Source: Nitrospira sp. KM1
GTDB lineage: Bacteria; Nitrospirota; Nitrospiria; Nitrospirales; Nitrospiraceae
Length of the DNA stretch: 64,000 nt
NCBI RefSeq assembly: GCF_011405515.1
Contig: NZ_AP022671.1
Coordinates: 2,294,001-2,358,000, forward strand
Reading direction: 5' to 3'
Shown: positions 1-64,000 of the stretch, one piece after another
How the letters are laid out: every line of letters begins with the position of its first letter
Position numbering within the stretch: position 1 is the stretch's first letter
Made by a program: the position numbers and the translations under genes
The notes under the pieces: generated by a model
Database searches by the model: none
Seen by the model: only the letters and a program-made list of their open reading frames with translations
What the model was told of the DNA's origin: nothing

Positions 1-241
1 TATAGAAATCACGAAGAAGGGTCTGGGAAAGGAAGTCCTGATCACACAAGGGTCACGCGAGTGGTACATGCTCGTGGAGGTGACGCCGGAGAACACCGTC
101 GTGGTCCGTCAGGAAAAGGACCATGAAAAGTATCTGGTCGATGAAAGCGAAACGCATGATCGCCCGCTCGCCCCCGTTGAAGTGGACGGCGCAATCACCG
201 ACTATGTCAACAGCGTCAAAGCGCGGGCACAGAAAAAGTAA
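1..241 (+). CDS. C-terminal end of an unrecognised protein (partial)
   Basis: The left edge cuts this gene. An open frame runs from base 2 to a TAA at 239-241 and gives 79 residues with no internal stop. The peptide begins IEITKKGLGKEV, is rich in charged residues and ends in a basic KARAQKK tail. I see no membrane segment and recognise no family. It stops 3 bp before the ATG of the DsrE-family gene, so the two are probably co-transcribed. The role is unknown. Confidence 0.6.
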   Translation, partial: IEITKKGLGKEVLITQGSREWYMLVEVTPENTVVVRQEKDHEKYLVDESETHDRPLAPVEVDGAITDYVNSVKARAQKK

Positions 242-244
242 GCC

Positions 245-667
245 ATGAGTCAGGCCAATCCGAAGTTCGTCCTGTTTGCCCATAACGCAACCTACGACAA
301 ACTCCATCAGGTCGCGACGCTCGGTCTCACCGCCGCCGCGCTCGACAAGGATGTCATTGTCGTGCTGCTGTTCTGGACGATCAAAAAACTCGCGGCCGGT
401 GAAATCGATCACATTGATTTTCCGCCCGAGTACACCGCATCCGCGGACGAAGTCGCCGGGCTTCTCAAGGAGAAGAACGTCCCCACCATTTCTGAAATGT
501 TTCACGAAGCCAGGCAGGTCGGACGGTTTCGTCTGATCGCGTGCAGCGCCGGGCTGGAGTACATGGGGGTGGACAGAGATACAGTGGCGAAGCACGTGGA
601 TGACGTCATGGGCCTCCCTGCCATTCTCGCTCTCACCGCGCAGGCCGAAACCAAACTGTTCATCTGA
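245..667 (+). CDS. DsrE/DsrF-family protein
   Basis: A 140-residue soluble protein of the DsrE/F/DsrE2 fold. This family includes sulfur-relay and peroxiredoxin-like proteins. The N-terminal strand KFVLFAHNA is followed by a helix-rich region, and a conserved-looking cysteine lies in RLIACSAGLEYMGVD near residue 100. The C-terminus (TKLFI) resembles the end of the second DsrE protein at 3.5-4.0 kb (VNLFI), so the two are probably distant paralogues. The gene follows the preceding frame by 3 bp and the start ATG is clear. Its function could be thiol or persulfide handling, but its substrate cannot be read from sequence. Confidence 0.8.
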   Translation: MSQANPKFVLFAHNATYDKLHQVATLGLTAAALDKDVIVVLLFWTIKKLAAGEIDHIDFPPEYTASADEVAGLLKEKNVPTISEMFHEARQVGRFRLIACSAGLEYMGVDRDTVAKHVDDVMGLPAILALTAQAETKLFI

Positions 668-668
668 T

Positions 669-1328
669 TTATCGGGACCGCGTGACCCCAACCCGGTCGC
701 AATAGCGAGCAATCTTGCATCGGCTGCAAAATGGCGACACCGGCTGGCAGAGGTGCTGTCCGAATGGGACCAGCAAATCGTTCAAGATGATCCAATACCG
801 CTTCGGTAACTTGGCACGCAACGCGACTTCCGACTTGTCCGGAGTCGCCGTCCGGATGTATCCCCAGCGGTTCGTAATACGGTGGACATGGATATCCACA
901 CAAATACCGGGCTTGTGGTATCCAACCGTGACAACAAGGTTGGCGGTCTTGCGACCGACCCCGGGCAAAGTGACCAGGTCGTCGATCGAGTCAGGGACCC
1001 GTCCACCATACTGATCGATCAGTCGCCTGGAGATCGCATGTATAGATTTCGCCTTGGTTCGATAAAACCCGACAGGAAAGATCGTCTGTTCGATCCGTGC
1101 AGCGGGCACTTTCAGCAGTTCAGACGGAGTGTGGGCGAGCGCGAAGAGTCTCGCACTGGCTTCTGCGGTCGTTTTGTCCTTCGTTCGGAGACTCAGCAGG
1201 CAGGAGATGAGAATTCTGAAAGGGTCTCGGCCAGACTCCCGTGCGACCACTCCGACGACCGGTTCCTGCCATTGGCGGATTTCACGCTTGACGATCCGAA
1301 TCGCCGCTGGAACCTGATCCTGCCGCAT
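669..1328 (-). CDS. nth: Endonuclease III (DNA glycosylase/AP lyase)
   Basis: This is a base-excision repair enzyme that removes oxidised pyrimidines and cleaves the abasic site. The 219-residue length is normal for Nth. The helix-hairpin-helix segment LPGVGRKTAN carries the expected catalytic Lys, and the downstream VDIHVHRI segment carries the catalytic Asp. The C-terminal cluster loop has cysteines spaced C-x6-C-x2-C-x5-C, the [4Fe-4S] signature. It converges on the DsrE gene, with the stops only 1 bp apart. Confidence 0.93.
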   Translation of the reverse strand: MRQDQVPAAIRIVKREIRQWQEPVVGVVARESGRDPFRILISCLLSLRTKDKTTAEASARLFALAHTPSELLKVPAARIEQTIFPVGFYRTKAKSIHAISRRLIDQYGGRVPDSIDDLVTLPGVGRKTANLVVTVGYHKPGICVDIHVHRITNRWGYIRTATPDKSEVALRAKLPKRYWIILNDLLVPFGQHLCQPVSPFCSRCKIARYCDRVGVTRSR

Positions 1329-1371
1329 GGAGAGACTGAAGAGGCCAAACCCGAGAAGAAGTCGGCGAATC

Positions 1372-1566
1372 CTATTCGGGCTTACGCTTGGAGAGCCACT
1401 TCTGTCGACGCCGTTGCGCCTCGCGTTGTTTGGCCTTCTTCCTGACGCTCGGCTTCTCGTAGTACCGACGCCGCTTTAATTCCCTGAAGAGACCTTCCCC
1501 GGCGAGTTTTTTCTTGGCGACCTTGAGGGCTTTTTCAACGTTGTTGTTGAAGACCTTGATTTCCAT
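1372..1566 (-). CDS. rpsU: 30S ribosomal protein S21
   Basis: A 64-residue, very basic protein matching S21 throughout. It starts MEIKVFNNNVEKALK, has the central RELKRRRYYEKPSVRKK core and ends in a run of Lys/Arg. S21 binds the small subunit near the anti-Shine-Dalgarno region and assists initiation. Its first 91 bp lie inside the 3' end of the upstream ftcD frame, in another reading frame on the same strand. Its ribosome-binding site therefore sits in ftcD coding sequence. nth follows 43 bp downstream on the same strand. Confidence 0.95.
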   Translation of the reverse strand: MEIKVFNNNVEKALKVAKKKLAGEGLFRELKRRRYYEKPSVRKKAKQREAQRRRQKWLSKRKPE

Positions 1567-3137
1567 TCGCGCTGTATCCGCACTTTCTCAGGCAAAGCCT
1601 GTACAGAAGATTCCTGACTCGCGGCCGGAGTGTAACACAGCCTCCGAAGTTCCTCAAGACAAACGGTGGTACGCTTGAATCTTTGACGAATCTTGGCCTT
1701 AAGCCGCTGATTTGGTTGTATTTTTATATTTTGAGCTACCGTATGCAGGCCAGCTTCGGCAGCAGCGAGGGCCAGCAGAAATCCGACCTTCAAATCAGAC
1801 TGCATCCTCGTTTTAGCGTATCGCGAACATTCATGAAGGAGCGTTCCAGCCTCGACGGCGCGCTCGGCGATCTCCAGCGGAATGTCCGTCGCACGGTGGA
1901 GCGCCGATGAGAGGGCGGCGGTGCGACGACGATTGGATTTCTCGAGTCCCGTAGCAAGGAGGTACCTGCGATAGGCCGCTCCGTCCGCCTGTGCCAATTC
2001 ACCCAGGCGGGCAACCTCTGACGAAAAACGACGTTCAAGATTCCGTTGGCGTCCGAGTCTGGCACCCATCAGGCCAAGTGCAGCGGAAAGTGCGCCAACG
2101 ATCGCGATGACGGAAGCGCCGGCAGGAACCGGTTCGGCCGCCCCCACTGCATCCAACAATTGTGAGACGGTCGCCTCCCGCAGATCTATCGCAGGTTCGG
2201 CTTTATCACGGTCGCGGGTCGTGAGACGATGGCCGCCGCCGTCCTCGATTTTGGACTCCAGGACCTGCCCAGGATCGAAGCCTTCCAGTCTCAATGCATC
2301 GATTCCCGCATCGGTCAGGGCCTGCCGCGGGACCAGTCCGACGATCTCCGACCCTGCAATGGCAACCCCATGAAGAGAGGCCACCGCCTGCACCGCTTCA
2401 AACGCGACATGAACCGAGGTCTGCTCGATATCCGTCAGATTCATGGCGACTTGTACCAGACCGCGGCTGGGGAGCGCGACGCCGATGGCTTTGACATGCG
2501 ATACGCCGCCGTTGGATTGCCTCACGGCTCTGGCAATGGCTTGCGCGACCTCAAGCTGAGTTGATCGGAGATTTACGTTGAAGGCAACTAATGGACCTCG
2601 CGCTCCGACAATGACCGCTCCAGCCGTTTTGTGCATCCGGGAGGGACCGAAGTCCGGATTCCAGTCGGGATCCGAGGCCATGCGGTACGCCAATCCTTTA
2701 AGCCCACCCCGGCGCACGGCTTCGAGCGGTGCGTGATCCGGATGTGGTGCCGCTCGTTCGTACAGAAAGACGGGAATCTCCAGTTCCTGTCCCACCCGTT
2801 GTCCGAGGCGTCTCGCCAATTGCGCGCAATCTTGCATCGTCGCGCCACGGATCGGCACGAACGGCACCACGTCGGTCGCTCCCACTCGCGGATGCCCTCC
2901 CCGATGGCGGCGCAGATCAATGCGATCTGTAGCCACGCAAATGACACGAAACGCGGCTTCGAGTACTGCCTCCGACTGTCCGGCAAATGTCACAACAGAT
3001 CGATGATGGTCCCGGTCCATCGTATGATCGAGCACCCGGACACCGTGAACGGAGGACGCAGCAGTCACGAGAGCGCGCACCGTCGCCTGATTTCGTCCTT
3101 CACTGAAATTCGGCACGCATTCCACGATTTGATTCAT
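1476..3137 (-). CDS. ftcD: Bifunctional glutamate formiminotransferase / formimidoyl-THF cyclodeaminase
   Basis: The N-terminal ~300 residues match glutamate formimidoyltransferase: the start MNQIVECVPNFSEGRN, then HRGGHPRVGATDVVPF and the FNVNLRST strand. Residues from about 335 to 500 form the helical cyclodeaminase domain (PVPAGASVIAIVGALSAALG). In folate metabolism the pair transfers a formimino group to tetrahydrofolate and deaminates it to 5,10-methenyl-THF. The frame continues about 50 residues past the usual end and stops inside rpsU. This unusual C-terminal extension is Ser/Lys-rich and may be unstructured. No histidine-degradation genes are visible nearby. Confidence 0.9.
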   Translation of the reverse strand: MNQIVECVPNFSEGRNQATVRALVTAASSVHGVRVLDHTMDRDHHRSVVTFAGQSEAVLEAAFRVICVATDRIDLRRHRGGHPRVGATDVVPFVPIRGATMQDCAQLARRLGQRVGQELEIPVFLYERAAPHPDHAPLEAVRRGGLKGLAYRMASDPDWNPDFGPSRMHKTAGAVIVGARGPLVAFNVNLRSTQLEVAQAIARAVRQSNGGVSHVKAIGVALPSRGLVQVAMNLTDIEQTSVHVAFEAVQAVASLHGVAIAGSEIVGLVPRQALTDAGIDALRLEGFDPGQVLESKIEDGGGHRLTTRDRDKAEPAIDLREATVSQLLDAVGAAEPVPAGASVIAIVGALSAALGLMGARLGRQRNLERRFSSEVARLGELAQADGAAYRRYLLATGLEKSNRRRTAALSSALHRATDIPLEIAERAVEAGTLLHECSRYAKTRMQSDLKVGFLLALAAAEAGLHTVAQNIKIQPNQRLKAKIRQRFKRTTVCLEELRRLCYTPAASQESSVQALPEKVRIQREWKSRSSTTTLKKPSRSPRKNSPGKVSSGN

Positions 3138-3154
3138 CGGTCCGTACCCTAGAA

Positions 3155-3192
3155 CAAGAAAAGCCGGAGGTCTGACGCGTCATCCCTCCGGC
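3155..3192 (-). terminator. Rho-independent terminator of the DsrE2-TusA unit
   Basis: On the minus strand an 8-bp stem GCCGGAGG/CCTCCGGC with a 14-nt loop is followed by TTTTCTTGTT. It lies just after the TusA-like gene and before ftcD, so it separates the two minus-strand units. Confidence 0.75.
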
Positions 3193-3227
3193 CTTGCCGC
3201 TTCTTCCGCCCGGAACTGCCGTGCGGC

Positions 3228-3470
3228 TTATTTGGTTTTTTTTACAAATGCCTTGTAGATTCGCCCCGATTGTGCGTTTTCTTCTTCCAGGCCCAACATC
3301 TGATGTCCGGTCGTATCGCACCAAGCGGGCATGTCCTTTTTAATGCCTTCGTCGTCTGAAACGACTTCGAGCACCTGTCCCAAGGTCAGTTCCTTGATTT
3401 TCTTCGAGGTCATAATGATCGGCATCGGACAAAAATACCCCAACGTATCCAATTTCACATCAGCCTGCAT
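3228..3470 (-). CDS. TusA-like sulfurtransferase
   Basis: A small (80-residue) TusA/SirA-fold protein. The signature DTLGYFCPMPI places the persulfide-carrying Cys in the CPMP motif. A second cysteine lies in MPAWCDTTGH. Members pass sulfane sulfur between proteins. I chose the ATG at 3470 because GGAG lies 6 bp upstream. An in-frame ATG at 3494 would add eight residues but has poor spacing. It sits 28 bp downstream of the DsrE2 gene on the same strand. TusA-DsrE2 pairs are known sulfur-trafficking partners, for example in the sHdr/Dsr systems. No sulfur-oxidation genes are visible here, so the client pathway is unknown. Confidence 0.88.
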   Translation of the reverse strand: MQADVKLDTLGYFCPMPIIMTSKKIKELTLGQVLEVVSDDEGIKKDMPAWCDTTGHQMLGLEEENAQSGRIYKAFVKKTK

Positions 3471-3498
3471 GAGGTTCTCCGCGATTCGAACCATCCAC

Positions 3499-4029
3499 CT
3501 AGATAAACAGATTGACGCTTCCCTGTTTCGCCTCGGCCAAATATGTGGTCACGCCGGCGAACTGATCAATGCCCTCGATCAGCGTATCCTTGGTAATTCC
3601 CATCAGACCCATCGTGGTCGTGCAAGCAATGAACCGCACCCCAAGATCCATGGCCGTCCGCATCAATTCCGGTACACCCGGCATCCGGTTTTGCTTCATG
3701 ACCGTCTGCATCATCCTGGTGCCCAGCCCCCCGAAATGAAAACGGGACAACGGAAGATTCTCGGCGCCTCCCTTGTTCAACACCCCGAACATGCGCCGAA
3801 GCCAATCCTTGGCTGAACTCGTCGCCCCGTTGCGGCGGATGGTATTCAATCCCCAGAAGGTGAAAAACATCGTGACCTGCATACCCATGGCTGCTGCGCC
3901 GGTGGCGATGATGAACGCGGCCATCGCCCGGTCAAGGTCTCCACTCAATAGGACGATCGTGACGCGCTCGGGTTTGGAGGTTTGAAGATCACTCAAGGCG
4001 ACCGCCGGATCAACCTGTGTACCAATCAT
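3499..4029 (-). CDS. DsrE2-type DsrE/DsrF/DrsH-like family protein
   Basis: A 176-residue member of the DsrE2 group. Features are an N-terminal strand ERVTIVLLSGDLDRAMAAF, a hydrophobic helix region GAAAMGMQVTMFFTFWGL, and a conserved cysteine in RFIACTTTMGLMGI. DsrE2 proteins are often weakly membrane-associated sulfur carriers that work with TusA. The two genes are adjacent here, with TusA second and a terminator after it. Together with the DsrE gene at the left edge this makes three small sulfur-carrier-type genes within 4 kb. Confidence 0.87.
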   Translation of the reverse strand: MIGTQVDPAVALSDLQTSKPERVTIVLLSGDLDRAMAAFIIATGAAAMGMQVTMFFTFWGLNTIRRNGATSSAKDWLRRMFGVLNKGGAENLPLSRFHFGGLGTRMMQTVMKQNRMPGVPELMRTAMDLGVRFIACTTTMGLMGITKDTLIEGIDQFAGVTTYLAEAKQGSVNLFI

Positions 4030-4225
4030 GACACCCTCATCATCTCATGACACCCTCATCATCACGGTGCCCGGCAGCTGTCGTACAGCGGTTGGTTACA
4101 AACGCAAGATTCGACTATAGTATCCGCATCTTTTTCATGTCAAGGCAACGACTTGACCCTGCAAATGGCGGCGGATATAGTCCCAATGGGCCGTGAGGCG
4201 GTCACGCCTGGCGTCCATCCTTCCG

Positions 4226-5314
4226 ATGAATGTAGATCTTATCACCGAAATCAAGCCTTCCAAGAATGCGCCGTTATTCGGGTTCTGGTATCCGGCTTGT
4301 CCGAGTTCCGACCTCGGACCAGGCAGCCTCAAAGGCACCATCATGCTCGGATTGCCGATCCTGGTGTGCAAGACAGCCCAGGGGGCGGTAGCCGCTATGC
4401 GAGACATTTGTCCGCACCGCGGCATGCCTCTTTCTTTTGGACGTATGCACAATGACTGTGTCGAATGCGCATATCACGGTTGGCGCTTCGATCAAAAGGG
4501 ACGGTGTCAGGGCATTCCGGCACTGGTGGAGGGATCTCCCATCCAACCGGACAAGATCGGTATTCTCACATATCCCTGCCGAGAACGGGACGGCTACATC
4601 TGGGTATTCATCCCTGATTCTCAACAGCCGGATCAAACGATTCCCGACGTCCCGCCTCTGCCTCTTCCCTCATCGCCTTATCGGATGGTTCAGATATCGA
4701 CCACCCTCGACTGTACCATCGACGATGGGATCGTCGGTTTGATGGATCCGGCCCACGGCCCTTTTGTTCACCAAAGCTCATGGTGGCGAACGCAAGACAG
4801 CATGCATGAGAAAGCGAAGACGTTCGAACCCATCCCATGCGGATTCAGAATGGTGCCCCACGCACCGTCCAAGAACAGCGGGCCATATAAGATCCTCAAC
4901 CTCTTTTATGGGGGGCCACTGACGACAACCATCGATTTTGTGTTGCCGAACCAGCGCTTTGAATTCGTGCAATGCGGCAGCATGTTCGTGTCCACACGCG
5001 CCACGGTCACACCCATCACAGACCTGCAATGTCGGATCGACTTCTGTGCCGCATGGAACGCACTCGGATGGCTGCCGTTTTCCAAGACGCTCTTCCGTTA
5101 TTTCGCCAATATTTTCATGAGACAGGATAAACAGGCCATGGAACGGCAGGCGGTTGGCCTGCGCTACAACCCCGCACTCATGCTGATCGACGACGCCGAT
5201 ACGCCCGCCAAATGGTATTACAAATTGAAATCCGCCCACTTGGCATCGGTGCAGACCGGCCGGCCGTTCGATCATCCCCTGAAGGGCCGTGTCACGTTGC
5301 GCTGGAGAAGTTAA
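4226..5314 (+). CDS. Rieske [2Fe-2S] non-heme iron oxygenase
   Basis: A 362-residue oxygenase alpha-subunit-type protein. The Rieske motif is complete: CPHRG near residue 60 and CAYHGW about 20 residues later. The mononuclear iron site is visible as MDPAHGPFVH, the D/H/H pattern of the pheophorbide-a-oxygenase/vanillate-demethylase branch. The start at 4226 (MNVDLITE) is preferred to the ATG at 4193 because the family begins close to this point. The gene is alone between two minus-strand units, and no reductase or ferredoxin partner lies beside it. The substrate is unknown. Confidence 0.88.
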   Translation: MNVDLITEIKPSKNAPLFGFWYPACPSSDLGPGSLKGTIMLGLPILVCKTAQGAVAAMRDICPHRGMPLSFGRMHNDCVECAYHGWRFDQKGRCQGIPALVEGSPIQPDKIGILTYPCRERDGYIWVFIPDSQQPDQTIPDVPPLPLPSSPYRMVQISTTLDCTIDDGIVGLMDPAHGPFVHQSSWWRTQDSMHEKAKTFEPIPCGFRMVPHAPSKNSGPYKILNLFYGGPLTTTIDFVLPNQRFEFVQCGSMFVSTRATVTPITDLQCRIDFCAAWNALGWLPFSKTLFRYFANIFMRQDKQAMERQAVGLRYNPALMLIDDADTPAKWYYKLKSAHLASVQTGRPFDHPLKGRVTLRWRS

Positions 5315-5433
5315 GACCGGCGGCCGTCCTCATAAAGCCCCAGGGCAAGACCGCATCGTTCGCTATCTGACGGCAGAGAAATTCCCGCACGCGCACGTCA
5401 GGATGCCCAGGCCCGTTCAACCGACTGATAGAC

Positions 5434-7440
5434 TCATTCTGTCTTCGATTCCACCAGAAGACTCATGGCCCGCCGAATCTGCTCGCGCGACCCCAGCAGC
5501 ACTACGATGTCACCGGCCAGAAGCTTGATTTTCAGCGAAGGATTGGATTCCGTGATGCCGCTTCGCGTCCAGGCGATGACCGAGGCGCCCGTCATCGGGC
5601 GAATGGCCAACTCCCCGAACGATTTTCCCGCAGACGGTGAATCGTCTTCGATTCGGCAAGTCTCCACCTCGGCATCGGTGAGAGTTCCCCCCCGCAAGTG
5701 ATGGGCAAGTTCCGGCAGCTCGCTGCGACGCAATAGCGCATACCCTTCCCGGCGTATCTGTTCGGCTTTTCGCGTGACGAAATCCTGCGGCATGTTGTAG
5801 GTTCGCAGGACGAGCGCGAAAATCTCGATCGACGTTTCGAATTCCTCGGGAACGACGTCGTCTGCCCCCAGCTGATGCAGTTCCTCGAGCTCACGCAGGT
5901 AGCGGGTTCTCACCACGATATGGATTTTTGGATTCAGTCCCTTGGCCACTTGGACGGCGCGTCTCGTGACGAAGGGGTCGGAGATGGCCACGACTAATAC
6001 CTTGGCGTCTTCCACTTTCATGTGATGCAGCACGTTGGCATTGGTGCCGTCGCCGTAGTACACGGGCACGCCGTGCTGTGACTCTCGTCTCACGGTGTCG
6101 CCGTCCAAATCCAATGCGACGTGCGGAATCTCTGTCTCACTCAAGACGCGTGCGAGATTCCTGCCGTTCAACCCGTACCCCACGATGATCACGTGATCTT
6201 TGATCCGGATGTGCTTGCCTTCGGAGTGTATCGCGTGGGCCTCCGTGCGGCTTGGCAGCCAATGGCGGAGACGCTGGACCGCCTCGACGCGGCGTGCCAT
6301 AGCGGGAGACCATTGCATGAGAAACGGCGTCATGATCATGGAAAGAATGGAGACGGCGAGAAACACCTGATAGGGATCGCCGCGTAGCAGACCGTTTTCC
6401 TGACCTTGCTGGGCAAGGAGGAAGCTGAATTCACCGACTTGGGCCACCGCAACGCCGACCATGATCGCAGACCGTGGCGGACTTTCTACTGCCAACGCCG
6501 CCAACGTCCCGCTGGCAAACTTCACAGCCACGATACCCACAAGAAGCCCGGCGACCATGACCGGATGTGCCAGCAGCACACGCCAGTCCATGAGGATGCC
6601 GATCGAGACAAAAAAGAGGCTGTTGAAGCTATCGCGGAACGGCAGCACTTCCGCCATCGCCTGATGGCTGTATTCCGATTCGGAAATGACCAGGCCGGCA
6701 ATAAAGGCTCCGAGCGCCAATGACAATCCGCCTAATGAGGTCAGCCAGGCGATGCCGAGACACAACACGATAATCGTCAGCAGGAACAACTCACGGCTTC
6801 GACTCCGCACGATGTGCTCAAGAAGTTTCGGCACGGCATACCAGGCCGCAGCGACGACTACGCCGACCACCAGCGCCGACTTGCCCAACGTCAACAGAAT
6901 CGAAAATCCCGCTCCTTCCGCGTGGCTCGCCAGAATCGGCGTCAGGAGCATCATCGGAACAACCGCAAGATCCTGGAAAATCAGGATCCCGATCGTGGCA
7001 CGACCATGGATGGAATCGCTGTCTCCCCGACTGGCCAATGTCTTCAGAACAATGGCCGTGCTGCTCAACGAGAGTAGAAACCCCCAAAAAATACCTTCCT
7101 GCCAGTTGATCCCGACGAGAAGGGCCACCGCCCACGCGACCAGCAGCACACCGCCGACCTGAATGGGCGCGGCGACCAGCAGAAGGCGCCGGAGCGAAGC
7201 CAGCTGTACGAGTGAAAATTCGATGCCGATCGTAAAGAGGAGAAGGACGACCCCGATCTCGGCGAGTACTTGGACTGTACCGATGTCGGAAATGAGATTG
7301 AATCCGTGCGGCCCGATCAGCGCGCCTGCCACCAGAAATCCCGCTATCGAAGGCAGCCGGAACTGATGAAACAGGAAGACCACGGCGATCGACACCGAGA
7401 AAATGACGAGCAGGTTTCCGAGTATACCGTAATCGGTCAT
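5434..7440 (-). CDS. CPA2-family K+/H+ antiporter, KefB type
   Basis: A monovalent cation:proton antiporter with an N-terminal ~390-residue membrane domain of roughly 12 helices, starting MTDYGILGNLLVIF. It continues into a cytoplasmic TrkA-N/RCK domain (HVIIVGYGLNGRNLARVL, then YYGDGTNANVL) and a TrkA-C domain near the C-terminus. The start at 7440 is chosen because an upstream ATG at 7521 adds a polar 27-residue tail that would precede the first helix and crowd the divergent promoter. KefB-like proteins exchange K+ for H+ and protect against electrophile or pH stress. No KefF-like ancillary gene is adjacent. Confidence 0.88.
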   Translation of the reverse strand: MTDYGILGNLLVIFSVSIAVVFLFHQFRLPSIAGFLVAGALIGPHGFNLISDIGTVQVLAEIGVVLLLFTIGIEFSLVQLASLRRLLLVAAPIQVGGVLLVAWAVALLVGINWQEGIFWGFLLSLSSTAIVLKTLASRGDSDSIHGRATIGILIFQDLAVVPMMLLTPILASHAEGAGFSILLTLGKSALVVGVVVAAAWYAVPKLLEHIVRSRSRELFLLTIIVLCLGIAWLTSLGGLSLALGAFIAGLVISESEYSHQAMAEVLPFRDSFNSLFFVSIGILMDWRVLLAHPVMVAGLLVGIVAVKFASGTLAALAVESPPRSAIMVGVAVAQVGEFSFLLAQQGQENGLLRGDPYQVFLAVSILSMIMTPFLMQWSPAMARRVEAVQRLRHWLPSRTEAHAIHSEGKHIRIKDHVIIVGYGLNGRNLARVLSETEIPHVALDLDGDTVRRESQHGVPVYYGDGTNANVLHHMKVEDAKVLVVAISDPFVTRRAVQVAKGLNPKIHIVVRTRYLRELEELHQLGADDVVPEEFETSIEIFALVLRTYNMPQDFVTRKAEQIRREGYALLRRSELPELAHHLRGGTLTDAEVETCRIEDDSPSAGKSFGELAIRPMTGASVIAWTRSGITESNPSLKIKLLAGDIVVLLGSREQIRRAMSLLVESKTE

Positions 7441-7562
7441 ACGTATTCCGACATGGACGACGGGATCGGAGAATACCTGAGTAGGAACGGCCGAACAAGT
7501 TCGAGTCGCTTGCGAAGGCACGACCGCCGGCGTAGGGTGTCGGCCGTCGCTGGAGCGATCCC

Positions 7563-8255
7563 ATGATTCGGGCTATGATCTTCGATTTCAACGGCGTTCT
7601 GGCGGACGATGAGTCGTCGCATGTCGCCTGTTTTCAGCAGGCGCTCGCGGAGTTTGGTTTGATTCTGACTGCGGAAGACTATTACGGAACATATTTGGGG
7701 ATGGATGAGCGTACCTGTGCCGGCATCTTGCTGACCTCTAGAGATGGTACGCTGGACACCGTGCTGCTCGACCGGATCACCGCCCGGAAGACGCAACTGT
7801 TTCTCGACCATACGGCAGTCCATCGTCCACAAGTATTTGATGGAGTGACCAAGTTCGTCCTGCAAGCGCAAGGTCGCTACCGGCTGGCCATTGCGTCCGG
7901 CGGCCGAAGGCACCAAATTGCCAATGCACTTGCCGGAGCTGACATTGAGAAAGTTTTTGAGGTCATCGTGGCCGCGGAAGACTGTCCGATCGGAAAACCC
8001 GACCCTGCGATCTACGCCCTGACGCTGGCCCGCCTCAACGCGATCGAGCCCACAACCAGCCTCGCTCCCGATCAATGCCTGGTCATCGAGGACTCACTCG
8101 CGGGTGTTCGATCGGCGCGCGCGGCTGGCATGCGAATCCTCGCGCTGAGCACGACCTATCCAGCTGAAAAGCTATGCGAAGCAGATCTCGTATTGCCGAA
8201 CCTGCTTCAAGTCACACCCGAGTTCTTGGCGGCATGTATGACTCGAGCCGGATGA
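7563..8255 (+). CDS. HAD-superfamily hydrolase, subfamily IA
   Basis: A 230-residue phosphoglucomutase/phosphatase-like HAD protein. Motif I reads FDFNGVLADDE: the nucleophile Asp is present but the usual second Asp (general acid/base) is Asn. Motif II is ASGG, motif III GKPDP, and motif IV IEDSLAGVRSARAAGM. The variant FDFNGVL occurs in some HAD families, so loss of activity should not be assumed, but substrate class is unclear. It is transcribed divergently from the antiporter gene, across 122 bp. Confidence 0.85.
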   Translation: MIRAMIFDFNGVLADDESSHVACFQQALAEFGLILTAEDYYGTYLGMDERTCAGILLTSRDGTLDTVLLDRITARKTQLFLDHTAVHRPQVFDGVTKFVLQAQGRYRLAIASGGRRHQIANALAGADIEKVFEVIVAAEDCPIGKPDPAIYALTLARLNAIEPTTSLAPDQCLVIEDSLAGVRSARAAGMRILALSTTYPAEKLCEADLVLPNLLQVTPEFLAACMTRAG

Positions 8256-8422
8256 CAATCCGTTTTACCGCATTTGCCAAGCCTTCACACCCCTCCAAAG
8301 GTGAATAGACGCCCTCCTCCGACGTGGAATAGCTTGAAAGCATCATGGGCGGCGGGCATCACGTGAAAGACTGCGATCACGCATTCGGGTTTTTCGTATC
8401 ACCGATTCAGGGGAGGTGGATC

Positions 8423-8998
8423 ATGCGACCCCAATTTCAACGACTCTTTGCCGTAACCGTTTTCTTATCTGCACTGTCCGGTCCTGCATATGCCGATACA
8501 CCGGCTGCGCCGGAGGCCGATCCGATGAAAATGTGGAGTTGTCCTCAAGCGGATGGGACCCTTCTCTACACGAACAAAGACAGGAATGGATGTACGCTCA
8601 TGACTCTCAAACCGCTGTCCGTTGTACCGTCACTCGACAATATGCCGACCTATCGCCCGCAAACCGCGATGGTGCCTCATTACGACGGCTCGGCCCCGGA
8701 CCGGTACGCCGGGGGTGCGGGCGAACAACCGTCAGTTCCTGGCTGGGCTGGTGATTGGCATGCCAGTATCGCCTCGTCCGGATCGGTGCAAGCTGAGGTC
8801 TGCGCCATGTACGGCGAGTGGCTCAATCTGAACCAGAAGTCGCGCGGTGGGTTTTTCTTCGGAACAGATCCATCCTATGGAGGGGACTTGTCTGGTCGAA
8901 ATCAACGTGGGGCCAGCTATTCCTTCTATGACAATACCCGCTATCACGCGTTGGGAAGAATCTTTGGAACGGGGTTTGTTCCGGTAGGGTGCCTGTAG
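8423..8998 (+). CDS. Secreted protein of unknown function
   Basis: A 191-residue protein with a clear signal peptide (MRPQFQRLFAVTVFLSALSG, cleavage probably after AYA). GGAGGTGG lies 6-7 bp before the ATG at 8423, which rules out the earlier ATG at 8345. After the signal, residues 35-60 (SCPQADGTLLYTNKDRNGC) resemble the short two-cysteine DUF4124-type motif. The rest is Gly/Tyr/Ser-rich with no recognised catalytic site. It is probably periplasmic or extracellular. A terminator follows directly. Confidence 0.7.
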   Translation: MRPQFQRLFAVTVFLSALSGPAYADTPAAPEADPMKMWSCPQADGTLLYTNKDRNGCTLMTLKPLSVVPSLDNMPTYRPQTAMVPHYDGSAPDRYAGGAGEQPSVPGWAGDWHASIASSGSVQAEVCAMYGEWLNLNQKSRGGFFFGTDPSYGGDLSGRNQRGASYSFYDNTRYHALGRIFGTGFVPVGCL

Positions 8999-9021
8999 CG
9001 GGCAAAGAAACTTGCCGAGCA

Positions 9022-9062
9022 GGGCGCCGGGTGGCTTCAAAGCCCGGTGCCCTTTAAATTTT
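9022..9062 (+). terminator. Rho-independent terminator after the secreted protein gene
   Basis: A 10-bp stem GGGCGCCGGG/CCCGGTGCCC (one mismatch) with an 11-nt loop is followed by TTTAAATTTTG on the plus strand. Its right arm touches the stop codon of the convergent epimerase gene. Confidence 0.75.
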
Positions 9063-10076
9063 GTAGAACTCCCGATACCACTCGACGAAACGCGCAATCC
9101 CCACCTCGATCGGCGTAGCAGGAGCGAATCCGACGTCTCGCGACAGATCGTCGATATCCGCGTATGTGGCGGGCACATCGCCGGCCTGGAGCGGGAGAAA
9201 CTTCTTTTCCGCCTTCTTGCCGATTGTCTGCTCCAACACCTCGATGAAGCGAAGCAGCTCGACCGGTTGGTGATTGCCGATATTATAAATCCTGGCTGGA
9301 GCCGAGCTGGTGCCAGGATCAGGCCTGTCCCCGCACCAGTCGGGATTCGGCTGTGCCGTATGGTCGAGGGTCCGGATAATGCCTTCGACGATGTCATCGA
9401 TATAGGTAAAGTCCCGGCGCATCTTGCCATCGTTGAACACTTCGATCGGTTTACCTTCCAGAATGGCCTTCGTAAAGATAAACAGCGCCATATCGGGCCT
9501 GCCCCAAGGCCCGTACACCGTAAAAAATCTCAGGCCGGTACAGGGCAACCGGTACAAATGCGCGTAGCAATGCGCCATCAGCTCATTGGCCTTTTTAGTG
9601 GCCGCATAGAGCGAAACCGGGTGGTCGACATTGTCATGGATCGAAAAAGGCATCTGTGTATTGCCCCCATAGACCGAACTCGATGAAGCGTAAACCAGAT
9701 GTTCGACCTGTGAATGGCGGCATCCCTCCAATACATTCAAGAAGCCTTCGATATTGCTGTCGGTATAGGCGTGCGGATTGACCAATGAATATCGGACTCC
9801 GGCCTGGGCGGCCAGGTGGACGACCCGCTTGATCGGATATTCCGAAAACAGCTCCTTCATTCCCTGCCGATTCGCCAAATCGAGCCGCACCAACTGATAC
9901 CCGTTCAACGGAGCCAGACGAGCCAATCTCGCCTCTTTGAGCCGCACATCGTAATAGTCGTTCACATTGTCGAGCCCGATGACATGATCGCCCCGGTCGA
10001 TCAACCGCTTGGCAACATGGAAGCCGATAAACCCGGCCACGCCGGTCACGAGCGTCAGGGATGTGGGTCCGGTCAT
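9054..10076 (-). CDS. NAD-dependent epimerase, probably UDP-glucuronate 4-epimerase
   Basis: A 340-residue extended short-chain dehydrogenase/reductase. The NAD-binding GVAGFIG motif is near residue 12, the catalytic YAATKKA (Tyr-x3-Lys) near 155, and [18 protein letters not shown] is typical of UDP-glucuronate 4-epimerases (CapI/LpsL type). The product, UDP-galacturonate, would feed lipopolysaccharide or capsule synthesis. No glycosyltransferases are adjacent. It is co-directional with the MBL-fold gene upstream, 28 bp away, although a functional link is not obvious. Confidence 0.88.
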
Positions 10077-10104
10077 CGGGATTGTCCTCGCAAGAACGGA
10101 TGGA

Positions 10105-11736
10105 TCAGGCTCGACGCTCGGGCCTCATGAACGGCGGATCACCGTGATCCTTCCGGTAGAGATTTATCGGCGCCAGAGCGTCTCCCGCCGCTATGATGTC
10201 CACGCTGCCGCCTTGATTCGCCCGGTACAACTCGAGCGCGTGACCGTAATGATACTCACAGCCGTGCGGAGAAAGAAGATCTTTCAATTTTTCCGGCCGC
10301 TCCCAATTCGCCGTGAGCAGGGCCGTGCGAGCGGGGTTGCGCCGGCTGAACATGAACGAGAGATGGTCCGGATACCACTCGGCTCCGCCGGTCGCATACG
10401 ACACGAACTGTTTCGCCCGTGCGGCCGTACAGAGTTCTGCCAAGTATCCGTTCGTCAAATAACCGTTCTCGCCGACATCCAGCCATTTGCCCGGATGAGA
10501 GAGCGGGGCATGAACCGCATGGCTCCGGATCTCCAGTAACTGTTGCTGCGAAGCAAAGACCAAGGGAATGGGCCCATACCGTTCGACCAGCCGAGTGATG
10601 ACTCCGTCTTTCAACGGGGACCGTCCGTCATTGGTGGGGCCACTGTCTGCATGGACCAAGACGTTATGCCCGCGGTCAGTGATCAGATAACAATTCCTTG
10701 GCATCTCCAAATCGCAGGGATCTTCGCCATAGAACGGAACGGACACGACCGTGCCTCCTTCGAACGGCCAGGTTTCACCGTGGGCCAGTTCGACCACTCG
10801 GCCAAAGCCAAGCTCACGCAACAAGCCATGGTAGTCATAAAACAGCTTCTTCTTGTTGCGGCGGCTCGGGATAACGATCGGAACGTCTTTGGGAATATGA
10901 AGGAGGGTCCGAGGGTCGACATGATCATCGTGGTCATGCGTGAGAAAAATGGCGGCGGGTTTCGGGATTAATGATCCCCATAAGGATGGGACCGACGACT
11001 CGGCAAACCACGGCAGAAACCAAGGATCAAACAAGAGGACGGTATCGCGCTGACGGTAGAGCAACGCGGCGTGACCCAGATGAAGCATGTCCTGATCCTG
11101 CACGACATCAAACCAGGTATCCCGGATGGTCGCGTGCGATGACGCCCGAAGACACTCGTATTGGTGCAGCGATTCCATCAGCCGGCTCAATACCGGCTGG
11201 GCCTCGCGGGGCGACGTGGTCGCGACCGTCCTGATCTCGTCGGTGCGATGCGTTCCGTCCAACATGCCCAATACCCTGCCGATGATCGGACCGACCGGAC
11301 GTTGATCGAACCCGATAGGTACGGCCTGACGCTTAATCGAATGAAAAATGCGAAGGCCGCCGTTGATCACCGCCGATGAACGCTGGGGGTCCGCGCGAAA
11401 CTGCCACCGAAAGCTTCCGTCGGGCTGTCTGCCGCACGTGATGTGCTGGCGCAAATGCGGCCTGGAATTGACCAATTCCGCATAGGCATCCTCGAGGCGC
11501 CTCCCTCGTTCAGAGTCCTCCACCGGCGCCCGCTTGGAAAAGACGTCGCTGATGGCTGTATCGATCGAACTGGCCAGGAGTGCATGAGCTTCATGGAGGC
11601 CGGCGGCGACCTCCGGGGCCACACCGCCGATGAAAGGAAACGGTCCGGGCGATTCGGCGCTTTCAAGCTGGACCCAACACCACGGCGCCAGGCTGAGATA
11701 CTGTTGAGAGGGGAGGCTGTCCCAGATTCGGCTCAT
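10105..11736 (-). CDS. MBL-fold hydrolase with an N-terminal extension
   Basis: A 543-residue protein. The C-terminal part is a metallo-beta-lactamase fold with the metal motif [10 protein letters not shown] near residue 270, a later HADSG and an H near residue 396. The domain resembles UlaG/NAPE-PLD-like proteins. Ahead of it, roughly residues 120-200, lies a winged-helix-like PqqD-type segment ([16 protein letters not shown]). The first 100 residues match nothing I recognise. This composite suggests a peptide- or cofactor-modifying role, but that is inference. The VOC gene upstream ends 17 bp before its start. Confidence 0.72.
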
Positions 11737-11753
11737 GTCAGCTGATTATCCGG

Positions 11754-12176
11754 TCAGGTCAGTTTACTGATGGTGGGCTCGTAGAGGGCTTGAATGACGT
11801 TGCCGTCCGGATCAGCACAATAGAAGGAATAACTTCCGTCGCGATGCGCTTTCGGCGCTTTCACGATGCGCCCACCGAGCGGTTCGATCCTGGCCATCAT
11901 ATCGCTGTAAAGCGCGTCGACCGCTTCGCGGCTTTCCAAGATGACGCCTAGATGATCGAGAAATTGATGCGGCGACGAACGATACGCTGGCACCTGACCC
12001 GCCTCGATTTGGTGGAGAGCTAAATTGTCGGAGCCTGAACTGAAATAGACGTTGTCCTGATCCGGCTCCCAGACCACCTGCATGTCCAGCAGATCGGTGT
12101 AAAAGGCGCGAGAGCGGGATAAATTCGTCACGCGCAACGCCACGTGTCTGATACCGCGATGCCGACCCATGCTCAT
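11754..12176 (-). CDS. VOC-family (glyoxalase/dioxygenase-fold) protein
   Basis: A single-domain vicinal-oxygen-chelate protein of about 140 residues. IRHVALRVTNLSRSRAFY opens the first beta-alpha-beta unit, and DHLGVILES and FYCADPDGNVIQALYEP form the second. Putative metal ligands are His near residue 11, His/Glu in the middle and Glu near the C-terminus. The ATG at 12176 gives a compact domain. A further upstream ATG at 12263 would add a 29-residue polar leader lacking family similarity. The reaction is unknown, as usual for the family. Confidence 0.75.
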   Translation of the reverse strand: MSMGRHRGIRHVALRVTNLSRSRAFYTDLLDMQVVWEPDQDNVYFSSGSDNLALHQIEAGQVPAYRSSPHQFLDHLGVILESREAVDALYSDMMARIEPLGGRIVKAPKAHRDGSYSFYCADPDGNVIQALYEPTISKLT

Positions 12177-12322
12177 ACAATCCTGTGCATCGTATAGTAG
12201 GTGGCCATCCAGAGCGGCGTCAATTCGATTTTCACCATCGATGCTCGGCTGCGAGTTGCGCAACGGTTATGCTACGATGCGTCGAGCGGGACTTATTTTC
12301 TACGTCTTCAAGGAGTGTTCAC

Positions 12323-13141
12323 ATGATCCGGGGATTCTCGTCGTCAGTTGTTGCCGTGCTCGCTGTTGGAATCGTGTCTGTTGCCTTTGCCGACGAACTG
12401 CGGCCAGGCGGACAGGACGATGTGCCAATGGTCGTGATTCCAGCCGGTTCTTTCCCGATGGGCGTGCCGCCGGGTGATCGCGATGGCGGGCGGGACGAAT
12501 ATCCGCGCCACGAAGTGACTCTGGATGCGTATGCCATGGACATCTATGAAGTCACGAACGGCCGATATCTCAAGTTCGTCGAAGCCACCGGGCATCGTAT
12601 CCCTCAGAATCCGACGAATCCGACTCGGAACCTCTGGCAGGGAACGGCCGTTCCGGAATCCTTGACGGACCGCCCGGTGGTCAATGTCGATTGGGCCGAC
12701 GCGGATGCCTATTGCCGCTGGGCCGGCAAGCGGCTCCCAACCGAAGCCGAATGGGAAAAGGCCGCAAAAGGCAATCATGACTGGCGCTTCCCCTGGGGTA
12801 ACGTCGAACCCACCGCCAAGCATCTGAATTACAATCAGCGATGGGTGGGGGAAAAGACCTTGATGCCGGTCGGCAGCTATGAAGCCGGCAAGAGCCCCTA
12901 TGGGCTTTACGATATGGCGGGCAACGTCTGGGAGTGGGTGAACGACTGGTACGACGCAAAATACTATGAGAAAAGCCCAGGCAAGAACCCTCCGGGGCCG
13001 ATTTCCGGAAGCAAGCGCGTGCTTCGCGGCTCCGGCTGGCAGAACGAAACTCCGACGGTCCGCATCTTCACCCGGGTGGACAGCGATCCGCTCATTCGCA
13101 ACGAATCGACCGGCTTTCGCTGCGCCAAATCCGTACGCTAG
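12323..13141 (+). CDS. Exported SUMF1/formylglycine-generating-enzyme-like protein
   Basis: A 272-residue protein with a signal peptide (MIRGFSSSVVAVLAVGIVSV, probably cut after AFA) and AGGAG 7 bp before the chosen ATG. The rest is a SUMF1 domain: VVIPAGSFPMG, EVTNGRYLKF, GKRLPTEAEWEKAA, YDMAGNVWEWVNDWYD and a closing TGFRCAKS. The redox-active cysteine pair of true formylglycine-generating enzymes is absent from the GSGWQNETPTVRIFTR segment, so catalytic sulfatase activation is unlikely. A second SUMF1 protein sits at 30.4-31.3 kb beside the nxr region. NirV proteins near nirK in denitrifiers have this domain too. Confidence 0.85.
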   Translation: MIRGFSSSVVAVLAVGIVSVAFADELRPGGQDDVPMVVIPAGSFPMGVPPGDRDGGRDEYPRHEVTLDAYAMDIYEVTNGRYLKFVEATGHRIPQNPTNPTRNLWQGTAVPESLTDRPVVNVDWADADAYCRWAGKRLPTEAEWEKAAKGNHDWRFPWGNVEPTAKHLNYNQRWVGEKTLMPVGSYEAGKSPYGLYDMAGNVWEWVNDWYDAKYYEKSPGKNPPGPISGSKRVLRGSGWQNETPTVRIFTRVDSDPLIRNESTGFRCAKSVR

Positions 13142-13217
13142 CCGTGTGTTGACAAACTACGTGATGACCTCGGAAATGGAGTCGTGTCTGAGGTCACGGG
13201 CGTCATTAGCATGCCCT

Positions 13218-13344
13218 GCAGGCTGTTCAGAAAGGCCGTCCAGCAAGGCCGCAGCGAGCGAAGAGGTGAATCGTACTCTCTGCCGTACGTTGAGCCTCTG
13301 AGCGATGCGAGAACGCCGCTGGAGGACTTTGTCAACAGCCTGCT
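13218..13344. repeat. ~127-bp imperfect palindromic intergenic element
   Basis: The ends are imperfect inverted repeats: GCAGGCTGTTCAGAAAG at the left pairs with the complement of CTTTGTCAACAGCCTGCT at the right. The interior (for example GTACTCTCTGCCGTAC) is also partly self-complementary. It has no coding potential and sits in the 272-bp gap before hemD. Size and end structure fit a REP/MITE-like element. I recall similar intergenic elements from Nitrospira genomes, but no second copy is visible in this window. Confidence 0.55.
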
Positions 13345-13413
13345 AGCCGTCTTAAGGTCGTTCCCTGGCACCCCGGTGGCAGTTGCATCATCCACCATAG
13401 GTTCGGTTCTCCC

Positions 13414-14298
13414 GTGACCGATTCAAGACCACCGTCGACACAACCTCCCTTGAGCGCCAACGATTTTCACGGCCTGCACATCCTGTCGTTTGAAAGTCGC
13501 ATGGCCTCCGAAATGTCTCGGCTCATTGAACGCCATGGCGGAACCCCCCTCGTGGTGCCGGCCATGCGGGAAATTCCGGTTCCCCTTCGAGACAACGCCA
13601 ATGTATTTCGGCTCGGCGCGAAGCTGATGCTGCAGCAGGTGGACATGCTGATTCTCATGACCGGCGTGGGCGCCAGCGCACTGTTTGAGACATTACAAAA
13701 GCGTCATGCGTTGCCGGATATCATCGCGGCTATGAAACACGTCATCGTGGTGACGCGCGGCCCCAAGCCCCTCGCGGCGCTCAAGACGCTCGGCATGGGA
13801 TCGAACATCACCGTACCGGAACCGAACACCTGGCAGGATGTGATCGCCACCCTCGACTATTACCGCCCGGTCAAGGGGTTGAGAGTGGTCGTTCAGGAAT
13901 ATGGATCATCGAATCCCGAGATGATTCGCGATCTCGTATCGCGGGGAGCCGAGGTATTTCCGGTTACGATGTACCGCTGGGCGCTGCCGGAAGACCTCGG
14001 ATCGCTTGAACGCGCCGTCGCACGTATCCTGGAGGGCACGATTGACGTCTTACTGATCACGAACGCAGCGCAGATCGATCACGTCATGCAGCTGGTTGAA
14101 CGGGATGGACGAACTGCAGCGTTCCTCAATGCATGCAGGAAGCTTGTGATCGCCTCCATCGGTCCGACCGCCAGCGAACGAATCAAGCACTACAATCTGA
14201 CAGTCGACCTTGAACCGTCTCATCCCAAAATGGGAATCCTTGTAAAGGAAACCGCGATGAAGGCGGGAACACTCGTTTCTCGTAAACGCGGCGGCTGA
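13414..14298 (+). CDS. hemD: Uroporphyrinogen-III synthase family protein
   Basis: A 294-residue HemD-fold protein that would cyclise hydroxymethylbilane to uroporphyrinogen III for heme/siroheme synthesis. Two Rossmann-like halves are visible: HILSFESRMASEMSRLIERHGG and LILMTGVGASALFE, then VVTRGPKPLAALK, GLRVVVQEYG, VLLITNAAQIDHV and IASIGPTASERIK. The start is GTG at 13414 with a weak ribosome-binding site. An internal ATG at 13501 would remove the first strand. The gene stands apart from other heme genes. HemD sequences diverge widely, so the name rests on architecture. Confidence 0.82.
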   Translation: MTDSRPPSTQPPLSANDFHGLHILSFESRMASEMSRLIERHGGTPLVVPAMREIPVPLRDNANVFRLGAKLMLQQVDMLILMTGVGASALFETLQKRHALPDIIAAMKHVIVVTRGPKPLAALKTLGMGSNITVPEPNTWQDVIATLDYYRPVKGLRVVVQEYGSSNPEMIRDLVSRGAEVFPVTMYRWALPEDLGSLERAVARILEGTIDVLLITNAAQIDHVMQLVERDGRTAAFLNACRKLVIASIGPTASERIKHYNLTVDLEPSHPKMGILVKETAMKAGTLVSRKRGG

Positions 14299-14300
14299 GT

Positions 14301-14326
14301 GGGTTTTGCGGGGAAAACCCGTTTTG
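14301..14326 (+). terminator. Terminator between hemD and the convergent multicopper oxidase gene
   Basis: The stem GGGTTTT/AAAACCC with a six-base GC-rich loop is followed by GTTTTG on the plus strand. It begins 3 bp after the hemD stop and lies before the end of the convergent gene, so it may serve both directions. Confidence 0.6.
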
Positions 14327-14367
14327 ACGAGTTCTCCCCGCTCATCACCTCCGGGCGGACAGGAGCG

Positions 14368-17300
14368 TTATTGTCTGGTCGAAGACACCGGTCCGATCCG
14401 GGCCGGAAGCTCTGCGTCGGCCTGTTTCACACCAGGTCTGACGCCGGTCAGCGGCTTGATGCGCTGATCGCCGGATGGCAGCACCCGCAGATATCCCCAC
14501 TGTCCTGATTGCGAATAGGGCAACCGCTGGTTGCTCCACACATAGTCGCCTGTCAGCCGGAACGGGCCGCCTGCGCTAGGAATGAAGGCATCCAGAGTTT
14601 CCGATCCCGAGAACTCCACCACGCTGATCATGTCGGCCCCGCGCATGAACGGCTCGATCGGCCATTCATGGCGTTCGACCGCGAACATGCCGTTCTGCTC
14701 ATTGCTCGCCCCGAACACATGGATGCGCACGGGATCTCCGGCGTGCGCTTCGATGATCGGGGTGGCAGGGTCCTCGGGCTTGTCCACCACGCATGGTTGG
14801 AAGACTTTGCCGAGACTACATCCGGTATCCTGCCGGAACTTATAGGGCTCCGCACGATAGTTGACGGAGATCAAACCTGCCGTGTTCTGCACATACGGCA
14901 TGAAGCTCGTCCCGATGATGTTGTCCTCGTCCTGGAAAAACAGGGCCACATCGCGGTAGTTGACGCGATGTTCATAGCCCTGAATCGTCCGGTCGACGAT
15001 GACATCGGCCACCCAGCTGTTCTTCGTCGAAATGTCCGCCCCGGTCTTGGGATCGCGGTACTGGGCGCCTCTTGGCCCAATCACCAGCGCACCATAGAGC
15101 CCGTTCCGTGGATGGGTCATTACGTTGCCCCAATCCCACACCAACGAGGCGGTCTCTCCCAGGAACGGATCGGCGTAATACGTGTATGTGCGGTTCTCCC
15201 CCGGTGCGACCGTCTGATCGCCTGGATTGTTCCCGACGTTCGCGCCGAGCGAATCCTTGGGGTCGAACGCCAACCCGATGGCGGAGAACGAGGCTCGTCC
15301 CTCTTTCATCCGGTTGGTCAACTTGACTTTGAGGCAGTCACCGACATTGCCGCGCAACGTCAGGGGCATCGGCTGCAGCCCGCTGCCCACTTTGGCGACT
15401 TCCTCCTCCAACGCGTAGATCTTCGCGTCAGGGTTCACCATTTGGATCGTCCGCTCGAAGTCCACCTCGATCACATCGGGAGCTTTCGGATTCAGCTTCA
15501 TCGCGGGATAATCCATCGCCACCACGTTGAAGTGTTTCACCGGAGCGTCCGCCGGACAGATCGGCAGCGGCTGCGGAATGTTGTTTCTGCGGCTGTACCC
15601 GGCCGGCAGTTTCTGAAGATCCGGGACTTCTTTGTCCAGAACCCGCATCACGCCCCACGCACCCTCCGAGAATTTGGAGGTACGTCCGTTGAAGTGGATG
15701 TAGTCCCCCGGTTGGAGCCGCGGTCCGCCGGCTTGCGGCACCACGAGATCATAGCGCTCAGCAATGCCGATATGGATCGAGTTCTTCCGGTTGGCATCAC
15801 CCGCATAGCGCTCGGTCAGATAGGTGTGACCGGAGAGCGTCCACACCATCGTTTCGTTCGCCATGGTCTGAAGCAGACGGAACACCACCGTGTCACCGAG
15901 ATACGCTCGCACCATCGGTGTATAGGGATCGCCGTGGGCGGCACTGCTGAACAGCTTGGAGGCATCGGGATTCGAGGCCAATCGGCTGGAGACCGGCTCG
16001 GCTTTGAAATTCAATCCACCGCCGGTCGTATGTGTTCCGCCGTTGAGAAAGGGCATCGGCGTCATCGGAATGTGCTCCGGCATCGGGAACGACACGGTTT
16101 TGCCGGCTTCGAGGGCCACCTCGATCGGCTGACCCGGAGGATTCCCGGCTGTCACGATGTTCACCGTGTGAGGCACGGTGTCGTTGAGTTGCACGAGCAA
16201 CTCGCGGAAGCTGCCATTGACTCCGTAGCCGACGGGTTCAGCAGTCCGAATATCGGCCAACGGACCGCTCCTGATTTGCTTGCCGGTCTTCGGGTCATGA
16301 TACGTCGAACCAACCGGCTCGATGACGATCGTCCCGAATCCTCCATGCGGCCACGTCACCCGACCGAGCGCATGGTCGTGCCAGAAAACCGTGCCCACAT
16401 CGGAGTCCACCCAGAACCGCTGACGGACGAATTCGACCGTGACGATGTCCTTCGCCGGATGATCGTGCTTCAACGGGCGATACAGCGTGATCTGGTTGCC
16501 CTTGATGGATTTGACCCGCCCGATCTCGTTACCTCCGACGTTGTCCGCGCCGATCAAGATCTCCACGTTCGGATGGTACTGCGCGGCGTTCTTGACCGTG
16601 ATGACTCGCTCGCCCTTCTTGGCCGGCTTCGTGAACGTCGTGTTCATCGGCACCGGAAGACCCTTGTTGACCTTTTTCTCGAGCATGGTGAAGGGCCGCA
16701 CCGACTGCTCATACGAGAATCCGGTGATGACCCCATCCGACGATTGGTTATCGAACTGCAGGAAATGCCAGTGGGTGTTGATCTTCGAGGAATGGAAGTT
16801 GATGTGCTCGTCATCTTCCCATTCGCTGGTCAGCATCCAGTCGATGCAATCGTAAATATTTGCCCGCACGACGAGCGGATACTTGATGTCGCTCTTGCGG
16901 ACCTGAGCTTCTTCTTCGTGCAGCACGTAAATCAAGCCGTCTTTATCCACGATCGCAGGGGTATCGCCCTGCTTATCCGCCAACGTCATCGGCGTCTGGA
17001 TGAAGTGCACGTTGTAGACCTTGGAGCCGGCTTGTTCCGGACAGAGGCTCCAGCGGCCATTCTCACCAGGCTTGGCCGGATAGGAACTCGGCGCTCCGTC
17101 TTCGTCCAGATGGATCATTTCCAACCAGGGAGACGGATTGTGATTCTGCGAGAACGGCACGCGCCGGCCGAAATGCGGCTTCAAATGGGGCCAGGCCACC
17201 TTCCCCGTGGCCGATTCGAACAGGATCGGCACCCGCTTGCCGGGAGTCAATGAGACGTATCGCGGATTCGCCACGCTATTTTCGCGTTCGGTCATCGCAC

Positions 17301-19200
17301 GGTCGGCCTGCCACGCCCAGTCCAAGACACTGGCATCATAGGACCGTGTCTGGGCCATTTCGTCATCCTTGTGGCCCGGCTGCCCCTGCGGGGGCAACTG
17401 CATCGTCACCCAATCCTTTACATTGACGACGGCAGGCGAAGCCTTCCAATCCGTCTTGCTATCCTTGACGATGTTGAACGTCTTCCCGAACCAGTCCAGT
17501 GTGCGACCGACGAGCTGATCCGAGGTAATACCGGCTTGAATACGGCCCGCTCGGTCAGGGAGTTCACGAAGGGACGGCATCGTGTCATTGTGGACCTCCC
17601 CCTGCTGTAAGGTGTTGTACACGCGCCAGTAGCCCCACATCCCCGCGATGTAATGGTGCGCGACGTGACAATGGAACAGGAAATCTCCGGCCAACTGCTG
17701 ACACAGGCCTGATCCGCATTCCGTCTCCAGATCCATCGTCTCCGAGGGTCCGATGACTTCCACGTCGACGCGATCGGACTTGGTCCGAATCACGGGATAT
17801 TTGACCGGACCGTTTTTGGCCGTATGCCACAAGGGCATCTCGTCGATTGCACGGGGACTGCGCGGCCAGCGAATCGATCCGCCATGCGGATGGTGGGAGT
17901 GGAAGACCTCCGACCCACCATGGACAAGCCGAAACTTGGCCGGATCACCCAGGTAGCTGCGCGGCACGGTCGTCGCCGGATCACCGAATGTATAGGCGCT
18001 GTACGCCATGGATTCGTCTTCGAAGCCGAAGTACTCGTGCTGCGTCTGCATGTTGTCGACGCCGAACGGCTCGCTGCGATAATTCAGGGCACGGGCGACC
18101 GGACGGTAGACGTCGGTCAGAGGATCGCGCTGCGGGAGGAAATCGCCCTTTTTGTTCAGTGGTCTGAAGGCCTCATCGCCGACTTCGTGGTACATCAGCA
18201 CAAATTCACGAAAATCCGGACCGTTCCCATTCTTGATGATCGCCTGCCACCCGCTCGTCATCGGCGTGGGCTCGCCGCTGCCGATCGGATCCAGGTATTC
18301 CGACCCTTTGGGTTCGATGACGAAGGTCCCGAACAACCCCATGACCGTCAACTCGCGGTCGTTACTGTACGAGTGGAACTGACGCCCGCCTTCCTGCTGC
18401 GTCGGCGGAATATACCACTCGAGTTCCACGGTTTTGCCCTGTGGTGCGATGCTATCGGGGTTCGTCGTGGTCGCCGGCTGTCCCGTCGAGGCGATCACCA
18501 TGCTGGATCCATGGATGTTGAGGCTGACCTCTTCGCCGCCCTCGAGTTGATTACGGAGCGTCATCTTGACGCAGTCGCCCTGATTGCCCCTGATCACCAG
18601 AGGTTGGATCCACTGACTCTGCAAGCCGTTCTTGACGGCACCGGGATCATAGCCCTCTTTGTCGCGGGCTTCGCGATTGACGGTTTCCTCCGCCCGCACT
18701 TTCTCGACGTTCTCGGTCAGCGCGTACATGTAGCCGGGATAGTAGTCGAGCCACATATTGAGGGATATCTCAACGTTGATCGCCGAGATATCGTACTTCC
18801 GCACCGGTGCCGACGCCGGGCAGCGTCCACCTCCCATGGATACCGGCTCCGCACCGGAATCGGACATGAGCAGCACATCCTGGTTGCCCGCGCCGTACTG
18901 GTGCATCATGTTGACGTTGTTGAAGTACCCGTCGCCATGCTGTTCGGCGGCGTCATGCTCCATCTGTTGCATGATCCGTTGATGCTGGCGCTCCATCATG
19001 GCGGTGCGTTCCGGACGGCCTTCCATCACGTCCTCGACGATTGTCTGCCCTTTCAGCTGCTGAGCCCATGCCGTGGTCGCCTGCGGGTTTCCCGCGTCAT
19101 GATTCGCGTGTTGCGCCGCCGCCTCGGTCCCGACGAACGCCAGGCCCAAGGCGCACAGAATTTTTGCCAGTGACCGAGAATGTTCGAAACGCCTCCGCAT
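14368..19200 (-). CDS. Giant exported multicopper oxidase (MnxG-like, permuted copper motifs)
   Basis: About 1,610 residues with a signal peptide (MRRRFEHSRSLAKILCALGL, then EAAAQ) and AGAGGA before the ATG. An alternative ATG lies at 19218. Residues ~25-105 are Met/His-rich. Several cupredoxin domains follow. Copper motifs in order are HGSS (~232), FHSHHPHGG (~437), FHCHVAHHYIAGM (~510, type 1/type 3 signature), THWHFLQFD (~805) and FWHDHALG (~940). Thus the motifs normally third and fourth in laccases come first, and the first and second follow. I recall this order, and the QFDxQxSDG...YEQSVRP stretch, from MnxG-type manganese oxidases. It lies 55 bp downstream of nirK, so it is probably in the same operon. 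The substrate is unknown; a metal or nitrogen oxide are both possible. Confidence 0.85.
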   Translation of the reverse strand: MRRRFEHSRSLAKILCALGLAFVGTEAAAQHANHDAGNPQATTAWAQQLKGQTIVEDVMEGRPERTAMMERQHQRIMQQMEHDAAEQHGDGYFNNVNMMHQYGAGNQDVLLMSDSGAEPVSMGGGRCPASAPVRKYDISAINVEISLNMWLDYYPGYMYALTENVEKVRAEETVNREARDKEGYDPGAVKNGLQSQWIQPLVIRGNQGDCVKMTLRNQLEGGEEVSLNIHGSSMVIASTGQPATTTNPDSIAPQGKTVELEWYIPPTQQEGGRQFHSYSNDRELTVMGLFGTFVIEPKGSEYLDPIGSGEPTPMTSGWQAIIKNGNGPDFREFVLMYHEVGDEAFRPLNKKGDFLPQRDPLTDVYRPVARALNYRSEPFGVDNMQTQHEYFGFEDESMAYSAYTFGDPATTVPRSYLGDPAKFRLVHGGSEVFHSHHPHGGSIRWPRSPRAIDEMPLWHTAKNGPVKYPVIRTKSDRVDVEVIGPSETMDLETECGSGLCQQLAGDFLFHCHVAHHYIAGMWGYWRVYNTLQQGEVHNDTMPSLRELPDRAGRIQAGITSDQLVGRTLDWFGKTFNIVKDSKTDWKASPAVVNVKDWVTMQLPPQGQPGHKDDEMAQTRSYDASVLDWAWQADRAMTERENSVANPRYVSLTPGKRVPILFESATGKVAWPHLKPHFGRRVPFSQNHNPSPWLEMIHLDEDGAPSSYPAKPGENGRWSLCPEQAGSKVYNVHFIQTPMTLADKQGDTPAIVDKDGLIYVLHEEEAQVRKSDIKYPLVVRANIYDCIDWMLTSEWEDDEHINFHSSKINTHWHFLQFDNQSSDGVITGFSYEQSVRPFTMLEKKVNKGLPVPMNTTFTKPAKKGERVITVKNAAQYHPNVEILIGADNVGGNEIGRVKSIKGNQITLYRPLKHDHPAKDIVTVEFVRQRFWVDSDVGTVFWHDHALGRVTWPHGGFGTIVIEPVGSTYHDPKTGKQIRSGPLADIRTAEPVGYGVNGSFRELLVQLNDTVPHTVNIVTAGNPPGQPIEVALEAGKTVSFPMPEHIPMTPMPFLNGGTHTTGGGLNFKAEPVSSRLASNPDASKLFSSAAHGDPYTPMVRAYLGDTVVFRLLQTMANETMVWTLSGHTYLTERYAGDANRKNSIHIGIAERYDLVVPQAGGPRLQPGDYIHFNGRTSKFSEGAWGVMRVLDKEVPDLQKLPAGYSRRNNIPQPLPICPADAPVKHFNVVAMDYPAMKLNPKAPDVIEVDFERTIQMVNPDAKIYALEEEVAKVGSGLQPMPLTLRGNVGDCLKVKLTNRMKEGRASFSAIGLAFDPKDSLGANVGNNPGDQTVAPGENRTYTYYADPFLGETASLVWDWGNVMTHPRNGLYGALVIGPRGAQYRDPKTGADISTKNSWVADVIVDRTIQGYEHRVNYRDVALFFQDEDNIIGTSFMPYVQNTAGLISVNYRAEPYKFRQDTGCSLGKVFQPCVVDKPEDPATPIIEAHAGDPVRIHVFGASNEQNGMFAVERHEWPIEPFMRGADMISVVEFSGSETLDAFIPSAGGPFRLTGDYVWSNQRLPYSQSGQWGYLRVLPSGDQRIKPLTGVRPGVKQADAELPARIGPVSSTRQ

Positions 19201-19255
19201 CGTAATGTCCTCTCTCATGGTAAAGGTTCCTGGATATCCGGCTCTACGCGGCTGT

Positions 19256-20260
19256 CTACGGATTGGAATCGGCTGCGCGAGCCACAGCGTCTTCGTTTGC
19301 ATGACCGGACGGTTCGAAACCGACCTTGGGAGAATCTTCTTTGGCGACATGAATCACGCCAAGCGCCCCGGTCAGTGCATCCTGCAGGGAGTGGGTCACC
19401 ATGGGATACATGCCCTCCTCCGGAATGATGAGATCAAATGTGGCACCTCCGCCCGGAGGCAACGTATACGTTTGGACTCCGTATTCGACGTTCTTGGGAT
19501 TGCCGCTGGCATACACCCGGTCAAAAATGGCGCCGATGACGTGAAACGCGGAGAAGTGATTCGGCCCTGCATTGACCACATGCAGCCGGATGAGTTCCCC
19601 CGGCTTGGCCCGCAACGGCTCATCGAGGTACTTGTTCGCCTTACCGTTGAACACCACCAGCTTGGGTTTACCCGCCATCATCGCGGCCACATCGAATGGC
19701 GTCGGATAGACCTCGCTTTGCACGATGACGTACTCTCGATCGGGCTTCGTCACGGGATGGCGCGGTTCGACCACGACGGCGCCAAACATCCCGTTCGCAA
19801 TGTGCTGGATCATCGGGTCGGTTCCGCAATGGTAGTAAAAGACGCCTGGATAATCGGCCTTCCATCGGAAGGTCGATTGTGAGCCCGTTGGAACTCCCTG
19901 AAAATGGAGGTTCCATGGAGTCTTCGCCGCATGAAAATCGATCGAGTGCACCCGGTCGGCCTCGTTTTTCAACGTGAAATCGACGATGTCTCCTTCCTTC
20001 ACGCGGATGACCGGGCCTGGAAACGACTCGTTGAACGTCCACGCCTCGCGTTGATCATCCTTGGCAACCTCGACCTTGGTAACCGTTGCCCGCAGTTGAA
20101 CGGTGACGACCTCGGCCCGACCGACGTCGGCCACGAACAAGCCGGCGGCCGCCGCCAGCAGGAGCGCCCATCCGAGTCGTTGAGCGCGCGCTTCTTCCTC
20201 CACGACGGAGGCATTCTGATCCGACATTTTCACCCCTGTGTCCGGTCCGATCCGTTCCAT
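19256..20260 (-). CDS. nirK: Copper-containing nitrite reductase (NirK type)
   Basis: A two-domain cupredoxin nitrite reductase of 334 residues with an N-terminal hydrophobic export segment (LGWALLLAAAAGLFVADVG). All expected ligands are visible. HSIDFH gives type 1 His, catalytic Asp and type 2 His. YYHCGTDPMIQHIANGM gives type 2 His, type 1 Cys, His and Met. FSAFHV gives the catalytic His and THSLQD the type 2 His from the second domain. It reduces nitrite to NO in the periplasm. Two starts are possible: 20260 (GGAG at good spacing) and 20227 (AGGGGT). A near-consensus sigma-54 element and a dyad lie upstream. Confidence 0.93.
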   Translation of the reverse strand: MERIGPDTGVKMSDQNASVVEEEARAQRLGWALLLAAAAGLFVADVGRAEVVTVQLRATVTKVEVAKDDQREAWTFNESFPGPVIRVKEGDIVDFTLKNEADRVHSIDFHAAKTPWNLHFQGVPTGSQSTFRWKADYPGVFYYHCGTDPMIQHIANGMFGAVVVEPRHPVTKPDREYVIVQSEVYPTPFDVAAMMAGKPKLVVFNGKANKYLDEPLRAKPGELIRLHVVNAGPNHFSAFHVIGAIFDRVYASGNPKNVEYGVQTYTLPPGGGATFDLIIPEEGMYPMVTHSLQDALTGALGVIHVAKEDSPKVGFEPSGHANEDAVARAADSNP

Positions 20261-20318
20261 GGTATCTCCAAAAAATGATTAGCCCATGAGCACGTATAGA
20301 TCTTCGAGCAAATTTATC

Positions 20319-20334
20319 AGCAACTGTCGTGCCG
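20319..20334 (-). promoter_or_regulatory. Sigma-54 promoter of the nirK-multicopper oxidase unit
   Basis: On the minus strand the sequence is CGGCACGACAGTTGCT. It matches the -24/-12 consensus TGGCACG-N4-TTGCW at every key position except the first base, with the GG and GC doublets at the required spacing. Transcription should begin about 12 bp downstream, leaving a leader of roughly 45-50 nt before the nirK ATG at 20260. Confidence 0.8.
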
Positions 20335-20454
20335 GACATTTTTTAGGAACAGATGTCATTAACCATGCGACTTTTGGAGAGAAACGCACGCATTCGCTGA
20401 GACCGCTCAGCGATCTCCGGATAGTAATCGCTAAATGGCGCGATGGCTCGCGAA

Positions 20455-20478
20455 ATGTCGCGGATGACGTCGCGATTT
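20455..20478. promoter_or_regulatory. 24-bp dyad, putative activator site for nirK
   Basis: Half-sites ATGTCGCGGA and GTCGCGATTT are separated by four bases. The same 10-4-10 geometry appears upstream of nxrA with a perfect dyad. It lies 121 bp upstream of the sigma-54 element, a normal distance for an enhancer-type site, and overlaps the last two bases of the activator gene's stop codon. An extra TCGCGA stands just outside it (20448-20453). Confidence 0.65.
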
Positions 20479-22114
20479 AGGAGAGGGGAAGATTCAACGG
20501 ACGGCTCAGACCGAGCTTCTTCATGCGGCTTCGAAGCGTGCTGGGATTCATACCGAGCTGCGCCGCAGCGCCATATGTCCCATAGATCCGCCAATGAACG
20601 GATTCCAAGACACGCAGGATATGCCTGCGCTCGACGTCGATGAGATTGGACGTGGATTCCGACACACCGTTCACGGTTGCCAGCGGTTCGACGGTGACAA
20701 CCGGTGAGCGCGCCAGAATCACCGCCCGTTCGATCACGTTCTGTAGTTCACGGACATTGCCGGGCCAGGAATAATTCGTCAGTCGCGTCAACGACTCCGG
20801 ATTGAGCTCCAGCACGGCACGCTTTAACTTCGACCGGTACGCTTCCAAAAAATGGCGGGCGAGCAGCGGGATATCCTCCCGGCGATCACGCAAGGGAGGC
20901 AACAGAATCGGAAATACGTGCAGCCGATAGTACAGATCCTGCCTGAACCGGCCTTCGTTGACGGCGTTCACCAGGTCGGAGTTGGTCGCCGCAACGATGC
21001 GAACATCGACCGGAACAGGACGGGTTCCTCCCACACGATCCACCAGACCGTCCTCGAGCACGCGGAGCAGCTTGGCCTGAGCTTCCAGCGGCATCTCGCC
21101 GATCTCATCGAGAAAGAGTGTTCCGCCGTTGGCCAGCTCGAACCGCCCGGGACGCCGTTGGTCCGCGCCCGTGAACGCTCCGCGCTCATGGCCGAACAAC
21201 TCGCTTTCGACGAGCCCCATCGGGAGCGCCGCACAGTTCACGCGGACGAATGGCTTATCACGGCGAGTGCTCAGCTCATGAATGGCCCGTGCCATGAGTT
21301 CCTTGCCAGTCCCGGTCTCGCCGGTGACGAGCACGGTGGTCGACGTCGGGCCCACCGCTTCCGCCTGTCCCAACGCGGTGCGAAACGCGGCGCTGAGACC
21401 CACCATCGCTCCGAAGTTATGCGTCAGCTTGAGCTCTTCGACCAGATATTCGTTTTCGTGCTCCAACTGATGGCGGAGACGATCGATCTGCTCGTACGCC
21501 CGCACGTGGTCGATGGCATAGGCAATCTGCGTCGCCACCAACTGGAGAAATTCCAGATCGGATGGATCCGGCTCCCCGCACTCGACGCTGCCGATGTTCA
21601 GCGTGCCGATGCAGGTGTTACCGATCATCAGTGGAGAGTTGATCATCCGTCCCAGTCCTTCACGGACATAGTAATCGTCCTCCAGAAACAACCGCTGGCG
21701 TTGCAGGTTCGGTCGCACGTGGATAGTCCGATTTTCATACACCCATCCGACGGCGCTGCCAGCTTTGGGAATCACGGCATCGCGCTGAAGTTCTCGCTGC
21801 GGCATCGTGGTTTCGACAGCGTAGAAGCGGAACGAGTTGGTGTCCGGATTGTACAGAGTGACGCCAGCGCGCTCCCAGGGCAGCACTTTCCGTATCTGCT
21901 CGGTGATGGCGCGCCAGAGACTGTCGGTGTCGCGTTGAGAGTTCAGGACGTTGGTGACGGCCAGCAGCGCCCGATAACTTTCATCGGTATCCCGCATCTG
22001 CAATCCTCCGGACAAGAAATCGCCGGTCGATTCGACAGGTTCCTGCTCTCCCGGCGAATGATCGCGACGGTCAGCAATCCGCGGCTGGTGAGGGGTAAGA
22101 TCTCCATTCAGCAT
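20477..22114 (-). CDS. Sigma-54-dependent activator with GAF domain (FhlA/NorR type)
   Basis: The regulator has three parts: an N-terminal GAF domain (about residues 40-200), a central AAA+ domain with GETGTGKE (Walker A), the sigma-54-contact GAFTGA loop and [10 protein letters not shown] (Walker B), and a C-terminal Fis-type helix-turn-helix ([20 protein letters not shown]). GAF-containing activators of this kind sense small ligands such as NO or formate. The ATG at 22114 has AAGGG upstream. An alternative ATG at 22153 overlaps the previous gene's stop as TAATG, which would couple translation. It lies between nxrAB and nirK, and I infer that it binds the dyads upstream of both. Confidence 0.9.
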
Positions 22115-22152
22115 ACGTGAACCCTTCTCTCCATCGCAAGGTAACTGGGTCA

Positions 22153-22851
22153 TTATACAAAATCCCGTTGCCGGTCCGATTGATTGTGGTTGTGCTCGTG
22201 GACCAAGAAGGCCGGCGCCGGCGGCTCCGCACCCTGATCTACCGACCGACCCATCGCACGACCGATCGCGATCCCAAACGCAAAGCCTCCCGTCGCCGTG
22301 GCGGCCAGCCCCCATCGCACCCACTCGATTCCGCTGGCAATCTGCTGATCGTGATCAGCCTGATACTCGGTAAGCTTTCCGTCCAGATCGCGGAATGCCA
22401 TCGCCACGGCGGTCGCCTGCGCAAGACCTTTTCCCCCGCGAATATATGACAGGACATCTTCCTCTCCACCCCGCTCGAGAGCCAGTGTCAACCGTCGTTT
22501 GGCATCGAGCAGCTCCGTCACCCGCTCATTCACGGTTCTCACTCTGAATTGCAGATCCGGCCACGGCGATGTGAGACGCAGTAGTCCGTCCACGATACCT
22601 GGAATACTTCCCTCGGCCGCGACCATGGGGATCAGAAACGAGGACTGCTGCATCAGCACGTATCCTCTGAACCCATTGTCGACATCGGCCACCATTCGCT
22701 CCAGCCTCAGCACCTCCTGCCGGATATGAGACTGTCGGACCTGCGCTTCATGGATCGCCCACCATTGCTCGATCAGAACGGTCTGAACACCCAGCATGCA
22801 GAGAAAGCACGTCCCTGCCGCCAACACTCCGAATACAGTCCGTGTTCGCAT
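22153..22851 (-). CDS. CHASE3-like membrane sensor protein without output domain
   Basis: A 232-residue protein with one transmembrane helix at 7-29 and a second at about 178-203 ([20 protein letters not shown]). The helical periplasmic loop between them contains [14 protein letters not shown], the hallmark of CHASE3 domains. After the second helix only a short His-rich tail (HEHNHNQSD) follows. There is no kinase, HAMP or cyclase domain. Its stop overlaps a possible start of the sigma-54 activator by one base, so the two are probably translated together and may form a membrane sensor-regulator pair. That partnership is inference. Confidence 0.75.
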
Positions 22852-22903
22852 ACGTTCCGATCCGCCTTGTCTCTGCGCACATGGTTTTCATCAGTACACC
22901 AAG

Positions 22904-22940
22904 ATAAGGAAGCCGGGAGAAGCGACGCTCCTCCCGGCTC
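22904..22940 (-). terminator. Terminator of the nxrAB unit
   Basis: A 9-bp stem AGCCGGGAG/CTCCCGGCT with an 11-nt loop is followed on the minus strand by TTCCTTATCTT. It lies about 90 bp after nxrB and 50 bp before the CHASE3 gene, so the sensor-activator pair is transcribed separately from nxrAB. Confidence 0.75.
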
Positions 22941-23028
22941 ACTCGACCACTTCATGCAGCGTCTCAATCATACATGCGCGTACATGCGTACACGGCTGCA
23001 TGCCACGCCGGTGAGATCTGCTTTGGTC

Positions 23029-24318
23029 CTAGAGCCAGTTCACCCGTTCGGCGGGGCGAATGTAGATGGGCTCTTCGACCTGGATGCGGGCCACTTCCTT
23101 GCCCGACTTGTTGAAGCCCAGCACGGTATCGTTGTACATCTCAAAGCGCTTCCCGTGGATCTGGGTTTCAAACACCTTCGGGCCCGGAATGACGTCGTAG
23201 CGGAAGATGATCTGCTGGCTGGCCCGCCAGAGTTGGAGGACGGCCAACAGCTCCCGGCTCGGCACCAGGTACTTCTCAATGGCATTGTCGACGCCCGGGC
23301 CGAACATCTGCCGCGCATAGCCCCGGGGGGAATGCCGCGGCGGAATGTAGAAGCCGTTGGGCTCGGTGCCCCACTGCGGATACAAGGGCAGCGCCACCTG
23401 CTCCACCCGAATGGTGTAGTACAGGGGATGCCACCGGTCCTCCGCCCACAGGCCGTCTTCGCCGATGCGCACCAGGCTCTGCATGCGGATCTTGCCCACG
23501 CACGCCGCCATACAGCGCGTCTCCATCGGCTCCCCGCCCGTCAGCGGATCCTTGCCCTCGATCCGCGGATAGCACGCAATGCACTTCTCCGACACCCGGG
23601 TCGTCCCCCGGTACATCGGCTTCTTAAACGGACACTGCTCCACGCACTTCTTGTACCCCCGGCAGCGGTTCTGGTCGATCAACACAATGCCGTCTTCCGG
23701 CCGCTTGTAGATCGCCTTGCGCGGACAGGCCGCCAGACACCCCGGGTATGTGCAGTGGTTGCAGATCCGCTGCAGGTAGAAGAAGAACGTCTCATGCTCC
23801 GGCAGGCTGCTGCCCGTGAGCCGCCACGGTTCATCGCGCGAGAACCCCGACTTATCGATGCCTTCCACCAAGGAGCGCATCGAGGTGGCGGTGTCCTCGT
23901 AGATGTTCACGAAGCGCCATTCCTGGTCCGTCGGGATGTAGCCGATCGCCGCCTGGCCCACCTTGGCCCCCGCGTCGAAGATCGTCATCCCTTCGAACAC
24001 CCCATAGGGCGCATGGTGCTTGCGGCCCACCCGCACGTTCCACACCTGCCCCCCCGGGTTCACCTGCTCGATCAACTGCGTGATCTTCACGTCGTAGAAC
24101 TGCGGATACCCCCCGTAGGGCTTCGTCTCCACGTTGTTCCACCACATGTACTCCTGCCCCTTCGAAAACAGCCACGTCGACTTGTCCGCCATCGAACAGG
24201 TCTGACAGGCCAAACACCGATTGATGTTGAACACAAAGGCAAACTGCCACTTCGGATGCCGCTCCTCGTACGGGTACAGCATCTTCCGTCCCAGTTGCCA
24301 GTTATAGACTTCAGGCAT
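23029..24318 (-). CDS. nxrB: Nitrite oxidoreductase beta subunit
   Basis: The 429-residue electron-transfer subunit of NXR carries electrons from the molybdenum subunit through Fe-S clusters. Cysteine sets are visible at NRCLACQTCSM (~35), RICNHCTYPGCLAACPRKA (~190), NRCRGYKKCVEQCPFKK (~215) and EKCIACYP plus TRCMAACVGK (~245-270). This is the four-cluster pattern of the DMSO reductase family beta subunits (NarH/SerB-like). The length and start MPEVYNWQLGRKMLYPYEERHPKW fit Nitrospira NxrB as I know it. AAGGAGGA precedes the ATG. It has no signal peptide of its own, so it should be co-exported with NxrA by the Tat pathway. It follows nxrA by 101 bp. Confidence 0.97.
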   Translation of the reverse strand: MPEVYNWQLGRKMLYPYEERHPKWQFAFVFNINRCLACQTCSMADKSTWLFSKGQEYMWWNNVETKPYGGYPQFYDVKITQLIEQVNPGGQVWNVRVGRKHHAPYGVFEGMTIFDAGAKVGQAAIGYIPTDQEWRFVNIYEDTATSMRSLVEGIDKSGFSRDEPWRLTGSSLPEHETFFFYLQRICNHCTYPGCLAACPRKAIYKRPEDGIVLIDQNRCRGYKKCVEQCPFKKPMYRGTTRVSEKCIACYPRIEGKDPLTGGEPMETRCMAACVGKIRMQSLVRIGEDGLWAEDRWHPLYYTIRVEQVALPLYPQWGTEPNGFYIPPRHSPRGYARQMFGPGVDNAIEKYLVPSRELLAVLQLWRASQQIIFRYDVIPGPKVFETQIHGKRFEMYNDTVLGFNKSGKEVARIQVEEPIYIRPAERVNWL

Positions 24319-24419
24319 GGTGAATCCTCCTTAAATGCTCACGTGTCTCCTGCTGACCGGGGGACCCGGAGCGGATCCCGCATGGCACACGAGGATCCCG
24401 CTCCGACCGACAGCGATGG

Positions 24420-27400
24420 CTACACCTTGATCTTGATGTGCTCCCCTTTGAGCCACTTGATCATGAATTCGTTCTCCTGACCCGGCGTAAACCCGGTCCG
24501 GACTGGTTCCCACGGCCCGCGGGCCCCGATGCCGCCGTCTTCCGCCTTCGTGATGCGGATCAAGCATTCCTTCGGGGTCGTGTTGATCGCATGGTGGTCA
24601 ATCGCATAGCCCCACTTGAACTTCCAGGCAATCGCGTGCTTGCCCGGGAGTGAGTCGGTCTGGTGCATCGGCATCAGCCACGACCGGGTAAAGGACTGTT
24701 GGGCCCCATACCGGAAGTTGGATTGATAGCCGGTGTCCACCGCGATCGCCCGGCCGTCCGGCCGCGTCTCGTGGCCCTTCACCGACTTCGCCGTCGACAC
24801 GTACGGAGCGTGTTTCGCCATCGTCACGTGATACGGATAGGCCGGGTTGTACTTCGCGCGAATCATCAAGCGCGCGACCTTGTAGAACGGATCCGAGGGC
24901 TTCCAGCCCCGATAGGGCCGGTCCACCGGGTTGCCGTCCACATAGACATAGTCGCCGTCGTTGATGCCGCGGTCTTTCGCCGCCTGCGGGTTGATGTGGA
25001 TCTGGTGCTCGCCGACGCCCGGCGTCCGTTTGTCCATGCGGTACGGATCGCCGAAGTTCGACTCGTAAATCTGCACCCAATCGTTCACCGACCACTGGCT
25101 GTGCACCCGGTGCCGGGTCTTGGGCGTCACGCAGTAGAACTGGTACCCCTTCTCCCACAACGGATTCGAATGTTGCTTGACGTCCTGCCACGGCAGCTTG
25201 ATGTTGCGCACCGTCTTATCGTCGTGGTGCTGCGCCGTGATCGGAATCCCGTAGTCGTCCGGCCGGACGTACGGGTTGCTCGTCATGATCGCGTTCGGCA
25301 GATACGGCGTCGCCTCCGGGCCTTCCCGGTGCACGATGAAGTTCTCGCCGTACTCGATCGCCTCCGGTTCCACCCGGTAGGTCTCCAACCGGCCCGAGCG
25401 CGTCCACTGCGGCTTGCTCTCGTTGACTTCTTCCCAGAGCGGATGGCGCGGATAGGTCCGAACCATAACCATCCAGCCCTTCTCCGACTTCAGCATCACG
25501 TCCGCGCTGTAGCCGTACAGGGTGCTGGAGGCATCCAGCACACGCTGCGCGTACACATCGACGCGGTTTTGATAGACAAAGTGGAAGACCTCTCTCATGC
25601 GATTGTCGCCGGTGATATCCCCCAATCTGGCCGCAACGCCGGCGAACGTATCGAGGTCGTTGCGCGTGTCGTACAACGGCCGGATGCCGCCCTTCCACAA
25701 CTGGATCCAGGGATTGGATACCGTGGCGGTCATTTCCGGGTAGGTGAACTCCATCCAGGAGTTACACGCAAAGGCGATGTCGGCGTGGTTCACGTCCGAG
25801 GTCATCTCGATATCCTGCGTGATCAACATTTCGATGTTCGGATCCACGTTGCGCACCATGTCGTAATGGTGCTTGGAATTATTCAGGATGTTCACATTGA
25901 CCACCCACCGCACTTTGCTGGGGCTCGGCATGTGCGTCTTGCCCGTGAACACCTTCCGTCCGTACTTCGGGGTGTTCACGATCAGTGCGGTGTCGCCATG
26001 ATTCCAGTAGCCCGGCTCTTCACCGTAATAATAGGTCTTGTACTTGATTTCCTTACCGTGTGCGTTCGGATCCAGATTGGAATGCCACGGATCTTCCGCG
26101 AGATGCACTCCCGCGCCGGCGCCTGACCAGGGAGCCGCGTTCCAGATGCCGACCTTGTAGTTGCCCGACCAGGTATGGCAGCCGGTCCCGAACTTTCCGA
26201 TATTGCCGGTCAAGATCAACACCAGCGCCGCCGCCCGTCCCATGGACGTCATGTGGAAATAGTGGCAGACGCCTTCGCCGTTGTGGATGGCGGCCGGCTT
26301 GATCGTGCCCGAATCCCTCGCCCAGCGGACAATGAGGTCCTTGGGGGCGCGATTGATTTGATGCACGGTATCCAGATCGTAATCCTGGAAATGGACCATG
26401 TAGAGCTGATAAATCGGGGCGACATCCACCTCGCGCCCGTTGAGCAACTTGACCCGGTAGGTGCCCGTCAAGGCGGCATCGATCCCCGCGTCGAGGTAAT
26501 GCCAGCCCACTTGTTCACGATGCAGCGGCACCGCCTGCTGCTTTTTCAGATCCCACACCATCATGCCGCCAAGCCGCTGAATGTACTCGGGCTTCAGGCC
26601 TTGAATGCGCCCCGAATAGGCATGCGAGAAATCCGGCAATGCATATTCCTTGATCACGTCGCGCGGATCCAAGTATTGCAGCGTGTCGGTACGGACCAAC
26701 AAGGGCATGTCCGTATACTGCTTTAAGAAGTCGATATCCTGCAGGTTTTCATCGACGATGATCCGGCTGGCGCCGAGAAAGAGCGCGCCGTCGGTTTCCG
26801 GGCGCACCGGAATCCAATAGTCCGCGCGCGAGGCGGTGGGGTTGTATTCCGGCGTGATCACGACCAACCGGGCGCCCCGCTCGATCGACTCGAGCTTCCA
26901 GTGCGCTTCCGGCATCTTGTTCTCGACGAAATTCTTCCCCCAGCTGGTGTTCAGCTTGGAGAAGCGCATGTCCGAAAGGTCGGTATCGCAGTTTTGCGTG
27001 CCGTTCCACCAAGGCTGAGAGGGATCCTGGTCCCCGTGCCACGTGTAGTTGTTCCAATAACGGCCGCCCTGCGCGTGCTCCGGGCTCACCTTCCTGATCC
27101 AGGAGTCCAGGAGGGCCAGGATGCTGTTGTTGAAACGAGTGTTCCCATGCTTGCCGAGCAGCCCGAGGATCGGCATGCCGGCGCGGTGCTTGAAGCAGCG
27201 GGTGCCGGCGCCCTTCATCATCTCGATCATTTCCGGCGCATAACCCTGTTCGCGCAACCGCCGCGCACCGGCTTCGCCACTGTAGCGCGTCCCGATCGTG
27301 ACCAGCGCCTTCGCCGCATATGTAAAGGCCGTGTCCCAGGACACACGAATCATGTCGTCCAGGAATCGGCTGTTGAACTTATATTTCCGCTTTGTTTCCG

Positions 27401-27857
27401 GCGTGAGTTCCGGCGAGCCGGCATCCATCCATTCCTTCCACCCTTTCCGCATCAATGGCCCCTTCAAGCGATACGGGCCGTAGACGCGGCGATGGAAGGT
27501 GAAGCCCTTCAAACACATCCGCGGGTTATGGGCGAACGTCCCGCGGTTGCCATAGAGATCTTCGTAGGTTTGATGATCGTAGTTCTGCTCCACGCGCATG
27601 ACGACGCCGTTGCGGACGAAGGCGCGGATGCGGCAGGCGTGGGTGTCGTTCGGAGAGCAAACCCAAGTAAAAGAAGAATCATAGCGATATTGGTCGTGAT
27701 AGACCCGCTCCCACGAGCGGTCCGGATAATCACCGAGCGGATTGCCCACCTCGATGACCGGCTGCAGCGCCGTCAGCGCCAGAACCTTGTCCGCCACCGC
27801 CGCCACGGCAACGGTACCCGCGGACACTTTTAAGAATTGTCGACGTGATAAAACCAT
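24420..27857 (-). CDS. nxrA: Nitrite oxidoreductase alpha subunit (molybdopterin)
   Basis: The 1,145-residue catalytic subunit oxidises nitrite to nitrate with a Mo-bis-MGD centre and one Fe-S cluster. The N-terminus has a Tat motif, LSRRQFLKVSAG, and a hydrophobic stretch, which fits the periplasmic NXR of Nitrospira. The Fe-S region reads WVCSPNDTHACRIRAF and later PRMCLKGF. The segment YTWHGDQDPSQPWW probably holds the Asp ligand to Mo (tentative). The ATG at 27857 has AGGAGGA upstream and matches the family length; an upstream ATG at 27974 adds 39 residues that no Tat substrate needs. Promoter and dyad elements lie upstream. No NxrC-like membrane/heme subunit gene is in the window. Confidence 0.97.
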   Translation of the reverse strand: MVLSRRQFLKVSAGTVAVAAVADKVLALTALQPVIEVGNPLGDYPDRSWERVYHDQYRYDSSFTWVCSPNDTHACRIRAFVRNGVVMRVEQNYDHQTYEDLYGNRGTFAHNPRMCLKGFTFHRRVYGPYRLKGPLMRKGWKEWMDAGSPELTPETKRKYKFNSRFLDDMIRVSWDTAFTYAAKALVTIGTRYSGEAGARRLREQGYAPEMIEMMKGAGTRCFKHRAGMPILGLLGKHGNTRFNNSILALLDSWIRKVSPEHAQGGRYWNNYTWHGDQDPSQPWWNGTQNCDTDLSDMRFSKLNTSWGKNFVENKMPEAHWKLESIERGARLVVITPEYNPTASRADYWIPVRPETDGALFLGASRIIVDENLQDIDFLKQYTDMPLLVRTDTLQYLDPRDVIKEYALPDFSHAYSGRIQGLKPEYIQRLGGMMVWDLKKQQAVPLHREQVGWHYLDAGIDAALTGTYRVKLLNGREVDVAPIYQLYMVHFQDYDLDTVHQINRAPKDLIVRWARDSGTIKPAAIHNGEGVCHYFHMTSMGRAAALVLILTGNIGKFGTGCHTWSGNYKVGIWNAAPWSGAGAGVHLAEDPWHSNLDPNAHGKEIKYKTYYYGEEPGYWNHGDTALIVNTPKYGRKVFTGKTHMPSPSKVRWVVNVNILNNSKHHYDMVRNVDPNIEMLITQDIEMTSDVNHADIAFACNSWMEFTYPEMTATVSNPWIQLWKGGIRPLYDTRNDLDTFAGVAARLGDITGDNRMREVFHFVYQNRVDVYAQRVLDASSTLYGYSADVMLKSEKGWMVMVRTYPRHPLWEEVNESKPQWTRSGRLETYRVEPEAIEYGENFIVHREGPEATPYLPNAIMTSNPYVRPDDYGIPITAQHHDDKTVRNIKLPWQDVKQHSNPLWEKGYQFYCVTPKTRHRVHSQWSVNDWVQIYESNFGDPYRMDKRTPGVGEHQIHINPQAAKDRGINDGDYVYVDGNPVDRPYRGWKPSDPFYKVARLMIRAKYNPAYPYHVTMAKHAPYVSTAKSVKGHETRPDGRAIAVDTGYQSNFRYGAQQSFTRSWLMPMHQTDSLPGKHAIAWKFKWGYAIDHHAINTTPKECLIRITKAEDGGIGARGPWEPVRTGFTPGQENEFMIKWLKGEHIKIKV

Positions 27858-28002
27858 GAGGGTATTCCTCCTTGCTAAAAAAATATGAGAACGAAGATCT
27901 GCGGTCTCGTCCAAACCCGTATCGACTCTCCCACCTCCTTTCTTTGCTTCATATTTGCCTGAATGTGACGGCAATCAGGACGGACCCCACGATCAGGTGC
28001 AG

Positions 28003-28018
28003 GGCAACTCCCATACCA
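28003..28018 (-). promoter_or_regulatory. Sigma-54-type promoter of nxrAB
   Basis: The minus strand reads TGGTATGGGAGTTGCC. The TGG and TTGC blocks and their 10-bp doublet spacing match the -24/-12 consensus; the central CAC is TAT. Predicted initiation near 27990 leaves a leader of about 135 nt before the nxrA start. It is weaker than the nirK element but is supported by the upstream dyad at nearly equal distance. Confidence 0.6.
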
Positions 28019-28130
28019 TGTCCATACATGGCCATCTGATGATGACGTTCTTCTAATCATTTGATTATGCAGCAAGAATCAGATAGGCGTGCGCCATGAG
28101 CGCCTTCGCTCGAGATTTCATGATCGCGAT

Positions 28131-28154
28131 ATGTCGCGACAATCGTCGCGACAT
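28131..28154. promoter_or_regulatory. Perfect 24-bp dyad upstream of nxrA
   Basis: Half-sites ATGTCGCGAC and GTCGCGACAT are exact reverse complements separated by AATC. They are flanked by further TCGCGA copies at 28124-28129 and 28155-28160. The site lies 113 bp upstream of the sigma-54-type element and 48 bp beyond the end of the bd-like oxidase gene. The matching dyad before nirK makes it a likely binding site of the linked Fis-type activator. Confidence 0.75.
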
Positions 28155-28201
28155 TCGCGAGGTGACGCGATGACCATGACGCTTGGCCGATCGCGCTGAC
28201 G

Positions 28202-30121
28202 TCAGGTATGACCAGTCGATTTTATGGCGACGGCGGGGTGCGGAAGCGGCGCATTCGCACTCTCCTGTTCATGCGAGGGCTGCTTTTTCACCGCCAATGA
28301 AGCCAGCCAAAAGACGAACAGAATGCTCGTCCAGAAAAACAACACATTGAAGGAGATCATGTTGGCTGCGAATCCCACCGTATGCGTATACGCCCAGGGT
28401 GAATTATCACGCATGATTTCGTTGACGTGCCAGAAAAGACGGACGGACGAGCGGATATACCCCATCAACGCCATCATCCAAGTAAATTCAGTCGCGAGCA
28501 TGATCAGGGCATACTGGGATCTTGGGGACATTCGACCCCATTCGACCGTTCCTCCTTGCTTCGCTGCCTTCAGCATGCCCAGATTCAGCGCCGTCATGAA
28601 CACAAGACAGGACAGCGTCGTTGCCACCTGCGGCACCGATAATCCGACTCGGACGTTCGCCGGAATGTAATACCCGTAGACGGCGAGCCAGATGATGTTG
28701 ACGTAGGCAAAGAAGAAAAACGTCCCCATGAAGATGTTGCCGAATTTGGCCCAGGAGACGGTCGGAATCTTGTTTCCACGCTGATACCAGATGAAGCTCA
28801 GAATCGTGGTCACAATGATCGTGTTGATGCCACCATTCTTTGCCGACATCACGCCGTAATTGCCGAGAACAGGATGTTGCTGCCCTCCCATGGCCTTGAG
28901 TTCGGCCGGCGTCATCACCATCGTATGCGGCGTGATGAATACCAGAAACCCGACCGTCATGATGAACACCAAATATTTAATGTATCGTTGATAGTGCTCT
29001 GCTCCTCGCATGCGGCCCAAACACTGCCACAGGTAGTAGCTGGTGGTGAGGAACAGGGCGCCGATCATGGTCGCCTGGATGATGAACAGCCAGGCCAGCA
29101 GCCCCCCCATCAGCGTAATCCCCATCTGCTGACGGTAGGCATAGACCTCGCGCATCAGCCAGTATCCGGCAAAAGGCAGCGGAACGAGGAAGAGCACGGC
29201 GATGAACATCGCGACATAGCCCATCCAGTCGTAATGTGCGCGCTCTTCCTGATTCCTGGCCGCGAGAAACCGGTAGGCGGCGTATGCGGCGACGACGCTG
29301 CCGCCGAACGCCATGTTTCCGAGTATCCGGTGGATGTTGAGCGGATTCCACAACGCGGTGTGCATCACATGCCAGATGTTCCCCAGATAGCGCCCTTCCT
29401 CATCCACACCGGCAGGCGACATCATGAATGCGATCCACGAGTTGGCGAGAAACATCAGCACGGTGCCGATCGTGTTGAGCACGACGGACAGGCTCAGGTG
29501 GATCCACTTCAAGAATCCCTCGCGCATCTTGTCCCAACCGTAATAGTAAATGTAGAGCGTCCCGCTTTCGGCGACGAAAAGCAGCGCATAGAGATGCATG
29601 ACCGGACGGAAAATGCTCGCGAGATATCCGAAAAAGGTGGGGTACAGCGTGAGAAACGTAAATAGGAGGATGCCACCGAGGATGGCTGTCAGCGAATAGG
29701 CGGTGAGACTGATCTTCACGAAATCGTAGGCAAGCTGATCATACCGTCTCGCCAACGCTTTGTCCTTTGTCACCATTCCCATGAGCTCGATGATCATGCA
29801 AAAGATCGGGACGGCCAGCACGAAACTGCCGTAATAGAGATGTTGCTGGTTTGCGAACCAGATGAGCACTCGGCTTTCGAAGTTATATCGGGGATAGTGT
29901 TCGACATTATCGACCGTCTTGGGAGCCGGCAGACCGCTGATGACCCCTTCGGTCTTGTAATAGACGTCCCGGCCGACTTCAGAACCCGGTTCGCGTGCGG
30001 ATTCCCCCTCATCACCACGAACGGGTGACGCCATTGCCAGCACGATCACCATGAGCGCGAATGCCCCGAGCAGACTGAGTAACCGAATGATTCCGTTCCG
30101 ACGTGACGGTACACCCGACAT
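28202..30121 (-). CDS. Cytochrome bd-like oxidase, CydA-related subunit
   Basis: A 639-residue polytopic protein with a signal-like N-terminus (RLLSLLGAFALMVIVLAMAS, cleavage near VRG), a ~60-residue periplasmic stretch and about 13-14 transmembrane helices. WFANQQHLYYGSFVLAVPIF corresponds to the first heme-ligand helix of CydA. The quinol-loop signature GRQPW is not found. Nitrospira genomes are known to encode bd-like oxidases thought to replace or supplement classical terminal oxidases. Placement directly upstream of nxrA suggests electron transfer linked to NXR. A strong ribosome-binding site (AAGGAGG) precedes the ATG. No CydB gene is adjacent. Confidence 0.85.
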   Translation of the reverse strand: MSGVPSRRNGIIRLLSLLGAFALMVIVLAMASPVRGDEGESAREPGSEVGRDVYYKTEGVISGLPAPKTVDNVEHYPRYNFESRVLIWFANQQHLYYGSFVLAVPIFCMIIELMGMVTKDKALARRYDQLAYDFVKISLTAYSLTAILGGILLFTFLTLYPTFFGYLASIFRPVMHLYALLFVAESGTLYIYYYGWDKMREGFLKWIHLSLSVVLNTIGTVLMFLANSWIAFMMSPAGVDEEGRYLGNIWHVMHTALWNPLNIHRILGNMAFGGSVVAAYAAYRFLAARNQEERAHYDWMGYVAMFIAVLFLVPLPFAGYWLMREVYAYRQQMGITLMGGLLAWLFIIQATMIGALFLTTSYYLWQCLGRMRGAEHYQRYIKYLVFIMTVGFLVFITPHTMVMTPAELKAMGGQQHPVLGNYGVMSAKNGGINTIIVTTILSFIWYQRGNKIPTVSWAKFGNIFMGTFFFFAYVNIIWLAVYGYYIPANVRVGLSVPQVATTLSCLVFMTALNLGMLKAAKQGGTVEWGRMSPRSQYALIMLATEFTWMMALMGYIRSSVRLFWHVNEIMRDNSPWAYTHTVGFAANMISFNVLFFWTSILFVFWLASLAVKKQPSHEQESANAPLPHPAVAIKSTGHT

Positions 30122-30171
30122 GATGAACCTCCTTCACCAAATCAGTGAGAGACTCGGTTAATGGTTGGTTC

Positions 30172-30187
30172 AGCAAGCCGTATGCCG
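30172..30187 (-). promoter_or_regulatory. Sigma-54-type promoter of the bd-like oxidase gene
   Basis: The minus strand reads CGGCATACGGCTTGCT, with GG and TTGC blocks at the consensus spacing. Initiation about 12 bp downstream gives a leader of ~40 nt. An inverted repeat TCGTG-N5-CACGA is found 80-95 bp upstream (30268-30282), but it is not the same dyad as at nxrA and nirK. The 258-bp gap to the SUMF1 gene holds nothing else I recognise. Confidence 0.6.
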
Positions 30188-30383
30188 ATGCGACAGGTAC
30201 AAACGGTGCGGAATTGGCCGAAATCTTTCAGACGTTCCACGTGGCGGAAGAGAGAACCCGTGATCCATCGTGGCGCTCACGACATGTCATGGTTTACTGC
30301 ATGATTGAACAGTCCAAATCCTGGACAGACGGAGGAGCGGGCCGGGGAAGGGCGTGAACCGCGTTTGGGGAGCTTACGAGTGA

Positions 30384-31325
30384 CTATTCCAATTTAGACT
30401 GCGGCGGTGGTGGCTCAGAGGCTTCACCGGCATCCTTGACGTCACGTGCGCAACGGAACCCGAGCCAATTCATTTTCGTGTTCGGGTCTGTCCCGTTTCG
30501 TTGGGCAGGCCGCACGGATGGTGTGCTGTCAATCCATCCTCCGCCTCGGAAGGCCTTCTGGGTGCCCTGCGCAGGGCCTTTAGGATTACGGTCGGATGCG
30601 GTTTTGTAATAATTTGAGTCGTACCAGTCGGACGTCCACTCCGCTACATTACCGGCCATTTGAAAGACCCCATAGGGACTCACCGCATTCTCGTATTTGT
30701 CTACGGAGACGATTGGCGGATATAGCAACAGCCGTTCCGGCCTATCTCGGACTGGTCCCGATAACCCCGTACGGCCGAAGTTCGCACGGCTGAGGCCCGC
30801 AGGCTGATTGCCCCAGGGATAAATGCGCCCATCGTCGCCTCTAGCGGCTTTTTCCCATTCCGCGGAGGTCGGCAATCGCTTGCCCGCCCATTTGCAATAG
30901 GCGTCGGCATCGAACCATGAGATATGCATGACCGGATGATTGGCCATCGTGTCTTGGAAGTTTCCTCCGTCATACTGCCAATCAATGAGCGGGGGAAGAT
31001 CGTGGGCGAGGACAAATTTTAAGAATTGGACGGTGGTGACTTCATACTTGTCGATCTCATAGGCATCCACATGCACCTTGCGTTGTGGATACTCTGCGGC
31101 GTAGGAATTCCTATCCACCTTCCGGTCGCTTCCCATGATGAACGGGCCGGCCGGGATCCGGACCATTTCATCGTGCGCAGGAAGTTTGATGCGCTCAGCC
31201 GCAAGCTTCTTGCCCTCCGCCGTCCATTCTCTGGTCACATCAGCCACATCCAGCGCGATCGCCGCCCCGCCACCGCAACACAATCCCGCGACCATGAGGC
31301 CGCAAATGACATTCCTGCGCTGCAC
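30384..31325 (-). CDS. Exported SUMF1/formylglycine-generating-enzyme-like protein
   Basis: A 313-residue protein with an N-terminal signal (VICGLMVAGLCCGGGAAIA) and a SUMF1 domain: MVRIPAGPFIMGSDRKVDRN, DKYEVTTVQFLKFV, GKRLPTSAEWEKAARG, FQMAGNVAEWTSDWYD and LGFRCARD. The active-site cysteine pair of true formylglycine-generating enzymes is missing in the GGGWIDSTPSVRPAQR region. It sits between a LolA-like gene (22 bp upstream) and the bd-like oxidase. NirV, near nirK in denitrifiers, shares this domain. It is a paralogue of the protein at 12.3-13.1 kb. The C-terminal tail is Pro-rich. Confidence 0.85.
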   Translation of the reverse strand: MQRRNVICGLMVAGLCCGGGAAIALDVADVTREWTAEGKKLAAERIKLPAHDEMVRIPAGPFIMGSDRKVDRNSYAAEYPQRKVHVDAYEIDKYEVTTVQFLKFVLAHDLPPLIDWQYDGGNFQDTMANHPVMHISWFDADAYCKWAGKRLPTSAEWEKAARGDDGRIYPWGNQPAGLSRANFGRTGLSGPVRDRPERLLLYPPIVSVDKYENAVSPYGVFQMAGNVAEWTSDWYDSNYYKTASDRNPKGPAQGTQKAFRGGGWIDSTPSVRPAQRNGTDPNTKMNWLGFRCARDVKDAGEASEPPPPQSKLE

Positions 31326-31346
31326 GACATCCCCTCCTGTGTAGAT

Positions 31347-31940
31347 TTACATTCCCGATTGAGGCCGCTCAGGCTCGGGAACTTTCTGAAACTCCTCGAG
31401 CGGATGAAAGTTCAGCGGCAGATTGAATAGATAGTCGGACACCGACCGCAGTTTAACGTGCTGATATTCCACGATCCAACTGCCGTCTTTCTTCGCGAGT
31501 TTCATTGGGAAATGAATGTCCGTCGCCACCCATTGATAGAACTGCTCTATCAACTCGCCTTGTTTCGTCGTCACTTCGTAGAGGACGGTTGGATGGCCTT
31601 CGCGCACTTCCCTGCCGATTTCCTGCCTGGCCACTTCCCCTTCCAGCGCTTCCGTCACATTCAGTTCCTGTTCCGCATCGTACGGAACTGTCTTGAAATG
31701 CTTCATGCGGGACAGCAGGAGCCACACCACCTGTTTATCTTTGCGCACGATGCTGACGTTCACGGGTCCCATCGAGTGATGCTCGATGCGCCACATTTGA
31801 TCACGATAATAGATCGAGGCCTTTCGTGTATGGCCGTCGATCTTCGTAATCTGATCCGCTGTAAATTCCAATGCGAGGGTTTGGATCGAGAGTCCGAGCC
31901 ACATGAGGGTCACGCCGATCATGAGAACGCAAAATCGCAT
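31347..31940 (-). CDS. Periplasmic LolA/DUF4412-like protein
   Basis: A 197-residue exported protein. The signal peptide is MRFCVLMIGVTLMWLGLSIQ, with cleavage near TLA. The mature part alternates short beta strands (FTADQITKIDGHTRKASIYY, QMWRIEHHSMGPVNVSIVRK, KQVVWLLL), as in the half-barrel of LolA-type or DUF4412 proteins. No catalytic residues are evident. The 22-bp spacing to the SUMF1 gene suggests co-transcription. The function is unknown; lipid or hydrophobic-ligand carriage is only a structural guess. Confidence 0.65.
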   Translation of the reverse strand: MRFCVLMIGVTLMWLGLSIQTLALEFTADQITKIDGHTRKASIYYRDQMWRIEHHSMGPVNVSIVRKDKQVVWLLLSRMKHFKTVPYDAEQELNVTEALEGEVARQEIGREVREGHPTVLYEVTTKQGELIEQFYQWVATDIHFPMKLAKKDGSWIVEYQHVKLRSVSDYLFNLPLNFHPLEEFQKVPEPERPQSGM

Positions 31941-31997
31941 AGCCGCCTATCGTATCATAACGAGCATGGACGGATGGTACCGGTCGACACCTCGCCG

Positions 31998-32999
31998 TTA
32001 CATCATTTTCAACACGCCGGCGCCGCTAAACGAACCGGCCTTCAACGCCTGAAGCGCCTGATTGGCATCCCGCAGGCCAAAGCGCGTCGTCCTCGTCTTA
32101 ATGGGAATTTCCGAAGCGACCGTTAACAGCTCCGATCCGTCCTGGCGGGTATTCGCGGTGACGCTGCGAAGCACGCGTTCGCCGAACAAGTCACGATCAT
32201 AGTCAATCGATGGAATCGGACTCATGTGAATTCCGGCGATCGCCAGCGTGCCTCCCCGTTCCAAGGCCCTCAGCGCGGGCGGCACCAGTTCACCAGCCGG
32301 AGCGAATATGATCGATCCATGCAACCCGACAGGTGGAACGTCGGCGGCCCCTCCCACCCATCGAGCGCCAAGCTCGCGAGCCAATTGCCGATGTTCCGGC
32401 TTTAACGAACAGACATAGACCTCGCAGTCCCAATGGCGCGCGATCTGAATGGCAATGTGGGCGGATGCGCCGAAGCCGTACAGTCCAAGCCGCTGCCCCG
32501 GCCGAATTCCGCACTGCCGCAGCGCTCGATACCCGATGATGCCCGCGCAGAGGAGCGGGGCGGCCTCTTCGTCACCGAAAACCTCGGGAATCGCATACGC
32601 AAACGCTTCCGGAACGGTCGCGTATTCGGCAAATCCTCCGTTGACTTGATAGCCCGTAAACCGCGCGTCAAGACACAAATTCTCTCGTCCGCTGCGGCAA
32701 AAAGTGCACTGACCGCAGGTTCCTTGCAGCCATGCGATCCCAACCCGCTGGCCTACGGCGCGGTCGCGCACCGCCGAGCCGATCTCTTCAATGACGCCGA
32801 CGGCCTGATGGCCAGGAATCAATGGAAGAGCGGGCCGATCGAGCTCACCTTCGATCACATGCAAATCAGTGCGGCACAAGCCGCACACCGTGATGCGTAC
32901 CAGAACGTCCGTAGGGCCCGGCGCCGGAACCGGGACGGCGCAAAATTCCAACGGACTCCGCGCCACAGGGCCTGTGGCGTTGAGAACCATCGCGTGCAT
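31998..32999 (-). CDS. Zinc-dependent alcohol dehydrogenase
   Basis: A 333-residue medium-chain dehydrogenase. Catalytic zinc ligands are visible in TVCGLCRTDLHV and PLIPGHQAVG. The structural zinc loop has the cysteines of TCGQCTFCRSGRENLC. The nucleotide-binding turn reads LGLYGFGASAHIAI, a GFGASA variant of GxGxxG seen in AdhA-like enzymes. It would interconvert alcohols and aldehydes with NAD(H) or NADP(H). It is 57 bp upstream of the LolA-like gene and 68 bp downstream of YceI, all on one strand. No link with nitrite metabolism is evident. Confidence 0.88.
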   Translation of the reverse strand: MHAMVLNATGPVARSPLEFCAVPVPAPGPTDVLVRITVCGLCRTDLHVIEGELDRPALPLIPGHQAVGVIEEIGSAVRDRAVGQRVGIAWLQGTCGQCTFCRSGRENLCLDARFTGYQVNGGFAEYATVPEAFAYAIPEVFGDEEAAPLLCAGIIGYRALRQCGIRPGQRLGLYGFGASAHIAIQIARHWDCEVYVCSLKPEHRQLARELGARWVGGAADVPPVGLHGSIIFAPAGELVPPALRALERGGTLAIAGIHMSPIPSIDYDRDLFGERVLRSVTANTRQDGSELLTVASEIPIKTRTTRFGLRDANQALQALKAGSFSGAGVLKMM

Positions 33000-33067
33000 G
33001 AATCACATCTTTCCCGGATGCGATCGAAGACAGCTCCCGGGTCCTGCCGGACGCCGACCCGGCACCG

Positions 33068-33697
33068 TCAGGGTTGTTTGGCCTTGATGCATTCGACGTC
33101 CAGCTTGATATGAACATCGTCGCCAACGACGAATCCACCGCTGTCCAAGGCTTTGCTCCAGACCATGCCGAAGTCTTTTCGGTTCACCGTTCCCTCCCCG
33201 CTGAACCCCGCCCTGGTGTTGCCCCAAGGATCTTTGCTCACGCCGTTAAACGTGCCGGTCAACGTGACTTCTTTGGTCACGCCATGGAGTGTCAAATCTC
33301 CGACCGCAGTGTACCCGTCACCCGTTTTCTTGTAGTTCTTCATTTTGTAGGTCATGGTCGGATACTTTTCGACATCGAAAAAGTCTGGATTCTTCAGATG
33401 CGCATCCCGCTTTTCATGGTTAGTCGTGATCGATGCGGTCTTGATCGTGGCCTCGATAGCCTTGAACGTTCCCGCCTCGGCGTCCATCTCGGCGAAGCCT
33501 GTATAGTCCGTAAAACGTCCCGTCGTTTTCGACACGACCATGTGCGCGACGCGAAATTCCACGGTCGAGTGTTCGGGATCGACGTTCCAACGCGCGACCT
33601 CGCCTCGCGCGGAGAGAGGGATCAAACCGATCCATCCTGCCACAACGACTGAGAAGGCGCAGGTCCAAGTGCTGACTGAGCGAACGGATGTCTTCAT
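33068..33697 (-). CDS. YceI-family periplasmic protein
   Basis: A 209-residue exported lipocalin-like protein. An N-terminal signal (FSVVVAGWIGLIPLSARG) precedes the family hallmark WNVDPEHSTVEFRVAHMVVSK. HGVTKEVTLTGTFNG and GTVNRKDFGMVW follow. YceI proteins bind long isoprenoids or amides in a beta barrel and are often induced by stress. It is followed by the alcohol dehydrogenase and preceded, 12 bp away, by the TonB-like gene. Confidence 0.93.
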   Translation of the reverse strand: MKTSVRSVSTWTCAFSVVVAGWIGLIPLSARGEVARWNVDPEHSTVEFRVAHMVVSKTTGRFTDYTGFAEMDAEAGTFKAIEATIKTASITTNHEKRDAHLKNPDFFDVEKYPTMTYKMKNYKKTGDGYTAVGDLTLHGVTKEVTLTGTFNGVSKDPWGNTRAGFSGEGTVNRKDFGMVWSKALDSGGFVVGDDVHIKLDVECIKAKQP

Positions 33698-33709
33698 GCT
33701 GCTCCTTTG

Positions 33710-34693
33710 CTATTTTTTGGGGGTAGTAGGCGGTTCATCGGACTTGCCGCCCGACTGATCGGTCACCTGCTGTACGTCGCGCGGCTTCGGTTTCAAACCG
33801 GTTCTCATGCGCACGTGGACATCGATGGAATCGTCTCCCAACTCGTTGGGGAACGGCGGGAACGGCTGGGCATTGATCACGGCGTGAATTCCGGCCTCAT
33901 CGATTTCGCGGGCTCCGGATCCCTTTTCGATTTCGATCAGCTGAGCCCGGCCGGTGGAAAACAACCGGAACCGGACCTTGACGGTCTCGCTGCTCGGGCC
34001 GCGGCGTACCTCCCGCACCTGTTTGGCCCAGCTCCTGCTGACCAGATGACTCACATGGTGCCAATAGGCCTTCCCCTGCCCCGGCTCGGCCAACGGCATC
34101 AGGTCCTCCTCTGCCAGCGGTTCAGCGGTCACTGGTAGTACGTCGGGTTGAGATTCGTCCGGAGCAGCCTCGCCTGGTGTGGGGTCTTCAGACCGGGCCG
34201 ACGTCGGCTGCTGATTGTCGGTGGGAACCTCCTGACGATCCAACGTGACATAGACGATGCGGCGCATGAATCGCTCGAACCTGTCCTGCCTAAATCGGGC
34301 AAACGTCACCTGAATGCGGGCGGCTTTCGGCTTGATGGAGGTGCGGCTCATCGGAATCGGTTCAAGGGTCAAGGTCGCCTTCAATCCGGAGGATTCGCTG
34401 TCCGGTTCCAACGTTGCCGTCTGCGATTCAAACAGTACCGACTCGCAGATCGCCACGACCGGAAGCGACCCTTGAGCGACTCCCCCCAAGATAATGTCCA
34501 ATACGAGCGGCTGGCCGGTCTGGACATCGCCCGCGGTCCCGGTCTGGCTGAGCTCGAATCGCGTCCAACGTTTGGGAGGCGTCTGGCCGGCTGGGGAGGC
34601 TGCATCGGACTCAACGACGAGGAACAGCCCGGCAAGAATGGCCGAACCCAGCCCTGCCAAAAATAGGGGTTTCCGGTAAAGCCGAGCGGCCAT
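33710..34693 (-). CDS. TonB/TolA C-terminal-domain protein
   Basis: A 327-residue protein. An N-terminal hydrophobic helix (PLFLAGLGSAILAGLFLVV) anchors or exports it. A beta-rich region follows, then an acidic Pro/Glu linker (about residues 155-205). The last ~95 residues form a TonB/TolA-like module: AYWHHVSHLVSRSWAKQVR, VKVRFRLFSTGRAQLIEIEK, INAQPFPPFP. It is longer in the middle than normal TonB, and no ExbB/ExbD genes are adjacent, so a role in outer-membrane energising is plausible but unproven. It heads the co-directional block ending at the multicopper oxidase. Confidence 0.7.
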   Translation of the reverse strand: MAARLYRKPLFLAGLGSAILAGLFLVVESDAASPAGQTPPKRWTRFELSQTGTAGDVQTGQPLVLDIILGGVAQGSLPVVAICESVLFESQTATLEPDSESSGLKATLTLEPIPMSRTSIKPKAARIQVTFARFRQDRFERFMRRIVYVTLDRQEVPTDNQQPTSARSEDPTPGEAAPDESQPDVLPVTAEPLAEEDLMPLAEPGQGKAYWHHVSHLVSRSWAKQVREVRRGPSSETVKVRFRLFSTGRAQLIEIEKGSGAREIDEAGIHAVINAQPFPPFPNELGDDSIDVHVRMRTGLKPKPRDVQQVTDQSGGKSDEPPTTPKK

Positions 34694-34719
34694 AGGCGCA
34701 TCCTACCCATGCCTCCAAG

Positions 34720-34740
34720 ACGGGTGCAACCCGTTTTTTT
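34720..34740 (+). terminator. Hairpin plus T-tract in the tdh leader
   Basis: The perfect stem ACGGGT/ACCCGT with a 3-base loop is followed by seven Ts on the plus strand. It lies 46 bp upstream of the tdh start, in a divergent intergenic region with no plus-strand gene ahead of it. It could act as an attenuator in the tdh leader or end a short upstream transcript. Confidence 0.55.
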
Positions 34741-34785
34741 CTCTCCTGTGTGGGCAAGACGGACGGGGTGAGCTACAATGTCGTC

Positions 34786-35820
34786 ATGCGCGCTTTGATC
34801 AAGATTGCGCCGCAACCGGGACTGACACTCACGACATGCCCGGATCCCGCTCCTGGTCCATCCGACGCGGTGGTCCGTGTCAAAGCCACCTCACTGTGCG
34901 GCACCGACGCGCATATATACAATTGGGACACGTGGGCTCACAGCCGCATCCACCCCCCTCGTATCATCGGTCACGAGATGTGCGGCGAGGTGGTCGAAAT
35001 CGGCTCCGACGTGACGTTGGTCAAACTGGGTGACTATGTGGCCGCCGAATCCCATCTGACGTGCGGGGAGTGTTTCCAATGCCGCACCGGACAGGCTCAC
35101 GTATGCCGGAACTACCGTATCCTCGGAGTTGATCGCAATGGATCGTTCGCTGAGTATGTCGTCCTCCCCGAAAGCGTACTGTGGAAAACGTCGCCCTCGG
35201 TGCCTCCAGAATTTGCCTCGGTGCAGGAGCCGTTGGGTAATGCCGTGGATGCCGCACTGGTTGAAGATCTCACCGGACACACCGTGCTCATTACCGGATG
35301 CGGTCCGACGGGCTTGTTTGCCGCCGCGGTGGCCAGAACGGCGGGGGCGGCCACGATTATCGCCTCCGATATCAGCGAATACCGGCTGGCTCTGGCCAAG
35401 CAGGTCGGCGTGGACCACGTACTCAATCCCGGGATAGATGGTCCGGACCGTATCGCCGAGGCCATCCGTGAAATGACCTCCGGCGAAGGGGTCGACGCAT
35501 CCCTTGAAATGTCGGGCAATCCCGATGCCCTGCATCAGGCGTTCCGTGCCGTCAAGAACGGAGGACGGGTGACCCTGTTTGGCATTCCGACAGGTCCGAT
35601 CACATGCGATCTCGCCAATGAAATCATCTTCAAGGGCATCCGTGTCTACGGCATCACCGGCAGGAGGTTGTTCAGCACGTGGTATCGTCTGGGAGGCCTG
35701 TTGAAGGCCGGATTGAACATCAAACCGATTGTGACGCACACGATGCCGATGCACGATTTTGCGCGCGGGTTCGAGCTGATCAATTCGGGCCGATGCGGCA
35801 AAATCGTGTTGTTTCCCTGA
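34786..35820 (+). CDS. tdh: L-threonine 3-dehydrogenase
   Basis: A zinc-dependent medium-chain dehydrogenase of 344 residues that oxidises threonine to 2-amino-3-ketobutyrate with NAD+. Catalytic zinc residues occur in [11 protein letters not shown] and [10 protein letters not shown]. Structural zinc cysteines lie in [19 protein letters not shown] binding shows as [17 protein letters not shown]. The length is close to E. coli Tdh (341). The internal ATG at 34786 is preferred over 34750, which would add 12 unrelated residues. kbl follows 23 bp downstream and completes the pathway. Confidence 0.93.
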
Positions 35821-35843
35821 AGCAGAAAAACCGACACCTCACC

Positions 35844-37034
35844 ATGGCCTACCGATCATTTCACACCGTCGTCGAAGACGCATTACGCGACATCCGCTCG
35901 AAAGGGCTTCAGAAATCCGAGCGCCATCTTCTCGGCCCGCAAGGACCGAACATTCGCGTCTCGCAGGGAGACGTGTTGAACCTATGCGCCAACAATTATC
36001 TGGGCTTGGCCAATCATGCTGACTTGGTGAACGCGGCCATAGCCGGACTCCGCCGCTACGGGTACGGCATGGCTTCGGTCCGCTTCATCTGCGGAACCCA
36101 GGACCTTCATAGGGAACTTGAACAAGCCATCAGCGGCTTCCTCGGTACGGACAATACGATTCTTTACAGCTCATGTTTCGATGCAAACGGGGGTTTATTC
36201 GAGGTGCTGCTGGACGACCGTGACGCCATCATCAGCGATGCCCTGAACCATGCCAGCCTGATCGACGGGATCAGGCTCTGCAAGGCGAAGCGATTCCGGT
36301 ATTCGCACTCGGACATGGCCGAACTCGAAGCCCGGTTGAACGAAGCTCGTCAATGCCGTCTTCGGCTCATCGCGACCGATGGGGTCTTCTCCATGGACGG
36401 CGACCTCGCCAAACTGGACCAGATCGTCGAACTCGCAGACCGCTATGACGCAGCAGTGGTCGTCGACGACAGTCATGCGACCGGCGTCCTGGGACGACAG
36501 GGACGGGGAACTCCGGATCATTTCGGAGTAGGCGAACGCGTGGAGATCGTGACAGGGACATTGGGGAAGTCGCTGGGAGGCGCGAGCGGTGGATTCACGT
36601 CGGGGAAAGCAAACCTGATCGAGATCCTTCGTCAACGATCCCGGCCCTATCTGTTTTCCAATGCGCTTCCCCCGGCGGTCGCTGCGGCATCTCTGCAGGC
36701 ATTGGAACTCGTGCGGAAGGGCGACGACTTGCGGGCACGATTGTACGAACATGCCGCCTATTTCAGGCGCGCGCTGACAGGGCTCGGGTTCCGCCTCGTT
36801 CCGGGTGAGCACCCGATCATTCCGGTCCTGTTGGGCGATGCAGCCAGGGCGTCCGCCATGGCCGATGATCTATTGACGGAGGGGATCTACGTCGTGGGAT
36901 TCAGTTACCCGGTCGTCCCGGAGGGCCAGGCACGGATCCGAGTCCAGATGTCGGCCGCCCACACGCGGACGCAGCTCGAACAGGCCGTCGCGGCGTTTGG
37001 ACGAGTCGGCCGGCGTCTCCAAGTCATCTCTTGA
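35844..37034 (+). CDS. kbl: Glycine C-acetyltransferase (2-amino-3-ketobutyrate CoA ligase)
   Basis: A 396-residue PLP-dependent alpha-oxoamine synthase, the same size as E. coli Kbl (398). It cleaves 2-amino-3-ketobutyrate with CoA to glycine and acetyl-CoA. Visible landmarks are [13 protein letters not shown] near the N-terminus, [17 protein letters not shown], and the PLP-lysine region [14 protein letters not shown]. It forms a two-gene operon with tdh. The ATG at 35844 was chosen because the frame upstream of it overlaps tdh and lacks family similarity. Confidence 0.95.
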
Positions 37035-37107
37035 TCGACCCGCCATCAACCGGTTATGACCACGAACCATAGGGGTTGATGCATGGCAGAGGTGGAGTCG
37101 TTGAGAC

Positions 37108-38079
37108 CTATTCCTTGATGGCCTGCGCTCGACGCTGGAGATAGGCGTTCCGAACGGCGGCGTACAAATCTAACGTGGCTTCTTCGACGCCCTGGTAATT
37201 TTCGAGGTTGCGAGACCGTTCGTTGACGATTTCACCTACCCGTGCGCCGATCTGCACCATACTTGTCGTAAACCTGTTTTTGTGCGCGATCACCGACGGC
37301 ACACCCTCGACCTCGATGATCGGCACGACAAGCCAGTTGATCGGATTCAAAAAGATATCACCCACATACCCGACCAAGTCACGCACCGTGAACGGCTGCA
37401 TGAACGGCACCATGACGTACGGCCCAGGTTTCATCCCGTAAAATCCCAACGTCTGTCCCAGATCCTCTTCGGGTGTGACCAGGTCGACCTCTTTGGCCAA
37501 ATCGAAAAATCCCCCGATTCCAACCGTGCTGTTGAGCAGAAATCTTCCGACTTCGATGGTGGCACCTTTGGCCTTGCCTTGAAATACGTTATTCAGAAAA
37601 CGAGGGGCAAACCGGAGGTTGTAAAACATATTGCTGATGCCGACCTGGACGAGGTCGGGTACGACAAAGTTGTATCCCTTGGCCACCGGCTTGAGAACGT
37701 ACCGGTCGACGTGCCGATTGAACTCAAAGATTTTTGTGTTCAGCGGTTCCCAAGGATCGTACTCTTCTTGATCGCCGGCGTCTGAAAGATTGGCGAACGG
37801 GTCGATCGGCTCGTCCTCCACAGCATCGGTTCGGGGAGGCATGGGCGGAGCGGCCGCGGCCAGGAGAGGGTCCGCGCCTGTCGCTGACAGCGCGGAGGAT
37901 GTCCCTGGAATGTCAAATAGGGAGCGGGTGCCTGATTGATCATGAATGGCCGGCGTGGAGGTCACCAACGCGGATTGCTCCGCGCACCCGCCGGCGAACA
38001 GGCACATGAACCACAGAGCGAACCAACGCCCACCTGTCACTACGACGCCCCCCCTGCATGACCGTTCGAACGATGACAA
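37108..38079 (-). CDS. mlaA: MlaA/VacJ-family outer-membrane lipoprotein
   Basis: A lipoprotein of the Mla system, which returns mislocalised phospholipids from the outer to the inner membrane. The lipobox LFAGGC (~residue 32) follows a hydrophobic signal. Family motifs are DPWEPLNTKIFEFNRHVD, LRFAPRFLNNVFQGK, GRFLLNSTVGIGGFFD and GPYVMVPFMQPFTVRD. A ~65-residue low-complexity Pro/Asp region separates the lipidation site from the domain. No mlaBCDEF genes are nearby. It converges on kbl, with a weak dyad between them (37044-37081). Confidence 0.93.
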   Translation of the reverse strand: MSSFERSCRGGVVVTGGRWFALWFMCLFAGGCAEQSALVTSTPAIHDQSGTRSLFDIPGTSSALSATGADPLLAAAAPPMPPRTDAVEDEPIDPFANLSDAGDQEEYDPWEPLNTKIFEFNRHVDRYVLKPVAKGYNFVVPDLVQVGISNMFYNLRFAPRFLNNVFQGKAKGATIEVGRFLLNSTVGIGGFFDLAKEVDLVTPEEDLGQTLGFYGMKPGPYVMVPFMQPFTVRDLVGYVGDIFLNPINWLVVPIIEVEGVPSVIAHKNRFTTSMVQIGARVGEIVNERSRNLENYQGVEEATLDLYAAVRNAYLQRRAQAIKE

Positions 38080-38183
38080 TCGGGATCGGCCGTCATCGTT
38101 AAAACGTCGGGGCGCACTTTATCAAAAGTTTCGTCTATCACCAAACACTTCTTTCTTCATTGCGACGAAGCAGCCGGCGGTTG

Positions 38184-38945
38184 TCATGACCGGATGGCAC
38201 GCATCGCAAATTCGGAGAGCGTTGTGAAATATGAGGCGCCGCCGACGTGATAGGTGTCGTTGTGGTTGGCGCCGGGAATAACCGTGAACGACTTCGGCGG
38301 TTTCGCCGCTTCAAACACCTGCCGTCCCAGTTCGAGAGGGATCACATCGTCCTGATCACCGTGAATGACGAGCTTCGGCAGCGACAAGTGCGGCAATCGG
38401 TCGATCAACCGAAATTCGGCTCCGATGAGCCAATGGACCGGCAGACCGGCATACAGGAACTTGCCGACGGCCTCCACCGACGGAAAGGCCGATTCGAGAA
38501 TGAGGCCGGCGGCCGGCTTGCGGGCGGCGAGTTCACCTGCCACTGCGGCGCCCAGAGAGCGCCCGAATATCACAAGCCGTTCCCAGCGCAGCATCCGCAC
38601 TCTTGTGAGATAATCGTAGGCTCCGATGGCATCCTCGTAGAGCCCCTTCTCCGAAGGGCGGCCCTGGCTGCGGCCGTATCCGCGATAATCGAAAATAAAG
38701 ACAGAGAAGCCGTATGCGTAGAGTGCACGCAAATTCTCCAGGCGATGGATCACGTTACCCGCATTGCCATGACACCATAGTAAGACCGGGCGGTCTGCTG
38801 CGGTCTCTACATACCACCCAAACAATTTCGTCCCGTCTGCGGATGGAAACCAGATATCCTCCAGAGGCAACCCGCTGACCTGTTTCCAGTCCCGGTCCTG
38901 CCATGGATCTGGATGAAAGACGAACAGTTGGTCGAGAAGGCTCAT
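38184..38945 (-). CDS. Alpha/beta hydrolase
   Basis: A 253-residue serine hydrolase of the YfhR/BEM46-like group. It starts MSLLDQLFVFHPDPWQ. The oxyanion segment is LLWCHGNAGNVIH, the nucleophile elbow GRSLGAA, the acid likely in IHGDQDDVIP and the catalytic His in PGANHNDTYHV. Several upstream in-frame starts exist (39050, 39125) but none adds a clear membrane segment, so 38945 is a judgement. The substrate is unknown; esters or acyl groups are usual. Confidence 0.8.
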   Translation of the reverse strand: MSLLDQLFVFHPDPWQDRDWKQVSGLPLEDIWFPSADGTKLFGWYVETAADRPVLLWCHGNAGNVIHRLENLRALYAYGFSVFIFDYRGYGRSQGRPSEKGLYEDAIGAYDYLTRVRMLRWERLVIFGRSLGAAVAGELAARKPAAGLILESAFPSVEAVGKFLYAGLPVHWLIGAEFRLIDRLPHLSLPKLVIHGDQDDVIPLELGRQVFEAAKPPKSFTVIPGANHNDTYHVGGASYFTTLSEFAMRAIRS

Positions 38946-39174
38946 CGCGTACCCGGGGCATGAATCAGGAGGATGAATCGACGGAGCATACCCGATCATC
39001 AGGATGTTACGGAAGATCGATTGCGCGGGGAACGAGACGGATGTCTTCATATCAAGGACAGGTCGCGGCGAACGGATTGCCCGTGTAGTGATCACCGCAA
39101 TGAGAGCGATAGGTGCATTTGACACCGTCTGAGCGTCTGCTTGCCGTCGCGTAACGCCGGAGAACGTGTAGCTC

Positions 39175-39843
39175 CTAAAACCGAAGTCCTACTCCGATCA
39201 ATCCGTAATGCGATCGGAAGTCGAGCGACATTCTTTGCCAGTGGTAATTCGCCGCAAGATATTTGTATTCCCCGAAGACAAATACCTTCTTCGACCAGTT
39301 CGACTGGACACCTGCGAGAAACTGATACCCGAACGTCGATGAACTCTCGAAATCCTTGTCCGGGCGCCCGGGAATGTCCGCGTGAGTCAGCACTCCTGAA
39401 GAGATTCCGCCTCCGACTCCACCGTAGGGGATCATCATCGGGAGATGGGGGTAGCGCACGATGAGATTGACCATGCTGTTGAACGCCCACAAATTCACAC
39501 GGCCGACGGCTCCCGTGCCGGGACCGGTTGTCAGCGGGAGCGAGATATCCGTGCTTTGACCGATCGATTCGAGTTCAACTCCGACGAATCCCTTCGCGAT
39601 TGACGGGAAAACGGCCACCTTGAGTCCGGCCCCCGCTCCGACACTGATTTTTGCGTCGGGCACCGTGCCCGTCTGGAAGAATACTCCATTATTGATCGGC
39701 CAACTTCCCAGTGCATACACACTCAAATACACATCGTTTCGCTCTTCGTCCTGCATATCCGAAGAGATGACCTCGGACGCGAAACATGAGCTGTGCGCCG
39801 CACAAGCAAAAAAGAACAGAAGCCGAAGGAACGGGCGACACAT
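39175..39843 (-). CDS. Outer-membrane beta-barrel protein
   Basis: An exported protein of 222 residues. The signal is MCRPFLRLLFFFACAAHSSC, cleaved near CFA. Amphipathic beta strands with Gly/aromatic content alternate throughout (VYLSVYALGSW, GFVGVELESIG, YQFLAGVQSNW, VFVFGEYKYLAANYHW), and it ends in Phe (LIGVGLRF), the normal C-terminal signal for barrel insertion. The size suggests an 8-stranded OmpW/OmpA-like barrel. The ligand and role are unknown. A terminator separates it from the upstream TRL-like gene. Confidence 0.72.
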   Translation of the reverse strand: MCRPFLRLLFFFACAAHSSCFASEVISSDMQDEERNDVYLSVYALGSWPINNGVFFQTGTVPDAKISVGAGAGLKVAVFPSIAKGFVGVELESIGQSTDISLPLTTGPGTGAVGRVNLWAFNSMVNLIVRYPHLPMMIPYGGVGGGISSGVLTHADIPGRPDKDFESSSTFGYQFLAGVQSNWSKKVFVFGEYKYLAANYHWQRMSLDFRSHYGLIGVGLRF

Positions 39844-39882
39844 CGCATGTATTCGGTGGGACGTTGTCACGTCAACAACGCA

Positions 39883-39923
39883 CAAAAAGAAAGGGGCCCT
39901 TGGGATGACCCCAAAGGCCCCTT
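39883..39923 (-). terminator. Terminator of the TRL-like lipoprotein gene
   Basis: On the minus strand a long stem, AAGGGGCC(T)TTGGG against CCCAA(G)GGCCCCTT, is followed by TTCTTTTTG. It stands between the TRL-like gene and the beta-barrel gene. Confidence 0.85.
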
Positions 39924-39948
39924 GCAGACAGGCACGGAGTCAGACAGC

Positions 39949-40278
39949 TCAGCTGCCTTTGACGATCGTACACCATTCGCCGATGATTCCGAGAATGCTC
40001 TTGGCGTAATGGTCGATATGAGCCACGTTGGTAACACCGCCGGCCGCTTTGGCCGCCGAGATGCTCGCATCACCCGTCGCAACCCAGCCCAGGATTGTCT
40101 GACCGCAGGCTTTGCCTTCCTTCGGCGTGGCCGTGGAGGTGGTGGCGATCATTCCGTACTTCACTTCCGTATAAATGATGCCGACCATGGGCGATGCCAC
40201 GGGCATACAGCCGGCCAACGTCATGCTGATAACGCTGACCATGGCGAACGACAACAGCACATAGGCTTTCTTCTTCAT
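39949..40278 (-). CDS. TRL-like family lipoprotein
   Basis: A 109-residue lipoprotein. The signal MKKKAYVLLSFAMVSVISM ends in the lipobox TLAGC. The mature part has the TRL-like features GIIYTEVKYGMIATTSTATPKEGKACGQTILGWVATGDASI. The family name comes from a tRNA-associated locus in enterobacteria and its role is unknown. A strong ribosome-binding site (AGGAGGAAAGT) directly precedes the chosen ATG, excluding the longer frame from 40386. Confidence 0.82.
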   Translation of the reverse strand: MKKKAYVLLSFAMVSVISMTLAGCMPVASPMVGIIYTEVKYGMIATTSTATPKEGKACGQTILGWVATGDASISAAKAAGGVTNVAHIDHYAKSILGIIGEWCTIVKGS

Positions 40279-40632
40279 ACTTTCCTCCTGTGAAAGTGTA
40301 GTTAAGGAATGCTGGCTGCGCTGATGAGACGTGGACAAGTCAATCATCACAGGCGCGAGTATATGCATAGCATCGGGTCCTGTCAATTTGCGTGTTGGGG
40401 CAGAACCTCAATGGGGACTTTATTTTCCATTATTTTGGCTGCTTGGGCAACAACCGGGAAGACAAAAAACCCTTAGATAATATGGTTCAAATGACCCTGT
40501 GTGAAATACCTCGTTTAAGGATACGGCTTGAGACACAATGGGACTCACGGTCGCATCCAATCGATCACCGATACGGACTGGAAGGCCTAGGGTGATAGTT
40601 GATTCATCGCCGGACGAGGAGTGTGACGTGGC

Positions 40633-41670
40633 ATGAGCGGTATTCAACAGGCTCCGGAGCCCTACGATGTCCCGGATATTCCGTCGGGTCTCTCCGTCGC
40701 CTACATGCCCATTTCCCGGCTCAAGACCTGGCTAGAAAAAACCGGTGCGCAGATCTTCGTCATCATTGCGTTTGGCCGCACGCCGCTCCCTCTACTCGGC
40801 TGCCCGGTCCTCCTGTTGGATCTGCCTCAGCTGGAAGGTCCGCCGCTGTGTGAAGTCTGGTTTACCGATCAAGCGGTTCGAATCAATCATGCTTCGGAAT
40901 TATCCTGGGTGATGACCAACGATCTGATGGTCGGCTTTCTGAACCTCCTGGAACGGCCCGGTGTCAGCCTCGATACGACCGTCCATTCCGCTTACACGCA
41001 TCTGCTGGACCATCTCCGGCAGACCCGTTACCCGCATCTATGGAGGATCTGGAATTATTTTCCTCGCATCAACGAGATCAGCGGCGGACTCGAGCGATAC
41101 CGCCGGTTTTGTGTCGGGCGACATCGCGCATTTTCAGCCGCGCTGCCCGACCTCGCTGATTCACTGCCGGCCGCCACAGCGGTGGGCACCGGATCCGGGC
41201 CGCTACAATTGCTGTTCATCGCCGGTGCCTGCCCTGCAGCCGGCCTTGGAAATCCGCGGCAAACGCATGCGTACGAATACCCGCGGATGTATGGGCCGGT
41301 CAGTCCGTCATTCTCCCGTGCCAGTCTCTGTCGCACCGGGGACGAGACGCACCTGCTCATCTCCGGCACCGCCAGCGTAATCGGACATGCCAGTACGCAC
41401 ATTGGCTTCCCAGAAGAACAGACCAAGGAAATAGTGCGCAACCTGCTCTGTCTTCTTGGACATGCCGGATCAGTGGCGCCCAGGCGATTCGGCGGCATGC
41501 GCAGCCGAGGGGCTTATAAGGTCTATGTGCGCCACGCCGACCACCTCCCGGCAATCCGCAAAGCTCTCGGACACTCTCCGTTGGCTTCGAATCATTTCAT
41601 GTTTCTTCAGGCCGACCTGTGCCGGGAGGAGCTGCTGGTGGAAATCGAAGGCTCCGTCACCTCGTTCTGA
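40633..41670 (+). CDS. Chorismatase of the FkbO/Hyg5/XanB2 family
   Basis: A 345-residue protein resembling chorismatases, which split chorismate to pyruvate plus a hydroxybenzoate or dihydroxy-cyclohexadiene acid. Supporting segments are YPHLWRIWNYFPRINEISGG, ERYRRFCVGRHRAF and the later TASVIGHASTHIGF region, all typical of the family's substrate pocket. Family members feed macrolide starter units (FkbO), 3-hydroxybenzoate (Hyg5) or xanthomonadin/ubiquinone precursors (XanB2). No polyketide or aryl-polyene genes are adjacent. Product type cannot be read reliably here. The gene stands alone on the plus strand. Confidence 0.75.
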   Translation: MSGIQQAPEPYDVPDIPSGLSVAYMPISRLKTWLEKTGAQIFVIIAFGRTPLPLLGCPVLLLDLPQLEGPPLCEVWFTDQAVRINHASELSWVMTNDLMVGFLNLLERPGVSLDTTVHSAYTHLLDHLRQTRYPHLWRIWNYFPRINEISGGLERYRRFCVGRHRAFSAALPDLADSLPAATAVGTGSGPLQLLFIAGACPAAGLGNPRQTHAYEYPRMYGPVSPSFSRASLCRTGDETHLLISGTASVIGHASTHIGFPEEQTKEIVRNLLCLLGHAGSVAPRRFGGMRSRGAYKVYVRHADHLPAIRKALGHSPLASNHFMFLQADLCREELLVEIEGSVTSF

Positions 41671-41991
41671 CGACGTGAGACGAACGAATACATCGGCGGG
41701 TTATAAGACAGTCCCTCATGCTCTGCAACGAGAATCCGTCACGCCACCATTTTTTGTGATCTGCCGAATGTCCGGCAGCGGCCGGAAATGGCCCGGGCGA
41801 GGTCCTTGCCGCATGGCCACGGTCCGGCACCCGCGTTGTTGGTTGGATCCAGGACTGCAACGCAACATCGGAGGGCCTTCTGGCGATCCTTCGCCAACCG
41901 TACCTCCGCCCTGACATCCCCATATTTATTAACAATCATAGGAGATATTCAAACAGGTCCTGACAGAGGGACGTGGACATGAGCGGCCGGA
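41671..41991. other. Convergent intergenic region without a supported gene
   Basis: The 321 bp lie between the converging chorismatase and DUF4105 genes. Short frames exist on both strands but have no ribosome-binding site and no recognisable protein pattern. I see no clear terminator hairpin. Confidence 0.4.
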
Positions 41992-43899
41992 TCAAAAAAA
42001 AGCCTGCACCGAGAACAGCACATCGTTGTCGCGATCACGATGGTTGTACTCCAGCCTGAGCGCCCAATTGCGGGCCAAGGTATATCGAGACCCGACGAAC
42101 CATCGAATGTCGTCCGAATGTTCTCCTAACGCATACTTGAGATAGGTGCCTGATACCATGAATCTCCACTGCTCCGACAGGTCCACCAGATTTCCGATGC
42201 TCGCACCGCCTCCCACCCGATGGCGTTCTTCGTATGCACGGCTGTAATTGGCTTCGGCTTCGGCAAACGCAAACCACACCTCCTTCCGGAACCAGTGCGA
42301 TTCGAGCGCGCCACCGACTCCCCCGCTCGCCACGGCGTTGCTGCAAAGTTGACACGTATTGTGTTTGATCGTCTGCATACCAAGATTGATCTTCCAGGAC
42401 GGGACGTGAAATACCGAGTCGACCGGAGACAGCGACAGGACATTGGCCAGCGTGAAGCGTTCGAGTCTGGTTTGGTCCGCACGGTTGTAATGCCGCACTG
42501 TGAAGGAGGCGAGCTCGATCTGCGCGTTGGGGGTATATCCGGGTTCCGGATCCAGAAGATCGTGATACCCCGCCCGTACGGACAACTCTTCGAAGGTATC
42601 GTCGTTGCGCCATCCTCCGCCAAGACTGGCACGTGAGGTGTTGTGTCCCAACTCAGGCTGGTCGGCGAACGGCTTCACTGGAAACTCCGGTGATGGGATG
42701 CGGAGCTGGCTCCGTGCTGTTAAGACCGATTTGTTCCTGTCTCTAAGGTCCTGGGGGGAGGGATCGGCCGTATCAATTCGATATCGAAGATAATCGGATG
42801 CGAGGTCCAGCAGAAACGCCTGCTTGGGTTTGGCTAGTTCGATAAAGGCCGGAAGCGTCAATGCCGCCTCGTCCACGGCGAGACGCTGAGCGAGCGCCCG
42901 CTCGCTTGCCGTCAGTGATTCTCGCTTCCGGCGGATGACATTGCTGCGGGACGGCCGGTAGGCCACGTGACCAATCAAGCCCGGCTGGTCCGCGATGAGA
43001 CGAACGGTATCGGCGGGAACGGTCCAGAAGAGGAATTGGTCCGTCAGATGCAGGGACGGATCAGCGTATTCCAACAATCCTAGCAGCTGGTACGAACAAT
43101 TCTCTTTGAAAAAGAAATAGTCGAATGACGCATTACCAAGCTCCCATGCGTGCATGAGTAACCGGGTGACCTGTTGCTCCGTCAGGTTCAGGCGATATTC
43201 CCAGATATCCCGATTCTCGATGTCGCGATATTCCTGGACCTTTAGATAATAGGGAATGGTGGAAAAGTAGCCGTTGTATCCGCCGAAGATGCCGAGTATC
43301 GCGTACTCGAGGCCGGCGTCGGACGCGACGTCCGCCGCATAATTGATGGTGTAGGCAAGAATTCTTGTCTGCTCGGTCTGGCCCTTTTGATCAACGCGAA
43401 GAAACGTGTGCCCGAACATCGAGGCCGGATTGTTCATAAACGCGGACGGGAAAATGAGCGAAATGGATTCCGCATGGAATTCCGTCAGCCAGCGTTCAAA
43501 CCGTGGGCAGGTCATCGGCTTGAGACGTTCGTCATCGATGGCCAGGGTGGTCTTGAGCCATCGATACCGCGCGACGAAGGCGCACTGCGCAGGTTGTCGA
43601 GACCGTCCGACATCCTCGGATAAGAACAACTGTCTGATCGTCGCTTCGAGTTCGGCGTCCGGATTCGTTTTCCCCTCCGGAGACATGAAAAATCCGGGGT
43701 CGTCCTGTTCACTCGTAAACCCGCCGAACCAGTTCCTCCGATAGTGAAGCAACAGATGCCATTCGCGAGATTCGGCCAGCCGATTGAGCTTCGCGGCGTG
43801 AATCAGTTCGTCAGCATACGAAGTCCCGGAGATCTCTTCGGCCCGGACGGACCCTATAGCGAGAAGCATCAGCAGCGCAATGAGAACGAGGATGTTCAC
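41992..43899 (-). CDS. DUF4105 protein (Lnb-like periplasmic domain plus C-terminal barrel-like region)
   Basis: A 635-residue exported protein starting with GTG and a signal (MNILVLIALLMLLAIGSVRA). Residues ~25-330 match DUF4105: REWHLLLHYRRNWFGGFTSE, FPSAFMNNPASMFGHTFLRV, and the Cys/Asn segment FFFKENCSYQLL that may be the active site. The C-terminal ~270 residues are strand-rich and end in Phe, which suggests an outer-membrane barrel-like part. The N-terminal domain is related to Lnb lipoprotein N-acyltransferase-type proteins, but this function is not established here. A DUF3015 gene lies directly upstream. Confidence 0.85.
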   Translation of the reverse strand: MNILVLIALLMLLAIGSVRAEEISGTSYADELIHAAKLNRLAESREWHLLLHYRRNWFGGFTSEQDDPGFFMSPEGKTNPDAELEATIRQLFLSEDVGRSRQPAQCAFVARYRWLKTTLAIDDERLKPMTCPRFERWLTEFHAESISLIFPSAFMNNPASMFGHTFLRVDQKGQTEQTRILAYTINYAADVASDAGLEYAILGIFGGYNGYFSTIPYYLKVQEYRDIENRDIWEYRLNLTEQQVTRLLMHAWELGNASFDYFFFKENCSYQLLGLLEYADPSLHLTDQFLFWTVPADTVRLIADQPGLIGHVAYRPSRSNVIRRKRESLTASERALAQRLAVDEAALTLPAFIELAKPKQAFLLDLASDYLRYRIDTADPSPQDLRDRNKSVLTARSQLRIPSPEFPVKPFADQPELGHNTSRASLGGGWRNDDTFEELSVRAGYHDLLDPEPGYTPNAQIELASFTVRHYNRADQTRLERFTLANVLSLSPVDSVFHVPSWKINLGMQTIKHNTCQLCSNAVASGGVGGALESHWFRKEVWFAFAEAEANYSRAYEERHRVGGGASIGNLVDLSEQWRFMVSGTYLKYALGEHSDDIRWFVGSRYTLARNWALRLEYNHRDRDNDVLFSVQAFF

Positions 43900-43921
43900 G
43901 GGAGGAGTAGCCGGAATCGAC

Positions 43922-43947
43922 GGGGCTCCGGCGCGAGCCGAAGCCCC
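43922..43947 (-). terminator. Strong hairpin between DUF3015 and DUF4105 genes
   Basis: A GC-rich stem GGGGCTCCGGC/GCCGAAGCCCC (one mismatch) with a 4-base loop lies in the 57-bp gap. There is no T-tract, so it may stabilise the upstream mRNA or modulate read-through rather than terminate. Confidence 0.4.
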
Positions 43948-43956
43948 CGGCGATGA

Positions 43957-44469
43957 CTAGCGGAGAGAGGCTTGAGCAAGAACGGGACTCTTCGCTATGG
44001 CGTCATTCAATGATTTGACGAGTGCCGATGAAGAAGTTTCTCCTGCTTGAACCAGATACAGATATCGCTCCTGAGCCATGGCAAAGAAAGCAGGATGCTG
44101 TTCAGCCGGAACGTCCATCAGGGTCGCAAGTGACGCGAGGTGTTCTCCACCACCTTGCGCCATTTCTTGGGTGAGATTTTCGAAATTGAGCAACGCAAAC
44201 ATCGTCGTTTGACTGTCGGCCCACACTTGACCGTCGTTTGTGCACCCGGACGTACCGGAGCTGATGCCGAAGGTCCCGCTGCCGAACGTCCCGTTCGTCG
44301 TTGCCATGAGGACCTGCGGTGCAATATTTTTTTGGTGTTTGAAATCCGCGAACGCCAGCTTGCCGAGCCCACAGCCGGGTCCTGTGTCCGGGTTGGCCGC
44401 AAACACAACGCCCGCCTGCGCCCCGATCAAGAGCGCTGCCGCCGACAATATGAGCAATTTGCGCCTCAT
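43957..44469 (-). CDS. DUF3015 periplasmic protein
   Basis: A 170-residue exported protein with a signal peptide (RKLLILSAAALLIGAQAGVV, cut near FAA). The mature part matches DUF3015: GPGCGLGKLAFADFKHQ, PQVLMATTNGTFGSGTFGISSGTSGC, FENLTQEMAQGGGEHLASLA. The two cysteines probably form a disulfide. A strong ribosome-binding site (AGGAGGAAGT) precedes the ATG. DUF3015 genes commonly neighbour DUF4105 genes, and they are adjacent here, 57 bp apart. The function is unknown. Confidence 0.88.
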   Translation of the reverse strand: MRRKLLILSAAALLIGAQAGVVFAANPDTGPGCGLGKLAFADFKHQKNIAPQVLMATTNGTFGSGTFGISSGTSGCTNDGQVWADSQTTMFALLNFENLTQEMAQGGGEHLASLATLMDVPAEQHPAFFAMAQERYLYLVQAGETSSSALVKSLNDAIAKSPVLAQASLR

Positions 44470-44544
44470 ACTTCCTCCTCTGATGGTTGATGCCCGAGGT
44501 GTCCGATGACTAAGAACGAATTATAGCCGAATGCGAACGATAAA

Positions 44545-45066
44545 CTAGGGCAATCTTTTCGCTTTGGCCCGATTTCTGGACGGACGCTCTGGAAGCCGGA
44601 TCGATCGATATCTTGCCCTTGTTCCATCTATGGTAAGAATGCCGATCTTTCGAGGAAGCGAAAATCGTTTGGGTCCGGCCGACCCCGGATTGATCATCAA
44701 TGTCCCTTCAAGACGATGGATAGTCGGCCGGTGTGTGTGGCCAAATATACAGATGTCAGGTCCGGTGCGGGTCAGAAAATCCAGCCCATCTCTTGTCAGC
44801 GTTCCACTTTCATAGACGACATGGCGAACAGCGATTCGCTTTCTCCCGACGCGCAGAATCGCTTCCATCGCAATGCCGCTCTTCCGATATCCGTCCACAT
44901 TGCCGGAAACCATCACAACCGGCGCGATCTCTTGCAGCTGTTCGATGACAGCCGGATCACCGATGTCGCCGGCATGGATGATCCGGTCTACTCCATTGAA
45001 ATGTCGCCGGACTGAGGGATCGAAGAATCCGTGCGTATCGGCAATGAGTCCGATGCGGTAGGGCAT
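44545..45066 (-). CDS. YfcE/MJ0936-type metallophosphoesterase
   Basis: A 173-residue calcineurin-like phosphoesterase. The metal-binding motifs are all present: IADTHGF (DxH), HAGDIGD (GD), VSGNVDGYR (GNxD) and FGHTHRPTIH (GHTH). This small class acts on phosphodiesters in vitro, with physiological substrates mostly unknown. The C-terminus has a basic tail (RPSRNRAKAKRLP). It is 32 bp downstream of the M48 protease gene on the same strand. Confidence 0.9.
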   Translation of the reverse strand: MPYRIGLIADTHGFFDPSVRRHFNGVDRIIHAGDIGDPAVIEQLQEIAPVVMVSGNVDGYRKSGIAMEAILRVGRKRIAVRHVVYESGTLTRDGLDFLTRTGPDICIFGHTHRPTIHRLEGTLMINPGSAGPKRFSLPRKIGILTIDGTRARYRSIRLPERPSRNRAKAKRLP

Positions 45067-45098
45067 ATCTCTCTTTCTCGGTCACGCGCTGTTGAATA

Positions 45099-46214
45099 CT
45101 ATGGCGATGCCTGCACGGCTTTCCAGTCAAACGAGAACGGGTCAGATGCCTGCCGGGGAAGCGCGGCCGTTTCAGCCTTCAACCGGGCGGCTCTGCCGTC
45201 GCTCATCGGATGGGTCGAAAGAATTTCAACACGTCCCTTTTCCTGTTCCGCGAGACGTTCGAAAAACCGAATCATACCGTTCGGATCGATCCGAGCCCGA
45301 TGCAGCAACCGAAGGCCTGCGACATCGGCTTCGGTTTCCTGGGCGCGACCGAATTTGAGCGTAAACAGTTCGACCCCGAGCTGTTTCATCAGCCCGGCCA
45401 GGCCCTGTTGATCTCCCATGACAATCGTGGCCGCAACCACACCGAGTTGTTTGACGATGCGATTCAGCCCGTGTCGAAGCAACACGTGATTGATTTCATG
45501 GCCGAGAACTCCCGCGACCTCCTCACCGCTTTCAGCTTTGGACAGGAGGCCGGTAAATACCACGATGTATCCGCCGGGAAGGGCAAAGGCGTTCACGACA
45601 TCGCTTTTGACCACCGTGACTTCGAATTTGTAGGGACTGTGGGGAATCTGTTCTGTGAGACGTTTGGCAATCTCCGTGACGGCCGCCACGGCATGTCCGT
45701 CTTTGACAACGGTGTGTTGGGCCAGAAAGTCGCGATAGGCTGTGTCCCCGAGCTTGTGCTCCCAGTCGACCGGTATCCGGTCGACGGCCGCTTCCACGAG
45801 CAGATCGGATCCGAACCAGAGAAGCAAGGCAATCGCTCCGATAATTCCAGCCGTGACGGCCCATATCATGCGCTGTCGCTTCCGCATGTTCCGGACCGCC
45901 GTTGCAGTCAGCTCGAGTTCTCTGGTCAGGTCCGAAGGTGCAGATTGTCGGAACGCGGTGATGAGGATGGGATCGCGAAGAAATACCTGCCGGTCCTCCC
46001 CCGCCTCCACCCATTTAACAACCAGCTGATCGTGGTGCAATCCCCCGGCGGATACCGAGAGTTCCGAAAACGGCACGGTTGTCGTCCAGGGCTGAACCGA
46101 TGAGGTGAACATGGAGACGGTCATCCCCGAAGATGAGACCGAGACAAAACAGGGAGCCCCGGTAGCGGGAAAATCCTTGCTGAAACACAATGCGTTGGGC
46201 TCGGGATGACTCAT
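45099..46214 (-). CDS. M48-family zinc metalloprotease, membrane-anchored
   Basis: A 371-residue protein. The N-terminal ~120 residues are cytoplasmic or unassigned and are followed by a transmembrane helix (MIWAVTAGIIGAIALLLWFG). The C-terminal M48 peptidase domain has the zinc site HEINHVLLRH (HExxH) with a downstream ETEAD glutamate, as in BepA/HtpX/LoiP. STHPMSDGRAARL is the usual C-terminal signature. Probably it degrades misfolded envelope proteins. The phosphoesterase gene follows. Confidence 0.9.
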   Translation of the reverse strand: MSHPEPNALCFSKDFPATGAPCFVSVSSSGMTVSMFTSSVQPWTTTVPFSELSVSAGGLHHDQLVVKWVEAGEDRQVFLRDPILITAFRQSAPSDLTRELELTATAVRNMRKRQRMIWAVTAGIIGAIALLLWFGSDLLVEAAVDRIPVDWEHKLGDTAYRDFLAQHTVVKDGHAVAAVTEIAKRLTEQIPHSPYKFEVTVVKSDVVNAFALPGGYIVVFTGLLSKAESGEEVAGVLGHEINHVLLRHGLNRIVKQLGVVAATIVMGDQQGLAGLMKQLGVELFTLKFGRAQETEADVAGLRLLHRARIDPNGMIRFFERLAEQEKGRVEILSTHPMSDGRAARLKAETAALPRQASDPFSFDWKAVQASP

Positions 46215-46282
46215 CAGAGTACGGAGTATATACCGATGAGAGGAGCGGCCTTCCGCTCAAGCTTGCGCAGTTTGGCCAGGCA

Positions 46283-46966
46283 CTATTCCGATACAGGCAG
46301 AAATTGTCTTATCCAAGCACCGAAGCTTCCCGGGTTTCGACTCTGAATGAAGACGACTCCTGGTCCACGGAACCGGCAGACAAAACCCTCACCGGAGGTA
46401 AAGCTGGCAACCCAGCCTGAGGTAGCACGTTCGATGTGATAGGACGTCGTCGATGACCAGGCGACCAGATGACTGTTGTCGACGATGTACTCCTGGTCCG
46501 GCCGGAGTTCGATCTTGTGAATCGCGCCGAAGCTGTTCAAGATCAGTGCACCCTTGCCGCTGATTTTCAAAATGAAAAACCCTTCACCGCCTAATAGACC
46601 GCGGCTGAGGCTTTGCATCTGGCTCTCGATTTTGATCGACTCGGCTCCTGCAAGAAATCCATCTTTCTGGACCATATATTCGTTGAGTCCATCGAGTTCC
46701 AACACGACAATCTCTCCGGGAACGGTCGGCGCCAGGAGCACTTCTCCAGGCCCGCGATTCGCCTTCAACGTTTGAAAGAAAAACTTTTCTCCCGTCAGCA
46801 GCTTTCGCGACAATGCTCCCAAAAACCCGCCTTCCATCTTGCTTTCGATATCAATCGTGGGTGACGACGCGACCATCGCGCCCGACTCGGCCTTGATATT
46901 TTCTCCGGCTGCAAGATCGACCCGCACCATCGGAAATGCGCCGGGATAGAGGATTTCACTTTTCAT
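46283..46966 (-). CDS. TIGR00266/AIM24-family protein
   Basis: A 227-residue all-beta protein of the AIM24 family. It opens EILYPGAFPMVRVDLAAGENIKAESG, and GGFLGALSRKLLTGEKFFF and GFFILKISGKGALIL give the triple-stranded-helix repeats typical of the fold. No catalytic residues are known for the family; the yeast homologue is mitochondrial. GGAG precedes the ATG at suitable spacing. It is co-directional with the M48 gene 68 bp downstream. Confidence 0.9.
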   Translation of the reverse strand: MKSEILYPGAFPMVRVDLAAGENIKAESGAMVASSPTIDIESKMEGGFLGALSRKLLTGEKFFFQTLKANRGPGEVLLAPTVPGEIVVLELDGLNEYMVQKDGFLAGAESIKIESQMQSLSRGLLGGEGFFILKISGKGALILNSFGAIHKIELRPDQEYIVDNSHLVAWSSTTSYHIERATSGWVASFTSGEGFVCRFRGPGVVFIQSRNPGSFGAWIRQFLPVSE

Positions 46967-47023
46967 CCTGTTTCTCCATGCTACATCTTGCGGCCAGTAT
47001 TGCCGTTCGATTATGCGGGAGGG

Positions 47024-48505
47024 TCACGGGGAAACCCATCCGTACAATCGGTGACTGGGTTCCGGTCCCTCTTGGAGATAGCTCATCCGCATACGACCAA
47101 CATAGTCCTGGGGAACGGCTTGGCGCACAGCCGAAACGTCAATGCCGAAGACTCGCGCCGCATTCAGCCCGAACACCTTAGCCTTCACCTCGTCCGTCAG
47201 CGGCTGGTATCCGTGCTTCTCAATGACGTGATCCGGCATCGTGAATCGCCTGAATGCCTCAATTTGCCACTGCGGGGTTCCGGACCAAATCGAATCCGTT
47301 CCCCAGAGCACATGGTCGGTGCCAAACGAATCGATGATCTGTCCGAGGAGATGTGCACACACCAATGGATGAACAGTCACCAATTGCGCGAACGTCGATC
47401 CCAGTTCCATATAGATATTCCGGATCTCCGGATGCGCACGCTTCATCTTGCAGAATTCAGTCGTCCATGGGATCTCTCCCGTGGTCGTCCATACCTGCTC
47501 AATTGAACCTGCGCCCTTGAATCCCGAATGGTAGACCAGGAAATCGATATCGGGGAAGTCCTTGGCCGCTTTGATGAGATCCTTGGGGTGGTTATAGTCC
47601 TCGACGGGACCGAGTGGAAGACCCTTGTGAATACACACTTTCGTAACGTTGAGTTTCTTCGCCTGCTCCAACATCGGATACGCCAACTTCTCGTCGTCCA
47701 TCCACCACCCGCGGTCAAACCCTTTGGGACAGGAACCGGTATAGCCCTTCCAGGCGTCGACCTTGAGCGTCTCGGCCTGCATGGCCATGAATTCCAAATC
47801 GGCCTTCCCCAATTGCGGCGTCACCAATCCGTGAGCCAGCATCCGTTGCGATCCAGCCAATCGATTGATCTCGTCACGGATATGGGCCATCTCTTTCGGA
47901 GGAACCACGGCTTCCTGCGGATAGGGACCAGGCGGCGTACTGATCAAGCCGATCGACGTCTCGCTGTCCAGAAAAATTTCCTTCACGAAGTTCTGCCAGG
48001 ATAGATCGTCGATGGTATCGCGATCGTTGCGCAAGAGAGGATTTAAGCCCGTTTCACGCGCGCGCCGTCGCAAGCCGATCAAGGCCTCTCTGGTGACAGC
48101 ACCCTTCCTCCCCTTATCCGGATCGGTTTGTCCGAATCTGGAACTGACGTAATGCGTCTGGACATCGAAGATGAATCGAGAGGAGCCTTGTTGGGCGGCA
48201 AATGCATCCGATTCGTAGAGTTCTTCATTGAGCACGTTGAAGAACCGACCGAATACCGTATTCATGGCGATCAGCGCGGCCGCCATTCCACCGGAGGTCT
48301 TCAAGAAACTCCGACGGGTCATGCCCGCACGTGTCGAGGCGCGAAGACTCATCGCCTCGATGAGATGCTCGACGGTTTCTTGTTCCTTCGTTTGAGGAAG
48401 CGGAACGAATTCCTCGTTGGACACGTGGCGTGTGGGAATCGGCCCTACCGATACGTGCCCTCGCCGGAAGCGAGGGGACCGACCTTTGAAATCATCGTGC
48501 TGCAT
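47024..48505 (-). CDS. Tat-exported amidohydrolase-2 family protein
   Basis: A 493-residue amidohydrolase-fold (TIM barrel) protein. An N-terminal ~60-residue lead is followed by a Tat motif, MTRRSFLKTSGGMAAALIAM. Barrel segments include FDVQTHYVSSRF (HxH-like first strand), KVCIHKGLPLG, DIDFLVYHSGFKG and HVLWGTDSIWSG (the Asp ligand strand). The Tat signal implies folding with a metal before export. ACMSD/2-pyrone-dicarboxylate hydrolases share the fold, but the substrate is unknown. The long N-terminal lead is seen in related proteins I have met, so I kept the start at 48505. Confidence 0.85.
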   Translation of the reverse strand: MQHDDFKGRSPRFRRGHVSVGPIPTRHVSNEEFVPLPQTKEQETVEHLIEAMSLRASTRAGMTRRSFLKTSGGMAAALIAMNTVFGRFFNVLNEELYESDAFAAQQGSSRFIFDVQTHYVSSRFGQTDPDKGRKGAVTREALIGLRRRARETGLNPLLRNDRDTIDDLSWQNFVKEIFLDSETSIGLISTPPGPYPQEAVVPPKEMAHIRDEINRLAGSQRMLAHGLVTPQLGKADLEFMAMQAETLKVDAWKGYTGSCPKGFDRGWWMDDEKLAYPMLEQAKKLNVTKVCIHKGLPLGPVEDYNHPKDLIKAAKDFPDIDFLVYHSGFKGAGSIEQVWTTTGEIPWTTEFCKMKRAHPEIRNIYMELGSTFAQLVTVHPLVCAHLLGQIIDSFGTDHVLWGTDSIWSGTPQWQIEAFRRFTMPDHVIEKHGYQPLTDEVKAKVFGLNAARVFGIDVSAVRQAVPQDYVGRMRMSYLQEGPEPSHRLYGWVSP

Positions 48506-48671
48506 GTGGATTGCATCCTCTCTATAAGGCAGGGTGTCGATTGTGTGGAAATTGCAGACCGACTGTCAATAGCGACGGGAGACGTTCTTTCAATAGCATT
48601 CCGTGTACAGCGAAGGAGAGACAGGTGCGACGAGTGCCTGCGGGGTAAAGACGGAGTTTTGGGCGACTGCC

Positions 48672-51600
48672 CTACTTGGAAGTGCGCTTGCTTTCCGCGC
48701 GATCCACCATTGACGGGATCGATACCGCAACATCGTATCGAGGATCACCCTCCTGATCTTTGCCATCACGACCCACGCTGTAGAGGAGCCGCTTCTGTTG
48801 ATTCACCAACATTGGTAGGCCTGTAAATGGATCATAGTACGCCTGACCAGCCTTCGCGAGACGGGCGAGAAAATCTGCGTCCTGTGGACCGCGACGCACC
48901 CAAGCCTGAAGGCTGGCCAGCCGCAGTTGTGCATCGGTTTCTACCATTTTCCCGACATACGGATCCCATGACGGAACCGGCTCGAGTCCGGCTAGCAGTT
49001 CAACGGGATTGCTCAGATAGTCCATGACGCCGCTCGCGGGATTCCGGACGAAGGCGGAGGATTTCGGCAGGCTTACATATCGACCTTCCGCCACGGCCTT
49101 GTTTGCTGCATCGTAATATTCGGCATAGGCGTTTGCTCGACGCTGAACGGGAAGCGGCAAGGCCGCAGCAAGGGTTCCATACAGAAGGCGCTCTTCTCCG
49201 CGGTCCTTCTTCAGTTCTCCCGAAACGTTTCGCATCGCCCATATGAGATGGCTTTGCATCGGCCATTTGACAGACAGCTCGGCTTGATCGAGTGGTCGAA
49301 CAAGCTTCGAAAGCCGAGCCAGCGAGGGACCATCGAGGTCGGGACGCGTCAACAGACTAGACACCAGAGCGGTATCGTCATGAATAGCGGCGGCCGCCAT
49401 CATTTTCACCATGAGGGTCCTTGATTGACTCAGAGCCCCCCGCCACGCCTCCATATCTTTTTCCAGCCGTCCAATGCCAGCCGCGCCGTCTTGATTGAAT
49501 CCTTCCAGAACAAACAATCTGTGAATCAGAAGAACGCGGCTGCAATCCGGGCTGGCAAGAGTTCCGTAACCCCAATCATCGAATGGCATGCCGAGCCATT
49601 GCTGATATCGGGACAGAACAGATGATTCCTTTGAGACGAGCGGTTTGATTGTCTCGGCTTGTCCTTTGAGCCGGGCCAAAGGATCCGCACTCCTGAACCA
49701 TGCATTGACGGCATTCGCCGGAGCACTACCTCCATTCGGCGTCCCTGCGATGTCGGCCTCATGGAGACAGGACAGCGCCAGCGAACTATCCTGCTCCGTA
49801 GGCTTGCGTTCGTACCCGGCCTGAATCGGATCCTGTCCCGGCGGTGAATCCAGCCCGAGAAGCAACAGATACCCGTTTTTTGCCTGATCGGTGACAACAC
49901 GTTGTGGAGAGGCCGTCATGGACTGGTATCGAGGTGAAGGCGATTCCTCCATTGCAATCCAAACGAGCGCGATCGTTCCGATCCCGAGGGCGGCCATGAA
50001 TAGGCAGAGCGTGACGATGCTGACGCAGAGGAGGACGAACGCTCGAGTCGTGGAGAAACAGGATACGACCAGCGACTGCAATGCAATCCGAAGCCTGGCA
50101 AGACGTATGGCTGTTCTAGACCTCGGCTTGGCGTACGTCATTCGATCATGTGTCGGCCCATCGTCCATGCGTGCCGTCTGGTTGAACAAGACATCGACCG
50201 CAGAGGCGACTCGTGATGAGGGAAGGGCTACATGATCGTCTTTCGCTTCCGGAGAGACTGCTTCTAGAGACGACGGGTTGACTGCCTCGGACTGCCTGAG
50301 CTGAATAGCATCAACAGCCTGAGCCCACTCAGGCCTGGTATCGATTGGAGGTTCGGAAAGGAGTTCATCGGCAATCAATGGTTCGTCAGAAACCGATTCG
50401 TCGTGGTGACCTAATTCGGATGGTGTGGCGGCGGGCGTTTCATCAATGGGCGGCTGTTCCTTGTCCCATTTGTTCTTTTTGGCCGAAGGCCGGTGTAACT
50501 GAACCGACACCTCTCCCGTATTCCACGGCGACAGACTATTTGTCGACGTCGCTTCGAAGGTTGTATCCGGAGAAGGTTGGAGCGATGCACCGATGTCGGT
50601 GCGCAGGGCTGGGATGTCTGATGAAGAAATATTCGGAGCCGGTACGGCCTCGGCAACCGGTGCGATGGTCTCGCCTTGATCCTCCTCTACCGGCTGACTG
50701 TCGCGGGAAATCTGAACGTCAGCCGGTTGATCGTTGACTTTCTCTTCAATGAAGTCACGGTCTTCAGGTGGAACAGAGACAATCTGTTCCGCCACTGGCG
50801 GGACGGGAGATACGGGAGATAATGTATCGGCAGGAGGATAGGAAACGTACGAAAACTCGCTGTGCTCGCCTATGGCAGTGGAATTCTGGATGACGGGCTC
50901 TTGGATGACCGCCCTTTCTTCTTTGGTCTGCGGTTCGGCGATACGAAACGACTCATGTCCGACATCTTGCACCGCGTTCTCGTTGGAAGTGGGAACGCTT
51001 GTCTCGGTTGAAACCACGTCTCCCGGTTGAGGATCAACGTATTGGCCATTAGTGTTCGGAGTGATGTCCGGAATGTCTTGCAGGCTTGATGGAAAAGTCT
51101 GAATAGTTTGCTCGATCTCCGCCGATACACTTCCGGTATTTGCTTCGAGTTGGGTGGACTCGCCTTGAGAGTCACTTGACTGCCCCTTTTCGTTGTCAGT
51201 AACCACCGGTGCGGGAGTTTCGGTCCCGATGGCGATCTTCCAGGCGGTATCGAAAATGGCGGTCCATGAAAATGAGGAAGGATGAACCGGTGAGGCAACG
51301 GGTGGCTGGGCTGCTCTAGAGGCATCAGGAGCGGTCGGTGCGGTCGGCTCCGAGAGGGGCACATCAGGAGGGCTCGGCAGGAGACCTGGCTCAGGCTGTG
51401 AGAGGACAGCCGCGGCCTCGACTCCAACTGACGTCGTCTCAGGAACCTCTAAACCGAACGTCTCCGCCCCCGGCTGATCGGTGACAGATTCGACCGGCAT
51501 TTCTCTTTCGACAATCTGAAGGGCGGCGTCGGCGACGTGTTCCCATGGCATCCGAGCCAGAATGGATTCGGGCTCTGTAGCCGTTGACGCGGTCGACTCA

Positions 51601-52601
51601 TGCAAGGCGATCTCGTGTTCGGGCTCTTCTGCCGCGCGGACAGATAAGAGCGGTTCCGCGGGAACGGACTCCTGCTCGGGTGCCTGGATTTCGAGCGGTT
51701 GAGTACAATCGAGCGATGAAAGAGCCTCGTGGGAAGAGGCGCTGGTTGCCTCCGGCGAGTCTTTAAGCGATGACTCGACTGAATCAGCGGAGTGCAGGCT
51801 CGGCAATGGACTGTCCGGGAGAGAAAGGTCATCCGACACAGGGAGAGGGTGGGGCGTCAGTTCCGGCTCTTGAGACGAGAAGAGTTTAGAGGGTGAGCGG
51901 GGCTCTGACGAAAGCTCCTCATCCGGCCGTTCCCAAGGCATCAGTTCAGCCGGAGGTTCGGCGGCTGGTGTGGGATCTGATGGGGGACTTACGGCCTGCT
52001 CTTCACCATCATGTGGACGGGCAACGCGAAATTCACCTGTCTGCACGTCAAATGACGATGAAAATTGAAAGGCAACCGGACTTGCCGGTGCCAGCGCTCT
52101 GACTTTTTTATACAGCTGAGCGGACTTTTGAGGATTGTCGGGGTCCGGATCTTCCAACAGGATTTCTATGGCTTTGCCCAGTTCGGTAACCGCCGCCATC
52201 TCATCGCCTTTTTCCTGATACACATGGGCCAGTTGTTCGAGAAAGGGTATGCATCGTGGTCCGGCCGCCAGATATTCCCTTAGAAGCGACTCTGCAAGCC
52301 AATAGTCTTGCCGTCCTATCGCCTCGTTGGCTAACGATTCGAAGGCCTCCCTGGCCGTTACGAGGCTTCCCAGACGAAGATGCAAGGTGGCGAATAGACG
52401 ACGGGCTTCAGTATTCTGTGGATCAAGAGACAGGAGTTCTTTTAACGCGGCCGAAGACCGTCCATACTTACCGTTATTCATGTGGGTGATGGCTTCTTCG
52501 AGAAGAGCACTCTTGCGGCTGTATCCGACGACGCCCTGCTTGTGTCCCCGGGAGGACCCTTTTTTCTCCTGCTTATGTGATGTTTTTTTGTCAGTCCGCA
52601 C
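48672..52601 (-). CDS. Large TPR/low-complexity/transmembrane protein linked to the secretin
   Basis: A 1,309-residue protein starting with GTG. Residues ~15-190 form TPR-like helices (ALLEEAITHMNNGKYGRSSA and following). Residues ~200-850 are Pro/Glu/Ser-rich and acidic, probably disordered. One transmembrane helix occurs at ~880-905 (FVLLCVSIVTLCLFMAALGI). The ~400-residue periplasmic end closes with AYYDPFTGLPMLVNQQKRLLYSVGRDG, which resembles the C-terminal DPFTG...LYSVG pattern of type II pseudopilin-like proteins. A secretin gene lies 0.6 kb away, divergently. I infer a scaffold or substrate of a reduced type II-like system. Confidence 0.75.
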   Translation of the reverse strand: MRTDKKTSHKQEKKGSSRGHKQGVVGYSRKSALLEEAITHMNNGKYGRSSAALKELLSLDPQNTEARRLFATLHLRLGSLVTAREAFESLANEAIGRQDYWLAESLLREYLAAGPRCIPFLEQLAHVYQEKGDEMAAVTELGKAIEILLEDPDPDNPQKSAQLYKKVRALAPASPVAFQFSSSFDVQTGEFRVARPHDGEEQAVSPPSDPTPAAEPPAELMPWERPDEELSSEPRSPSKLFSSQEPELTPHPLPVSDDLSLPDSPLPSLHSADSVESSLKDSPEATSASSHEALSSLDCTQPLEIQAPEQESVPAEPLLSVRAAEEPEHEIALHESTASTATEPESILARMPWEHVADAALQIVEREMPVESVTDQPGAETFGLEVPETTSVGVEAAAVLSQPEPGLLPSPPDVPLSEPTAPTAPDASRAAQPPVASPVHPSSFSWTAIFDTAWKIAIGTETPAPVVTDNEKGQSSDSQGESTQLEANTGSVSAEIEQTIQTFPSSLQDIPDITPNTNGQYVDPQPGDVVSTETSVPTSNENAVQDVGHESFRIAEPQTKEERAVIQEPVIQNSTAIGEHSEFSYVSYPPADTLSPVSPVPPVAEQIVSVPPEDRDFIEEKVNDQPADVQISRDSQPVEEDQGETIAPVAEAVPAPNISSSDIPALRTDIGASLQPSPDTTFEATSTNSLSPWNTGEVSVQLHRPSAKKNKWDKEQPPIDETPAATPSELGHHDESVSDEPLIADELLSEPPIDTRPEWAQAVDAIQLRQSEAVNPSSLEAVSPEAKDDHVALPSSRVASAVDVLFNQTARMDDGPTHDRMTYAKPRSRTAIRLARLRIALQSLVVSCFSTTRAFVLLCVSIVTLCLFMAALGIGTIALVWIAMEESPSPRYQSMTASPQRVVTDQAKNGYLLLLGLDSPPGQDPIQAGYERKPTEQDSSLALSCLHEADIAGTPNGGSAPANAVNAWFRSADPLARLKGQAETIKPLVSKESSVLSRYQQWLGMPFDDWGYGTLASPDCSRVLLIHRLFVLEGFNQDGAAGIGRLEKDMEAWRGALSQSRTLMVKMMAAAAIHDDTALVSSLLTRPDLDGPSLARLSKLVRPLDQAELSVKWPMQSHLIWAMRNVSGELKKDRGEERLLYGTLAAALPLPVQRRANAYAEYYDAANKAVAEGRYVSLPKSSAFVRNPASGVMDYLSNPVELLAGLEPVPSWDPYVGKMVETDAQLRLASLQAWVRRGPQDADFLARLAKAGQAYYDPFTGLPMLVNQQKRLLYSVGRDGKDQEGDPRYDVAVSIPSMVDRAESKRTSK

Positions 52602-52610
52602 GCTATAACC

Positions 52611-52811
52611 TTAGCAGATGACCCCCTGAACAGAGTGACGCAGTCCGGCTCGATAGAGCCGTTCGATTTGAGTAAACAGCGCGCGGTTCTGTGGGGATTG
52701 GTTTAGCGTGGCATGTGCAATCACGGTGCCATAATTGCCCATCTCTGCATTGATATCTCCCTTTGATATCCAGTGGTTATTGGTTGATCCAGTGATGTCG
52801 CAGTGATTCAT
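52611..52811 (-). CDS. Small hypothetical protein ahead of the TPR protein gene
   Basis: A 66-residue frame ends 10 bp before the GTG of the TPR gene. Its C-terminal half (MGNYGTVIAHATLNQSPQNR and IERLYRAGLRHSVQGVIC) looks protein-like, and GGAG lies 1-2 bp before the ATG, which is close. It could be a real leader gene of the operon or a fragment. I recognise no family. Confidence 0.3.
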   Translation of the reverse strand: MNHCDITGSTNNHWISKGDINAEMGNYGTVIAHATLNQSPQNRALFTQIERLYRAGLRHSVQGVIC

Positions 52812-52881
52812 GCTCCAAAAATGGACAGATCATTCGACTTTGTCCTTCTCGGCCAAATGTGACCCTCTCGGCCAAATCTGA

Positions 52882-53016
52882 ATGGTGGGGATACGGTCCC
52901 CTTATGCGCGCTTTTTTCACGAAGTCATCGAACGCACCGCGAAACTCATCGCGCGATGGCAGGCGGTCGGCCGGGCCCATGGGGTCCTCAATACCGATCT
53001 AAATGGACACGAATGA
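52882..53016 (+). pseudogene. Remnant of a SelO/YdiU (UPF0061) gene
   Basis: A 44-codon frame encodes [20 protein letters not shown] followed by [14 protein letters not shown]. This matches the conserved SelO segment that normally reads WQAVGF-HGVMNTDN and belongs to its pseudokinase AMPylation core. The match ends abruptly at LNGHE and a TGA, with no further SelO sequence on either side, so only about 8% of a ~500-residue protein is left. SelO AMPylates proteins in redox stress. The surrounding 540-bp gap between the TPR and secretin genes has a duplicated CTCGGCCAAAT at 52849 and 52867. Confidence 0.75.
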
Positions 53017-53187
53017 ATATCTCGAAGCAATTGTCATCGTTCGTCGGCATCCGCAGACCATGTTCTAATGCACGGTAAGGTTGTTTCACAGGAATCCGTA
53101 TGGTACGGTTCATTCACCCCTTAGACCTTTTGTCTTGAAGTGGTTTGGAGGATTACCGCCTCTCTCCGCCTGTCGCACGTCCGCCAT

Positions 53188-54780
53188 ATGGAAATCTTTC
53201 GAATTAAACATCTGTATAGGGGTCTGGCTCTGCGCCTTGCATTCTCGGTGTTGACGCTTGCGACAATCTTGTTTCCTACGCTCAATAGTCATGCGCAGTC
53301 CAACGGCAATAGCACTGGTCGCGTCAGTCTGGACTTTAATGAGGTTGAGCTTCCAGTCTTCGTTCGATTTATCAGCGAATTGACCGGGAAGAATTTCGTC
53401 CTTGATGACAACGTCAAGAAGGCGGGGGGAAAAATCTCCGTGTTCTCTCCCTCCAAGGTAACTCCTGAACAGGCCTACAGCCTATTTGTCTCGGCTCTGG
53501 AAGTCAGCCGGTTGGCAGTCATACCCAAAGGGCCTGTGTACCAGATTGTTCCCATGGGCGAACTCCCGCCCGAACGCGGGGTCTTCGTCTACAAACTGAA
53601 ACATGCCAATGCGACCGACCTTGCCGCAGTCCTGACGAATCTTGTGGCTCGTTCACAAACCGTGGCACAGACCGCTCCCGGTGTGCGTCCTCCGATGAGA
53701 CCGTTGACGGAATTCGAGGCTCCTGTTCAGGTTTTTGCCGATAAGGCCACCAACTCGGTTATCATCAGCTCCACAAAATTGGCCTACAGCAGGCTGCATT
53801 CCGTGATCCGTGACCTTGATAGCCGGAGAAAGCAAGTCTTCGTCGAAGCGGTGATCCTTGAGGTTCAAGTGGACAGGCTCCGACAGATCGGCAGTGATCC
53901 CTTGCAAGTCATCGGGGTCGGAAAAAGCGGTTCCGTTCAGGGGATCGCGGGATTCAACACAGCTCCCGAGAATCTTGCCACGGTCGCGCAGACGATCAGC
54001 GGCATCGCCGCCGGTTCTGCCACTGGGGGAGCCACCACCGTATTGAACACTGTGAATGTCCGTGCATTCTTGCAGTTGCTGCTAAGTCTGACTGACACGA
54101 ACGTCCTCTCAACACCTCAGGTACTTGCAGCAGACAATCAAAAGGCTAAGATCGTGGTCGGAGAGAATCGTCCGTTTCCGACCGGTCAAGCTCAGGGTAT
54201 TACGGGCGGTACCCTGGTGACCATTGAACGGAAAGACGTGGGAGTCACTCTGGAGTTGACCCCGCAGGTGTTGGAAGATGACCTGATCCGTCTGGAGATC
54301 AAACAGGAGATTACGGCCATTGCCGAAAATGTGGCACAGACGATTGGCACCGGTACGTCATCAGTTCCCGTAGGCCCCACAACCACCAAGCGTTCAATGG
54401 AAACGACGACCGTTGCGAAGGATCATCAAACGCTCGTCGTGGGGGGATTGGTCCGCGACAATGTCATCCTCAGCGAACGGAAGATTCCCCTGTTGGGTGA
54501 TATCCCCTGGCTTGGATGGCTCTTTAAATTTCAAAGCCGAGCCACAGAAAAGCTGAATCTGCTGGTATTCCTAACCCCGACGCTTGTGCGGGACGAGATC
54601 GATATGGTCGAACTCAATGCTCGCAAAGCAGCTGAACTGAGCACCTTGCAGAGACAGAACCGGATAGAGGAGCCAACCGGGGTCAAGCAGGAGGTTTTTG
54701 AAAAGCTCGAGCGCCCCAATTCCCAGCCGCGTCCGCTTCCCAATCAAACCGAGCCTCCCATGCCTCTGCCATCCAACTAA
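53188..54780 (+). CDS. gspD: Type II/IV-type secretin (GspD-like)
   Basis: A 530-residue outer-membrane secretin. A signal peptide (LALRLAFSVLTLATILFPTL, cut near SHA) is followed by an N0 domain (VSLDFNEVELPVFVRFISEL) and one N1-like domain (GVFVYKLKHANATDLAAVL). The conserved secretin core reads VLSTPQVLAADNQKAKIVVG, VGVTLELTPQVL, LVVGGLVRDN and IPLLGDIPWLGWLF. It is shorter than E. coli GspD (~650), apparently with fewer N-domains. A Pro/Gln-rich tail ends the protein. No other gsp or pil genes are in this window. The ATG at 53188 gives a proper signal peptide; a GTG at 53140 is also in frame. Confidence 0.85.
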   Translation: MEIFRIKHLYRGLALRLAFSVLTLATILFPTLNSHAQSNGNSTGRVSLDFNEVELPVFVRFISELTGKNFVLDDNVKKAGGKISVFSPSKVTPEQAYSLFVSALEVSRLAVIPKGPVYQIVPMGELPPERGVFVYKLKHANATDLAAVLTNLVARSQTVAQTAPGVRPPMRPLTEFEAPVQVFADKATNSVIISSTKLAYSRLHSVIRDLDSRRKQVFVEAVILEVQVDRLRQIGSDPLQVIGVGKSGSVQGIAGFNTAPENLATVAQTISGIAAGSATGGATTVLNTVNVRAFLQLLLSLTDTNVLSTPQVLAADNQKAKIVVGENRPFPTGQAQGITGGTLVTIERKDVGVTLELTPQVLEDDLIRLEIKQEITAIAENVAQTIGTGTSSVPVGPTTTKRSMETTTVAKDHQTLVVGGLVRDNVILSERKIPLLGDIPWLGWLFKFQSRATEKLNLLVFLTPTLVRDEIDMVELNARKAAELSTLQRQNRIEEPTGVKQEVFEKLERPNSQPRPLPNQTEPPMPLPSN

Positions 54781-54897
54781 CTGCAGTAATCAGCTTTCAC
54801 CTGTTTCAATCTGTACCGAGAATTGGGTGCCTACGTTTCGATCCAAAGGGGAAAGTCGATCCCTTAGACCGATGGTCGTAATCGCTAACCTGCCCTA

Positions 54898-55425
54898 ATG
54901 TCGGGCATTCTCGCTCTTGCCCTTGATTCCACAGACGTAGGGGTAGGCGGCTGGCGAGATTGGGCATATGCTGTATCCAAAACGATCATGACCGATCCCG
55001 CTACATACGGCATCGCACTTGCGGTCATCTCATTTGCCGGGCTGTTTTACCGATTTTATCAACTGGCAAGTGGGTCATTGTACACAAGGCTCAAATCGAG
55101 CTATGGGTTCAGGCAAACGTCCGGAACGTTTGGTTTGGTCGCCGTAATAATAAACCTTCCTATTCTCTTTTTCGCATTGTACGTCCTACTTTGCGCGGTC
55201 ACTATTGACTCAACGGTCGATCGGGAGCTGGTCAGTTTCATTATGACGCTATGGGGGATCGGATATATCGCAATGGAATTTCTCTTGCTTCCATTTACGG
55301 TATGCCACAGGAAGCAGGTCACGCTGAAACCGCTCCGTCGATCCGGGGAAGGGCGGAAAGTCCCTGGCCGGAAACATCGCTGGACGACCAACCCCACCAA
55401 TTTCCCTTTGCGGAAGTCAGCCTGA
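54898..55425 (+). CDS. Small membrane protein of unknown function
   Basis: 175 residues with three hydrophobic helices: YGIALAVISFAGLFYRFYQL, LVAVIINLPILFFALYVLLC and VSFIMTLWGIGYIAMEFLLL. The C-terminal ~40 residues are basic. The family is not recognised and the ribosome-binding site is poor. It follows the secretin by 117 bp on the same strand, so it could be part of that unit. Coding status is supported mainly by the helix pattern. Confidence 0.5.
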   Translation: MSGILALALDSTDVGVGGWRDWAYAVSKTIMTDPATYGIALAVISFAGLFYRFYQLASGSLYTRLKSSYGFRQTSGTFGLVAVIINLPILFFALYVLLCAVTIDSTVDRELVSFIMTLWGIGYIAMEFLLLPFTVCHRKQVTLKPLRRSGEGRKVPGRKHRWTTNPTNFPLRKSA

Positions 55426-55586
55426 GAATTCTCCAATCCCTACCGCAAGCCACTTCATTCCATTCAAAGGCCACCGATAATTTACGATTATCGCGATTCT
55501 ACGGTGAGGAGATTACGCCATAGTGCGTAAGAGTGAGATTGCGGGGCTTGCTGGGGCTATCGACGAGAGAACGAAAGCACCTGTCC

Positions 55587-56375
55587 TTACGTCACTGAGG
55601 GATGCGGGACGGTCGGAATAGGCATATCTGGGATCGGTTCGACTCTGACTGAGATTGGGTTGAGAGTTTGAAGAGCCTCGACAACCGCTCGCGCCACATC
55701 AGCAGCACTGGCGGGGTTTTGACCTGTAATCAGGCGACCACTGACGACGACATGGGGAGTGAAGGGCATCCAGGCCTTGCTGAATTGTGCTCCGCGCCTT
55801 TGCAATTCCTCCTCGAGATTGAAGGGAACCGCATGGTCGCGTCTGGCCAATTGCTCCTCTTTCCAGGAAAATCCTGTCACCTCCCTATTCGCTATCAAGT
55901 AACCTCCCTTTTTGAGTCTGACCTCGAGCAGGCCCGCCGGTCCATGGCATACAGCCGATACAATCTTGTTGGCATCGTAAAACAATCCCGTCAATTCTGC
56001 GAGCGACACGCTTGTAGGATAATCAAACATGACGCCATGACCACCAGTCAGATACATGGCGTCATAGTCGCGGACGTTCGCGTCGGAAACGTTTCTGGTT
56101 CTATCGAGAAGGTCCATGAACTCACGATCTTCGTATCGCTTAGAGACATCGCTGCCAATACCAACTGTGTTGGCAACTTCGGAGACAATCAAGCTTTCAG
56201 GGTCGATGGGTACCTTGCCTCCCTCTGGGCTGACAATGTCCATTTGATATCCTGCCTTTTCCGCAATATCCCAGAAATGAACCAACTCGCCGAGCCACAG
56301 ACCGGTCCGTAATCCTACTTTTTTGTATTGATCGGTATTGGTGACAATGATGAGAATTTTCCCAGTCGCGGCCAA
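55587..56375 (-). CDS. DJ-1/PfpI-family (Hsp31-like) protein
   Basis: A 262-residue type-1 glutamine-amidotransferase-like protein. The nucleophile elbow VSAVCHGPAGLL carries Cys-His, the N-terminal strand is KILIIVTNTDQ, and MYLTGGHGVMFDYPT is the Gly-rich turn preceding the active site. Hsp31/HchA-type members act as chaperones or glyoxalase III-like enzymes that deal with methylglyoxal. Which of these applies is unknown. It is a single gene with no obvious operon partner. Confidence 0.88.
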   Translation of the reverse strand: MAATGKILIIVTNTDQYKKVGLRTGLWLGELVHFWDIAEKAGYQMDIVSPEGGKVPIDPESLIVSEVANTVGIGSDVSKRYEDREFMDLLDRTRNVSDANVRDYDAMYLTGGHGVMFDYPTSVSLAELTGLFYDANKIVSAVCHGPAGLLEVRLKKGGYLIANREVTGFSWKEEQLARRDHAVPFNLEEELQRRGAQFSKAWMPFTPHVVVSGRLITGQNPASAADVARAVVEALQTLNPISVRVEPIPDMPIPTVPHPSVT

Positions 56376-56634
56376 GTCAACCTCCGTTTCAATATAGATC
56401 CTGTCCTGATTCGGTATAGGTTTAGTGGAGGTTGCAGGCCCTCGTACCCCTCCACTCAGGCAAGCAGATCAATGCAAAGTAAGTACCATCATGTCCGAAT
56501 CGAACCGGTGGAATTTTTTGAATTGCCTGATCAGATCCCTGGACAGACTGTCGGACACGGACGATTTGTCTATGCGAACGATGGGGGAGGGGTACGAATA
56601 AACCCAGCCCTTGGATGCTACCGACAAATCCGCT

Positions 56635-57810
56635 TTACCGGTTTCGCAAGAGCCAGTTGAATTGGGTGATCCGCTTCCAGCGCTCTTTAACCTCGGCTTT
56701 GGACAGATCCGATTGATCACTGATCACAAAACAATTTTTACCTCGAGCTTTGGCACGATACATGGCCGCGTCGGCGTCTCGGATGAGATCCTCGGCACAC
56801 TCATGAAGGTTGGTGCTCAATGCAATACCGATACTGGCGCCGACTCTTACAGTCTCGCCGACGGCAATGGGAGTTTGAATTCTAGAGAGCAGAATCTCGG
56901 CGATTCGCACAGTGTCGGATGACTCTTTGATGTTGTTCAACAGTATGGTAAATTCATCTCCCCCGTAGCGCCCAACGAGATCGCCTTTTCGCACACATCC
57001 TTGCAGAACTTTTGCGATCTGTCGCAACACGATGTCACCCGCTTTGTGACCGAATGTGTCATTGATCGGCTTGAAGCCGTCGAGATCGATGAACAAGATT
57101 GCGAAGTGGAAATTCTTGTTGACGTAGCGATACTGAATGATCCGCTCGACCTGCTCGAGGAACTGTGCGCGATTTGGAAGACCTGTCAGCGAGTCATGTG
57201 CGGCCTCCGAACGGGATGAGGGACGGACCGGGTGTTCGGTTTGTTCGTGGAATCGTCCCGTTCTGTTGAGAAGTACCAATGTCATGCACAGCAGGGCCGG
57301 CACAAGCAAGATAGCCTCCGGATGCATGCGATCTATGAGAAGAACGCTATAGCTCACCAGAAGAATTCCACCGACAGCCACAAAATGGACGGTCGACCTG
57401 GCATATGAAATCATCGAAAGCAACAGCATCGTGCCACAGACCATCCCGGGATCCGTCCAGCGATCCCGCGGAATGGAACTCATGAGTACTCCAGCATTGA
57501 GCAGTGTCAGAGCACTGATGAACTGTGGCGTACTGAGCATGACCGAGGGTGCTGTCAGGACGGTGAGAAGCGCGGCACTCATAATCATTGATTTGACGAT
57601 GACTCCTGGATCTGCCGGACCGTAGGAGAATTCCGCGAGATAGAAGGCATACACCATGACCAACACCAGTTGTAGGAGCATCAAATAGACGCGCGGACTT
57701 CCTGGCCTTTTGACCAGGAAATTTAAAAGCTCCTCCCACGTGTCCGTCTTATGATCTATTTGAACCTTCACGAATGAGATCCGCTCGTTTGGGTGTGTTC
57801 GTCTCTGCAC
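56635..57810 (-). CDS. Diguanylate cyclase, membrane-bound
   Basis: A 391-residue protein with about five N-terminal transmembrane helices (residues ~35-185) and a C-terminal GGDEF domain (DSLTGLPNRAQFLEQVERII, then GRYGGDEFTILL). The canonical GGDEF and the inhibitory I-site RKGD five residues upstream are intact, so it should make c-di-GMP and be product-inhibited. The membrane sensor has no recognised family. Its start may be at MQRRTHPNER or the internal M in the next 40 residues. Confidence 0.92.
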   Translation of the reverse strand: MQRRTHPNERISFVKVQIDHKTDTWEELLNFLVKRPGSPRVYLMLLQLVLVMVYAFYLAEFSYGPADPGVIVKSMIMSAALLTVLTAPSVMLSTPQFISALTLLNAGVLMSSIPRDRWTDPGMVCGTMLLLSMISYARSTVHFVAVGGILLVSYSVLLIDRMHPEAILLVPALLCMTLVLLNRTGRFHEQTEHPVRPSSRSEAAHDSLTGLPNRAQFLEQVERIIQYRYVNKNFHFAILFIDLDGFKPINDTFGHKAGDIVLRQIAKVLQGCVRKGDLVGRYGGDEFTILLNNIKESSDTVRIAEILLSRIQTPIAVGETVRVGASIGIALSTNLHECAEDLIRDADAAMYRAKARGKNCFVISDQSDLSKAEVKERWKRITQFNWLLRNR

Positions 57811-58008
57811 GGCGGGACCGCTGCAACCCCAGTACGACGGAGCCCTCCAAGCATTGGTGCGGTGCTAGCGAACGATCATAACATTAGGACTCGCATGGTG
57901 AATTAAATACGTGCTATTTGCACTACTAAGAGGTAATACCTCCGATGCAACCGAGCGCCTTTCTAGGGAGGTTTCTCGCCTCGGCCTCATACTGTGGATT
58001 GGAATGGC

Positions 58009-59724
58009 TCACCATTGACGGTTGGAACTGAGAATGGTCTGAGCGTCCTCTGGAGAAAGCGGCTTTGCAAACCAATATCCCTGACCGAATTCGCATCCCA
58101 GAGAACGCAAGGTCGTCAATTGCCTCTCAGTCTCGATCCCTTCCGCAATGACCTGGCGTCCCAACTGATGGGCCAGAACCACTATAGCCTTGACGATTGC
58201 AAGGGCATCGTCATCCGATCCCAGTCGGCGCACAAACGACTGATCGATCTTGAGAAATTGAATGGGCAATTGCTGAAGATGGCTCAATGATGAATATCCG
58301 GTACCGAAATCATCGAGACAAGACTCGATGTTCCTACTTTCCATTTGTTTCAGGGTCTCAGCAACCAGCTGGGAATTCTGCATCATGTCTGATTCAGTGA
58401 TCTCGATCTTCAGACTGGAAACCTCGATCTGTGAATGACTGAGCACTTCATGAAGCAGCGGAAGAAAATCCGGCTGGGAAAATTGCTGGGCCGTCACATT
58501 GACACTGATGGTCAGCGGACGAAGGTCGGGGAAGGTTCTCTGCCAGACGGCGAGTTGGCGCGCCGCCTCTCGAATCCCCCATGAACCAAGCTGGGTCACC
58601 AAACCCAGCTCTGCCGCCATGTCCAGAAACCGATCGGGTGCCCACAACCCGTGCACCGGGTGCTGCCAGCGAATCAGCGACTCAAAGCCGGTGATGACAC
58701 CGGAACGGAGCGAGACGATCGGTTGGTAGTGCAATCGGAATTCTTCTCGGACAATCGCCTGGCGAAGATCGGCCTCGAGGCGTAAGCGCTCCATCGCCTG
58801 TTCATGCATGACCTTATCGAAAATCACGAACTTTTCCGACCCGCACGCTTTCGCCCGATGCATGGCCGTGGCGGCGTCACGCAGGACCTGTTCACCACTG
58901 GCATAGCCCTCTTGAAACAGGGCTATCCCGATATGGCCTGTCAGGAAGATGTCCTTGTCGAGAACGCGCATCGGCGTTTGCAATGATTGGTGAAGCCGCT
59001 CCGCTACTCGTGTCGCATTGTTTCCAACCTTGAGATTGTCCAGGAGAAACGCAAAATCACTGCCCTCGATTCGGGCGACGGTATCGGCTGTCCTGACTCG
59101 TCGAAGCAGCCGCTGGCTCACTTCGATAAGGAGTTGATCGGCCACAGACGGCCCAAGGCTGTCCTGAACGACCCGGATACCATCCAGACCGAGATACAAG
59201 ACAGCGAACGGATGCACAAGATGGCGCTGAGTCTGGCGAAACACCCGATCCAGACGATCGAGAAAGAGCGAACGATTCGGAAGTCCCGTCAGGGAATCGT
59301 TGAATGTCTCGAGGAACAGCCGTTGTTCAGTCTGTCGTTTCTCTTCAGCAAGACGCCTCCGCTCCAGCGCTTGAGACACCGAATAGCCCAACCGTCCCAG
59401 CCGGTCTTTGAGAAGATAATCCGTGGCCCCCAACTTCATGCATTCGACGGCCATTTCTTCACCGATACACCCGGAGACGATAATAAACGGGATGTCCAAT
59501 CCCTGCTCCTGCAGCACTTGCAATGCTTCCCGGCCGCTGAACTGCGGCATGGAAAAATCCGAGAGGATAATCTCAGGAGCCCGTGCCAGTTCACGCACAT
59601 ACTCCGCCCTGGTATCAACACGGCGGCAACAAGGATCGAACCCGGCTTCGCGGAGCGCTTCCAGCATCAGCTCAGCATCGGCAGCTGAATCTTCCAGAAG
59701 GATGATGTTGAGTCGCTTGGACAT
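58009..59724 (-). CDS. Response regulator with degenerate GGDEF and EAL domains
   Basis: 571 residues: receiver domain (IILLEDSAADAELMLEAL; phosphoacceptor Asp in LSDFSMPQ), GGDEF domain and EAL domain. The cyclase motif is altered to EGSDF (ARIEGSDFAFLL), so it is unlikely to synthesise c-di-GMP. The EAL domain keeps the key features ESLIRWQHP, IEITESDMM, DDFGTGYSSL, LKIDQSFVRRL and VIAEGIETE and is probably an active phosphodiesterase. The start at 59724 is the first ATG with a proper receiver N-terminus. A partner histidine kinase is not in the window. Confidence 0.9.
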   Translation of the reverse strand: MSKRLNIILLEDSAADAELMLEALREAGFDPCCRRVDTRAEYVRELARAPEIILSDFSMPQFSGREALQVLQEQGLDIPFIIVSGCIGEEMAVECMKLGATDYLLKDRLGRLGYSVSQALERRRLAEEKRQTEQRLFLETFNDSLTGLPNRSLFLDRLDRVFRQTQRHLVHPFAVLYLGLDGIRVVQDSLGPSVADQLLIEVSQRLLRRVRTADTVARIEGSDFAFLLDNLKVGNNATRVAERLHQSLQTPMRVLDKDIFLTGHIGIALFQEGYASGEQVLRDAATAMHRAKACGSEKFVIFDKVMHEQAMERLRLEADLRQAIVREEFRLHYQPIVSLRSGVITGFESLIRWQHPVHGLWAPDRFLDMAAELGLVTQLGSWGIREAARQLAVWQRTFPDLRPLTISVNVTAQQFSQPDFLPLLHEVLSHSQIEVSSLKIEITESDMMQNSQLVAETLKQMESRNIESCLDDFGTGYSSLSHLQQLPIQFLKIDQSFVRRLGSDDDALAIVKAIVVLAHQLGRQVIAEGIETERQLTTLRSLGCEFGQGYWFAKPLSPEDAQTILSSNRQW

Positions 59725-59935
59725 ATCGGCAGTTGAAGCACTGTCGCACAGGTCATGTCTTACGCAAAGTATTTCTGCATGATTTGCGCGTGGATGGAAT
59801 GGAAAGACGACGCGTGATCGGCTAGGTATACAAATCATTGAAGAAGGGTCACGGAAGCTCTTCGCTTTCGTGCGCGGGGATTGTTTCAAGACCGACGCGC
59901 TAGCAGGAGAAATGGTGGGGGACGAAGTGCGGTGT

Positions 59936-60046
59936 CTAGCTCTGTTCTCGATCAATTCTTACTTGCTTCGTGATTTGTGTCGGGCGGGCGAGATGCCCGA
60001 CAAACACGAAGAACGTGATCAAGGCAATTGCAATGTAGAGTTCCAT
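59936..60046 (-). CDS. Small single-helix membrane protein
   Basis: A 36-residue frame, MELYIAIALITFFVFVGHLA followed by a charged tail (TKQVRIDREQS). One transmembrane helix starts at the N-terminus. A strong ribosome-binding site (GGAGGG) lies 6 bp before the ATG. Small membrane peptides like this accompany transporters, oxidases or sensor kinases. Its length makes the call uncertain; no neighbour suggests a partner. Confidence 0.45.
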   Translation of the reverse strand: MELYIAIALITFFVFVGHLARPTQITKQVRIDREQS

Positions 60047-60396
60047 TGGAGTCCCTCCATTTCGCCGGGAGTCGACGGGTCCCTGAATCCGCTCATGGTT
60101 ACCGACAATCCCGTCCGAGTCCAGCAATTCGATAAATTTGAAATGGAGAGCCGCTGAACCAAGTTGCCTAGAGCCCTCAACAAGTTGTGAAACCACGGCA
60201 AAGTCACGTCGGAGCGACCCAAGGCAGACAGGATGCATCGACTCAGATATGAGTTTTCCACCATTCCGCGTTGATTAGGCACTGCAGGTTGAACTCAGGG
60301 ATACTGCGGGGATGTCTTGGCGTGAGTTTCGCGGGTGAAATCTCGGTGAGATGGAAAGCCCCGTCTTGAAGCCTCCTCTCTAGGTTGTCAGTGTGG

Positions 60397-60948
60397 CTAA
60401 GGCATAACCTCGACGGGCGCGGAATCCATTTCAATCCATTCCGGTGCTTGGCCTCTCCGATTCCTCCTGAAGTCCCATGGTGGGATCGGTGCAGCATCTG
60501 CCCATAGACCCATCTTTGCATTTTTCGCCTCTCGCTCCAGCGTTTCGAGTATCGAATCGTGAGGCGCGTATTTTCTGTACCACCAGCACCAACCATCTTT
60601 GACAAGTTGCCGACTCACATTTGTGCCTTCTGGGAGAATCACATCGGCAATGGTTCGTCCATACTTATCGAGGCCGTGAATCTTGAGCGTGACCTTCTTG
60701 CCAAACACAAGGGCAATTACGGCCTGCTTCGCACCGGTGCCAAAAGGCTGTCCCTTTTCAGGACAGTCGATACCGTTCAGTCTAATGCGTTCTGCTTGTT
60801 GACGATGACGAACCTCTATCAAGTCTCCCTCCAGCACTCCAACGACTTCTCCGGAGAAATCAGCATGCACTGCGGCGGTTTGGAGCACACCAAGAACAAA
60901 TAGGACGTGCATCATAGGCTTCACGCATCGCCTTCTCATAGAATCCAC
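60397..60948 (-). CDS. Thermonuclease/SNase-family nuclease, exported
   Basis: A 183-residue staphylococcal-nuclease-fold protein. A hydrophobic N-terminal segment (MMHVLFVLGVLQTAAVHA) should export it. The active-site motifs RIRLNGIDCPE and DKYGRTIADV are intact. LEREAKNAKMGLWADAAPI is the normal C-terminal helix. Secreted nucleases hydrolyse DNA and RNA for nutrition or defence. The next nuclease-type gene (S1/P1) lies 1.7 kb away. Confidence 0.9.
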   Translation of the reverse strand: MDSMRRRCVKPMMHVLFVLGVLQTAAVHADFSGEVVGVLEGDLIEVRHRQQAERIRLNGIDCPEKGQPFGTGAKQAVIALVFGKKVTLKIHGLDKYGRTIADVILPEGTNVSRQLVKDGWCWWYRKYAPHDSILETLEREAKNAKMGLWADAAPIPPWDFRRNRRGQAPEWIEMDSAPVEVMP

Positions 60949-61660
60949 AACTCACCTGACCTTCTTACAATCTCATACCTGCTTCCCAATGCTACGGGTA
61001 CCCGACGACATAGTCCACCCTCACAATCTCGTGCCCCACAGTCTCATGGTCATCGGGATCATGGAACCGGGCTAAATTGTTGCAGTAGTACGATGACGGC
61101 GGCTCCTCCGCTATACTTGGCATCCCCATCAATGATGCGTGTCGCAAAGCTAATCCCGTGCACGTCGGATTCTGCTTCTGTCGGCCAGCTCCTGCAGTGC
61201 AACAAGAACTCTCTCACGTTGGGGATTTCTCCTTGCACGATCTGTCTTATCGAGATTCTTGGGATCCATTGCGAATTCCGGTGCCGTTGAGGCAATGAAA
61301 CAATTGTGACTGTTATACCTCCCCGTGGTGGGCATTGATTGAGTCACCTCACGCGAGTATTAGGAAATCAAGGAGACACACGTACGCTTCAAATCTTGAG
61401 ATGCACGCCTTTGCACATGGTGCCGATCGATGTGGGCTTGGATTGATTGGACCTGCGAGAATCGAACCGTCTTCACCAGTCTGACCTCGTGCGGGTTCAC
61501 TCACACAACTTTTATCAGTGCTGCTATCAAGAAACCGGTGAAGTGAATGACGGATTTCAAATTCTTCCGACCCGCCGGCAGACCAATGAGATCAAGAGGT
61601 TGACTCGGCAGACGAGGGGACAGCGCGCCATGCCAAATTGGCATTTCCTAAGATTGACAC
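60949..61660. other. Long region without a supported gene
   Basis: 712 bp between the SNase gene and a small hypothetical. Minus-strand fragments (for example HGISFATRIIDGDAKYSGG near 61.1 kb, and an Arg-rich frame at 61150-61347) look vaguely protein-like but share no start signal or continuous frame. I see no RNA gene or repeat; the stretch may be decayed coding DNA. Confidence 0.4.
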
Positions 61661-61873
61661 ATGTCATACACTCACAGGATGAGCGGTTCTGATGATCTCG
61701 ATCGTAAACGGCTCGTAGCCGATTTCATGAGGGCTTGTGCACCACTGGAGGCCTATATCCAGCAAGCTGGCTATCTCACCAAACTTGAGTTTGAATCCAT
61801 TCAAACCACCGTTGACACCTTCCAGCTCTTCCTCGATTCCTGGCAGCGCAAACGCCGAAACAAACAGGTTTGA
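61661..61873 (+). CDS. Small hypothetical protein
   Basis: 70 residues (or 64 from the ATG at 61679), mostly helical: KRLVADFMRACAPLEAYIQQ, LTKLEFESIQTTVDTFQLFL and a basic tail (RKRRNKQV). There is no signal or membrane segment. The amphipathic helices look genuine. The ribosome-binding site is weak and no family is recognised. It lies next to the decayed region. Confidence 0.45.
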   Translation: MSYTHRMSGSDDLDRKRLVADFMRACAPLEAYIQQAGYLTKLEFESIQTTVDTFQLFLDSWQRKRRNKQV

Positions 61874-62179
61874 CATCATCTTCCAGGGTGCAGGGAAATA
61901 GCCCTCATGCTTTCCCGCATGTGTGCCATTCGGGCTTTTTCAGCGTCCGTGTTTCGCTGTGATAGATGGCCTACCAACCTTCAGGGTGGCCCCCATCAAA
62001 AGCCTCTCCGATTTCGTGAAGAAGAACGGCAAGGCGCCCGACATCGGCACACGGCTCAATGCCCTTGCGAGCACACACCACGGCGTTGGTGCGTGTTGAT
62101 GTTGATATGGAGATGACGCAAAGAGGGCGAACGACTATGACTGCCTGGCTCTTCGCAACCTCGGGATGAAGATACTCGC

Positions 62180-62636
62180 CAATGTGCACGACCAGTGTAT
62201 GACCTTCCCGCTGCCCGTTCCTTTTACAGAAAGATGCTTGGGCTTGAGGAGGGTCGCTCAAGCGACACGTGGGTGGATTTCAATTTCTTTGGACATCAGC
62301 GGGTCATACATGAGCACCCTAAGACACCTCTCAGGAAAAGGCCCATACCACCTTGGAGATGGATACGAGGTGCCCATTCCGCATTTGGCTGCTTGTCTTC
62401 CATGGGACCAGTGGGAAACTTTCGCCCAACGCATAGAGCATCAGGAACATCATTCATTATCGAACCGTACATACGCTTCAACGCGACAAGTCGGCGAGCA
62501 AGCGACAATGTTTCTTCGAGATCCTTGTGGCAACGCGCTCGAATTTAAAGGCTTCAAAGACATCGAGCAGCTCTTCGCCAGATCGACAACGATTGAGGGC
62601 TGCCAGCGGTGCCACGATTCGATCGCATGGGGGTAG
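62180..62636 (+). pseudogene. Frameshifted VOC-family dioxygenase-like gene
   Basis: Two plus-strand frames must be joined to give a VOC protein. One frame has YDLPAARSFYRKMLGLEEG, SSDTWVDFNFFGHQRVIHEH and later GTSFIIEPYIRFNATS. The other gives YEVPIPHLAACLPWDQW, FAQRIEHQ and then GEQATMFLRDPCGNALEFKG. The frame therefore changes at about 62.33, 62.45 and 62.49 kb. Together the pieces give a whole glyoxalase/dioxygenase-type domain, so this is a decayed gene. A sequencing error at three places is less likely. The S1/P1 nuclease gene faces it from downstream. Confidence 0.8.
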
Positions 62637-62649
62637 CACCAGAGAACGT

Positions 62650-63576
62650 TCATTCGAAGATGTCGTTCAGTACATTGGCCAATCGAACACCAGCAAGCGC
62701 CACCCGCTGTTCGGCAAGCTCGCGCGCGGCCGTTTTGTACGCATCGTCAAGCGTATACGGTCCTGCTCCAGCTCCCACTGGAAAGGCATACGCTACGGCT
62801 TTTGCCGCCTGAAAACTTTCCTCAACCCATACGGCCTCATCAAGAATCATTCCGAGTTCCTTCTCCACCGGTGATAATGAATTGGCTTTCGCCATCGCGG
62901 GTTCGTAGCTCTCGCTCGTGCCGAGCACATCATCCCAAAAGGCATGGAGCCTTCCATTGCAGACGGTCGGCTGTATGCAGAGATTCACGTCGTTCCCTCC
63001 GCGATCACCTTGGGGCAATTGCTGATCAAAACGCGTCGTGGCATGTAAGGGTTGGTGAACATCCCCTACCAGATGGATCAACCAGACTAGATCGTAGGAT
63101 TTCACGTCCTTCGAGGCCTTGGGATCTTTGAGTGTAGTCCGAAAGGTCGCAATTTGTGTTTGGACGTTCGGCACATCAGGCTTTGGCACCGCCATGTTGT
63201 CCGGTGAAAACGGAATGTCGATGAAGTGCCAATATCGATGCATCAACTTATCTGCATAGCCAATGTTGCGGTTCGCCTCGGGTCCATTGGGCAAATTGCC
63301 GTCATTTTGATAGCCCATTTCCTGATTCTTAATCAGATCCGGCCACGTTGCGGCTCGCATGAAGGCCGCTTTCGGTTGGTCATCAGCAGCGACTCCCCTC
63401 ACCCACGCCTCATAGAGATCGTTCTCTCGGAGTAACTCATCGATGGCAGTTCGAGCTTTTGGATTTAAGCGATCATACGCAATCGCCACGACGGTCATAT
63501 GACCGAAGCTATTCCAGCCGTGCCCAGCGGTCGTCAGTACAAAAAGAAAGAACAAACTGATCAGTATGTGTTTCAT
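62650..63576 (-). CDS. S1/P1-type nuclease
   Basis: A 308-residue secreted zinc nuclease. The signal MKHILISLFFLFVLTTAGHG leads to the mature N-terminus WNSFGHMTV, whose Trp-His residues are metal ligands in this family. Further zinc residues appear in RYWHFIDIPF, LVWLIHLVGDVHQPLH, GGNDVN and LHAFWDDVLG. It cleaves single-stranded RNA and DNA at the 3' phosphate. Together with the SNase nearby it suggests nucleic-acid scavenging or extracellular DNA processing. The ATG at 63576 gives a proper signal. Confidence 0.92.
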   Translation of the reverse strand: MKHILISLFFLFVLTTAGHGWNSFGHMTVVAIAYDRLNPKARTAIDELLRENDLYEAWVRGVAADDQPKAAFMRAATWPDLIKNQEMGYQNDGNLPNGPEANRNIGYADKLMHRYWHFIDIPFSPDNMAVPKPDVPNVQTQIATFRTTLKDPKASKDVKSYDLVWLIHLVGDVHQPLHATTRFDQQLPQGDRGGNDVNLCIQPTVCNGRLHAFWDDVLGTSESYEPAMAKANSLSPVEKELGMILDEAVWVEESFQAAKAVAYAFPVGAGAGPYTLDDAYKTAARELAEQRVALAGVRLANVLNDIFE

Positions 63577-63772
63577 AACTATGTTGGACAGGCTACAGCA
63601 AGTGTCATACCTGTTTAAAGAGGGCGGGCACTCGCGGGGCGATATCCACAAGAAGTAAACTCACGTATATGTGCACTTTATGGACAACTCGTTCCTGCGG
63701 CACAGTGATTGACAGGACCAAAAGAGATTCCCCCCACTCATGGGTGGTGTTTTCGGTACTGCATTTTAGCCT

Positions 63773-64000
63773 ATGCTATGGCTCCAATTGGTGATCAAGA
63801 TCGAGGGTCTCTTGACTCTGACCGTTGGCGAGCGGTTTGCCGATTTAGGCCAGTTCACCTGGCAAGCATTGGTGTTCCTCCTGATTGGAGGCATCATGAT
63901 GATGCTCATTGATTGGACGGTACGGCGGTTTGGCCACGACAAGGTGAGTCACGCGCAGTATATGACAGCATTGGCCTTGAGTGGTCTCCTCGGCTTGTTC
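63773..64000 (+). CDS. Membrane protein, N-terminal part (truncated by the window)
   Basis: A plus-strand frame is open to the right edge. It encodes MLWLQLVIKIEGLLTLTVGE, a hydrophobic helix ALVFLLIGGIMMMLIDWTV, then a polar loop and the start of a second helix (MTALALSGLLGLF). The in-frame stop just before the ATG fixes the start. The family is not recognised from the first 76 residues. Confidence 0.6.
   Translation, partial: MLWLQLVIKIEGLLTLTVGERFADLGQFTWQALVFLLIGGIMMMLIDWTVRRFGHDKVSHAQYMTALALSGLLGLF

Follow-up and report, generated by a model that had tools for sequence, protein, structure and literature searches.

A giant MnxG-like six-domain multicopper oxidase encoded next to nirK in Nitrospira sp. 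KM1: family placement, neighbourhood and possible function

Giant multicopper oxidases and the placement of the Nitrospira protein

Nitrospira are the commonest nitrite oxidisers. Multicopper oxidases (MCOs) carry out one-electron oxidations at a T1 copper and reduce O2 to water at a trinuclear cluster; in the three-domain laccase/CueO type, of about 500 aa, the A/B copper motifs come first and the C/D motifs last. According to an analysis of 2013, the trinuclear site of every bacterial six-domain MCO sits between domains 2 and 3, with a mononuclear site in domain 2 (PMC3600357). In Pseudomonas putida, the promoters of the giant MCO genes mnxG and mcoA contain predicted sigma-54 sites, and the Pseudomonas regulator MnxR is sigma-54-dependent, with an rpoN mutant of a related strain devoid of Mn oxidation (PMC11930936, PMC11409713). 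In water filters, Nitrospira itself is suspected to remove manganese (PMC12070406). In the parts of one account covered here, an MnxG-like MCO is reported from the nitrite oxidoreductase (NXR) gene cluster of Nitrospina gracilis and as highly conserved in Nitrospira defluvii; a role for Mn(III) in protection from reactive oxygen is proposed there (Luecker et al. 2013, PMC3578206).

The gene analysed here lies in a stretch of 64,000 nt, referred to as the window, of the Nitrospira sp. KM1 genome, which is a single contig of 4.51 Mb; the features are collected in Table 1. The oxidase ORF extends over 14368–19350 on the minus strand in the ORF list and offers two candidate starts, ATG 19200 (1610 aa) and ATG 19218, each preceded by a purine-rich stretch at suitable spacing; ATG 19218 is as plausible as ATG 19200. 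Residues 1–30 resemble a Sec signal peptide by inspection, from which export is predicted. A protein of ~1,610 residues with a secretion signal is also what the first-pass annotation described. The Met/His-rich N-terminus given there is apparent for methionine in residues 31–125 (9 of 95, P = 8e-4), but histidine is hardly enriched (6 of 95, P = 0.08). Segments 125–545, 716–1205 and 1206–1575 can be aligned with one another as internal repeats (E down to 9e-19), and since each corresponds in length to roughly two cupredoxin domains, the oxidase is regarded as a six-domain protein. Pfam Cu-oxidase_3 matches it at 52 bits against a cut-off of 21. Between the HWH and HDH motifs, residues 855–925 (window ~16426–16638) form an insertion that is missing in Bacillus-type MnxG.

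Table 1. Features of the oxidase locus, in window coordinates
Feature	Coordinates	Strand	Basis
HemD-like uroporphyrinogen synthase, next gene past the oxidase, convergent	13414-14298	+	
Giant six-cupredoxin-domain MnxG-like MCO, 1610 aa	14368..19200	-	ORF, motifs, family and structure matches
Putative domain 3 trinuclear ligand codons H810, H812, H941, H943	16372..16773	-	Motif positions and conservation
Putative domain 2 T1/trinuclear ligand codons H434, H437, H439, H510, C511, H512, H516, M521	17638..17901	-	Motif positions and conservation
nirK, Cu-containing nitrite reductase, first gene of presumed nirK-MCO operon	19256..20260	-	TIGR02376, PDB 4kns, ligand motifs
Sigma-54-type promoter site CGGCACGACAGTTGCT, 59 nt before the nirK ATG	20319..20334	-	Pattern match and conservation
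GAF-AAA+-Fis sigma-54 activator (NifA/NorR/FhlA-like), presumed nirK-MCO regulator	20477..22324	-	Domain and family matches
CHASE3-domain protein	22153..22851	-	Domain match
nxrB, nitrite oxidoreductase beta subunit	23029..24318	-	Likeness to Nitrospira NxrB and adjacent nxrA
nxrA, nitrite oxidoreductase alpha subunit (TAT signal, molybdopterin domain)	24420..27974	-	Domain and family matches

Of the solved structures, Bacillus MnxG 9bxa came closest by sequence search (E 7e-87). It is the H340A mutant of MnxG from Bacillus sp. PL-12, whose H340 is equivalent to H516 here, both located at C+5. AlphaFold was run on residues 115–1240 and 328–972 with 40–46 Nitrospira relatives, a shallow alignment with which both models were poor, at a pLDDT of 53, and domain 2 remained mostly below 50. 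With the first model, which at this pLDDT is weak as an independent test, Foldseek ranked 9bxa first (E 5e-30) and also retrieved ceruloplasmin. The closest relatives are from N. moscoviensis and other Nitrospira, and the host genome encodes four copies, at 100, 73, 66 and 53 % identity. In a maximum-likelihood tree (quick search, with long branches in distant rows) all Nitrospiria oxidases form a single, fully supported clade. It adjoins the Streptomyces protein L123 and is separate from both Priestia MnxG and the MnxG-like proteins that other Nitrospirota encode. Priestia MnxG, of the Bacillus type, served as the MnxG representative in this tree.

Against the NCBI MnxG equivalog NF041487 the oxidase scores 131 bits, with a cut-off of 3100. 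Bacillus-type MnxG also reaches just 353 bits, so this cut-off fits Pseudomonas-type MnxG only. Given this score and the position outside MnxG-type sequences in the tree, assignment to MnxG proper was rejected; by sequence comparison the oxidase belongs to the MnxG-like six-domain family, yet outside MnxG proper. The kinship with MnxG for which a phylogeny had been proposed is therefore borne out by the 9bxa match, but not as membership of the MnxG-type sequences. The oxidase is real, complete and conserved, yet ordinary for a known family already noticed in Nitrospira.

Copper ligands and motif order

All four MCO motifs that supply T1 and trinuclear ligands are present, in the order H434-S-H-H437-P-H439, H510-C511-H512-x3-H516-x4-M521, H810-W-H812 and H941-D-H943, i.e. 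with the C/D motifs ahead of A/B. The block order reversed with respect to laccases and the HCHxxxH at ~510 had been recognized correctly in the first-pass annotation. The HPH at ~437 is present as part of an HxxHxH site at 434–439, and the HWH and HDH motifs placed at ~805 and ~940 are found at 810 and 941. By likeness to laccases and MnxG, H434, C511, H516 and M521 would be the T1 ligands, and H437, H439, H510, H512, H810, H812, H941 and H943 those of the trinuclear cluster. A second complete T1 site was not found in the oxidase, the single T1 motif being in domain 2, and an extra HDH at residue 912 is poorly kept (H in 30/83 rows).

Six HxH motifs occur where 1.7 are expected from shuffled sequence, and HCHx3Hx4M arose in 0 of 2000 shuffles. 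The full set of twelve ligands is found in 132 of 134 aligned Nitrospiria rows; one exception has a single substitution, and the other, without nearly all ligands, is probably an antisense frame. Ten of 11 real distant rows also have all twelve, the eleventh having Phe at the axial position.

The motif order had been described as a circular permutation, and a similar order had been noted for MnxG-type oxidases. This is correct, and the order is general rather than peculiar to this protein: the same order occurs in 7/7 plasmid-borne homologues (Streptomyces, Priestia with its Bacillus-type MnxG, Rubrobacter, Haladaptatus, Nonomuraea, Indioceanicola and Hymenobacter), and is thus common to Priestia MnxG and homologues of Actinomycetota, Bacteroidota, Pseudomonadota and haloarchaea. 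Novelty of the permutation was rejected, since bacterial six-domain MCOs are laid out in this way as a family (PMC3600357). Two other assignments were also discarded, that of a three-domain laccase/CueO-type MCO on motif order and the length of 1610 aa, and that of a ceruloplasmin-type MCO on the sole T1 motif in domain 2. Deep class members (L135–L141) have an HxxHxH-like stretch in domain 1, e.g. GAHTFHSHVGRE, some 150 residues N-terminal to the functional site; at that place the window oxidase retains only H276. This stretch of the deep members is possibly a vestigial copper site.

The nirK neighbourhood and the sigma-54-type site

As first annotated, the oxidase gene lies downstream of nirK, at 37–55 bp and on the same strand, and every gene from nxrA through the oxidase is on the minus strand. 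The nirK product scores 182 bits against TIGR02376, under the cut-off of 296, and matches PDB 4kns with E 1.2e-73; T1 and T2 ligand motifs are recognizable by inspection. No AmoA family match was obtained in the host genome by profile search, although no control genome gave a match either, and the host is probably not a comammox strain. Sufficient upstream sequence is available for 83 oxidase copies, and nirK is upstream in four of these: the window, N. moscoviensis (L007), L026 and L146. The nirK-MCO pair as a general unit was rejected on this count. The window, L007 and L026 copies form a supported subclade. Of the 31 copies for which long flanks are available to the left and right, the window copy and L007 have NXR no more than 10 kb away; further cases were seen in L013, L020 and L142–L147, the last six having been chosen for close coordinates and so constituting no frequency sample.

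The site upstream of nirK has one mismatch to TGGCACRNNNNTTGCW. At up to two mismatches this pattern gives 14 matches in the window, no more than chance; the site is credible because it is kept in four genomes, with counterparts CGGCACGCCGGTTGCT in N. moscoviensis (L007), CGGCACGTCTGTTGCT in L026 and CGGCACATCTGTTGCT in L146. At L147 (genome G155), positions 7860–8200, nirK has decayed to a 15-residue remnant, NPKNLEYGIHLYALP (67 %, E 0.003; reversed-sequence control E 2.4 or worse), and CGGCATGCCTGTTGCT is located directly upstream of an intact oxidase with the remnant between them. G155 carries another nirK elsewhere. With nirK decayed but site and oxidase retained, this locus is a natural experiment on the gene served by the promoter. 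That the site is kept ahead of nirK in four genomes and ahead of the MCO in L147 supports the earlier suggestion of a sigma-54 promoter common to both genes.

Copies of the N. defluvii type, without nirK, have TGGAACGRGAGTTGCT 205–244 nt upstream of the oxidase, and a sensor kinase gene and a sigma-54 response regulator gene precede the oxidase (L086:5551-8999, with dCache; L093:13598-17040). Homologues of this kinase and response regulator are also located upstream of the host's own 53 % paralogue. From gene order, the activator in the window is probably the counterpart of NITMOv2_4531, a NifA-like gene beside the strongest nxrAB copy of N. moscoviensis that ranks 14 in the transcriptome (PMC6606698). 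Sigma-54 activators are common beside nxr genes in Nitrospira, and this regulation is therefore not specific to metal oxidases.

Distribution, possible functions and known systems

Across the class, 244 of 247 genomes encode the oxidase (176/177 of good ones), including 33 of the 34 that lie outside the order of the window. In none of those 33 was NxrB matched strongly (best E between 1e-6 and 1e-10, or no match at all), and NirK matches were obtained in 11. A function bound to nitrite oxidation is thus unsupported: being near-universal in the class, with or without NXR, the oxidase has a role not tied to nitrite oxidation, and its class-wide presence without NXR argues for a general one. Three giant MCO copies per genome, two of them adjacent, occur in G215 and G218 (f8/g21), of a class genus without NXR. 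In Nitrospira sp. UW-LDO-01 (L012:9740-14710) the MCO frame is broken by one in-frame stop (9740-11032, 11036-14710).

The reading preferred here, at a probability of about 0.55, is that of an exported MnxG-like six-domain MCO with periplasmic or surface Mn(II), Fe(II) or Cu(I) as likeliest substrate, encoded in a nirK-MCO operon under sigma-54. Three tandem cupredoxin pairs would carry one T1 copper in domain 2 and a trinuclear cluster at the domain 2/3 interface; the T1 copper would take electrons singly and pass them to the trinuclear cluster, where O2 would be reduced to water. The gene would be second in an operon beside nxrAB whose sigma-54 promoter is driven by the adjacent GAF-AAA+ activator, and it may serve for metal or redox defence, not for gaining energy. 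A metal ion is favoured as substrate since the characterized giant relatives named here oxidise Mn or Fe. Against a metal substrate, the neighbouring nirK and nxrAB point to nitrogen more than to metals, no metal-transporter-like gene is present in the nirK-MCO operon, and the Nitrospiria clade stands apart from MnxG-type sequences, with the MnxG cut-off missed by far.

Genes for two paralogous, exported-looking proteins with a CarboxypepD_reg domain, here CupA and CupB (e.g. L053:14842-16853, L008:12406-14378, L091:5948-8248), raise the possibility of a different role. One or two such genes are located within 1.5 kb downstream in 83 of 118 oxidase copies for which at least 1.2 kb of downstream sequence is available, genomes without NXR included, and the arrangement looks ancestral since it is found in deep class members. 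No NCBIfam family matches these proteins, but the segment MQCGFHAYMESW, with its C-x2-H-x2-M stretch (CGFHAYM), suggests a T1-type copper site, and they are probable candidate cupredoxins. The oxidase could then act as an O2-reducing sink, with CupA/CupB as periplasmic electron donors to its T1 site. Genes for a cytochrome bd-like oxidase, which recur directly or a few genes after the MCO at many loci (L053:23595-24830, L012:14932-16950), many of them in clade B, would also accord with such a sink. However, within the close group of the window copy (at least 80 % identity) CupA/CupB are kept in 10 of 37 members, the window copy and 26 others being without them; copper binding by the Cup proteins is read from a motif, and energy conservation is not expected. 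For the window oxidase this role is unlikely.

Cu(I) oxidation in the periplasm for copper tolerance, as by CueO, would suit the Met-enriched N-terminus, and plasmid-borne distant relatives adjoin copC, copCD, a heavy-metal ATPase and a metal-sensing repressor. The window copy, however, has no copper-resistance gene nearby and the regulators are sigma-54 activators, not CueR/CusR types, which makes this role rather doubtful.

The presumed operon with nirK also permits a nitrogen substrate: NirK would reduce nitrite to NO and the MCO would return NO, or handle another N-oxide, as nitrite, shielding NXR and the respiratory chain. We know of no agreed enzyme for the NO-to-nitrite step in Nitrospira, and the best family matches of the activator include NorR. 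In Nitrosomonas europaea, ncgA encodes a small multicopper oxidase. The nirK of that organism is clustered with ncgABC, which putatively scavenge NirK-made NO (PMC10781756), and a reference quoted in PMC7589051 credits ceruloplasmin, a relative with six domains, with NO oxidase and nitrite synthase activity. Yet the pairing with nirK is confined to four of 83 copies, the G155 locus has kept promoter-like site and MCO while its nirK decayed (though another nirK is present there), and a NirK match occurs in only a third (11/33) of MCO-bearing genomes outside the order; pairing with NirK is accordingly quite improbable. That the oxidase beside nirK oxidises NirK-made NO or N-oxide in an O2-driven recycling to nitrite under sigma-54 control is more doubtful still, on the same observations.

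Returning to the metal-oxidase reading, nearly every class member has at least one complete giant copper oxidase, and its substrate would tell whether nitrite oxidisers oxidise Mn or recycle NO. The conserved sigma-54-type site and the cupredoxin partners are concrete handles on this function. Four details are new, namely the nirK operon and the conserved site belonging to it, nirK loss with the oxidase kept, the cupredoxin partners, and near-universality irrespective of NXR; no earlier report of them was found in the part of the literature covered.

Among known systems, the MnxG-like MCO of N. defluvii and Nitrospina gracilis is most likely of the same family, the N. defluvii copies L053 and L086 having 74 and 82 % identity to the window oxidase; the covered parts of that account (PMC3578206) mention neither the nirK operon and its sigma-54 site nor the cupredoxin partners or the spread through the class. 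Bacillus MnxG (9bxa) and Priestia MnxG (L124) share copper-motif order, ligand set and six-domain build, but are ~1220 aa against 1610, have below 30 % identity, and are of the HCHLYPHF type around T1 where the window oxidase has HCHVAHHY. A Bacillus MnxEFG-type complex was rejected: small mnxE/mnxF-like genes are absent beside the window oxidase, and where Priestia has two small genes directly upstream of MnxG, nirK is located here. P. putida MnxG and McoA, also giant MCOs, resemble it in their sigma-54-type promoters and sigma-54-dependent regulator (PMC11409713, PMC11930936), although it falls far under the NCBI MnxG equivalog cut-off. Ceruloplasmin, hephaestin and Fox1 likewise have six cupredoxin domains. 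The trinuclear site of Fox1 is between domains 2 and 3 (PMC3600357), as predicted here, whereas that of ceruloplasmin is between domains 1 and 6 with further T1 sites, against one T1 site in the window oxidase. The sister of the Nitrospiria clade, the plasmid-encoded WP_266914373.1 of Streptomyces sp. NBC_00335 (L123), has 31 % identity over 91 % and shares the HxHHxHGG and HCH-x3-HYxAGMWG style with Nitrospiria oxidases, but its gene differs from the window locus in being followed by copC.
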